A stretch of DNA of 38,013 nucleotides, from NCBI GenBank assembly GCA_028712255.1, contig JAQTQJ010000016.1, positions 1 through 38,013 on the forward strand, given 5' to 3'. This DNA comes from Candidatus Omnitrophota bacterium. GTDB lineage: Bacteria > Omnitrophota > Gorgyraeia > Gygaellales > Profunditerraquicolaceae. This document shows positions 1 through 38,013 of the stretch, in pieces (within the stretch, counting starts at the first letter, position 1; each line of letters starts with the position of its first letter). The translations under genes were made by a program, and so were the position numbers. Below the pieces are notes generated by a model. That model saw only the letters and a program-made list of their open reading frames with translations. It did no database searches and had not been told where the DNA came from.

Positions 1-314
1 TTTCTTACGGAAACCCTGCAAATTTCCTGCATTAATTCCGGGCCATATACCCTTTTTATATTCTTATGCCCCAGCATCCTCCCTATCCAAACTACCGGCA
101 TACCGTCGGGGGTGACTAAATCCGCGGAATTAACGCTCTCCAGAACCCTTTTGTTATTCTTACATTCCATAATCGTACTTACCGGACATACACAAATATA
201 CTTTTTCTGCTTTTTAGATATCGCCTCATCTACCGATGAACAGGCATCCTTTATGTCTATCGCTGAGATGTGTACTTTTAAAATGCTAAATTTTTTGAAT
301 TTTTTATTTAACAT
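1..314 (-). CDS. WecG/TagA/CpsF family glycosyltransferase (GT26), C-terminus cut off
   Basis: Only the first 104 residues are inside the window; the gene runs off the low-coordinate edge. Residues about 69-83 read NSADLVTPDGMPVVW, followed by RVYGPELM, which is the signature of the WecG/TagA/CpsF family (N-acetylmannosaminuronate or ManNAc transferases acting on lipid-linked acceptors at the inner membrane face). The N-terminus (MLNKKFKKFSILKVHISAIDI) matches the usual family start, so I use the ATG at 314, 7 nt after the stop of the preceding radical-SAM gene. No good ribosome binding site is seen, so coupling to the upstream gene is likely. The family is clear, the sugar transferred is not. 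Confidence 0.9.
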   Translation of the reverse strand, partial: MLNKKFKKFSILKVHISAIDIKDACSSVDEAISKKQKKYICVCPVSTIMECKNNKRVLESVNSADLVTPDGMPVVWIGRMLGHKNIKRVYGPELMQEICRVSVR

Positions 315-321
315 CTTATCT

Positions 322-1710
322 TTAAGTCTGCCTAAATCCCCTGAAGCCGGTATCTTTTTTTATATAAAGATCGTTTATCTGCTCGCATACCGAATACATC
401 TTTTTCTTATAATAATTTTCCACCAGTTTTGTATTAGCCTCTCTTAAGTTACGATAAAACTCTTCGTCTGAAAGCTCTGTAAAATTTACGCTTAAAAGAT
501 CCGAATTAAGATGCTTCTTCTCGTAAAAATCTTCACAATCCCTTAGAAGCCCGCATTCAATAGCGTAATAATACAGCGGAGAGCCTGGATAAGGGGTAAC
601 AGGGCGTATAGTCCTTAACTGCGACTGGTCATCGTATTTTAAGAGAAAATCAACACCCAATTTTAAAGATCTTGCGGTTTCGCCTATATTTCCAAATATT
701 ATATTAAATCCCGGGCTAATTCCAGCATCCAGAGTATTTTCTATCCCCGTAGTAATTTGTTTGACTGTCAATGCCTTATTCATGTTCTTAAGAGCCTTTT
801 CATCTAAAGATTCAATTCCGTAATTGATAAAAACACACCCGGCCTTTTTCATTAATTTTAGTAGATCCGCTTTAGCAAAGTTTAATCTCCCGTTGCACCA
901 CCATTTAATGCCTAATTTTTCTTTTATAAACCTTTCACTGAGTAATTCTGTACGCTCGACTGAACTCATAAATAACTCATCGGCAAATTCAATATAAGAA
1001 ATAGCGTATTTTTCTTTAAGCAGCTCGATTTCCCTAATTATACTCTCTGCTGATCTAGGCCTAAAACCAGGATCCATTCTGTAACAAAAATTACATTTAA
1101 AAGTACAGCCCCTTCCAGATAACATATTCATATACCTGTTCTTGTTTGTTATATTGGGGGCCCGCATTAAGGAATAATGTTCTACTGGGAATAAATCCCA
1201 AGCAGGAAAGGAAATCGAATCAACCTCCTGGATTAATTCCCTTCTGGGAGTCTGTATACACTTACCTTCTTTTAAAAAAGCAATCCCTTCTACGCCGGCA
1301 AGATCTTTTTTATTTGCAATTGCCTTCAAAAGTTCCACCACGGTAATTTCGCCTTCTCCTATAACAACGGCGTTTGCTTTTGTCTTTTTCAAAAAATACT
1401 CTGGCTCCGGTGATGGGCCATGGCCTCCGATAAGATAAAAAGGCCTGTCTTTAGACCGGTTAAGCGCATCAGAAATCTTTAATAATTTTTTATATTGATA
1501 ATAACCGCCAACTACTCCCACTCCGACTACGTCAAAATGTTCCTTCTCCAATAGTTCAACCAAGTGCTCTTCCGGCCAATGGTAAACATCCTGGTTATAG
1601 ATCTCGACCTTATGTCCGGCATCCCTGCAGGCCGAAGCTATATAAGCCAGCCCTAAAGGGAAAACCGATATATAAGAATCATTATCATAGGCAATTAGTA
1701 AGATTCGCAT
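322..1710 (-). CDS. B12-binding-type radical SAM protein
   Basis: A 462-residue protein with the two-domain layout of B12-binding radical-SAM enzymes: an N-terminal Rossmann-like domain (about 1-135, with IGEGE at 117-121) and a radical-SAM barrel beginning at GCTFKCNFC (C202, C206, C209, the CX3CX2C motif that holds the 4Fe-4S cluster). The cobalamin DxHxxG motif is not visible, as in many members of this family, so cobalamin binding is unproven. Known relatives do methylations, cyclisations and rearrangements; the substrate here is unknown. A longer reading frame upstream exists, but the ATG at 1710 starts the typical MRILLIAYDN strand and sits 14 nt after the previous stop, so I choose it. 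One of six radical-SAM genes in the locus. Confidence 0.9.
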   Translation of the reverse strand: MRILLIAYDNDSYISVFPLGLAYIASACRDAGHKVEIYNQDVYHWPEEHLVELLEKEHFDVVGVGVVGGYYQYKKLLKISDALNRSKDRPFYLIGGHGPSPEPEYFLKKTKANAVVIGEGEITVVELLKAIANKKDLAGVEGIAFLKEGKCIQTPRRELIQEVDSISFPAWDLFPVEHYSLMRAPNITNKNRYMNMLSGRGCTFKCNFCYRMDPGFRPRSAESIIREIELLKEKYAISYIEFADELFMSSVERTELLSERFIKEKLGIKWWCNGRLNFAKADLLKLMKKAGCVFINYGIESLDEKALKNMNKALTVKQITTGIENTLDAGISPGFNIIFGNIGETARSLKLGVDFLLKYDDQSQLRTIRPVTPYPGSPLYYYAIECGLLRDCEDFYEKKHLNSDLLSVNFTELSDEEFYRNLREANTKLVENYYKKKMYSVCEQINDLYIKKDTGFRGFRQT

Positions 1711-1724
1711 TTTATTTTCGAGTT

Positions 1725-2540
1725 TTAATATCCCGTCGGCACTCCCCAAAATTCGCAATAATTACATAAAGGGATATTTTTTCTTTTTCCTTTAATATGA
1801 AGATTTATCCATTTTTTACGCAGCGGACTATTCCAGATATCAATCAATCTATCTTTATTGCAATCCCCGATCACTCCTAAACCTTTAGGATCGAATCTTA
1901 CACAAATTGAAACTTTTCCGTCGCTCCTAATGACTAAATGATTGAGGAAATCCAGGCAAATCCCTATTTCGGGAACAGTAGGGTTCCTTTTGTAGTTAAA
2001 ACTGCCCATCGGAGAATGCAATATCCTCGTAGCTATAATACAGTTAAACTTCTGGTATTTTTTTAGGTCAACGTTCCCCAGGCATCTGATGATGATATTC
2101 GGTTTTCTCTTCCCCTTTAGTTTTATAAACTTCCTTACAAGAGTATACTGCTCATCTGCATCTTCATCATTTTCAAATGTAGATACAGTTAATGTATCTA
2201 GATTATTAATAATCTCTCCTGCTTTCTCAAGCAATAATTTACCATTGGTGTCCATGCAGCGTATCTGCCGTTTAAAAAGACTGACGGCCTTTCCGAAGCG
2301 AGGGTAAAGCAACGGTTCACCATTATTATGGAACTGGACAACCACCCCGTCCGGCAATTGCCCGGCGATATCTTCAACAAGATCAAACTTCATATCGCTA
2401 TAATTAAGAGCGAGTTCGGGGTATTCCCTGTCTACCTTCCTTCTACCGCACATCCAGCAATTCTTATTACAAACACTGGTTAATTCAATATTTACCGTAC
2501 TCAGGCCGTTGAAACATGTATCTTTAATTTCATAACCCAT
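1725..2540 (-). CDS. Radical SAM protein with SPASM-like C-terminus
   Basis: With the ATG at 2540 the protein is 271 residues. CNKNCWMC (C24, C28, C31) is the radical-SAM cluster motif, followed by an FHNNGEPL segment equivalent to the glycine-rich GGEP SAM-binding strand. The C-terminal part has HLVIRSDGKVSICVRFD, an IGDCNKDRLIDIW stretch and a final CNYC, the pattern of a SPASM or twitch auxiliary-cluster domain. I chose ATG 2540 because GAGGG lies 8 nt upstream; ATGs at 2555 and 2591 are in frame, and the frame stays open to 2687, overlapping the preceding gene. Relatives include peptide-maturation and sugar-modifying dehydrogenases; here the glycan context favours a small-molecule or sugar substrate, which is inference. 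Confidence 0.85.
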   Translation of the reverse strand: MGYEIKDTCFNGLSTVNIELTSVCNKNCWMCGRRKVDREYPELALNYSDMKFDLVEDIAGQLPDGVVVQFHNNGEPLLYPRFGKAVSLFKRQIRCMDTNGKLLLEKAGEIINNLDTLTVSTFENDEDADEQYTLVRKFIKLKGKRKPNIIIRCLGNVDLKKYQKFNCIIATRILHSPMGSFNYKRNPTVPEIGICLDFLNHLVIRSDGKVSICVRFDPKGLGVIGDCNKDRLIDIWNSPLRKKWINLHIKGKRKNIPLCNYCEFWGVPTGY

Positions 2541-2548
2541 GCTTTTAT

Positions 2549-2553
2549 CCCTC
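2549..2553 (-). promoter_or_regulatory. Ribosome binding site GAGGG deciding the start at 2540
   Basis: On the minus strand GAGGG lies 8 nt before the ATG at 2540. The other in-frame starts (2555, 2591) have no comparable site, so this supports the shorter radical-SAM protein. Confidence 0.5.
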
Positions 2554-2619
2554 ATAGATAGATTCTTTTTATTCCGCTTTCCTGCCTTCATATCCAAACA
2601 TTTCGAACGCCTGTTTTCT

Positions 2620-4104
2620 CTAATTAATCCGCGCTGGAAGCGGAGTAATAGCTTTCCTATAAATGGACCTGGATAATTGCGCAACAAATTTTGACCTAAG
2701 CATTATTCTAATGATTATACTGCTTACAGGCAATAGCGTAAGACTAGATAATTCAGAATAGAGTATTTTCAACAGGTTTTCTGAAATATTAACCGGCAAT
2801 TTACGGTAAATCTTACACAATGGATTAATCATTAGCTCAGTAAAGAAAATCCTGTTCTTTTGGGCAAGCTTAAATTTCAAAATAGTACCGCCTAGATATT
2901 CAATTAGCCATTTTGATGGAATAATTAAATCTTCGCTTAAACAAAGTTTATATAATTCGGTCTTAGGATAAGGGTAAAACACTGTTGCCTGGATTTTATC
3001 AATATCTAACCTTGCATTAATTTTAACCGTATCTAATAAATCCTTTTTTTCTTCATGGGGAATACCCAAAATATTAAAACTATAAATATAGAGCTTATTG
3101 TTTTTTAAATGCCTGACTGCACTCTCGATACTTCTATCTGTCAAGCCCCTCCTTAAGATATTGTTTCTTAAAGCCTCGTTCCCGCTTTCTATTCCGATGT
3201 TTACCCTTACGCAGCCAGAATCAGCTAAAGTCCTGGCTATCTCAGCGTTTAGTAAATTAGGCCGCACATTACACCAATAAGGCATATTAATCTCTTGTTT
3301 ATACAACTGAGTAAAAGAATTAAACCATTCTCTGTTTAAGGGCAATATATCATCATCAAAATACAAAGTACGTATTTCCGGGAACTTTCCAATGAAATAC
3401 TTTATTTCTGAGATAGCCCTCTGCGGACTTTTAAACCTGACATAACGGGCATTACCATCCCTGTAGGCTTTTTTTATAGCGCTGTTGCAGCAATAACTAC
3501 ACTCATAGGGGCAACCCCGCGACATCATAAATCCACCCTGTCTTTGTAATGAAGCAGACAAATCACCGTAATTAAACAAATCCCAGTCAGGAAAAGGAAG
3601 TAAATCCAGGTCTTCCACTACAGCACAGCCATTCTGTATTATTTTATCTCCCTCCTTGTGCCAAATCCCCTTAGCATTAGGAATCTTTCTATTCTTCAGC
3701 CATTCTGAAGATAAAACTGACATTGAATATTCTCCGTCGCCATGGATTACAACATCGAAACTAGGATCCGAAAGAATATCTCCCGGGGAGATAATAGCAT
3801 GCACACCCCCGCAAACTGTCAAAATCTCATTACTATAATCTTTCACCCATTGGGCGTATTTTTTTACTAGGGGGAAACTATTAGTAGTTGAACTGAAAGC
3901 TACAATATCGGGGACGAAATCTTTAATCCTGCCAGTAAATTCACTTTTTCCTATATCCGTCTTTAGATGAAAAAGACGGACCTGGCATCCCAGTTTTTCT
4001 TTCAAAAAAGAAGAAATACTTGCCAGCCCGTAATGAAAATAACCCCTGTGCAATGAATAATGCGAAATGTCCGAAAATACTAATAAAATATTCCCCTTAA
4101 CCAT
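2620..4104 (-). CDS. B12-binding-type radical SAM protein
   Basis: A 494-residue protein. The N-terminal 130 residues form a Rossmann-like B12-binding-type domain (NILLVFSD start, VCGGVHA near 97-103, HGDGEY at 121-126); the radical-SAM motif is RGCPYECSYC with C198, C202 and C205. The conserved ESG-type strand appears as NIGIESGNEAL. A basic, hydrophobic C-terminal tail of about 90 residues follows the barrel and may contact the membrane. No DxHxxG cobalamin motif is visible. Relatives catalyse methyl transfer to unactivated carbons or ring chemistry on lipids, hopanoids and antibiotics; substrate unknown here. It is preceded by the largest intergenic gap in the window (119 nt), so it may head a sub-operon with the three genes downstream. 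Confidence 0.9.
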   Translation of the reverse strand: MVKGNILLVFSDISHYSLHRGYFHYGLASISSFLKEKLGCQVRLFHLKTDIGKSEFTGRIKDFVPDIVAFSSTTNSFPLVKKYAQWVKDYSNEILTVCGGVHAIISPGDILSDPSFDVVIHGDGEYSMSVLSSEWLKNRKIPNAKGIWHKEGDKIIQNGCAVVEDLDLLPFPDWDLFNYGDLSASLQRQGGFMMSRGCPYECSYCCNSAIKKAYRDGNARYVRFKSPQRAISEIKYFIGKFPEIRTLYFDDDILPLNREWFNSFTQLYKQEINMPYWCNVRPNLLNAEIARTLADSGCVRVNIGIESGNEALRNNILRRGLTDRSIESAVRHLKNNKLYIYSFNILGIPHEEKKDLLDTVKINARLDIDKIQATVFYPYPKTELYKLCLSEDLIIPSKWLIEYLGGTILKFKLAQKNRIFFTELMINPLCKIYRKLPVNISENLLKILYSELSSLTLLPVSSIIIRIMLRSKFVAQLSRSIYRKAITPLPARIN

Positions 4105-4223
4105 GTTGATCTACAATTTGCCTTTCAAACCGGCTTATAGAAAATATAGAAGTTCCCTAGTACTAAATCGAAAAGCCAACCAAAACATTAGCATCGCTAC
4201 CGTAATATTGCGTTAGAATCATC
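4105..4223 (-). other. Largest intergenic gap (119 nt), possible weak internal promoter
   Basis: This is the only gap above 60 nt. I see no open frame and no hairpin followed by a T-run. On the minus strand a TATATT (4148-4143) lies 18 nt downstream of TTCGAT (4172-4167), which loosely resembles a -10/-35 pair and would drive the radical-SAM gene at 4104. The -35 match is poor and the region is AT-rich, so chance is a good explanation. Confidence 0.2.
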
Positions 4224-5453
4224 CTACAAGCCTTTTGCTGTAGGGTGCCCACATTTATTACGGGCATGCTCTACGGTTAACTTTCGCCATTTATCCTTAT
4301 CTAACTTGGAATAAAGATCCCTAAACTCCTGCAACAAAAACTCGGGAGTCACTTTTGTTTCTACGCTAAATATTTTCTGCTTATCTGTTGCAAAAGAAAA
4401 ATTTTTTCCGGTTTCAAATCCATACCTCCTTATATTCGGCAATTGAAAAAACAAATAAGGCAAATCACTGTATAAAGCGATCGTGGTAACTCCCGATATT
4501 GTAGCCATATACATGAGGGAAGCACGGATTAAAGCAAGATCTTCCATTATTGATGTTCCGTAGTCTTTTGCAATTATCACATTTGATCTTTCGCGCAAGC
4601 CATCAAATGCTTCTTCTCTTAATCCAATAAAAATAAAAACTATTTCAGGAAATTTTACTTTGCATTTATCCAAAAAAGAAAACCATACACTAGGATCGGC
4701 ATTCCTCTGTGTATCATGAGTTGTTCTTTTCAAAGAAAAGGTTACCGCAAAAGTATTACTCGGTAAATAATTCTGGTAAAACCACTTAGCCCAGGAGACA
4801 TCTCGTTCGCCTACCCTTAGGTAGGGAATAAATCCTCGGACTTTATGAAACTCCTGAAATTCATTATTATGCGGCTCCCCTCCCCTAAAATTGTATGTTT
4901 CAGCCAGATGCTGCCCTAAAGAAGGATAAAGAATATAACGTTCGGGATTATTCTTTAAGAATATATGGAATTCTTCTCTTTTACTAAATTGGAATACTGA
5001 GCCAAGGAACGGACAAGTACCAAATAAAGGAAGAAATTCAAGCATGTAATCCTGAGAGTTTTCAGATGTTAAGCTACTCACAAATTTATGGATCCCCCCA
5101 GGCTTTCGATTCCCATCTGGGTCATCGCGATCATAAATAATACAGATATCAACTTCTTCAGCATCATATTTAATTTTTAAAGTACTTAATTTTTCAATAA
5201 AGACCAGGGGGTCGCCAATTGACCAAGGCAATGCCTTAAAATCCCAGATGCCTAAAATACGTTTCTTTTTTAAACTGGGCATAAAAAACAATTTTAGGAA
5301 ACGATAGTAAGCCCCAAGATGTAACCTCCATGGGCTGAGATATTTACAGTAATTATGGAATCGCGCAATAGCGATTTTAAAAGACCCGATAATGCCGTGT
5401 TTATTTATCTTACTTACAACACTATCACTTTTTATTAATGTCACTCGTGCCAT
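4224..5453 (-). CDS. Unassigned protein, possibly a GT-B-type glycosyltransferase
   Basis: A 409-residue protein I do not firmly recognise. There is no signal peptide or clear membrane segment, though residues about 40-65 are basic and hydrophobic. The C-terminal half alternates strands and helices in a way seen in GT-B enzymes: TFAVTFSLKRTTHD (234-247), then EIVFIFIGLREEAFD (270-284), then NVIIAKDYGTSIMEDLALIRAS and SGVTTIALYSDLP (320-332), resembling the donor-binding half of heptosyltransferase (GT9)-like proteins. The first half has GIWDFKALPWSIGD. It overlaps the end of the flippase gene by 13 nt and so is translationally tied to it. A glycosyltransferase role is inferred from context and this loose pattern. 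The C-terminus is short and basic. Confidence 0.75.
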   Translation of the reverse strand: MARVTLIKSDSVVSKINKHGIIGSFKIAIARFHNYCKYLSPWRLHLGAYYRFLKLFFMPSLKKKRILGIWDFKALPWSIGDPLVFIEKLSTLKIKYDAEEVDICIIYDRDDPDGNRKPGGIHKFVSSLTSENSQDYMLEFLPLFGTCPFLGSVFQFSKREEFHIFLKNNPERYILYPSLGQHLAETYNFRGGEPHNNEFQEFHKVRGFIPYLRVGERDVSWAKWFYQNYLPSNTFAVTFSLKRTTHDTQRNADPSVWFSFLDKCKVKFPEIVFIFIGLREEAFDGLRERSNVIIAKDYGTSIMEDLALIRASLMYMATISGVTTIALYSDLPYLFFQLPNIRRYGFETGKNFSFATDKQKIFSVETKVTPEFLLQEFRDLYSKLDKDKWRKLTVEHARNKCGHPTAKGL

Positions 5454-6808
5454 TTATTCTTATATTTTAGCCATGTTAAAAAAATTAACGGGATTATGAT
5501 TAAGCTTACAATCAAATATCCCCCAGCCATACCTGTGGCAGAATACCATTTTCCCAAAGTCAAATTTGACACGGCTGTTAAAATGCCAGCGCTAACTGAC
5601 AAGAATAAAAGCGGTTCCTGCTTATGGGCCCTTAGGTATCCTGAAACAGGTAACGAAACAGCCTGCAGAATCTGTGCAAAAGCAAGAATCCCCAGCGGTA
5701 ATGGAGTTAAAAGACGCATTGCAAAAGGATGGTGAAAAACATTCAACATGTACACTATAAACCAGGCAGTTAATGCTATGGAGCTAGATACTAATATTGT
5801 TATTTTCATAAGACGCCAGAAAAGCCTGTCCAACTCGTTGTAATTTTTCTGAGCAATCATCATCCCGTATTGTGGTATTTTAGGGGCAATCCAAGCATTA
5901 GCAATTGAAGGGATTAAACCCACCGCGCTCCAAGTCAATCCCATTTGGCCCGCAACTACAGCTCCGTGATATTTAAATAAAACAGGGACAAAGAAATAAT
6001 GCAAAAAATATCCACAAGTGCAGCTTAAGCCAATCCTCCATTGCATAGGCCAAATTTCACGGAACCAGGATAATTTTTCTTTAATCTTAAAAGTAAATAA
6101 TAATGTATCGAAAAAATGGCGGTATTTTCTTAAAATAAAAATAGCAAAAAATAATAGGCTTATTATATTGGTAAAAGTTAAAGCCCATAAATTAGTATGT
6201 AGAAATATTGATGTCCAGAGTGTTATTTTAACAAATAGAAGCTGATAGAAGAAAAAAGCATAAAGATTAGATACTTGGTTGCAGCCTTCTAATACTGCAT
6301 TTATAGGCAGAGTAAGGATAGTTATACTGGTTAAAAGACAAAGAGAGAACCACGGAAGTTTCCAATTAATATCTGAAGCCGGAGACATAGAAAAGAAATA
6401 GTAACCGCCTACCCCTAATCCGATTAAAACCAATAACGCGGCAATCCCATACCATTTAATTGTAAAACGAGTCAAACTGGCTAGCTTGGAAATAGACGCG
6501 CTATCGCCAGTTATATAACCAGCGTTATTTAATCTTAGATGCGACCATTCGTGAGCGGCAAATTGGACAATAACGATACAAAGCCCCAATTCAACTAAAG
6601 TCTGCAACGCAAGTAAACTCAAAAAAGTATAATAATACCCCTGCATCTTTGCCGTAAAAATACTGGCTATTAAAATACCCGTAATTGGCGCAGCTATCAG
6701 ATTGAAGATTCTAAATAAAATGCCAAAGAATACCGGCCTGTCTATAGAAGCTTTATTCATAAAAAACCGTGATGTACCTTTTAATCTTAAGAAATAAGTT
6801 TTAAACAT
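5441..6808 (-). CDS. wzx: Wzx-type polysaccharide flippase (MOP superfamily)
   Basis: A 455-residue, very hydrophobic protein with about 12 predicted membrane spans and short charged loops, the size and shape of Wzx/RfbX exporters that flip undecaprenyl-linked repeat units across the inner membrane. The first span (RPVFFGILFRIFNLIAAPIT) and a second half beginning near KLSWFREIWPMQWRIGLS fit the two-lobe MATE-like architecture. I use the ATG at 6808, which has AAGG 5 nt upstream and overlaps the end of the preceding gene by 22 nt; an ATG at 6760 is a possible alternative. Wzx sequences are very diverse, so family assignment rests on length, topology and context rather than a motif. It implies Wzx/Wzy-dependent export for this locus. 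Confidence 0.82.
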   Translation of the reverse strand: MFKTYFLRLKGTSRFFMNKASIDRPVFFGILFRIFNLIAAPITGILIASIFTAKMQGYYYTFLSLLALQTLVELGLCIVIVQFAAHEWSHLRLNNAGYITGDSASISKLASLTRFTIKWYGIAALLVLIGLGVGGYYFFSMSPASDINWKLPWFSLCLLTSITILTLPINAVLEGCNQVSNLYAFFFYQLLFVKITLWTSIFLHTNLWALTFTNIISLLFFAIFILRKYRHFFDTLLFTFKIKEKLSWFREIWPMQWRIGLSCTCGYFLHYFFVPVLFKYHGAVVAGQMGLTWSAVGLIPSIANAWIAPKIPQYGMMIAQKNYNELDRLFWRLMKITILVSSSIALTAWFIVYMLNVFHHPFAMRLLTPLPLGILAFAQILQAVSLPVSGYLRAHKQEPLLFLSVSAGILTAVSNLTLGKWYSATGMAGGYLIVSLIIIPLIFLTWLKYKNKWHE

Positions 6809-8877
6809 AACCGCCTTAATTTTCTTGCAAAAGCAGCTCCCAATACTCGTTTCAGGAATGGTTTAGATTTTTGTGCAAGAAAAGGAATAGCTTTAGGAAA
6901 AAGTGCGATAGATTCCAGCAGCAGGATGGCTAAAGAACAAATCATTCTATAGATAATACCCCTTATTCTCAACCGCGTAATAAACTTACGGACATATTTT
7001 GATATGTTCAGGCCAAAAGCTTTATTATGGGGGATTAAATTCAAAATTTTAGGGACGCTTATCTTGTTCCTTGAATAGAATACCATTAGTTTGAGCTCTG
7101 CATCGTAAGCTTGATCATCAGCTACCAGAATAGTATCAGGTAGTATAGAAAGCAATTCATCTGTTTTTATTTTTGGTATATAAGCAAATAACGAATCTTG
7201 ATTACCTTTCTTTTTAAAGTCGAGAAAACCCTTTATTTTTTTGAAATTTAGCCCGAAATGATCATAGCGCAATAGATTCATTGCTTGTAATTCAGTCCCA
7301 ACAATTATCAATTTCTCTGTCATCATCAATTGACGGCATAAAAAATCAAAATGGCCGGAAAAATCAATAAGCTTATAATAATCTGCGTATAAAACAGAGT
7401 AACATTTAGGACAATAGGTTAATTGCCCTAATAGATCAAAGCTAGAATGTATTTTAATTGGGCTACCGCATTCTGAACATATCCCGATAACCACAACAGC
7501 TGAAAATAACCGGTTATATTTATATTGAAGGTCTATTACCCTAAATCTTTTATATAAAAAAGTATAAAAGCGCCTAAGCTCACCGAAGATCACTTCCCAG
7601 AAACGATCATTTGGGATATCGCTGATATTCAGATAGGCCTCCCTATTTATCCATGATAGATCATAGGGGGTAGGGGTAAAAAGCGCTCTTTTATAATAGT
7701 CCCTTTCATTGCTGACTAATCCCCTCTTTAAAGCATTCTTATAGATCTGCGTGCCGGGATAAGCATGTGTTAAGCTTGCGTCACAATTCATTTCCTCAGC
7801 GATAACCATATCAATTGTTTCCTTAATATCCTCCTTAGCTTCTCTCTCATTTCCGACCATAAATGTTCCTAGAGAAGGCAAACAAGTTTTTTTTGACCAT
7901 CTATAAAAATTTATGATCTGCTCTTTAGAAGTCAGCTTTTTCATAATCTTTAATACCTTATTGGATCCACTCTCTATGCCAGCCCCGGTTAAAATACATC
8001 CAGCCTCTTTCATCGCAACAAAAGTATCCTCATCGATGCCTTTCACATCTACCCGCATTGCAGCCATCCAGGGTTTTCGAACTTTTAATTTCTTGTATTC
8101 TTGGCAAAACTGTAAAATGTCCTCCTTATTCTGATAGAACATCTCGTTAAGGATATTGAGAATATCGAAATTGTATCTAGAAAATAATAAATCGATTTCT
8201 TCCATAACATGCCCTACGGGACGTTTCTGGAATACTCCGACTGTCGGAGAACAAAACGCACATACCCCAACACATCCCCTTCCGGTCACTACCGGCAAGA
8301 CAACTTGATTTGCCATATAAGAAACATCGGAATATTTATAAAATTCCATATTAATACGATGCCAAGCAGGAAACACATTAACATCCTGTAAATTAAACCG
8401 CATAGGGACATTTTTAGTAATCTGCCCTGTACCTTTGTTTTTAAAAATTAACCCGGGTATATCTTGGATGGATTCAGAACCATTATTTAACCTATCTATT
8501 AAATAGGGCAGCGAAGTTTCTGCCTCGCCTATAATTCCGTAATCGATCCCTAGCATGTCTTTGTCAAAAAGAAACTCCGGATTTACATCCTTAGTAATAT
8601 TTCCCCCCATTATAACCGGTAAATCGTCCCGTATTGAACGAATTACCCTAATAGTCTTTGATATAAAGTCATAATTTGAAATTAATCCTCCAGTTGCAAA
8701 AGCTAAATAATCATTCTTTTTAAAAAGTTTTTTATAATTTGGGCGGGTAAATGTTGCATCGATAAAATCGAAAGGTATATTATTTTTCTCTAAACACGAA
8801 AGGACATAAGCTATCCCCATAGGGATATGCCTATACGGCGGTTTAACGATCAATAATTTTTTATTTATATTTTGCAT
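6787..8877 (-). CDS. Radical SAM protein with B12-type domain, zinc ribbon and Rossmann-like extension
   Basis: A 696-residue protein, about 200 residues longer than the other B12-type radical-SAM proteins in this locus. Domains in order: Rossmann-like B12-binding type (1-140, IIGEAE at 115-120); radical-SAM barrel with GCVGVCAFC (C202, C206, C209) and GAGIESG (298-304); a four-cysteine ribbon with CSEC (467-470) and CPKC (489-492); a Rossmann-like segment starting EKLIIVGTELQAMNLL (521-536) and running to about 612; then a basic, partly hydrophobic tail (640-696). The ribbon plus Rossmann part recalls nucleotide-sugar-modifying C-terminal domains, which is inference. The gene starts 11 nt after the alcohol dehydrogenase stop and overlaps the flippase start. 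Substrate unknown; a sugar or a lipid-linked sugar is plausible. Confidence 0.88.
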   Translation of the reverse strand: MQNINKKLLIVKPPYRHIPMGIAYVLSCLEKNNIPFDFIDATFTRPNYKKLFKKNDYLAFATGGLISNYDFISKTIRVIRSIRDDLPVIMGGNITKDVNPEFLFDKDMLGIDYGIIGEAETSLPYLIDRLNNGSESIQDIPGLIFKNKGTGQITKNVPMRFNLQDVNVFPAWHRINMEFYKYSDVSYMANQVVLPVVTGRGCVGVCAFCSPTVGVFQKRPVGHVMEEIDLLFSRYNFDILNILNEMFYQNKEDILQFCQEYKKLKVRKPWMAAMRVDVKGIDEDTFVAMKEAGCILTGAGIESGSNKVLKIMKKLTSKEQIINFYRWSKKTCLPSLGTFMVGNEREAKEDIKETIDMVIAEEMNCDASLTHAYPGTQIYKNALKRGLVSNERDYYKRALFTPTPYDLSWINREAYLNISDIPNDRFWEVIFGELRRFYTFLYKRFRVIDLQYKYNRLFSAVVVIGICSECGSPIKIHSSFDLLGQLTYCPKCYSVLYADYYKLIDFSGHFDFLCRQLMMTEKLIIVGTELQAMNLLRYDHFGLNFKKIKGFLDFKKKGNQDSLFAYIPKIKTDELLSILPDTILVADDQAYDAELKLMVFYSRNKISVPKILNLIPHNKAFGLNISKYVRKFITRLRIRGIIYRMICSLAILLLESIALFPKAIPFLAQKSKPFLKRVLGAAFARKLRRLCLKLIS

Positions 8878-8888
8878 TTGAATTTTTT

Positions 8889-9935
8889 CTATTGCTCATT
8901 CATGTCTATTAATATCCTGCCTGCCTTGCCGCAATTTAGACCTTCAAGTGCTTCATTTACCCGATTTAGTTTGAAACAATGGGTAATCAAATCGCTTAAT
9001 CCCAGCTTACCCTTTAAGTACCACTGCGCATATAACGGTATGTCTCTATCCGGGTTTGTTTCTCCTCCCCAAGTGCCAACAATTTGTTTGCCCCTGATCA
9101 GGTCAAAGGGATCAATTAAAATTTTCTCTCCTTGAGGTAAATTTCCTGCTATTACGCATACTCCTCCCCTGTCTCTAGCTGATTTAAAAGCGATTTCCAT
9201 TGTCTCGCATCTTCCTGCGCACTCAATCGTATAATCAACTCCTTTTTGAGACGTAAGTCCCATAATAGCCGATAAGACATCTTCTTTGGCCGCGTTTATA
9301 ATATGGGTAGCTCCCAATTTAAGAGATCTTTCAAGCTTATCATCTGAAATATCAATAGCGATAATTATCGCGGCACCATTTAGCTTTGCCGCTAATAAAG
9401 CACTTGATCCGATCCCCCCTACGCCAAAAATAGCAATACTGCTGCCAGTTCTCATTTTTATCGTATTGATAATAATACCGGCGCCTGTGGGTATCGCGCA
9501 GCCTAAAAGAGCAGCTTCATATAAAGGCATCTCATCTGGAATCTTTACCAGGCGATTTTCTGCAATAACAGCATAGGTTAAAAACGTAGCTATAGCGCCA
9601 GAATTGACTATTAAACCATTTTTCCCTTTATACGAAATTGGTAAAGCATTGCCTCCGCTTCCTTTAATCCACGTTAGTACGACCTTATCATTGGTTTTAA
9701 CTTTTTTTACACCTGGCCCTATCGAATCAACGATGCCAGAACCCTCGTGCCCTAATGTATGCGGCAAGAATTTATCCTCACCTTTTAACCCCTTAATTTC
9801 GTTTAACTGCGTATGACAAATACCGCTATAGGCGATTTTAACTAAAACCTGCCCCTTCCTGAGGTTAGGAATATTCAATTCTTCTATTTTTAAAGGATGA
9901 TTTATTTTATGTAATACCGCAGCTAAAGTTTTCAT
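8889..9935 (-). CDS. Zinc-dependent medium-chain alcohol dehydrogenase, structural zinc site absent
   Basis: A 348-residue member of the medium-chain dehydrogenase family (NAD(P)-dependent alcohol/aldehyde or polyol oxidoreductase). Catalytic zinc ligands are visible: C40 in GICHTQ, H63-E64 in GHEG, and C146 in GCAIPTG. The nucleotide-binding fold has GVGGIG at 171-176 and D195 at the end of the second strand, which favours NAD over NADP. The loop that normally holds four cysteines for the structural zinc (about 88-110) contains none. A good site, GGAAGA, precedes the ATG. It follows the methyltransferase by 12 nt and the transketolase pair just upstream, so it may reduce or oxidise an aldehyde or ketone intermediate of a modified sugar; that role is inference. 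Confidence 0.92.
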   Translation of the reverse strand: MKTLAAVLHKINHPLKIEELNIPNLRKGQVLVKIAYSGICHTQLNEIKGLKGEDKFLPHTLGHEGSGIVDSIGPGVKKVKTNDKVVLTWIKGSGGNALPISYKGKNGLIVNSGAIATFLTYAVIAENRLVKIPDEMPLYEAALLGCAIPTGAGIIINTIKMRTGSSIAIFGVGGIGSSALLAAKLNGAAIIIAIDISDDKLERSLKLGATHIINAAKEDVLSAIMGLTSQKGVDYTIECAGRCETMEIAFKSARDRGGVCVIAGNLPQGEKILIDPFDLIRGKQIVGTWGGETNPDRDIPLYAQWYLKGKLGLSDLITHCFKLNRVNEALEGLNCGKAGRILIDMNEQ

Positions 9936-9947
9936 TGTTTCTTCCGA

Positions 9948-10604
9948 TTAATCCGCTATGAACCACCAGTAGTCTCCCGCATACCCCACTTCCTTGAATA
10001 GTTTCTCCCACTCATCCACATGCATCATTGTTTCAGCTGTAAGAACCCATTTAAATAAATTTTCGCGCTCCAAATCGTTACGCCAGGCATCTACCGTTAT
10101 ATAGCTATTCCCCCTGCAAACACGTTCTATCTCTTTAAGGGCTATTTTAAGCCGCTGAAAAGGCAAATTATGAATTGAATTAATAGAGATAACTAAATCA
10201 AAGGATTTATCAGGATAGGGAAGATTTTCCGCGCTGGCAACCTTAAGAAAAGATTTTACTGAAGGCATGGAATTTTCAATCGCATATTCACTTATATCTA
10301 TACCGGCCACAATAGCTTTTGGCATCTGTTCTTTAAAATCATGGAGCATAAATCCTTTAGCGCATCCGATATCTAGGATTGAAGCATTATCTGCTAGTTT
10401 ATAATAATCTTTCATGCGTTCTACAATCAATTTCCATCGGCCGTCATATTTATATCCGCCGTAACCACATTTTCTATCTCCGTCAAAAAACTCTCTGCCG
10501 AACTGCTTAGCTAGACGGATAACTTCTGCATTTTTTTCTTTCATCCGTCTATCATAATCGCGTTCAACTTTTGGATAATCGCCTAATAAATTTATTCCTC
10601 TCAT
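9948..10604 (-). CDS. SAM-dependent class I methyltransferase
   Basis: A 218-residue protein with a Methyltransf_11-type Rossmann fold: motif I SILDIGCAKGF (75-85), an acidic second strand GIDISEYA, then ASAENLPYPDKSFDLVIS (motifs II and III). The N-terminal 70 residues are charged and unlike a known domain; the C-terminal 40 are rich in aromatic residues (YAGDYWWFIAD end). The family transfers methyl groups to O, N or C atoms of small molecules. Its position 4 nt after the transketolase C gene and just before the alcohol dehydrogenase suggests action on a sugar or keto-sugar made by that set, but the acceptor cannot be read from the sequence. Confidence 0.88.
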   Translation of the reverse strand: MRGINLLGDYPKVERDYDRRMKEKNAEVIRLAKQFGREFFDGDRKCGYGGYKYDGRWKLIVERMKDYYKLADNASILDIGCAKGFMLHDFKEQMPKAIVAGIDISEYAIENSMPSVKSFLKVASAENLPYPDKSFDLVISINSIHNLPFQRLKIALKEIERVCRGNSYITVDAWRNDLERENLFKWVLTAETMMHVDEWEKLFKEVGYAGDYWWFIAD

Positions 10605-10608
10605 GGGA

Positions 10609-11529
10609 TTAAAATAAATCGTCCTTGACTTTCTTTAGAATGTTTTCAACAGTAAAACCTAAAATTCCACAAATATCTTCGTATGAACCATAATCTCTGA
10701 TGAATATATCAGGTATAGAGATAAAAGAATACTTCACTCCACCCATACCCCTGGTGATTCTTAAGATTTCATCCCCCATCCCCCCATACATACTATGTTC
10801 TTCTATGACAAAAACCCTTTTCGTTTTATTGATACTACCCAACACTAATTCTTCATCAAAAGGTTTGATAGTATGGATATAAATTATCTCAACATCAATT
10901 CCTTCTTTCTTTAATTGAATAGCCGCATTCAAAACAGTTTTTAACTGAGGACCTGTAACTACTACGGTAATATCCTTGCCTGTACTTATAACCATACCCT
11001 TACCTACCATAAGCTTGTCTTGGCTAAAGACATAACCATGGGATAATTTTGGCACTCTAAAATAAGATAACTTTCCATTATTGTAAGTTTGTTTGAATAG
11101 AGTATTTAATTCTATGGGAGAAGACGGGAAAAAAATTTGTGTCTCAGGTAAAGGTTTTAATAAAGCAAAATCCACATAACAGTGGTGCGTACAGCCTAAC
11201 GTAGAATAGTCAAAGGCACTGCCGACAGTAATAATGTTAGCCCCTAATTTTTGATAACAGAAATCCAATTTTATTTGTTCATAAGACCTTTCTACAATAA
11301 AAGGTGCTATGGTATGCACAACCGGGTAAAAACCAAGCTTTGATAAGCCTGCCGCCATATTTACTATTGTCGGCTCACAGATACCGATATTGTAGTAGCG
11401 GCCCGGACAGGCCTTAGCAAAATCTTGCAGTCTAAAATGGCTTATATCACCGACCATAACCATAAGATTTTTATCCATCTTTCCTACTTCCAAAAGGGTA
11501 TCAGCAAACTCCTGACGCATATCTTTCAT
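10609..11529 (-). CDS. Transketolase, C-terminal subunit
   Basis: A 306-residue stand-alone version of the pyrimidine-binding and C-terminal domains of transketolase. The glutamate that activates the thiamine ring is E52 in NIGICEPTIVNMAAG. The C-terminal domain begins near KLMVGKGMVISTGKDITVVVTG and contains FVIEEHSMYGGMGDE. It starts inside the stop of the N-terminal subunit (ATGA overlap 11529-11526), so the two chains are made in equal amounts and should pair as an active enzyme, as known for split transketolases of many bacteria and archaea. Transketolase moves a two-carbon ketol unit between sugars. In a glycan locus the acceptor may be an unusual aldehyde rather than ribose-5-phosphate; this is inference. 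Confidence 0.93.
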   Translation of the reverse strand: MKDMRQEFADTLLEVGKMDKNLMVMVGDISHFRLQDFAKACPGRYYNIGICEPTIVNMAAGLSKLGFYPVVHTIAPFIVERSYEQIKLDFCYQKLGANIITVGSAFDYSTLGCTHHCYVDFALLKPLPETQIFFPSSPIELNTLFKQTYNNGKLSYFRVPKLSHGYVFSQDKLMVGKGMVISTGKDITVVVTGPQLKTVLNAAIQLKKEGIDVEIIYIHTIKPFDEELVLGSINKTKRVFVIEEHSMYGGMGDEILRITRGMGGVKYSFISIPDIFIRDYGSYEDICGILGFTVENILKKVKDDLF

Positions 11530-12302
11530 ACTCCAAGCTCCTTATACATCAATTGAACTTCTTCCTGGTTTGGAACCTTATAATGCCATGGGCCATGGGT
11601 CTCCATAAATTTAACGCCCTTGCCCTTCACAGTATCTGCAATTATCACCTTAGGCTTTGAATTAAAATTAAACTTTATTTTTTTGAAAACTTTTTCTATT
11701 GCTTTATCGTTATGGCCGTTGATTCTGTGCACCTCCCACCCAAAAGAGCTCCACTTTTTAACAAAATCAGACATAGGCAAAACCTGGGCCGTTGAACCGT
11801 TATTATCAACTATGCAACAAAAGTTTCCCAGGTTAAGTTTTGCGGCAACCAGGGCAACTTCCCAAACCGTGCCTTCATTACATTCACCATCCCCGACAAG
11901 AACAATTACTTTGTTTTTCTTTTTTTTAATCTTAAGGCCCAAAGCAATCCCTAATGCCGTAACAATACCATGCCCCAAGGAACCTGTAGAAGCCTCAACT
12001 CCAGGAACCTTGGTCATATCCGGATGCCCTCCTAAGATAGCCCCCAGTTTACTTTTATTATCTAAATCTTTTTGTGTAATAAAACCATGCTTCTCCAGGA
12101 CAACATAAAGAGCTGCACAACCATGTCCTTTACTTAAAACAAAATAATCTCTCTCGCTCCAAGCAGGTTCTTTAGGGTCGAACTTAAGAACCGCCTTATA
12201 CAAATGAGCAACTATATCGATAATAGAAAAAGCGCTAGGAATATGCCCTTCTCCTGCCTTATAAACCATATCAATTATTTTTTTCCTTAGGTACCTATTC
12301 AT
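11526..12302 (-). CDS. Transketolase, N-terminal subunit
   Basis: A 258-residue thiamine-diphosphate-binding half of transketolase. Family motifs: GEGHIPSA (17-24), SKGHG (57-61), TGSLGHG (106-112), the metal/diphosphate motif GDGECNEG (137-144) with DNN at 166-168, and KGKGVKFME near the end. The frame is open to 12398, but the ATG at 12302 gives the usual transketolase start and clears the FkbM gene by 10 nt. The invariant histidine-rich N-terminal segment of full-length enzymes is shortened, as is normal for the split form. Partner of the next gene. No pentose-phosphate genes accompany it, which argues for a specialised biosynthetic role. Confidence 0.93.
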   Translation of the reverse strand: MNRYLRKKIIDMVYKAGEGHIPSAFSIIDIVAHLYKAVLKFDPKEPAWSERDYFVLSKGHGCAALYVVLEKHGFITQKDLDNKSKLGAILGGHPDMTKVPGVEASTGSLGHGIVTALGIALGLKIKKKKNKVIVLVGDGECNEGTVWEVALVAAKLNLGNFCCIVDNNGSTAQVLPMSDFVKKWSSFGWEVHRINGHNDKAIEKVFKKIKFNFNSKPKVIIADTVKGKGVKFMETHGPWHYKVPNQEEVQLMYKELGV

Positions 12303-12312
12303 AATAAATTTA

Positions 12313-13173
12313 TTAAAATCCTGGCACGGAATCCTTGCGGCTGATGAAAAGTGTCCCCTCCTTATACCCACAGGGCATTTCTTTAACGCCCCGCACAAGC
12401 TTCCAGTTATTTTTTTGTGAAAAAAGGTTTACGTTTAACTCTTTAAAATGTCTATATATTAAAGCTGCGTTTATTTCATTCTCAACCTCAACTAATGCAT
12501 CCGTAGTCAGCCAATCCCCTCTTTTAGTACCCAAAAGAATTTCTTTCTCATGACCTTCAGCATCAAGTTTTATTAAATCTGCCCAGCCCATTATTGAAAC
12601 AAAATCTATTGTAGAAACTGTAAATTTTTTGAGTTTGCCATAAGGGTGGGCTTTTGAACCAGCCAGATGACTGCCTGTAGTATTGCCAACCACCCTAATA
12701 AACTCGGAGTCGCCGATTTTATTAGAGACCGCACAGTTGAATACCTGGACATGTTTGCATTTATTTAAAGAAAGATTACGAATTATTATTTTAAAATGTT
12801 TAGGATCTGGTTCATACGACCGCACCCGATAACCACATTTATCCAAAATTATGGAATGTAATCCTAAATTGGCTCCAATGTCTAAAACATTACGGTACCT
12901 TTTACGATTACGCCAATAAAAACTAAATATTATAAGTTCGTCTAAATCAAACAAATTAAGCGAATCAATCGACCCCATCTTATGGTAAGGGAATATCAGC
13001 CTGCCAAAAGGTCCGAATATCTCTTTAATAGTTTTTCTATTGTTAGAAATACTCTCAACCTGTAGCCTGGCAATCTGTTTTAAAAAAGCATGCACCTGGG
13101 AACTGGGCTGATGATAATCTTTTAGCAAAGGCAGGGATAAAAAAAGATTTTCCAAAATTAAAGAATTTTCCAT
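12313..13173 (-). CDS. FkbM family methyltransferase
   Basis: A 286-residue protein with FkbM signatures: VLDIGANLGLHSII (96-109, SAM binding), SYEPDPKHF (119-127), and ADLIKLDAEGHEKEIL (198-213), which carries the conserved I-K-x-D-x-E-G-x-E box. FkbM enzymes O-methylate sugars or polyketides in glycan and antibiotic clusters. About 90 N-terminal residues precede the catalytic fold and are not recognised. The start codon directly follows the stop of the SDR gene (TAAATG), and the gene ends 10 nt before the transketolase pair. Probable job: O-methylation of a sugar in the repeat unit. Confidence 0.92.
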   Translation of the reverse strand: MENSLILENLFLSLPLLKDYHQPSSQVHAFLKQIARLQVESISNNRKTIKEIFGPFGRLIFPYHKMGSIDSLNLFDLDELIIFSFYWRNRKRYRNVLDIGANLGLHSIILDKCGYRVRSYEPDPKHFKIIIRNLSLNKCKHVQVFNCAVSNKIGDSEFIRVVGNTTGSHLAGSKAHPYGKLKKFTVSTIDFVSIMGWADLIKLDAEGHEKEILLGTKRGDWLTTDALVEVENEINAALIYRHFKELNVNLFSQKNNWKLVRGVKEMPCGYKEGTLFISRKDSVPGF

Positions 13174-14007
13174 TTAGCCCTCAAGGTTATTTTTTAATAA
13201 ATCGTTTCCAAATCTTCTAAGCTTATATATATTATCATCTGTTCGTAGGAAATTTTCTAATTTCTTTGACCCCCACTTGTCAAAAACTACACTAAAATTT
13301 CTTCCGCTAACAACCTCACGAGAAGAAGAAATAAGCCAATCGCAACAATCCAACACCTGTTTCATCGGAGTACACTCTTTTCCCGATAACTTATCAATAG
13401 TTCGTTTATAATTTGCTCCCGCGCGCCCGCGAGCGTCCATGGTAGAATTGTGTATTTTCGTTTTTACCCAACCCGGACCAATAATTGTAAAATTAGTATC
13501 TTTAATCTCAGAATCCAACAGTTCGCACATTTTTATTAAGGCAATCTTTGAGACAATATAGGCTGAGTAATTAACCGGCGCGTTATTCGTGCCTCCTCCG
13601 GCGAAAAACAATACGCAAGGATTCACCCTATTAGGGATATTTCTGAGCGGAAGTAAGGCACGGACAATCCGTACTTGACTGGTAAAATTAACCTTAACTG
13701 AAGCCTCCCATTCTTCAAAATCAGCATGCATAAAAGGCCCTATCGGATCCTGGCTACCCGGACATAATACCAAAACATCCCATTTCCCGCATAGCGACTT
13801 TAAATCTGAAACTGATTTATTAATAGCTGTAACGCTGGCTAAATCACAAGGAACAAGTTTGACATTTCTTCTGGTTAATTTCGGTAAAATAGCTGAATAT
13901 GTCCTATATGTGCCAAATACTTTCCACCCGGCAGTTGCCCAACGTAATGCCATCGCGCTACCGATATCACTGGATACTGAAATAATAATTGCCGTACGCT
14001 TTCTCAT
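13174..14007 (-). CDS. Short-chain dehydrogenase/reductase, atypical
   Basis: A 277-residue classical SDR fold: N-terminal nucleotide loop TAIIISVSSDIGSAMA (5-20, where the first glycine of GxxxGIG is serine), a CPG segment in place of NAG near 82-84, Y150 and K154 of YxxxK in SAYIVSK, and the IGPGWVKT (PG) motif near 176-183. The catalytic serine normally 13 residues before the tyrosine is G137 in FFAGGGTNN, so the triad is incomplete. I chose ATG 14007, 10 nt after the E1-beta stop, because the longer frame to 14067 overlaps that gene. It lies between the two thiamine-enzyme pairs and may reduce the carbonyl they create, which is inference. Confidence 0.88.
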   Translation of the reverse strand: MRKRTAIIISVSSDIGSAMALRWATAGWKVFGTYRTYSAILPKLTRRNVKLVPCDLASVTAINKSVSDLKSLCGKWDVLVLCPGSQDPIGPFMHADFEEWEASVKVNFTSQVRIVRALLPLRNIPNRVNPCVLFFAGGGTNNAPVNYSAYIVSKIALIKMCELLDSEIKDTNFTIIGPGWVKTKIHNSTMDARGRAGANYKRTIDKLSGKECTPMKQVLDCCDWLISSSREVVSGRNFSVVFDKWGSKKLENFLRTDDNIYKLRRFGNDLLKNNLEG

Positions 14008-14017
14008 TTTAGTCTTA

Positions 14018-15088
14018 TTAAAAAGGACCTTTAAATGTTTTATCCGGAACATCAAAACCAATACCACCTTTAATAACCGATGGTTTTTCCGGTATTCCGG
14101 GGAGATTAAACATTGTTCTTACACTATTGCATATATCTACCGCCCTTGGATAATAATGTTTCGCAAGGGCGTGGCTTGTAGGGATGGGGGTATCAGGGAA
14201 AGTAATCCGCTGGGGATTATTTTTAAGTAAGCCGCACCCTTTTTCTGCTGCCAAGGCAATTACTTCTGACGCAACGCCAAAGTTCATCCATCCGCCATCT
14301 ACTGCAATGAGACGATGAGTTTTCCTGACTGACTTAATTATAGATTCTTCATCCAAGGGTTTTATAGAACGCAGGTCCATTACCTCAGCCTCAATGCCTT
14401 CTTTCTTTAAAAGCTCGGCTGCGCGCAACGACTCTAAAACCATATAAGATGAAGAAATAATAGTAACATCCCTCCCTCTCTTCATTATTTTTGATTTTCC
14501 TATCGGCTCTTTATACATTTTTTTCGGGACATAACCATAAGTTCCATGCAACCAGCGATGTTCAATAAAAATCACGGGATTGTCATCCTCAACCGCTGAA
14601 ATCAATAATCCTTTTGCGTCATAAGCAGTAGCAGGCATTACCACCTTCAAGCCTGGGATTGAAGCCAATAATGAGCTTAAATTTTGTGAATGTTGCGGAC
14701 CCTGACCCCAGCCCATTCCTATAATCATGCGGATAACTAACGGAACTTTCATCTTTCCGCCAAACATATAATGCCATTTGGCAGCATTATTAATTATCTG
14801 GTCTAAAGACAGAACCGTAAAATCAACCCGTTGGTGCGTTAAAATCGGACGCATACCCACTAAGCTCGAACCTATCGCTACTCCGGTCATGGCATTTTCA
14901 GCAACAGGCATATCCATTACCCTGCTCCCGTATTTTTCTTTAAGGCCAAGGGTAGTCCCGAATATGCCTTTCGGATCGGTGACACCCAATCCTATGACAT
15001 AAACCATCCTGTCTTTAGCCAAGCACTGACTTGTCGCTTCAAGAATAGCCTGCTTGTAGGTAATCTCTCTCATTCTGTTATTAGGCAT
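14018..15088 (-). CDS. Pyruvate/2-oxoacid dehydrogenase E1 component, beta subunit-like
   Basis: A 356-residue transketolase-like pyrimidine-binding protein of the E1-beta (PdhB/AcoB) type. E64 in MPVAENAMTGVAIG is the glutamate that activates the thiamine cofactor; the C-terminal domain has EGIEAEVMDLRSIKPLDEESI, a signature of the family. About 30 extra C-terminal residues follow the usual end. The ATG overlaps the stop of the E1-alpha gene by 8 nt, so the pair is co-translated. In dehydrogenase complexes this subunit works with E2 lipoyl transferase and E3; neither is present in the window. A stand-alone role in decarboxylating an oxoacid and passing the two-carbon unit to a sugar is possible, but inferred. 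Confidence 0.92.
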   Translation of the reverse strand: MPNNRMREITYKQAILEATSQCLAKDRMVYVIGLGVTDPKGIFGTTLGLKEKYGSRVMDMPVAENAMTGVAIGSSLVGMRPILTHQRVDFTVLSLDQIINNAAKWHYMFGGKMKVPLVIRMIIGMGWGQGPQHSQNLSSLLASIPGLKVVMPATAYDAKGLLISAVEDDNPVIFIEHRWLHGTYGYVPKKMYKEPIGKSKIMKRGRDVTIISSSYMVLESLRAAELLKKEGIEAEVMDLRSIKPLDEESIIKSVRKTHRLIAVDGGWMNFGVASEVIALAAEKGCGLLKNNPQRITFPDTPIPTSHALAKHYYPRAVDICNSVRTMFNLPGIPEKPSVIKGGIGFDVPDKTFKGPF

Positions 15089-16052
15089 AAATATCAGTCA
15101 AAACTTCTTTCTTTTCCGGAAAAGGTGATTTTTTCGCAAACTCAACGGCCATATTTATCTCCTGCTGAACTTTTGCTCTAATGAGGAATATTTCCTTCTT
15201 GTCCACTACTCCTCTTTTTATCAATTTCTTTTCAAAATTGCCTAACGGGCATTTCTTCAACCAATAGTTAAATTCGCGTTTGCTTCTATAATTAAGCTCG
15301 TGGTCAAAACTATGCCCGCAATGTTCACGGTACCTGTAAGTATCGAATTGCAGGAACGCCGGCCCCTTCCTATTCCTAGCGAATCTAACCGCCTTTTTTG
15401 TTATTTGATAAACCGAAGCCGCATCATTGCCATCGCCTCTTTGCGCATAAATACCGTATCCTTTAGCAATCATCAGATTATCCCGCTCTTTTGGCTGGCG
15501 TGCTGATAATGGCGAATATACCGAATACCGGTTATTTTCGCATACGAAAACAATGGGTAATTTTTTTAAGGCGGCAAAATTAAGGCTCTCCGAAAAAACC
15601 CCCTCTTCGGTGGCGGCATCGCCGAAGAAAACAACAGTTACTTTTTTTTCTTTTTTCAAAGCCGATCCGAACGCAACACCTACTGCTACCGGAATCATGC
15701 CGGCTACTATAGGAGTAGAACCTAAGAAATTCACATTTAAGTCTACTAGATGCATGGAGCCACCCTTGCCCTTTGAGCACCCGGAAGCTTTTCCATAAAG
15801 CTCCGCCAGCATTGCTTTTAAATTGCCGCCTTTGGCTAAAAAGTGCCCGTGGCTTCTATGGTTGCTTAATACATAATCATCTTGCTTCAGGTTTGCGCAT
15901 ACGCCTGCAGCTATCCCCTCCTGACCTATGCAAATGTGCACCGGGCAGCGCATTTCTTGTTCGGGATATAGTTGACAGATCTTCTCCTCTACCATACGGA
16001 TCCTAAGCATTTGATAATATAACGCAAGAAATAATTTTTTATTTATTTTCAT
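15081..16052 (-). CDS. Thiamine-diphosphate dehydrogenase E1 component, alpha subunit-like
   Basis: A 323-residue E1-alpha (PdhA/AcoA) homologue. HRSHGHFLAKG (65-75) and KGGSMH (96-101) are family motifs; the thiamine diphosphate/Mg motif is GDAATEEGVF (144-153) with ENN at 172-174. The loop YRYREHCGHSFDHELNYRS (239-257) matches the conserved active-site loop, here of the AcoA-like REHCG type. There is no lipoyl or E2 domain. It pairs with the E1-beta-like gene overlapping its stop codon. Homologous pairs occur in sugar gene clusters, where they are thought to add a carbon branch or act on keto-sugars; a housekeeping pyruvate dehydrogenase is unlikely in this context. Confidence 0.92.
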   Translation of the reverse strand: MKINKKLFLALYYQMLRIRMVEEKICQLYPEQEMRCPVHICIGQEGIAAGVCANLKQDDYVLSNHRSHGHFLAKGGNLKAMLAELYGKASGCSKGKGGSMHLVDLNVNFLGSTPIVAGMIPVAVGVAFGSALKKEKKVTVVFFGDAATEEGVFSESLNFAALKKLPIVFVCENNRYSVYSPLSARQPKERDNLMIAKGYGIYAQRGDGNDAASVYQITKKAVRFARNRKGPAFLQFDTYRYREHCGHSFDHELNYRSKREFNYWLKKCPLGNFEKKLIKRGVVDKKEIFLIRAKVQQEINMAVEFAKKSPFPEKKEVLTDIYA

Positions 16053-16057
16053 AGGTA

Positions 16058-16996
16058 TTAAAGCTTAAGTGCCTTCATTGTCTTTATATTATACCATCGG
16101 TCTTCATCCTTGAGCTGGCCTGCCTGGAAGGCATTAACAACTTCCCCTATTGCCTCGTCCACACAATATTTCGGCTTAAACCCTATACCCAATAACTTTT
16201 GAGAACAAAGCCTGTAGGAACGGGGATCGTTAGATTCACTGACTATAATCTTGGCAGGAATACACGCAGCCACTTTATTAGCAATGCCAAGGATAGATAT
16301 ATTCTCAAAACCAGCATTAAACACACCGCAAATCTCAGTTCCCTTATTAAGAAAATACAAATAGACTCCTACCATATCCCCTAAATGAATATTGGGACGC
16401 GTCTGGTTACCTCCTAATACAGTAATTTTGCCATTGACTAAAGCCTGCATTGTCAGCATGTTTACCGAAAGGTCCAAACGCATTCGCGGGGAAAAACCGC
16501 AGACCGTGGCCGGACGTAAAATTTGAACGCATATTCTATCCTGGTAACTCATAAGTACCCGCTCGCTTATCATTTTAGTTTTATTATAATCTGATATAGG
16601 AACAAGAGAAAGCTCTTCTGTGACCTGAGCTTCATCCTTTACTCCGTAAACGCTACCGGAACTTGCCAGAATAAATTGCTTTACCTTATACTGTATTGCC
16701 CGCTCCGCCAAACGCATTGTCGCTAACACATTGACCTCCCAGGCTAGTTTAGAATTTAGTTCTCCACAGGGGTCATTAGCAATATTAGCTAAATGTATGA
16801 CTGCATCTATGCCCTCCATCGGAATATTATCTATATTACGTATGTCTTCTTTAATAACTTTTAAATTTTTATGCTTAACCAGATAATTACCAAACCACTG
16901 AATGTCTACTACAGTAACATAGTAGCCTTCGGCTAAAAGGGCTTGAGTCAAGGCTGTTCCAATATAACCGCATCCGCCTGTTAACAAAATATGCAT
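16058..16996 (-). CDS. NAD-dependent epimerase/dehydratase (extended SDR)
   Basis: A 312-residue extended SDR acting on a nucleotide-sugar. GGCGYIG (7-13) binds NAD; the catalytic site has ASSGSVYG (111-118) and Y137/K141 in SDYNKTK. RPATVCGFSPRMRLDLSVN (161-179) is a characteristic substrate-side segment that I associate with SDRs in heptose and O-antigen clusters. AGGAG lies 8 nt before the ATG, so the start is secure. It follows the GMD-like SDR by 11 nt and belongs with the HldE/GmhA heptose module, where a nucleotide-heptose epimerase or reductase would be needed. The exact substrate cannot be decided from sequence alone. Confidence 0.9.
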   Translation of the reverse strand: MHILLTGGCGYIGTALTQALLAEGYYVTVVDIQWFGNYLVKHKNLKVIKEDIRNIDNIPMEGIDAVIHLANIANDPCGELNSKLAWEVNVLATMRLAERAIQYKVKQFILASSGSVYGVKDEAQVTEELSLVPISDYNKTKMISERVLMSYQDRICVQILRPATVCGFSPRMRLDLSVNMLTMQALVNGKITVLGGNQTRPNIHLGDMVGVYLYFLNKGTEICGVFNAGFENISILGIANKVAACIPAKIIVSESNDPRSYRLCSQKLLGIGFKPKYCVDEAIGEVVNAFQAGQLKDEDRWYNIKTMKALKL

Positions 16997-17007
16997 AAAA
17001 GCATCTC

Positions 17008-17997
17008 CTATGGTTTGTGAATATAATGCAAAGGCTGTTTCTTAAGTATCCCCAGATTATCCCTCACCCAGGCAATTGTTTCTTCAATTCCCTGTTCTAA
17101 CCCAATCTTATCCTCCCAGCCCAGAATATCCTTGGCTTTCGAACTATCAAGTAAATAGGCTGCATCTTTACCCGGGCGATCTTCTATCTCCTCAATATTC
17201 TCCGCAAGAGAAATATTCATCTGCCTTGCGATCATTCCCACTAGGCCGCGGATGGATATTTTAAAAGCAGTAGAAAAATGGAATATCTCCCCTCCGCCGG
17301 AAAGCCGGGCTGCCTTTAATATGCCATCAACAACATCGCGGATATGGATAAAAGAACGCACGGACTGCCCTCCGCCATGAAGTGGTATTTTTTTCCCTGT
17401 AAGAAAATAAAAAATACTTTTAGGAACTATTCTATAAAGCTGTTGCCCGGGGCCATAAACATTGGCGGCGCGGGTGAATACTACCGGGAAATTATATGTC
17501 TTATAAAAACTCATCAAGCTCATATCAGCCGCAGCCCGGGAAACAGCATAGGGAGTGCTGGGATTATACACTATACCCTCTTTAATCAGCCCAACACAAT
17601 TTCCATATACCTCAGGCGTTGAGATATGGACATATTTTTTTAAAAATTCACAGTTACGTAGTTGATCGTGCAACTTTATACAAGCAACTACATTAGTCTG
17701 GAACCAGTGTTCGGGATGCACCCAACTCTCGCCAACCATACTCTGGGCCGCGAAATTAACAACATAGTCGGGCTTAAATCTATTTATGACCTCCATAATT
17801 TTTTCTAAATCATGATTGATATCCAGCTGGTAAAATTTAAATGCATTACTTTTTTGTTTTATATACGGTAAAAATACCCCGCTTGGTTCTTGAGAACGAC
17901 TGATACCTATAGCATCCAGGCCTTCACCTAAGGCAAGATCAACAAAATTTGAACCTGAAAAAGAATTGCTTCCGATTATAATAACCTTCTCATTCAT
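17008..17997 (-). CDS. GDP-mannose/dTDP-glucose 4,6-dehydratase-like SDR
   Basis: A 329-residue extended SDR. GSNSFSG (9-15) binds NAD, STPEVYG (126-132) holds the catalytic threonine and glutamate, and RAANVYGPGQ lies near 176-185. The expected YxxxK is Y150-A-V-S-R154: lysine is replaced by arginine (codon CGG), and the Asp of the RmlB-type TDE triad is proline. Both changes may be traits of a subfamily rather than damage, since the rest is well preserved. The start at ATG 17997 has AAGG 6 nt upstream and overlaps the GmhA-like stop by 8 nt; the ATG at 18012 is less likely. Probable role: 4,6-dehydration or oxidation of a nucleotide-heptose or -hexose. Confidence 0.9.
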   Translation of the reverse strand: MNEKVIIIGSNSFSGSNFVDLALGEGLDAIGISRSQEPSGVFLPYIKQKSNAFKFYQLDINHDLEKIMEVINRFKPDYVVNFAAQSMVGESWVHPEHWFQTNVVACIKLHDQLRNCEFLKKYVHISTPEVYGNCVGLIKEGIVYNPSTPYAVSRAAADMSLMSFYKTYNFPVVFTRAANVYGPGQQLYRIVPKSIFYFLTGKKIPLHGGGQSVRSFIHIRDVVDGILKAARLSGGGEIFHFSTAFKISIRGLVGMIARQMNISLAENIEEIEDRPGKDAAYLLDSSKAKDILGWEDKIGLEQGIEETIAWVRDNLGILKKQPLHYIHKP

Positions 17998-18577
17998 TTT
18001 CAGCCTTAACATTTTTAGTAATCATATCAACTATACAATGACAAATGGCATGATGCACTATTTCTACCGGTCCATATCCTGAAAACGGCACATAGAAATT
18101 AAGTTCCCCGAAGCAGCGCAACGGATTATCCGGTTTAAAACCGGATAATGTGATTATGCGACAATTATTTTTGCCTGCCATTTTTGTTGCGCGGATTATA
18201 TTCTCGGATTTGCCGGAACTACTGATAGCTAATAGTATATCGCCGGAATCAACAAATACTTCAATTGGCCTATCGAATACATGTTTATACCCGCAATCGT
18301 TACTGATGCAAGTAAGTAAGGCATGGTCGTTGAAAGCTACAGCCTTAACCCCGCAGTTTTTCCATAGATCCACCGCTATATGGCTTGAGATAGAAGCGCT
18401 TGCGCCGTTTCCGATTAGCATAATCTTGTTGCCAGACGCCTTTTTATCAATCAACAGGCCGGCTGTCCAGGTTAAACCCTTGTCAAAACCTATATTCCTG
18501 CCTTTATTGTCTGTTACAACAACCTTATCCAGTAATAATTTCAAATTTTTAAAATACCCCTGCGTATTAATCTTCAT
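17990..18577 (-). CDS. gmhA: SIS-domain phosphosugar isomerase, GmhA-like
   Basis: A 195-residue SIS protein. GNGASASISSHIA (56-68) and SSSGKSENIIRA (119-130) are the two phosphosugar-binding loops, and VEIVHHAICHCIVD (171-184) is the GmhA-type helix with metal/catalytic histidines. GmhA converts sedoheptulose-7-phosphate to D-glycero-D-manno-heptose-7-phosphate, the first step of nucleotide-heptose synthesis. It starts in the stop of the HldE-like gene (ATGA, 18577-18574) with GAGG 8 nt upstream. Kinase and nucleotidyltransferase activities are in that gene; no GmhB-type phosphatase is in the window, so it must come from elsewhere or be bypassed. The N-terminal 30 residues are less typical. 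Confidence 0.88.
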   Translation of the reverse strand: MKINTQGYFKNLKLLLDKVVVTDNKGRNIGFDKGLTWTAGLLIDKKASGNKIMLIGNGASASISSHIAVDLWKNCGVKAVAFNDHALLTCISNDCGYKHVFDRPIEVFVDSGDILLAISSSGKSENIIRATKMAGKNNCRIITLSGFKPDNPLRCFGELNFYVPFSGYGPVEIVHHAICHCIVDMITKNVKAENE

Positions 18578-20106
18578 TTTAGCAACCTCGTAATGAATTT
18601 AAGCACATCAACTTTGTTTACCGCTTCCCTATTGCATACTATCTGAGTAGCTAGTGAGCCTGCGACATTACCGATAAAAGAAGCTAGATCCTGGGGCATG
18701 CCCGAGGCAAAACACGGAGCAACAAAAGCAAAAAAAGCATCTCCTGCTCCGATAGGATCAATCACCTTATACGCGAATGCCGGAGTTTCATAAAATCCAT
18801 CTCCTGCTGTATAGCTCATGGAACCGCTTGACCCGCGAGTAGCAATGATATTCTTGCATTTTAGCTGATTATATATTTTCTTCATATGGGCACGCAAATC
18901 ATTAAACCTATCGTGAGTGGCATATCTTAATTCCATCTCGTCAATACACACGCAATCAGCGCTGGGATACTTCGTAACCAGGTTAAAACCTATGTTTGCG
19001 CTGTTGGTCTGCACGTTTATCGCAAGATACTTAGCCTTTGCGCAGATTAATTTTATTATGTTTTTTGTAAGTAAACCATGCCCGAAATCATTGCTGATGA
19101 CAAGGTCGTACTTTCTTATTGTCTTATCCAAACGACTTAATACCTTACTTTCGATCTCTTTCGGTATACAAGAATCATCCATATAACAGATCTCGAATAG
19201 TTTTCTGCCAACGCTTACACTCACAAACCTTCTTTTTATTATCGTCCCCGTATCCGGCCTAGTAATAAAAACAGGCTCAATATTAACGTTGAGCTTGCTT
19301 CTGATAAAACCTTCAAATGAATCTTTTTCCCCCAGGACGGTTAGCAGGTCTACTTTACCACATACAGATGCGGCATTATTAGCGGTCGCTAGAGCGCCTC
19401 CAGCAAAATATTCTTCGGAACAATACTTATTAACTACAAGATGCTCTTTTGAAGACTTACCCATAGGCGCACAGTAATGATACTGGTCGATAATTGCATC
19501 CCCTATTATCAGCACGTTCAAATTACTCAGGTGTTCAATCTTTTTAGAGATAGAATCCAGCGGATACCGCTTTCCCAAGGCTTTAAGGTATTTCACCGTC
19601 CTTTCCGGAAACACATCTATAAAGCTATTGAGTAGCTTCGAAGAACTAAAAGTAATGTCATCGGTTACAAACAACCTTCCTCCAACTGATTTTACCGCAT
19701 CTTCCTCTTCGCGGATCTTTCCGGTAACATCTTTATCTTTGTCGCGGTAATCCGGGCCTTTGGCATAAACATCGGGTTTAAGGATTCTGATTGCCTCGAC
19801 CGCGGTAGGCGAATTTAATAAACTCACGTAGTCAGTGACGGCCAGAGAAGCTAAAACCTCAGCCCGTAAATACTCGTTAAAATAAGGCCGGCCCGGCCCC
19901 CTCCTTACAAACTGATCCTTTGTAAGCGTAACTACAAGAATATCTCCTTCTTTTTTTGCCTGGTTAAAATGGCGGATGTGGCCTAGATGCACGAGATCAA
20001 ATACGCCGTGGCATTGAACAATTTTTTTCCCTTTGCTTTTGAGACCTTCAATTATTCTTGCCAATTTATTTAGCGGCTGAATTTTTTTTAAATCATTCTT
20101 TTCCAT
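18574..20106 (-). CDS. Bifunctional heptose nucleotidyltransferase/kinase, HldE-like with reversed domain order
   Basis: A 510-residue fusion. Residues 25-165 are a cytidylyltransferase-type domain (HGVFDLVHLGH, 33-43, with the HxGH motif at 40-43); residues 195-510 are a PfkB sugar kinase (LIIGDAIID at 199-207, FAGGALATANNA at 234-245, and GAGD at 453-456 in DPIGAGDAFFAF). E. coli HldE has the kinase first, so the order is inverted. Expected reactions: phosphorylate heptose-7-phosphate at C1, then transfer a nucleotide (ADP or CDP) to heptose-1-phosphate. It has a GGGAG site 4 nt before the ATG and overlaps the GmhA-like gene, forming a heptose module. Inverted fusions are known in some bacteria; nucleotide specificity is not readable. 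Confidence 0.9.
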   Translation of the reverse strand: MEKNDLKKIQPLNKLARIIEGLKSKGKKIVQCHGVFDLVHLGHIRHFNQAKKEGDILVVTLTKDQFVRRGPGRPYFNEYLRAEVLASLAVTDYVSLLNSPTAVEAIRILKPDVYAKGPDYRDKDKDVTGKIREEEDAVKSVGGRLFVTDDITFSSSKLLNSFIDVFPERTVKYLKALGKRYPLDSISKKIEHLSNLNVLIIGDAIIDQYHYCAPMGKSSKEHLVVNKYCSEEYFAGGALATANNAASVCGKVDLLTVLGEKDSFEGFIRSKLNVNIEPVFITRPDTGTIIKRRFVSVSVGRKLFEICYMDDSCIPKEIESKVLSRLDKTIRKYDLVISNDFGHGLLTKNIIKLICAKAKYLAINVQTNSANIGFNLVTKYPSADCVCIDEMELRYATHDRFNDLRAHMKKIYNQLKCKNIIATRGSSGSMSYTAGDGFYETPAFAYKVIDPIGAGDAFFAFVAPCFASGMPQDLASFIGNVAGSLATQIVCNREAVNKVDVLKFITRLLK

Positions 20107-20163
20107 AACTCTCCCTTGAATAAATTAAACGGCTTACATTATTAAAAATGCCTGGCTTCAAAG

Positions 20164-20841
20164 CTAAAAGTATAAATACTTGATAAATGCATAAACATAA
20201 CGTGGCCAAACTTTCCTTACATTTATAAGAGAATTCCCACATTCCCTTTTATATTCGTGGCTGGGGATTTCAACTAATCTAAACTTTTTTTTGAGCGTTT
20301 TAATTATCATTTCTTGCTCTATCGTAGTTATGTTTTCTCTAAGCCCTAACCCCCTCACTACCTCGGTTTTTATTGCCCTAAACCCGTTTTGTGAATCAGT
20401 AAGACGGACATTAAACCTGTAATTTATCGCTAATGTAATTATATCGCTTCCTACCATTCTGACGAACTTTGAAAAGTCTCCATGCAGCTCATCGCTACCG
20501 CCTCTCATACGCGAAGCGCTTACGTGGTCGGCTTTTCCCTCTAAAATAGGAGTTATCAAATTGGGTATGTCTCCGGGGTCATGGGAACCATCCGCATCAA
20601 TAAATACGGTAATAGATCCGCTCACCTCATTAAGGGCTAACCGCATAGCAGCCCCCTTGCCCTTCTTGTTATCCAAAATAACTTTTGCACCTAATTCTTC
20701 AGCTATCTCCCTTGTCTTATCGGTAGAATGCCCATCTACGACAATTATTTCATCAACAAAAGGCTTAACCCTTGATATTATTTTACCTATTGTTGATTCC
20801 TCGTTCTTTGCCGGAATGATAACTGTCACTTTATTTTTCAC
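20164..20841 (-). CDS. Family 2 glycosyltransferase, DPM1-like
   Basis: A 225-residue GT2 (GT-A fold) enzyme. PAKNEESTIGK (10-20), VVDGHSTDKT (34-43) and IDADGSHDP (81-89, metal-binding DxD) are typical of dolichyl-phosphate-mannose synthase-like enzymes; TDSQNGFRA (148-156) is the second signature. There is no C-terminal membrane anchor. The start is a GTG with AGGAG 6 nt upstream. Such enzymes often make polyprenyl-phosphate sugars used by GT-C transferases in the periplasm; a GT-C-type protein lies at 23117-24580 in the same operon, which would fit as its partner. That link is inference. Confidence 0.92.
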   Translation of the reverse strand: MKNKVTVIIPAKNEESTIGKIISRVKPFVDEIIVVDGHSTDKTREIAEELGAKVILDNKKGKGAAMRLALNEVSGSITVFIDADGSHDPGDIPNLITPILEGKADHVSASRMRGGSDELHGDFSKFVRMVGSDIITLAINYRFNVRLTDSQNGFRAIKTEVVRGLGLRENITTIEQEMIIKTLKKKFRLVEIPSHEYKRECGNSLINVRKVWPRYVYAFIKYLYF

Positions 20842-20847
20842 AAGCCG

Positions 20848-20852
20848 CTCCT
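20848..20852 (-). promoter_or_regulatory. Ribosome binding site AGGAG for a GTG start
   Basis: AGGAG on the minus strand sits 6 nt before the GTG at 20841. It supports GTG as the true start of the GT2 gene, since no ATG stands at the expected N-terminus. Confidence 0.6.
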
Positions 20853-20876
20853 TTTTACATTTTACTAAGCACTATT

Positions 20877-21734
20877 TTAAGAAAAAAGTATTTGTTCTTC
20901 GTTTGGTACAAACTCGGTAGTATCGGGAAAATCGGATCTAATAATTTTATCCATATTGATACTTATTAATTCCTCTTGCGTAATAAAAAATCGGATGCCG
21001 ACTTTTTCAAAAAATGAAGTTATCAATTTTAATAATAAAAAGGGGGCTGTGATAAACTTCGCCCCATTTATATTTAAAAATCCTTCTAATAGCTTTCGAT
21101 AAGTATAAATCCTGGTACCGACAATGTTTATAGATTCCTTCGCAGGGATACCTTTCTCTACCAGGATCAAGATTTTATTAACTAAAGAAGAAACATGGAT
21201 GGGCTGGAGAGCGCCTTTCTGCTGGCCAAATAAAGGGATAAAATTAAACTTTTTGTAGAAACCCTTGGCAGCTAAAATGTAAGGAGAATCCTTTGAGATC
21301 ACCAGAGGAACGCGAAGTATTAAATAACTTATACCCTTCTTTTTAAGCTCCTCTTCTCCCATTTTTTTTGAGATCGCATAAGCGCCGAGATAATTACAGA
21401 AAAATACGTTCGTTGTACTCAAATAAACCACTGGGATATTTAAATTTTGGGCAATCTTAAATATAAATTCAGCGCTTTTTACGTTATTCTCTAATAAAGA
21501 ATCTGGGTTCCCGCGGATAACCGCTGCCAGATGTACTATCAACGTAATATTATACTTTTTTATGTCAATATCTTCGAGCCTGGCCAAATCAGCGAATATT
21601 AACTCCTCGTTAGAATAATCAATGCCTTCTTTTTTTCTACGGATCAGGGAAACAACTTTTTCTGTTTTTTTCAGTTCTTCTACCAGCGCCTGCCCGATAA
21701 ATCCATTCCTGCCGGTGATTAATATAGTTTTCAT
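20877..21734 (-). CDS. NAD-dependent epimerase/dehydratase (SDR)
   Basis: A 285-residue extended SDR with GRNGFIG (8-14) for NAD binding, HLAAVIRGNP near 68-77, YLSTTNVFF (104-112, S106), and Y119/K123 in YAISKK, so the catalytic triad is intact. The C-terminal substrate half is somewhat short and hydrophobic. Relatives oxidise, reduce or epimerise nucleotide- or polyprenyl-linked sugars. Its ATG directly follows the stop of the radical-SAM gene (TAAATG), so the two are co-translated and may act on the same substrate. Exact reaction unknown. Confidence 0.88.
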   Translation of the reverse strand: MKTILITGRNGFIGQALVEELKKTEKVVSLIRRKKEGIDYSNEELIFADLARLEDIDIKKYNITLIVHLAAVIRGNPDSLLENNVKSAEFIFKIAQNLNIPVVYLSTTNVFFCNYLGAYAISKKMGEEELKKKGISYLILRVPLVISKDSPYILAAKGFYKKFNFIPLFGQQKGALQPIHVSSLVNKILILVEKGIPAKESINIVGTRIYTYRKLLEGFLNINGAKFITAPFLLLKLITSFFEKVGIRFFITQEELISINMDKIIRSDFPDTTEFVPNEEQILFS

Positions 21735-23063
21735 TTAAAAAATCCGGATAAGTTTATTAAAGTGCTTAGCTGCCCACTTTAGCCTGAAATAATACTCTAT
21801 ATAAGACCTGTTAAACATGCCTTCCAGGAACTCTTTTGATAAATTATCGTGTTTCCATACAAGGCGCGAATAGTTAAAATCTTGCCAATCTACCTGAAAA
21901 AGCTTGTCCTTAAAATCATTAAAAACGCTTGTCCCCGGTTGAGGGGTAAATATATGAAATGAGGCAAACATGGAATTCAAATTTTTGGCATAGGCAAGGG
22001 TATTATGAACGCTCTCTTCCGTTTCATTAGGAAACCCGTAAATATAATTTGCTTGAACCACAACGCCTATTTTTTCGAGTAAGGCAACCTTGCCCGCGGC
22101 ATCCTCTTTCTTATAAGAACGCCTGGTATTATTATGCAATAACTGCGCGTTACTGCTTTCGATACCCGTAATCAAATAACTCAGCCCCGCGGAACGCATT
22201 GTCTTTAAATCGTCAAAACTAAATGTATCTAAGCGCGCTTCACAACTCCAGTTTATCTTTAAGCCGCTTATAATTAACGCATTCATAAAAGAAAGAAGTT
22301 CTTTTTTATTCTCTCCAAAATTCGGGTCACGAAACATAAAATATCTTATATTAAAATTCTTTACATAATACTTGATAGTTTCAATAACATACCCGTCATT
22401 AAAATTTCTGACTTTACCATAAAATGCCGCGTAAGGGCAATAATTACAGGTCATGCTACAGCCGCGGGATTTCTGAATGCTTACGCCAAGCTCTTTTGAG
22501 AATGGTCGTAATGCATAGCGCTTATTTAGGATAAACGGTTCCCAATCTAACCTAGGTAATTCATTTAAATTATTCAACTCCTGCGAAAAAATTAATTTCT
22601 CCCGTGGCAAGCCTTTGGAAAGTATTTCCATGATAGCCGAATCCGGCTCTCCGATAATGACAAAATCTGCGTATTCCTGATAAACTTCGGGCATAGCCGT
22701 GGCAAAAGAACCCAAGGCTATAACCTTTAAATTTGGACGGTAAGATTTCAGCTCCTTTATGAAATTAAGCTCGTTGCGATAATCCACCATACTGGTCAAC
22801 GCAATACACAGATCAGTTCCATCAGCAATATCAGCCGCATTTGACGTATAATAGGTACTTACCCGATACAGGCGGGCCTTGAATATCCCGGCTAACTGAG
22901 CAAGTAAAATAGGAGGGGCACTAAAACGAGCCCTTAGCATATAATTTAAAATACCCCCGCGCAGGAAACCTTTTAACTTAAGCCGCCTACCCAAGCCTCC
23001 GCCCATCTCTTTAGCCACATAATCATTTCCTCTGCTTTTTACCTCGACCAGAGCGACTTCCAT
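21735..23063 (-). CDS. B12-binding-type radical SAM protein
   Basis: A 442-residue protein. The N-terminal 140 residues look like a diverged B12-binding Rossmann domain (KVIALGSFATAMPE, then FVIIGEPDSAI at 134-144); the first 45 residues are basic and unlike the other copies. Radical-SAM motif: RGCSMTCNYC with C202, C206 and C209; ITGIESSNAQ is the ESG-like strand, and PQPGTSVF follows the barrel. No DxHxxG motif is visible. The gene ends where the SDR begins and follows the GT-C-type gene by 53 nt. Substrate unknown; chemistry on a lipid-linked or nucleotide sugar is plausible. Confidence 0.88.
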   Translation of the reverse strand: MEVALVEVKSRGNDYVAKEMGGGLGRRLKLKGFLRGGILNYMLRARFSAPPILLAQLAGIFKARLYRVSTYYTSNAADIADGTDLCIALTSMVDYRNELNFIKELKSYRPNLKVIALGSFATAMPEVYQEYADFVIIGEPDSAIMEILSKGLPREKLIFSQELNNLNELPRLDWEPFILNKRYALRPFSKELGVSIQKSRGCSMTCNYCPYAAFYGKVRNFNDGYVIETIKYYVKNFNIRYFMFRDPNFGENKKELLSFMNALIISGLKINWSCEARLDTFSFDDLKTMRSAGLSYLITGIESSNAQLLHNNTRRSYKKEDAAGKVALLEKIGVVVQANYIYGFPNETEESVHNTLAYAKNLNSMFASFHIFTPQPGTSVFNDFKDKLFQVDWQDFNYSRLVWKHDNLSKEFLEGMFNRSYIEYYFRLKWAAKHFNKLIRIF

Positions 23064-23116
23064 CTTGAAATATGCTCTCCTTTTATGCCTTAAGGTTCCG
23101 CATTCCTAAAATACTC

Positions 23117-24580
23117 TTATTTTAAGAATGTCCTCCTTACTACTAGAATCCTATCTCCTTCTGTAGCGTGTTTTTCATATATACTTTCATCAATAACCGT
23201 TGTTAAAAGTAAATTATTTGGAAGCAAGACGAAATCATAACCCTTTAAATACCCGCTCATACTATCCCGATTAAGAGAATTCTCTTCTGTGCATAGAATT
23301 TTTTCGATAGTTTCAACTGATTTTGCCTTATCTCCGAATTCAAGTATAGTAAACATTAAATCCCGTTCCGAAGTTAACACTCTGTAGCTTGGCTGAAGCC
23401 TTCCTTTAAGTAAATTTACAGCGCTCCGAAAGCCGATATAACCTCCGGAGGTAGCTCCGGAGCCGTTAAGCGGATTAATTTCATAATTATTCCTGCAGGT
23501 TTTGCCTGACCTGGCAACTGAAAAAATAACCAAAAAAGCAGCCAATATTGCTACTATTTTTTTCAGTTTAATACTTAGAGACAATAAATTCCCATATTTA
23601 AAAAATCCGGCATATAATGGGACGATAAGTAAATACTCAAGGATATATGTTTGCAGGCAAAAATTAAAACCAGTAACGAAGCTAAAAAGAGGCGCTAGGT
23701 AAGTAGCCAGCAAGCATAATGCAATAAAGCGAAAACTATTAGCTTTTCTCCAGCATTCCATAAAACCAAAAAAAGCCGGAATGAGCAAGATATTTGAAAT
23801 CCGGCTTATTTTTAAATTACCTAAGATCGTACCGATATAGGGCTTAACCGCTTCCACTATCGAATACTTCTGTATGACTATACCCGGGGCAAGAGGATTA
23901 CACAGGGCAACCGCAGACTTTAAACTTGAAAAAACTAGCAGGTTTCCAAATAATAAATTAATTAAAGAAAGAAGATAGGCCGTTAAAGCGAGCACTGCCA
24001 GTTTATTTTTTTCTTTTATCTCTAAAATAGTCATAAATAACAATATCAGCTCTGGACCGGGCCGGAATAAGCTGGCGGTAAAAATGAATAATATACCCTT
24101 GATTTTTTGAAGCTTATGAAAATAATAATACAAACCGAATATCATAAAAGGAAAACTGAATGCGGGATTGTCACAGTTAATAACTACTCCTGCCCACGTA
24201 ATATTCAAAATAAACCCAAAAAGCGGGAAAATCCAATGTCCTTTTAAATTATAGGTCCATTTGCATATTAAGGCCAGCGCCAGGGCATTGAGAGCTATAG
24301 AAACAAAAGTTAAAACATAGAAATTCCCGAACAACCTATAAAATATCCCGAATACTATTGTAGAAAATATTTTAGGAGCAGTTCCTAAAATTGAGGTTGT
24401 GATAGGATAGAGATTACGATTAATCAAGATGACAAACTGAGATGCGGAAGAAATAGAATCCCCATCCCACCCGAAACCACGGAAGAAAAGAAAGATTAAA
24501 TATCCGGTTACTGAAAATATAAACGCGGTCCAAAATACCTTTTTTTCTATTCTGTCTTTACCGAGCTCCGTATGCGCCAT
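23117..24580 (-). CDS. Polytopic membrane protein, probable GT-C glycosyltransferase
   Basis: A 487-residue protein with about 10-11 hydrophobic spans followed by a soluble C-terminal domain (about 365-487). After the first span comes FGWDGDSISS (36-45), with acidic D39 and D41 in the first outer loop, the place of the catalytic aspartate in GT-C enzymes that use polyprenyl-phosphate sugars. Size and topology fit this class. Overall sequence is not a clear match to a named family, so the call rests on topology and the acidic loop motif. It begins immediately after the VOC gene stop (TAGATG). The GT2 at 20164-20841 could supply its polyprenyl-phosphate donor. Confidence 0.75.
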   Translation of the reverse strand: MAHTELGKDRIEKKVFWTAFIFSVTGYLIFLFFRGFGWDGDSISSASQFVILINRNLYPITTSILGTAPKIFSTIVFGIFYRLFGNFYVLTFVSIALNALALALICKWTYNLKGHWIFPLFGFILNITWAGVVINCDNPAFSFPFMIFGLYYYFHKLQKIKGILFIFTASLFRPGPELILLFMTILEIKEKNKLAVLALTAYLLSLINLLFGNLLVFSSLKSAVALCNPLAPGIVIQKYSIVEAVKPYIGTILGNLKISRISNILLIPAFFGFMECWRKANSFRFIALCLLATYLAPLFSFVTGFNFCLQTYILEYLLIVPLYAGFFKYGNLLSLSIKLKKIVAILAAFLVIFSVARSGKTCRNNYEINPLNGSGATSGGYIGFRSAVNLLKGRLQPSYRVLTSERDLMFTILEFGDKAKSVETIEKILCTEENSLNRDSMSGYLKGYDFVLLPNNLLLTTVIDESIYEKHATEGDRILVVRRTFLK

Positions 24581-25018
24581 CTACGACTCCGCCCTCAATT
24601 CCTCAACTAATTCAATAAAATTTCCTTCGGGATCCTGGCAAAATATAACTTTAGTTTTTCCGTCGGGGGACATCTGTGGCGCCGAATTGAACTTAATCCC
24701 GATTTTCCTTAGCCTCGCATATTCATAATCAGCATCAGCTATGGTAAAAGCGAGATGTGAATACCCCCGGCCATAGATACTCCTTTTATCGCTCCCCCCA
24801 GGATGAGATTCAAAATAAAGTAACTCTATGAGAGCCCCCCCACCTGTTGACATTTTAATAGTCTTGACCTTAACTCCTTTAAGTGCAATTAGATTATCAA
24901 TAAACTCACCTCTTTCATTCCTTTCGTTTATGATCTTTAAGCCTAAAACATTTTTATAAAAATGAAACATTGTGTCTAAATTACTCACTACGATTCCGAC
25001 ATGCCTGATTACCTTCAT
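24581..25018 (-). CDS. VOC superfamily (glyoxalase/epimerase-like) protein
   Basis: A 145-residue vicinal-oxygen-chelate protein with paired beta-alpha-beta-beta-beta modules. H6, E65, H88 and E136 sit at the four positions of the classic metal site of glyoxalase I and methylmalonyl-CoA epimerase (RHVGIVV, ALIELLYF, SHLAFTI, NFIELVE), so an active metal site is expected. The family does isomerisation, epimerisation or ring opening through a metal-bound enolate. It follows the aminotransferase by 2 nt, within the NeuB/NeuA set; an epimerase acting on a keto-sugar intermediate is an attractive but unproven role. Confidence 0.9.
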   Translation of the reverse strand: MKVIRHVGIVVSNLDTMFHFYKNVLGLKIINERNERGEFIDNLIALKGVKVKTIKMSTGGGALIELLYFESHPGGSDKRSIYGRGYSHLAFTIADADYEYARLRKIGIKFNSAPQMSPDGKTKVIFCQDPEGNFIELVEELRAES

Positions 25019-25020
25019 AT

Positions 25021-26400
25021 TTATTTATCCTTTATTTCATTAAAACATTCATCCAATACTCGGATACCTTCAATTAAAGCTACATCGGGTATTGTTAACG
25101 GTGGCCCGAGTTTAACAGACTCTCTCCCCGTATGCACTAATAGAAGTCCTTTATGCATAGCTTTTTCGCAAATTTTACTTGCTATCCATTCATTTGGCCT
25201 ATGTGTCTTGGGGTCGGTAATAATAAGCGCGGCTAATAATCCTTTACCGGAAACAAGCGATATATAATCAGGATATTTATTTTTAAGTTTATTTAAACCG
25301 GAATGTAGGATCTTTCCTTTTTTCGCAGATTTTTTTATAAGATCCCTCGACTTTATTTCTTGTAAGTTTGCTAACGCAGCTGCACAGCATAAAGGATTAG
25401 CTGAATGCGTACTGCTCATAGATCCGATTTCAGATAAATCCATTATTTTGCGTCTACCTAAAACCGCGGATAAAGGCAGGCCGTTACTTAAGGCTTTACC
25501 TAAGCATACCAAATCTGGAGTAACGCCATAATGCTGAAATACAAACAACTTGCCAGTCCTTCCGAACCCCCCCTGAATTTCATCAAAAGTAACTAAAATA
25601 TTGTACTTTTTTGCATAATTACATAATGCCTTTATATATGGCTTGGGATAAAATATAGCCCCCCAGCCCTGGTATGATTCTATGATTACTCCACAGATAT
25701 TGTCAGGAGCCACTCCCTTCTTCTTTAAAGCTTCTATATCGGAATGAAATTTTTTCTCCCACTCAAAATCGCCACGATATGGAAGCCAGGGATAAGGGAA
25801 AGGCAACGTAAGTATATTGGGATCCTTGTACCCTATCCACGACATCGCACCGGCATCTCCTTTCAGCATCTCTGCGGCCATCGTACGGCCGTGCATATTA
25901 CCCTGGAATGAGAGTATGGTTTTTTTATCCGGACTGATTTTATGTCCGTGCATGCGCATTAATTTTAAGGCGCATTCAGTCGCCTCAGTCCCTGCGGATA
26001 ATAAAAATGCTTTCTGACAGAAACTGGGAGTTATAGCTATTATTTCTTTTAAAAACTTTGCCCGGATCTCGCTAGCAAAAGTATAAGTATGCACCAAATG
26101 CTGCTCCAACTGTTTTTCCAATGCCCGGGTAACCGCACGATTAGAGTGGCCGGAATTAGTTACAAATATCGTTGAAGTAAAGTCTATCCAACGATTGCCG
26201 TACTTATCAAAAACTTGAAAGCCTTCCGCCCTATCCCAGACTACTGGCAGTTGTCCGTGCATTGACCTTGCTTCATATTTGTATAAATCCCTGAATATCT
26301 TTAAACTTCCAGGTACGGGTAACTTACTGGTAATTTTTCTATACCTCGTATTAACCGGGAGAATAGACTTGGGTTTCATACTAAACTGATATTTTCCCAT
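25021..26400 (-). CDS. Class III PLP-dependent aminotransferase
   Basis: A 459-residue enzyme of the acetylornithine/4-aminobutyrate/GSA aminotransferase family (fold type I). SAGTEATECAL (135-145) binds the PLP phosphate, TFDEIQGGFGRTGK (271-284) contacts the pyridine ring, and K302 in LGKALSNGLP should form the Schiff base. Usual family length. Sugar aminotransferases in glycan loci are usually DegT/DnrJ/EryC1 type (fold type I but different family), so a class III enzyme here is unusual. It follows the cytidylyltransferase by 1 nt and precedes the VOC gene, implying a joint pathway. It could aminate a terminal aldehyde or ketone of a keto-acid sugar; substrate unknown. Confidence 0.92.
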   Translation of the reverse strand: MGKYQFSMKPKSILPVNTRYRKITSKLPVPGSLKIFRDLYKYEARSMHGQLPVVWDRAEGFQVFDKYGNRWIDFTSTIFVTNSGHSNRAVTRALEKQLEQHLVHTYTFASEIRAKFLKEIIAITPSFCQKAFLLSAGTEATECALKLMRMHGHKISPDKKTILSFQGNMHGRTMAAEMLKGDAGAMSWIGYKDPNILTLPFPYPWLPYRGDFEWEKKFHSDIEALKKKGVAPDNICGVIIESYQGWGAIFYPKPYIKALCNYAKKYNILVTFDEIQGGFGRTGKLFVFQHYGVTPDLVCLGKALSNGLPLSAVLGRRKIMDLSEIGSMSSTHSANPLCCAAALANLQEIKSRDLIKKSAKKGKILHSGLNKLKNKYPDYISLVSGKGLLAALIITDPKTHRPNEWIASKICEKAMHKGLLLVHTGRESVKLGPPLTIPDVALIEGIRVLDECFNEIKDK

Positions 26401-26401
26401 A

Positions 26402-27148
26402 CTACACCTTTGCCTTGTAATGTTTTTCTAAGTATTCGTGTATAAAAAACGGCTTATTCTTTACCAGGAACTCAAGGTATTCGAAATCCTCCAAAGTATC
26501 CACTTCCTGGCAAACTGGCGAAATAAAACCATAAATAAGATCTCCGTGGATAGCTTTATGCTGATTTATAAAAGAAACTTTCAAAATATCTACATAACCG
26601 TCTGGAATATAAACTTCGGGGAAAAGATGCCTTGCCATATTTATTTGATCATTCGAATATGCTTGCGTAATCCCGCTGAAGAAACCATTCTGGTTTCTTA
26701 AAAACCACTTAAAAGGAGACTCCGAAGCCAAGTGTCCCGAACGTAAAGATGTCGCTTGGGCCTGTTTTTCCATTTCTGTAATAGCAAAGTCAATAATCTC
26801 TGGGTCCCTCAACGGAGTAGTTGGGCGAAGATGAACGATATAATCAGGGAGACCGCCTTCGTTCTTCATTAACCAGTCGATTGCATGCAGGACAAATTCG
26901 GAATCCGGAGAATCATCCCGGGCAAATTCTTCAGGACGCAGAAAAGGTACTTCTGCTCCGTAACACTTAGCCATATCTCTTATCTCCGGCGAATCAGTAG
27001 AAACAAGCGTTCTTTGTATACCCTTACTTAAAGCAGAGGCAGCAATAGAATAAGCTATAAGGGGAAACCCGCCTAATATTTTCAAATTCTTATTTGGGAC
27101 GCCCTTTGAACCCGACCTAGCCGGAATTATCGCTATTACCTTACTCAT
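26402..27148 (-). CDS. neuA: CMP-acylneuraminate cytidylyltransferase-like protein (NeuA-like)
   Basis: A 248-residue GT-A-fold cytidylyltransferase. IIPARSGSKGVPNKNL (7-22) is the nucleotide-binding loop; STDS (50-53), LRPTTPLR (107-114) and EVDTLEDF (215-222) are NeuA-family motifs, the last supplying metal-binding aspartate. The reaction expected is CTP plus a 2-keto-3-deoxy sugar acid to the CMP-sugar. I start at ATG 27148: GGGAGG lies 3 nt upstream and the frame open to 27325 runs deep into NeuB. The gene overlaps the NeuB-like stop by 8 nt, so the two are coupled. Whether the sugar is neuraminic, legionaminic, pseudaminic, Kdn or another acid cannot be decided. Confidence 0.92.
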   Translation of the reverse strand: MSKVIAIIPARSGSKGVPNKNLKILGGFPLIAYSIAASALSKGIQRTLVSTDSPEIRDMAKCYGAEVPFLRPEEFARDDSPDSEFVLHAIDWLMKNEGGLPDYIVHLRPTTPLRDPEIIDFAITEMEKQAQATSLRSGHLASESPFKWFLRNQNGFFSGITQAYSNDQINMARHLFPEVYIPDGYVDILKVSFINQHKAIHGDLIYGFISPVCQEVDTLEDFEYLEFLVKNKPFFIHEYLEKHYKAKV

Positions 27149-27989
27149 TTGCCTCCCACGGCACGTGTGCCCTAAGCTTCTTTGCAATAGGTATTTCTTT
27201 AGGATGGATACAAATCCTCCCTTCACCCATAGCCTTTTCAATCTTACGCACTGCCCCCACCAGCTGTTTGATACCCATGGGCTCAATAGAAGCAGCCTGG
27301 TCAGAACCGTACATCGCCCTATCAAGGGTTATATGCCTTTCTAGTGAACTAATACCTAGGGCTACCGCAGCATAAGAAACAGCCAAGCCAACCTCGTGCC
27401 CGCTATAACCGACGTTACAATGGTACCTTTCCTGTAAAGACTCAATCGCCTTTAGGTTAGCATCCTCATCATCCATGGGATAAGTCGACACACAATGCAT
27501 AAGCTCAAAAGGACAGTTTTCCTTTCTAAAGATCTCTACCGCTCGATCAATTGTTTTCATATTGCTCATGCCTGTCGAAATAAAAGTATGTTTTTTTTCC
27601 TTGGCTACCATTTTTAGGAGATCTTCATAAACAAGCATCGCTGAAGCAATCTTATTGTGTCTAAGATTAAACTGTTTTAAAAATTTCTGGCTTTCTATAT
27701 CCCAAGCTGAAGCAAACCATTCAATCCTTAATTCTTTACAAAACTTGTCAATTTCCCTGTATTCCTCTAGCCCAAATTCCAACCCTTCTTTTTGGGCTCT
27801 TTGGGTTTTACCCCATGGGCTTTCCCTGTAAGAATCCAGTAAATCCTTGGAGTATACCAGATCTATTGTTCTTTTCTGAAACTTTACCGCATCACACCCG
27901 GCATCCTTCGCCACCTTAATTAATTCTTTTGCAATATTAATATCGCCATTATGATTGATACCCGCTTCCGCGATAATAAATATGGCCAT
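27141..27989 (-). CDS. neuB: N-acetylneuraminate synthase-like protein (NeuB, short form without SAF domain)
   Basis: A 282-residue NeuB-type TIM barrel. EAGINHNGD (8-16), AVKFQK (34-39), KIAS (113-116), CVSTYP (166-171), GYSGHE (194-199) and ERHIT (217-221) are the conserved strands and phosphoenolpyruvate/metal contacts. Sialic, legionaminic and pseudaminic acid synthases carry a C-terminal antifreeze-like (SAF) domain of about 60 residues that completes the partner active site; here the protein ends at IAKKLRAHVPWEANE without it. The reaction expected is condensation of phosphoenolpyruvate with an aldose to a 2-keto-3-deoxy acid. A very strong GGGGAGG site lies 6 nt before the ATG. It heads the NeuB-NeuA-aminotransferase-VOC set; no NeuC epimerase is present. 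Confidence 0.92.
   Translation of the reverse strand: MAIFIIAEAGINHNGDINIAKELIKVAKDAGCDAVKFQKRTIDLVYSKDLLDSYRESPWGKTQRAQKEGLEFGLEEYREIDKFCKELRIEWFASAWDIESQKFLKQFNLRHNKIASAMLVYEDLLKMVAKEKKHTFISTGMSNMKTIDRAVEIFRKENCPFELMHCVSTYPMDDEDANLKAIESLQERYHCNVGYSGHEVGLAVSYAAVALGISSLERHITLDRAMYGSDQAASIEPMGIKQLVGAVRKIEKAMGEGRICIHPKEIPIAKKLRAHVPWEANE
27152..27157 (-). promoter_or_regulatory. Ribosome binding site GGGAGG deciding the NeuA-like start
   Basis: GGGAGG on the minus strand, 3 nt before the ATG at 27148, lies inside the end of the NeuB-like gene. It supports translation of the 248-residue NeuA-like protein rather than the longer frame. Confidence 0.6.
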
Positions 27990-27995
27990 TGGAAT

Positions 27996-28002
27996 CCTCC
28001 CC
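27996..28002 (-). promoter_or_regulatory. Very strong ribosome binding site GGGGAGG for NeuB-like gene
   Basis: GGGGAGG on the minus strand 6 nt before the ATG at 27989, one of the strongest Shine-Dalgarno matches in the window. It suggests high translation of the head gene of the nonulosonate-type module. Confidence 0.6.
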
Positions 28003-28022
28003 TTTTTTAGTACCTACAATAC

Positions 28023-28856
28023 TTAGCAGACTTTTCTATAGTCCAAATACGGCAATATTTTAATTTTGTTGAGAGCCGATGTTGGGCTCAAATTGTATAT
28101 CTTAATTCCAAGTCTGTGTCCAAGATTAATAAAATATTCAAAGGCCGCAAAGGTCCTATCGTAACCATCGTAGAATCCCGAATATTCTGGTCTGCCGTTC
28201 ATCCATCCCCTTAGGTAAGAACGCAAAACATATTTTATATTCCGTAAATTTTCAAAATGGCACATTCTATACTGGACATAATCTTTTTGGTATAACGGCA
28301 ATTCTATACCTTGTAGATATATGGGGGAGCACCCAGTTAGAATAGCAAACATCAAAAGATAAATCGCAGAAGTACTGGGAGGACTGGGGCAGAGCTCCGG
28401 TAGATTATACAGCTTTTTAAACATTTCAAAAACAGTTTCTCTCTGCGGGTATAAATCTACAAAATGACAGCAACCGTCTAGTGGAGAGCATTTCTTATGA
28501 TTGGTATGCCGATCATCAAAAGCAAACCAACTGACCTTAAGTTTTTCTTTTATGAAACCATAATCATAATTATTCTCTCTTGCATAAGAAGCCGTATCTG
28601 AAAATATATAAACGCAATCTTTGAATTTATTAATTTTTTTAAAGTGTAAGCTGGGAACCGGGTTCTTAAAATTTGCGCTTATCCAATAATTAGGAGTAGC
28701 AAGTTTATTTAATAATAAAGGGCCGGAGTTTACCATAAAATACAGGCCCTTAAACCTGTTAAAAGGAAAATTCTTTATACTCGGGGCTGTCCCAGCCAAA
28801 AGGCATGGTTTGTTTTTTTCGCGATTAATAAAATAATCAATACTCTTAATTTCCAT
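28023..28856 (-). CDS. Putative glycosyltransferase resembling GT42 sialyltransferases or DUF115 proteins
   Basis: A 277-residue protein not clearly assigned. The plan resembles bacterial GT42 sialyltransferases (Cst-I/II) and the related DUF115/MptE-like fold: an early LAGTAPSIKNF (20-30, like NGPSL), STSAIYLLMFAILTG (161-175) followed by IYLQGIEL (179-186), and a late AFEYFINLGHRLGIKIYNL (238-256) then SPTSAL. In my hand alignment the Cst-II catalytic histidine position falls on an aspartate near 230, so activity by that mechanism is doubtful. Several cysteines (123, 129, 130, 156, 176) are notable. It overlaps the GT10 gene by 11 nt and lies just upstream of NeuB-like, so a transferase for the CMP-linked sugar acid is an attractive but unproven role. 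Confidence 0.7.
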   Translation of the reverse strand: MEIKSIDYFINREKNKPCLLAGTAPSIKNFPFNRFKGLYFMVNSGPLLLNKLATPNYWISANFKNPVPSLHFKKINKFKDCVYIFSDTASYARENNYDYGFIKEKLKVSWFAFDDRHTNHKKCSPLDGCCHFVDLYPQRETVFEMFKKLYNLPELCPSPPSTSAIYLLMFAILTGCSPIYLQGIELPLYQKDYVQYRMCHFENLRNIKYVLRSYLRGWMNGRPEYSGFYDGYDRTFAAFEYFINLGHRLGIKIYNLSPTSALNKIKILPYLDYRKVC

Positions 28857-29928
28857 GATTTCTATTTTCCATAGACTTCAATATTTCTGTAATTACCGTA
28901 TTAGCGAAGTATTCCGAAGAAAATTGATAAGCAACTTTACTGTTCAGGAAGGCTTCTATGTTGTTTAGATATTCCAGATAGAGTTTATTATCCATCCCCT
29001 TCAAAAAACAATACAGACTTTCATAACTATCAAATTGCCTTTTATCTATAAAACACTCCGCCGGTATATGTTCAGTTATATTATTTGCCCCCCAATAGAT
29101 AGGGACAGTTCCTGCAAAAAAACAATCAAAGACCTTTTCGGATATATAACCCGTCATATCCTTTGTGTTCTCATAACATAAGGCAAATTTATATCTTTCT
29201 AAAATAGGTTTTTTCCGGAGTACTCTTCCCCTCCATGAGGGATATTTATTCCAGATTAAGACTTTGCCTAACAACTTTCTTAAAAATCTAAGCTTATTTC
29301 CGTTAAGTTTATTGATCCATTTAAACTTACCGGTAAAAAGGTATAAATCCCAATCATGCCCGTATAAATCAAAGTCATAAGGATGATTTTTCTCAAACCA
29401 CCTTACCGCTTCCCTTCTTTTTGAATACAATTCATTCGGATGCTTGACGAATCTATTGCCTGATATCAGAGTACACAGCTTATCCTTATGGCTAAAGTCC
29501 TTTTTTATTTTTTTGGTTTCAATAAAATAAACATTAATTTTAAAATATTTACTATTATCTACGAAATAATCGTTCCAAGTAAATATTTTCTCATAACATC
29601 TATGATTATTAAGTATCCAATTGTCCGGGTAGATGGCTTCGCATTCCTCTGTTATCAAAAACATCGGCTTCTTTAACTTAAAGGCCCTTGCTACAAATCT
29701 GTTACTACTCCTGGGGACATCGATAAACATAAAACCATCGAGCTTACTAAAATCTTTTACCAAATCAAGAGTAATAAAGTTTACTCCGGCTTCTTTTCCT
29801 TTTTTATGTAAATAATTATACTTCTCCGCTGAGTTTTCATTATGCCCAAGATGAGGATTATTGAACCTTAAGTTACTATAACATCTCGGCTCATCATGCC
29901 CCCACACGCCAATATTTATTATCTTCAT
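28846..29928 (-). CDS. GT10 family fucosyltransferase-like glycosyltransferase
   Basis: A 360-residue protein whose C-terminal half carries the GT10 (alpha-1,3/4-fucosyltransferase) signature: FALCYENTKDMTGYISEKVF (248-267) followed by DCFFAGTVPIYWGANNI (268-284). The N-terminal acceptor half (1-150) is more divergent, as is usual. No signal anchor, so cytoplasmic as in Helicobacter FucT. GT10 enzymes use GDP-fucose; no clear GDP-fucose synthase (WcaG) pair is in the window, so donor identity is open and a related GDP-deoxy sugar is possible. AAGGA lies 5 nt before the ATG and the gene follows the CmoB-like methyltransferase by 10 nt. Confidence 0.92.
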   Translation of the reverse strand: MKIINIGVWGHDEPRCYSNLRFNNPHLGHNENSAEKYNYLHKKGKEAGVNFITLDLVKDFSKLDGFMFIDVPRSSNRFVARAFKLKKPMFLITEECEAIYPDNWILNNHRCYEKIFTWNDYFVDNSKYFKINVYFIETKKIKKDFSHKDKLCTLISGNRFVKHPNELYSKRREAVRWFEKNHPYDFDLYGHDWDLYLFTGKFKWINKLNGNKLRFLRKLLGKVLIWNKYPSWRGRVLRKKPILERYKFALCYENTKDMTGYISEKVFDCFFAGTVPIYWGANNITEHIPAECFIDKRQFDSYESLYCFLKGMDNKLYLEYLNNIEAFLNSKVAYQFSSEYFANTVITEILKSMENRNHGN

Positions 29929-29938
29929 TTATTCCTTA

Positions 29939-30724
29939 TTACTTAAAAGCATGCAACACTATTCTATCTCTAAATTTAGAAACGCATTTTACCGTTCTAA
30001 AACCAACCGAACGGATCATAGCTTCCATACACTCCTGATTCGCGCCCCACCAATTAGTCGGATCATTATTTTCGTTATCTTTTTCATAAAAGGTTGCTAC
30101 GGGCGATCCTTTGTATTTATTCTCAAAGTGCGACTCACAAATCATCATTCCTTTTGTTATAGAAGCGATTCTTTCCAATGCTAACAAAGGGTGCTTTAAA
30201 TGATAAAAAACTCCCAGAAATAAAACAATATCAAATTCCCCTACTGCAGCAGGGGACAAATCGAGTACATCCATAACTTTATATTCAACATTCGAAGCTA
30301 AGATCTCTTTGGCGGTCTTGAACCCCATTTCACGCGAATCCAAATGCTTGCCTTCCTTTTCCAGTCTATAGAAGTTATCCACCGCAAGAACTCTAGCCGC
30401 GCCCCTTTTCTCTGCTTCAAAACTAAAATACCCGTCAAATGCGCCTATATCTAAAACACTCTTACCCGAAAAATCGGCAGGGAGATCTAACCTGCGCAGG
30501 ATCCTCTGAGAAGCTGATGAATTGCCTATTCCGCCTTGGTGCCCTGGCGTAACTATCCCATAGCCAAGCTCAATATGATGCCACCAGAAAGGGACCTTAT
30601 TAATCTTCTCAATAATAGCTTCTTTCTTCAGGTTACTTTTAGGAGGATCGGCAGAAGGAATAAATCTACTAAATTTCATATAAAATTCTGAAGTCAAATT
30701 TTTAATTTTGTTCACAAGAACCAT
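29939..30724 (-). CDS. SAM-dependent methyltransferase, CmoB-like (DUF1698)
   Basis: A 261-residue methyltransferase. FWWHHIELGYGIVTPG (46-61) before the fold, SVLDIGAFDGYFSFEAE (89-105, motif I), and FLGVFYHLKHPLLAL (169-183) are the pattern of the CmoB/DUF1698 family. True CmoB (about 320 residues) transfers a carboxymethyl group from carboxy-SAM to tRNA wobble uridine; here CmoA is absent, the protein is shorter, and the gene lies between glycosyltransferases, so methylation (or carboxymethylation) of a sugar is more likely. GAGGAG lies 8 nt before the ATG, and the GT4 gene ends 3 nt upstream. Family-level call is firm, acceptor unknown. Confidence 0.88.
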   Translation of the reverse strand: MVLVNKIKNLTSEFYMKFSRFIPSADPPKSNLKKEAIIEKINKVPFWWHHIELGYGIVTPGHQGGIGNSSASQRILRRLDLPADFSGKSVLDIGAFDGYFSFEAEKRGAARVLAVDNFYRLEKEGKHLDSREMGFKTAKEILASNVEYKVMDVLDLSPAAVGEFDIVLFLGVFYHLKHPLLALERIASITKGMMICESHFENKYKGSPVATFYEKDNENNDPTNWWGANQECMEAMIRSVGFRTVKCVSKFRDRIVLHAFK

Positions 30725-30727
30725 AAG

Positions 30728-31876
30728 CTATCTCCTCAAATATGCTGCAGCATTATAAAGCTCAAGAGTCTGCAACGCTGTTTGTTCCCAAGAAAATCTT
30801 CTAGCTCTCCGTATCCCCTCATCTACCATTTTTTTAGTCAAAATGTCGTCATTTAAGCAGGTATTTATTGCCTCACTTATCTTATCCACATTTAATGGAT
30901 CTACTATTACGGCAGCCTCCCCAACTATCTCGGGGAAAGAGGCTCTATCAGAACAAATTACCGGTACTCCCGCAGCCATTGCCTCAAGGACAGGTAGGCC
31001 AAATCCTTCATTTAGTGATAAGGAAATAAAAAGAGCGGCATTTTTATACATATCTATCAAAGATTTTTCTGTAACACTGTTCATAAAAACTACTTCTCCC
31101 CCCTTACCGGAATCTTTGAGTAGTCGCGATAACTCCACCGGCATTCCGGTTGAATCCCCCAGAACGACCAATTTATGAGGAAAGTTATATTTTTTCTTAG
31201 CCAGAACATACCCGCTCAAGACACTTTTTAAGTTTTTATGCGGGAATCCGGACTTTACCGCAAGAATATACCCCTCGGAACGATCCGGCTTACTTTCCGC
31301 TGAATCTCCATTTGGGCTTTTAAAAAATTCCGGATCGACTCCTTCATAAATAACATTAATCTTATTAATCCCTCTTTTAAAATAGTTTTCTACAGCTAGG
31401 GCTGTATATTTTGAAACAGCAATGATCTTATCGGCTTTTTTCATTACCCTCTTCATACACGCATTAAAATATTTGTATTTTAAGTTAGAAACATAGCCTT
31501 TAAAATTTTCATTATAGAATTTATACATTAAATCGTGAACTGTAACTACTGATTTTGTGAAATTCACAAACGGCATCCTAGGCATGATATAATGAACTAT
31601 ATCGACCCGATAAAATAAGCATAATACCGGTAAAATAAATTGTTCAAATATTACTCTGCTAATACCTGTTTCTCCAACCGGGATTATTTTAAAATGAAGA
31701 TTACCCTGCGCCACATATACAAAACTTCTCTTATTGTCTTTACTTAAAAAAATATAATAATCATTGATTTTGTCAATGGCCGCGAGATTTTTAATTAAGT
31801 TCTTGGCATAGACACTTATGCCTGAACCCTTGGTCTTGCCTCCCGCGCATCCAAAAAATGAAATCCCTATACGCAT
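30728..31876 (-). CDS. Family 4 glycosyltransferase (GT-B)
   Basis: A 382-residue GT4 enzyme. The donor-binding half contains YILAVKSGFPHKNLKSVLSG (203-222), KLVVLGDS, ALFISLSLNEGFGLPVLEA with the EX7E pair E290 and E298, and AGVPVICSDRASFPEIVGEAA. The N-terminal half has GSGISVYAKNLIKNL (17-31) and VDIVHYIMPR (91-100), then VTVHDL (112-117), typical of mannosyl- and rhamnosyl-transferases. Retaining transfer of a sugar from a nucleotide donor to the growing lipid-linked oligosaccharide is expected. It is separated from the SPASM radical-SAM gene upstream by 34 nt. Sugar specificity not determined. Confidence 0.93.
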   Translation of the reverse strand: MRIGISFFGCAGGKTKGSGISVYAKNLIKNLAAIDKINDYYIFLSKDNKRSFVYVAQGNLHFKIIPVGETGISRVIFEQFILPVLCLFYRVDIVHYIMPRMPFVNFTKSVVTVHDLMYKFYNENFKGYVSNLKYKYFNACMKRVMKKADKIIAVSKYTALAVENYFKRGINKINVIYEGVDPEFFKSPNGDSAESKPDRSEGYILAVKSGFPHKNLKSVLSGYVLAKKKYNFPHKLVVLGDSTGMPVELSRLLKDSGKGGEVVFMNSVTEKSLIDMYKNAALFISLSLNEGFGLPVLEAMAAGVPVICSDRASFPEIVGEAAVIVDPLNVDKISEAINTCLNDDILTKKMVDEGIRRARRFSWEQTALQTLELYNAAAYLRR

Positions 31877-31910
31877 AATTATGAATTATCTTTATCTGGC
31901 TGGCCGTTAA

Positions 31911-33146
31911 TTAATTGCCATGTTCTACGCCATACTTCCTCAGGCGTTCTTCAGTCTTAAATTGCCTGCAACCAACGCAAAAAATAGGAACTTTCCCTTG
32001 CGGGTTAACTATTGTCTTACGGAAATTATTATATTTTTTAGAGTTCCAAATATCTTTAAAGGAATTTTTAAATACGTTACCAAATGAATGCTGCCTTAGA
32101 AAAGGACGCTGATTTGACATTAAAACTTGACAGCAAGGAAGTACATAGCCTTCCATCATTAAATAAGGCTCCATCCAATAATAACATTTCTCTAGAGACG
32201 GGTTAAATTTCTCAATTGTATGCTCAAACCTGAAGTAAACTCCCTTATTCATGCGTTTCTTGATCTCCGCTATGAGTCCTTCATTAAGCGTAGAAACGTA
32301 AAATTGTTTAATTGAATCAAAATAGAGTAAGCCGGTAAAATTTATAGTTGTCAGTTCGAAGTCTTTCTTGCTGCCTAGACTATTAATCAAATCTATAAAA
32401 CCAGGGATCTCCTTAACGTTATCTTTAATAATTACGTACCTGAAATGTAACTCCGGCTTATGCAGCTTAAGAGCCCGCTTCCGCTCAATGATATATCGGA
32501 TATTATCAACGACCTTGTCAAAAGAACATCCCTGCTTTATCTTTTCATAAGTATCCTTGCTGGAGCCATCCATAGAAACATATAAACCTTTTACCAGATG
32601 GATCAATTCATCGAGTTCTGCATGACTAAGATCGCTTAAATGATCGACCAGATATATGGCTGTTTTATACCTATCCTTAAGGTACCGCAACATCTTCCAG
32701 TAATCTTTATTGAGAAAGGCTGATCCTTCTCCGGTCATATTGACCCAGCGGACATTCGGGAATTGGTCAACAGTATACTTAAACTCATCAAAGGTTAAGT
32801 GTCTTCTTACCTGGCTCCCCTTTTCCCAATGAATATTCTCACAAAAAACACATTTCTTATCACAAATCGTCGTAGTCTCTATTTCAAAATACCGCGGAAC
32901 AGGGGCAAGGCCGGGAAAACGAGTATATATTTTGTCTAAACCAAAACGATAGAGCATCTGTAAAGCCCCTTCCCCTCCGGGGACATAGTATATCGTATAT
33001 AACAAATTAAATGCCTCCTTAAATCTTCCGGCTAAGATATATCCCAAAACGTCGCGATGGGTAAATATAAGCTTACCGAGCTTGTTCTTAATTAAATATA
33101 TATTCCCCATAATCATCCGATTAACTGTATTTATATCGTATTCCAT
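31911..33146 (-). CDS. Radical SAM/SPASM domain protein
   Basis: A 411-residue radical-SAM protein. After an 80-residue N-terminal extension comes YFEIETTTICDKKCVFC (C95, C99, C102). NMTGEGSAF (136-144) is the SAM-binding strand, and the C-terminal SPASM region has C321, C338, C339, C390 and C393 (EGYVLPCCQ, FGNVFKNSFKDIWNS, FCVGC) for auxiliary 4Fe-4S clusters. SPASM enzymes include dehydrogenases acting on peptides and on aminoglycoside or glycan hydroxyls. Its start shares one base with the GT4 stop (TGATG), so it is co-translated between two glycosyltransferases; oxidation or epimerisation of a sugar is a reasonable guess. No candidate precursor peptide is visible nearby. Confidence 0.9.
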   Translation of the reverse strand: MEYDINTVNRMIMGNIYLIKNKLGKLIFTHRDVLGYILAGRFKEAFNLLYTIYYVPGGEGALQMLYRFGLDKIYTRFPGLAPVPRYFEIETTTICDKKCVFCENIHWEKGSQVRRHLTFDEFKYTVDQFPNVRWVNMTGEGSAFLNKDYWKMLRYLKDRYKTAIYLVDHLSDLSHAELDELIHLVKGLYVSMDGSSKDTYEKIKQGCSFDKVVDNIRYIIERKRALKLHKPELHFRYVIIKDNVKEIPGFIDLINSLGSKKDFELTTINFTGLLYFDSIKQFYVSTLNEGLIAEIKKRMNKGVYFRFEHTIEKFNPSLEKCYYWMEPYLMMEGYVLPCCQVLMSNQRPFLRQHSFGNVFKNSFKDIWNSKKYNNFRKTIVNPQGKVPIFCVGCRQFKTEERLRKYGVEHGN

Positions 33147-34423
33147 CAGTTATTCTCCTTTAAAGAAGATAAATAAACTTTTTCCAAAGAATCAAAAACG
33201 TCATCGCTTATGGATATTTTTTTAATAGCGTCAGAAATCCCATCTGCAATACGCCCCGAAGAATCACTACTTTTCAATAAGCTAACCATGCCTTTTGCAA
33301 AGGCATGAGCATTATCAAAGTCAACCAAAATACCATCTATGCCGTCCCGCACAAATTCAGGGATACTGCCAATCCTGCTGGCTACAATTTGCTTATGTAA
33401 AAGTTTAGATTCGATAAGAATTACTGGCCCAAACTCACTATACCACTGTTCCGGCACAACGACGAGATCGACATCTTTTATCAAATCAAGCACAAAATCA
33501 TTGTCCCTATGGCCCAAGAAATCCACGTAGTCGCAAAGCGAGCATTCATTAATTAATCTGTTGATACTATCCACGAATTTCCCCCTTCCCTTGCCAACGA
33601 CTAACAGTTTGGAATTGGGAATTTCTTTAACGACATCTTTCATCGCGGCTATAATTATATGCAGTCCTTTATGTCTTATCAGCGAACCGACAAATAAGAT
33701 TCTTTTATTTGCATCCTTGCCTTTTCTAGGGCAATTCCCGCCAGCAGTACTTTCGAAATGGTAATGATAAATTACCTCAATCTTATCCTGAGAATAACCG
33801 TAATTTACCAGCCTGTTCTTGGAAGTTTCGGAGAAAGTGATAATTTTACTGGATTTATTCATAAAAAAATCAACCGTATGTTTCCTGATAATACATAAAA
33901 AACTCTTCAGGCTCTTAGGGATCAATTTGTCAACAAATTTCACTACGCCCCGGTCAGATAAAGAAAAACAATCGCTACAATGTTCCCCCTGATTATAATT
34001 ACATAACTGGCCATTTGGCCTCAATAGCAGATTCCTGGGGCAAAGTATATAATAATCAAGTACTGTATAAAAGAATGGAATCCTTAAGATCCAGCTGCCA
34101 ATCGCTGCCGGGAAAAATAAAAGTTTGCTGTGTATATGCACAACATCCGGTCTGATTTTAAGCAATATATTTATGGTGCTAAAAATAGCTGCTATATCTA
34201 ATATGAAGTTTTTACCGATGAATTGCAACCTATAAAAAAAGCATTTAATAAAAAATATATTATCAATTCTACTCTTTTTGGTATTTCTATCTTTTAAAGT
34301 AATAAAAATGACCTTATGTCCTCTTTTACTCAGTAGCTCACCCGTTTTCCAGCATACTAGTTCGGCACCGCTCCAGGTATCGTGTATATGCGGCAAATAA
34401 TCGGAAACAAGGCATATTTTCAT
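33146..34423 (-). CDS. Family 4 glycosyltransferase (GT-B)
   Basis: A 425-residue GT4 enzyme. MKICLVSDYLPHIHDTWSGAE is the classic N-terminal Rossmann start, RPDVVHIHSKL and FYTVLDYYILCP follow, with a cysteine cluster (about C128, C141, C149, C152) seen in many GT4 proteins. The donor half has LFVGSLIRHKGLHIIIAA, then PEQWYSEFGPVILIES with the EX7E pair E330 and E338, then GSIPEFVRDGIDGILVD. I start at ATG 34423, 4 nt after the nucleotidyltransferase stop; the longer frame would need a TTG at 34441. Acts in the cytoplasm on a lipid-linked acceptor; donor unknown. Confidence 0.92.
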   Translation of the reverse strand: MKICLVSDYLPHIHDTWSGAELVCWKTGELLSKRGHKVIFITLKDRNTKKSRIDNIFFIKCFFYRLQFIGKNFILDIAAIFSTINILLKIRPDVVHIHSKLLFFPAAIGSWILRIPFFYTVLDYYILCPRNLLLRPNGQLCNYNQGEHCSDCFSLSDRGVVKFVDKLIPKSLKSFLCIIRKHTVDFFMNKSSKIITFSETSKNRLVNYGYSQDKIEVIYHYHFESTAGGNCPRKGKDANKRILFVGSLIRHKGLHIIIAAMKDVVKEIPNSKLLVVGKGRGKFVDSINRLINECSLCDYVDFLGHRDNDFVLDLIKDVDLVVVPEQWYSEFGPVILIESKLLHKQIVASRIGSIPEFVRDGIDGILVDFDNAHAFAKGMVSLLKSSDSSGRIADGISDAIKKISISDDVFDSLEKVYLSSLKENN

Positions 34424-34427
34424 ATTC

Positions 34428-35153
34428 CTACAGATGCGCAAAATAAGATTCTGCTTTCTTAAATTCTTCGGATGAATTTATATTAATATAATGTTCGCAT
34501 ATTTCAAAAGCCTCGACTCTTTTACCATCATCTATGGCGCACTGGATAAGATCAGGCAATTCCTTTTCTCCGCGTTTTTTGTTAACAGGGACATTTTCAA
34601 TAAAAGAGAATACCTTGGAATTGAAAATACAGTTGCCGGTACCCATTTTATTATTAAGCGGGTTCTCGGGTTTTTCGACTAAGCGGTAAATTGCATTATC
34701 CTTATTTTCATATACCGCATATGTTCTTTTAATCAAATCTTTATCTTCTACTAAAACTATCCCGCATATCCCAAATAATCCTTTGTTTTCAAACCTGCCC
34801 GGCATTTCCTTATGCCGGGGGTTTACCATAAATTCATCTCCTAGTAACAGCATGAATGAACCATCATTTATAGAATTCTTAGCGCATTCCATCGCGTGAA
34901 TTAGCCCTTTTTGCTCTGCCTGAGTCACGTATTCTATTCTACTACCTTTATAGCTATCACCGTAATTATTGATAATATCTTCTGAGCGATACCCAACAAC
35001 AACCACTATATCTTTTATCCCACTATTAATAGCAATCTCTAGGCTATACTCTATCAGAGGCCGGCCCAATACATTAAGCAGGCACTTATTAGCTGCTGCT
35101 GAAGCACCTCCCAACCGTTTACCCCTACCGCCTGCTAGAATTAAAGCTTGCAT
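34428..35153 (-). CDS. Sugar-1-phosphate nucleotidyltransferase (GlmU/RmlA-type NTP_transferase)
   Basis: A 241-residue single-domain nucleotidyltransferase. GGRGKRLG (8-15) is the NTP-binding loop (GGxGxRL), NKCLLNV (22-28) carries the lysine of the usual KPLL segment, GDEF (105-108) supplies the metal-binding aspartate, and VEKP (159-162) and GTGNCIF (171-177) contact the sugar. It lacks the left-handed helix of full GlmU and the C-terminal part of RmlA. Expected reaction: sugar-1-phosphate plus NTP to NDP-sugar plus diphosphate. Following the CDP-tyvelose-epimerase-like SDR by 1 nt, it could make CDP- or dTDP-hexose for that enzyme; the nucleotide is not readable. Confidence 0.9.
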   Translation of the reverse strand: MQALILAGGRGKRLGGASAAANKCLLNVLGRPLIEYSLEIAINSGIKDIVVVVGYRSEDIINNYGDSYKGSRIEYVTQAEQKGLIHAMECAKNSINDGSFMLLLGDEFMVNPRHKEMPGRFENKGLFGICGIVLVEDKDLIKRTYAVYENKDNAIYRLVEKPENPLNNKMGTGNCIFNSKVFSFIENVPVNKKRGEKELPDLIQCAIDDGKRVEAFEICEHYININSSEEFKKAESYFAHL

Positions 35154-35154
35154 T

Positions 35155-36186
35155 TTAATTACCGGTAAATAATTCCCTGCTATCCCGTACCCATTCTATA
35201 AGCTTTTCGAGCCCTTTTTTTACCGTAATCTTCGCCTCCCAGTGAAGTTCTTTTTTTGCTTTCGCAATATCGCAGACAAAATAGCGTAAATCGCCTAGAC
35301 GATCCTGAGCAAATCTAACTTCCGGCTCTATCCCGCTAACCTCTTTAATTAAATCTATGCACTCCAAAAGGGAAATCCTTGTTAATACTCCGCCTCCTAT
35401 ATTATAAATACCGGGCTTTTGTTCCCTATAGAAAGCATCGAATGCCTTGCATATATCAGTCGCGTAAATAATATCTCTGACTTGTTTGCCTGTGCCGTAT
35501 ATTGTCAGGGGATACCCTAAAACTGCCCTTATACAAAAGTTGGCCACCCATCCGTGATCCTCCCCCCCCAATTGCCTAACCCCATAAATCCCCGTCAGCC
35601 TAAAACTGGCGGCTTTTAATTTATAAGTATCTATAAACGCCTGAACATAATACTCGGCACTTTTTTTAGAAGCATGAAGAGGAGTCAATATGCCGGTCAT
35701 CGTAGGATAATCCTCATTTATTGCTTCAGGATTCCTAGTATATCGGGTTTTCTCTTCTTTTAATTCCGCATTAATTTTATTGCCATATACGTGGATAGAA
35801 GCACAACTGACGATTGGGACTTGTAAGCTCTTTGCCAGCTGAAGGACATTAAATGTCCCTATAACGTTTGTTGAAAAATCCAAATCAGGGTCCTCCCAGC
35901 TTATGGTCATAGCAGGTTGAGCCGCAGTATGAATTATATAATCTACGTTTTTTCCCGCTTTCCACAATTCCTTTTTATCGCGGATATCGCCCTTTGTTAA
36001 TTTCACTCCCAGCTTTTTAAGAAAATCCCAATTGTAGCTTCTAGCCTTATCCGTCACGTAGCCAATTCTATTAAGCTCATATTTAGTCATATTATCTAAA
36101 GAAATAACGCTCCATCCTTTTCTAACATAATACTCGCAAACATGAGAGCCTAAAAAACCGCAACCTCCCGTGACTAAGACTTTCAC
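35155..36186 (-). CDS. NAD-dependent epimerase, CDP-paratose 2-epimerase (tyvelose)-like SDR
   Basis: A 343-residue extended SDR. GGCGFLG (7-13) binds NAD, SCASIHVYG (127-135) carries the catalytic serine position, RLTGIYGVRQ and the GGEDHGWVANF stretch follow, and GTGKQVRDIIYATD (231-244) is typical of CDP-tyvelose-epimerase-like and UDP-glucose-4-epimerase-like enzymes. At the YxxxK site I read L170-H-A-S-K174, so the tyrosine is leucine (codon CTT); this could be a subfamily trait. The start is GTG with AGGAGG 4 nt upstream. It is followed by the nucleotidyltransferase at 1 nt spacing. Probable role: epimerisation of a nucleotide-hexose. Confidence 0.88.
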   Translation of the reverse strand: MKVLVTGGCGFLGSHVCEYYVRKGWSVISLDNMTKYELNRIGYVTDKARSYNWDFLKKLGVKLTKGDIRDKKELWKAGKNVDYIIHTAAQPAMTISWEDPDLDFSTNVIGTFNVLQLAKSLQVPIVSCASIHVYGNKINAELKEEKTRYTRNPEAINEDYPTMTGILTPLHASKKSAEYYVQAFIDTYKLKAASFRLTGIYGVRQLGGEDHGWVANFCIRAVLGYPLTIYGTGKQVRDIIYATDICKAFDAFYREQKPGIYNIGGGVLTRISLLECIDLIKEVSGIEPEVRFAQDRLGDLRYFVCDIAKAKKELHWEAKITVKKGLEKLIEWVRDSRELFTGN

Positions 36187-36190
36187 TTAA

Positions 36191-36196
36191 CCTCCT
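36191..36196 (-). promoter_or_regulatory. Ribosome binding site AGGAGG for a GTG start
   Basis: A perfect AGGAGG on the minus strand 4 nt before the GTG at 36186. It fixes GTG as the start of the epimerase, whose N-terminus MKVLVTGG begins at that codon. Confidence 0.7.
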
Positions 36197-36236
36197 CTTT
36201 AATCAGCGCTTAAAATAATCCTTAATAACAACCAGT

Positions 36237-37841
36237 TTATTTATGAATTAAGTTGTTAGAAATCCTAAACGTTATACCAAAAAGAGCCCAAAAAGGAATA
36301 CTCCAATACGGAAATTCTAGAATAACCATAAAATTAGCTATAACCAGCCAATAGAGCAACGCTCCGGAAAGAATTATGCCAATAAATGATTTATGGACTA
36401 AGAAGATACCCAGCATTTTGATAAAAATACAGAATAAGATTGCGATCAATGCTAAACCAACTATGCCCGAATAGTAAATAATACTTAAGTATGAATTATG
36501 GGGAGTAATCCAACCATCACGGGACCATTCACTGCTTCCCCAGTTTAGTATTTCTATACTTTTAGAACGCAGGGGCTTTCCAAAGCTAAAGCCAAAAATT
36601 GGTTTCTCTTCAATTAGCTCAACGAGGATATCTCTCCATATAAGCAATCTAAAGACTATATTGCCTATCTCATCATAAAAATCCCTGCCCCTGGGCAGGT
36701 CTTTTTTAAGTAGAGACTTCATTGCTTTAAAATCAACCACTTCAAGGTTAGGCATTTTTTGATCGCTCTTAACTTGCGGCCGAGGAACTAAATCAGTTTT
36801 TTCGACCTGCCCCTGCCCAATCTTAACAATATTATTCTCACTGCCGGGGCTGGCGGTAGGGGACGGAACAATGTTATTTCTATCAGGTATCTTTTTTATT
36901 GTAACCGCCAGTTTTTTATTAGCCGGCTTGACCTGGTTAGCATGATAAATCTTTGGCGCTATCTTTGCAAATCTAAACGTTTTTTCATTCTGGGACACAT
37001 AAAGGGCATCTTTTTTATACCACTCAACGATTTCACGTATTTTGATTAAGCTTCTCGCTGCATTTTTATTGCTAAAAATAGCTACGCCAGTGATTAAAAA
37101 AACTAACAATAACAACGCAACCGCTATTCTAGATTTACTCCGCAATTTCAATATTGAAAGAATCAAAATAGAAACAGTATATATACTGATTAAACTTGCG
37201 ATTAAGCAAGACCGATTAACCTGATAAATGATTTTAAACTGCGAAAAAATCAACAATACTACAATAGCTAAGAGTAAATTTTTAATCATGCCTGGCTTGA
37301 ATCCAAGCGCTAGAACAAGCATAAGCATCCAATAAATAAATAGAAAGAAGGGAAGTGTGGCGCCAGGAATTTCATAAGCCGTCACTATCAAAATTATTAA
37401 AAGCGTAGCTCTTATTTTGTGATTTCCAAAGAAACTCTCGTTATAAAAATAATACCCTAAAATTGCAAAAAAAGGATAATAAAAAATAGCGGAATGCCTA
37501 AAGGCCAGAGGCCCCCAATTAAAATAGCCATAAAGCGCCTTAAACAGCAGAAACCCGCAATAAACTAACAGCATATAACGGAACCGGGGAAACTGTAAAA
37601 ATACGAATTTCAGCTTTACCAGAAACAGTATTAAGCAAATAATTAATATAATTTCGCCAATAAATATTGGAAAATCTAAAAAAAACAGATTAATACTATT
37701 CTCAGCGAAATCGCTTCCAAAAATGGAATATAAATAACATACGCTGCCTAAAATAAAAAGAGCTATATAGTCAATTACATTACTATGCCATTTTGATCCA
37801 GACATCTTACTTAAAATAAAATCATTATTTGAATTATTCAT
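36237..37841 (-). CDS. O-antigen ligase/polymerase family membrane protein (WaaL/Wzy_C)
   Basis: A 534-residue polytopic protein with about 8 membrane spans before residue 260, a large loop, and 3 spans after 450. The Wzy_C signature is present: FRLLIWRDILVELIEEKP (397-414), then IFGFSFGKPL, then TPHNSYLSIIYYSGIVGLAL (446-465). These proteins polymerise or ligate lipid-linked glycan in the periplasm. The loop at about 261-445 is far longer than usual and contains a proline-, asparagine- and charge-rich linker (about 300-365, for example NNIVPSPTASPG). Its ATG overlaps the stop of the upstream oxidoreductase by 4 nt. Whether it acts as Wzy or as ligase cannot be decided. Confidence 0.88.
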   Translation of the reverse strand: MNNSNNDFILSKMSGSKWHSNVIDYIALFILGSVCYLYSIFGSDFAENSINLFFLDFPIFIGEIILIICLILFLVKLKFVFLQFPRFRYMLLVYCGFLLFKALYGYFNWGPLAFRHSAIFYYPFFAILGYYFYNESFFGNHKIRATLLIILIVTAYEIPGATLPFFLFIYWMLMLVLALGFKPGMIKNLLLAIVVLLIFSQFKIIYQVNRSCLIASLISIYTVSILILSILKLRSKSRIAVALLLLVFLITGVAIFSNKNAARSLIKIREIVEWYKKDALYVSQNEKTFRFAKIAPKIYHANQVKPANKKLAVTIKKIPDRNNIVPSPTASPGSENNIVKIGQGQVEKTDLVPRPQVKSDQKMPNLEVVDFKAMKSLLKKDLPRGRDFYDEIGNIVFRLLIWRDILVELIEEKPIFGFSFGKPLRSKSIEILNWGSSEWSRDGWITPHNSYLSIIYYSGIVGLALIAILFCIFIKMLGIFLVHKSFIGIILSGALLYWLVIANFMVILEFPYWSIPFWALFGITFRISNNLIHK

Positions 37842-38013
37842 AATAAACCTGATACAATACTCCTGATTGTCCTTCCTATAGCCGGCGACGCTGTCAAACC
37901 GGGGGATTCAATGCCCACTAAGTTAACAAACCCCGGGAACCCTTTATCGCTTTCATCCCGAATGATAAAATCCCGGAACCCCCCTCCCCTTGTCTGTAAT
38001 TTAGGCCTTATGC
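37838..38013 (-). CDS. FAD-dependent oxidoreductase, LhgO-like, C-terminal end only
   Basis: Only the final 57 residues are in the window; the gene enters from the high-coordinate edge. They contain GFRDFIIRDE and NLVGIESPGLTASPAIG, the C-terminal FAD-binding signature of L-2-hydroxyglutarate dehydrogenase/LhgO and related DAO-family oxidases. It ends with TGA overlapping the ATG of the O-antigen ligase gene (ATGA), so it is part of the same transcription unit. LhgO oxidises L-2-hydroxyglutarate at the membrane; in a glycan operon it may act on another hydroxy acid. Most of the protein lies outside, so function is provisional. Confidence 0.82.
   Translation of the reverse strand, partial: IRPKLQTRGGGFRDFIIRDESDKGFPGFVNLVGIESPGLTASPAIGRTIRSIVSGLL

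Follow-up and report, generated by a model that had tools for sequence, protein, structure and literature searches.

The locus described here raises a simple question: why would one glycan operon encode two different split thiamine-diphosphate (ThDP) enzymes? The window that we analysed is the whole of contig C16 (38,013 nucleotides) of an Omnitrophota genome of 1.7 Mb and about 96% completeness. The operon, which lies entirely on the minus strand, encodes a pair resembling the alpha (15081..16052; E1_dh, 9e-69) and beta (14018..15088; PRK09212, 7e-94) subunits of a 2-oxoacid dehydrogenase E1, with the ThDP-binding half in the alpha subunit, and a transketolase (TK) split into an N-half carrying the ThDP domain (11526..12302; Transketolase_N, 6e-44; 6YAK, 8e-62) and a C-half (10609..11529; 6YAJ, 3.5e-43; PRK05899, 2e-40). 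An SDR oxidoreductase (13174..14007; adh_short, 5e-20) and an FkbM-family methyltransferase (12313..13173; TIGR01444, 1.3e-23) lie between the two pairs, followed downstream by a class I SAM methyltransferase, here MT_A (9948..10604; Methyltransf_11, 3e-19), and a zinc-dependent alcohol dehydrogenase, Zn-ADH (8889..9935; ADH_zinc_N, 4e-25). Families were assigned by Pfam and NCBIfam profile searches with E-values far beyond chance, and they confirm the gene content and positions given in a preliminary description of this DNA. The TK N-half begins with an ATG at 12302, which ORF callers lengthen to a TTG at 12398, and the SDR gene overlaps that of E1-beta only if it uses a GTG start, the ATG near 14007 being the likelier one. 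The best explanation is that the genes between about 8889 and 20106 together produce an activated high-carbon sugar with a branch, destined for a surface glycan.

The first step is to ask whether the E1 pair could belong to an ordinary dehydrogenase. Its ThDP and catalytic residues align with those of the solved human pyruvate dehydrogenase (PDH) E1, and the predicted structure of E1-beta (pLDDT 88) has human PDH E1-beta as its best PDB match (TM 0.89), so that the fold, the ThDP site and the catalytic residues are those of PDH and branched-chain (BCKDH) E1 enzymes. The absence of E2 noted in the preliminary description, which had named E2 or E3 genes just outside the window as grounds for abandoning its reading, extends well beyond the locus: the window is the entire contig, and a profile search with PF00198 found no E2 anywhere in the genome, while the same search recovered E2 in 10 of 14 reference genomes used as a control. 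With no E2 gene in the genome, the E1 pair cannot be part of an ordinary dehydrogenase complex. Unlike PDH and BCKDH enzymes, the window E1 also has an altered E1-alpha loop (YREHCG, of the EH[C/V]G type) and an extra C-terminal E1-beta tail that ends in F-x-GPF (…DVPDKTFKGPF). The loop is of this type in 52 of 54 loci whose E1-beta carries the tail, in contrast to GH in 16 of 16 E2-linked loci, none of which has the altered form. No E2 was found near any of 64 tail-type loci, and an E1-beta of this kind is encoded in 53 Omnitrophota genomes, of which 39 lack E2 and only one, G010, has its copy beside an E2 gene. All E2-linked E1-beta sequences fall within a single clade of 33 (SH-aLRT 100), and the window E1-beta lies outside it. 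Judged by these marks, the window E1 is a member of a widespread E2-free family. In the model of the monomer the tail comes out disordered, so the model is silent on its function.

Could the pair nevertheless be a true dehydrogenase or an acyl donor, handing an acetyl or other acyl group to a lipoyl or carrier protein that has escaped recognition, for use in N- or O-acyl decoration? The intact fold and catalytic residues would suit such a role, as would an E3-like lipoamide dehydrogenase on contig C9 of the same genome; furthermore, one relative, on a Streptomyces plasmid, is surrounded by genes for carrier proteins and not by sugar genes. We nonetheless regard this as unlikely, given that E2 is missing both from the genome and from the vicinity of the 64 loci, that the loop changed in E1-alpha is the one that takes the lipoyl domain in PDH and BCKDH, and that neither an acyltransferase nor a carrier protein was noted beside the pair in the window. 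Two other genes of the window recur beside tail-type E1 genes: MT_A, a constant member of these loci, lies near 20 of 45 tail-type E1-beta genes versus 0 of 67 others, and Zn-ADH near 11 of 45 versus 0 of 67.

The second enzyme poses a similar problem. Both TK chains have the split transketolase of Carboxydothermus hydrogenoformans (6YAJ/6YAK) as their best solved match and share its two-chain architecture; their ThDP and catalytic residues align with it, and the catalytic Glu, the GDG motif and the active-site His are retained, so that the active-site residues of all four chains are intact, as first described. In contrast to 6YAJ, the window C-half and its four closest relatives have replaced a Ser/His/Arg set and an Asp that are kept in 6YAJ, in human TK and in a housekeeping split TK on contig C15 of the same genome. 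From the yeast and E. coli enzymes, we take the Ser, His and Arg to be sugar-phosphate binders and the Asp to be the reader of the ketose hydroxyl; the altered pocket suggests that the window TK may work without phosphorylated ketoses.

Sedoheptulose-7-phosphate is a transketolase product, and the preliminary statement that no pentose-phosphate gene is present holds in a narrow sense only, as the same run contains a SIS-domain sugar-phosphate isomerase resembling GmhA, the sedoheptulose-7-phosphate isomerase (17990..18577; PRK00414, 1e-25), and an HldE-like fusion of a nucleotidyltransferase and a PfkB-type kinase (18574..20106; PRK11316, 5e-48). Homology is clear for both, with matches under the curated cut-offs, and the HldE-like protein has a reversed domain order (rfaE_dom_II at residues 19-156, rfaE_dom_I at 190-487). 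A GmhB-like phosphatase gene is found on contig C11. One might thus suppose that the TK pair merely supplies sedoheptulose-7-phosphate to these two enzymes and that E1 is the only sugar brancher. The loss of the phosphate pocket and the pocket-intact copy on C15 speak against this, and sister clusters that share these heptose genes carry a YerE-like enzyme and no TK, which implies that a heptose-linked TK is not needed; we therefore give such a supply role little credence.

These sister clusters are informative in themselves. In eight syntenic loci, one of them a paralogous cluster on contig C7 of the same genome, the place of the TK is taken by an enzyme whose closest PDB entry is 8RPH (1.4e-101), that is, JanthE (PMC12188165). 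YerE, ErwE and JanthE branch deoxy-keto sugars of lipopolysaccharide. Unlike the sister clusters, the window has a split TK in that place: no single-chain ThDP enzyme of the decarboxylase superfamily is present among its annotated genes, whereas C7 has one. The window SDR matches those of C7 and of locus L111 at 47% and 52%, respectively, and on this similarity it is of the same family that accompanies the YerE-like enzyme; FkbM homologues occur in both kinds of loci. The epimerase gene is likewise a syntenic neighbour of E1-alpha on C7 and in many other loci.

A search for co-occurrence of the two pairs, as originally suggested, showed that the pairing recurs in other phyla. Close relatives of the window TK were found in four other loci, and the five loci that make up this small sample span three phyla (Omnitrophota, Verrucomicrobiota and, through Alteromonadaceae, Gammaproteobacteria). 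The five TKs form one clade (100/100), with a tail-type E1 pair 2-6 kb from each. Neither pair was found to group with housekeeping enzymes, the other outcome that had been named as refuting. In L047, L078, L104 and L134 the TK genes have the SDR gene immediately upstream, and in the window only FkbM intervenes. Within Omnitrophota, a TK was seen within 10 kb of E1-beta four times versus about 0.3 expected, by a hand estimate rather than a formal test. For some high-GC loci we used tblastn, as antisense frames had masked the E1-beta, TK and SDR genes in ORF picking. The pairing of E1 with TK, or with a YerE-like enzyme, seems conserved in surface-glycan loci and is apparently undescribed; a literature search with partial coverage found no paper in which O-antigen or heptose loci combine an E1 dehydrogenase and a transketolase. 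Because glycan loci are mosaics that readily acquire genes, one could also imagine housekeeping enzymes inserted by accident and decaying, but the open frames, intact catalytic residues, gene order conserved across phyla and paralogous cluster in the same genome make this extremely improbable.

Each ThDP enzyme has precedents of its own, and only their pairing in surface-glycan loci looks new; YerE, the sole precedent first cited, is therefore one among several. Two-subunit E1-like sugar branchers are known from avilamycin, paulomycin, aldgamycin and kibdelomycin, and these alpha-KADH2 enzymes (AviB1/AviB2, Pau11/Pau12, the aldgamycin enzyme and KbDH-alpha/beta) add a pyruvate-derived C2 unit to a keto sugar (PMC12247030, PMC4425429). 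Like them, the window has a two-subunit PDH-E1-like enzyme without E2 in a cluster with an NDP-sugar dehydratase and epimerase, a likeness judged by description and gene context. Unlike these actinobacterial antibiotic genes, it belongs to a type of surface-glycan locus that occurs in many phyla, and it is accompanied by heptose-type activation genes and by a further ThDP ligase. For miharamycin and amipurimycin, a split TK has been suggested to attach a ketol unit of two carbons to a keto sugar (PMC12247030). The window likewise has a split TK in a keto-sugar cluster with an SDR; the earlier proposals all concern Streptomycetes, whereas the present kind is found in the three groups named above and adjoins an E1 pair. 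According to a 2025 review, alpha-KADH2 and YerE-like enzymes are established sugar branchers, whereas for split TKs such a role has only been proposed; E1- and TK-type branching is almost wholly confined to actinobacterial antibiotics; no ketone-accepting TK has been demonstrated, and no structure of a ketone-accepting E1 or TK exists (PMC12247030).

We consider it fairly probable that E1 places an acetyl branch on an NDP-keto sugar and that TK contributes a second C2 unit, and that the SDR, Zn-ADH and methyltransferases finish the product. Judging from their families, the GmhA-like and HldE-like enzymes would provide an NDP-activated, probably heptose-type sugar, and a nucleotide-sugar 4,6-dehydratase-like protein with an STPEVYG motif (17008..18012; TIGR01181, 1e-58, below the curated cut-off; GDP_Man_Dehyd, 9.5e-48), together with the NAD-dependent nucleotide-sugar epimerase/reductase (16058..16996; Epimerase, 1.5e-32), would convert it to an NDP-4-keto-6-deoxy sugar. 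By analogy with its characterised relatives, E1 would decarboxylate pyruvate on ThDP and pass the acetyl unit to a ring ketone rather than to a lipoyl group. The split TK would act as the second branching ligase, as the YerE-like enzyme may do in the sister clusters, attaching a C2 unit such as a ketol (hydroxyacetyl) group to a carbonyl, either on the sugar that E1 branches or on one next to it; the SDR and Zn-ADH would set the oxidation state of the ketones, and FkbM and MT_A would methylate. The core of the preliminary proposal, in which two lipoyl-free ThDP enzymes transfer C2 units to keto-sugars before reduction and methylation, passed every test that could be run, while donors, acceptor sugar and product alike are ones that we infer.

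Co-location alone is no proof that E1 and TK act on one sugar. It is quite possible, if not what we favour, that each puts a single branch on a different sugar of the same glycan and that the operon only groups the two: the block of SDR, methyltransferase and ligase comes and goes independently of the E1 core, and single-ligase loci are common. The block is, however, embedded within the E1 core run, and that run contains one set of sugar-activating genes only. In its strongest form, our reading would have two ThDP carboligases working in series on a single sugar, with acetyl transfer by E1 and ketol transfer by the split TK or action of a YerE-like enzyme in its stead, towards an undescribed doubly branched sugar of at least 10 carbons, through a pathway conserved across several phyla in which the TKs would be the first true ketone acceptors; as a whole, we hold this version to be doubtful. 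No published branched glycan could be matched to any of these loci. Bradyrhizose, a C10 sugar whose operon in Bradyrhizobium contains a dehydratase (PMC4743980), is a lead only.

Whichever sugar is made, a conserved module of E1 with a TK or a YerE-like enzyme, present in the surface-glycan loci of many phyla, offers natural enzyme sets with which to test ketone-accepting E1s and TKs, and the EH[C/V]G loop and F-x-GPF tail are simple sequence marks that separate such E1s from the pyruvate dehydrogenases with which annotation currently confuses them. The loci also hint that bacterial envelopes contain branched sugars not yet known, among them the envelopes of cultivable organisms such as Methylobacter tundripaludum and Azospirillum, which have the E1 module only.

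The contig (C16; complete, 38013 bases), which comes from a 1.7-Mb Omnitrophota genome that is 96% complete, carries both thiamine-diphosphate (ThDP) enzyme pairs at the positions proposed in the preliminary description, namely a 2-oxoacid dehydrogenase E1 pair (E1-alpha, 15081-16052; E1-beta, 14018-15088) and the two halves of a transketolase (11526-12302 and 10609-11529). All four minus-strand genes have unmistakable Pfam and NCBIfam matches, and the neighbors listed there (an SDR, an FkbM methyltransferase, another methyltransferase, and a zinc dehydrogenase) are present as named. The closest solved relatives of the E1 pair are the human and Geobacillus pyruvate dehydrogenase (PDH) E1 proteins, with a TM score of 0.89 between the predicted E1-beta model (pLDDT 88) and human PDH E1-beta, and the closest solved relative of the transketolase is the split enzyme of Carboxydothermus (6YAJ/6YAK). 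The gene run continues upstream of the interval first described (16058-20106), which bears on function: profile matches identify an epimerase, a 4,6-dehydratase-like protein, a GmhA-like isomerase, and, at 18574-20106, an HldE-like kinase/nucleotidyltransferase. In this fusion, the nucleotidyltransferase precedes the kinase, the reverse of E. coli HldE, and this order is also indicated in many relatives and in C7, another contig of the same genome.

A search of the whole genome found no 2-oxoacid dehydrogenase E2, and an E3-like gene lies on contig C9. Among 193 Omnitrophota genomes, a close E1-beta occurs in 53 and an E2 in 32; by hand count of the overlap, 39 of those 53 lack an E2 altogether, and in only one (G010) does the E1-beta adjoin an E2. 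One set of E1-beta proteins is marked by a C-terminal tail ending in F-x-GPF and, in a survey that joined the Omnitrophota loci to 80 from other genomes, an E2 lay within 9 kb of none of 64 tail-bearing loci and of 16 of the 87 without the tail. In an unrooted tree of 116 E1-beta sequences, which includes one very long branch (L178), every E2-linked sequence falls inside one 33-row clade (SH-aLRT 100), and the window E1-beta lies outside it, among tail-bearing sequences. The E1-alpha loop is altered: 52 of the 54 tail-type loci have EH[CV]G, and all 16 E2-linked loci have GH at the same place. In PDH and BCKDH, this loop becomes ordered on ThDP and accepts the lipoyl domain. Near the catalytic His, glycan-kind E1-beta proteins carry H-Q-R-x-D-F and G-x-GWG; the residues at these places are different in the E2-linked proteins included in the comparison. 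At L178 (10989-13035; Streptomyces griseofuscus pSGRIFU1), an EH[CV]G pair lies amid carrier-protein, ketosynthase, and condensation-domain genes, not sugar genes. On an Azospirillum oryzae plasmid (L176, 9378-15310), a tail-type pair accompanies SIS and PfkB-kinase genes, and the DegT aminotransferases that come next suggest an aminated branch. Elsewhere (L080, 13935-16043; L110, 2600-4824), both E1 chains are apparently fused into one of ~700-740 residues.

Close relatives of the C-terminal transketolase half (at least 49% identity) were found in four further loci, two from Omnitrophota (L047, L078), one from a Verrucomicrobiota genome (L104), and one from Aestuariibacter (L134), and each window-type transketolase has a tail-type E1 pair 2-6 kb away. 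These enzymes form a 100/100 clade separate from housekeeping transketolase. In an alignment, they retain the catalytic Glu, the GDG motif, and the active-site His residues. At the sites that correspond to Ser385, His461, Asp469, and Arg520 of the E. coli enzyme, which contact the sugar phosphate or, for Asp469, the ketose hydroxyl, they have Phe/Tyr/Gly, Gly, Leu, and varied residues, respectively. All four residues are retained in the second split transketolase of the genome, found amid housekeeping genes on C15, and part of the same losses occurs in some other non-housekeeping transketolases of the phylum. It could be supposed that the pair supplies sedoheptulose-7-phosphate to the adjoining heptose genes, but since these pocket residues are replaced, pentose phosphates would not be expected as its substrates, which argues against such a role.

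A paralogous cluster of nearly identical gene order is found on C7: isomerase, dehydratase, kinase/nucleotidyltransferase, epimerase, E1-alpha, E1-beta, radical SAM, SDR, methyltransferase, single-chain ThDP enzyme, MT_A methyltransferase, ADH, and Wzx. The best match of the single-chain enzyme among solved structures is 8RPH (1.4e-101), that is, JanthE (PMC12188165), a YerE-like lyase coupling oxoacids with ketones, which it resembles. In the window, the transketolase pair takes its place. TK and YerE-like genes replace each other among the compared loci: none of the eight with a good YerE-like gene (C7, L044, L049, L100, L101, L103, L111, L113) has a transketolase, and L047, L078, L104, and L134 have no YerE-like gene. 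In these four, one SDR family (47-60% alike where compared) lies ahead of the N-terminal half, and the window SDR (13174-14007) belongs instead to the family that elsewhere accompanies the YerE-like enzyme (47% to C7, 52% to L111). The simplest reading of this one locus would be that the transketolase pair replaced a YerE-like enzyme in a cluster retaining its old SDR, which would fit two ligases with products similar enough for one reductase. A second transketolase clade also occurs near E1 pairs, immediately after the pair in L187 and alongside a YerE-like gene in L081, where one run (4600-11300) thus holds three ThDP enzyme systems. C7 itself has a third E1-like alpha/beta pair beside an epimerase (L011, 16840-18731; 24% to the window E1-beta).

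A 2025 review recognizes exactly three ketone-using ThDP classes: YerE-like lyases, which serve the O-antigen and further sugars of the cell surface; alpha-KADH2, E1-like pairs that put a C2 unit from pyruvate as a branch on antibiotic sugars, as feeding and knock-out work and, in the case of KbDH, in vitro work show; and split transketolases, all 13 from Streptomycetes, with a proposed, untested role in miharamycin and amipurimycin (PMC12247030). For the E1-like class, papers on paulomycin and everninomicin set the same precedent (PMC4425429, PMC10338323). In the window and its relatives, the alpha-KADH2 class is united with either the split-transketolase or the YerE-like class, and a literature search of partial coverage returned no report of either combination. 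The substrates would be pyruvate and a ketol donor and the acceptor an NDP-4-keto-6-deoxy (heptose-like) sugar, which may receive two branches before reduction and methylation; that both ligases work on one sugar has about an even chance. Elsewhere in the window, a nonulosonic-acid-like block (24581-27989) comprises a NeuB-like synthase, a PseF-like CMP transferase, a class III aminotransferase, and a glyoxalase-fold (VOC) protein. Several proteins of one glycan cluster (322-8877, 21735-23063, and 31911-33146) are, as judged on sequence alone, radical-SAM proteins, part of them with a putative B12-binding-like N-terminal part.
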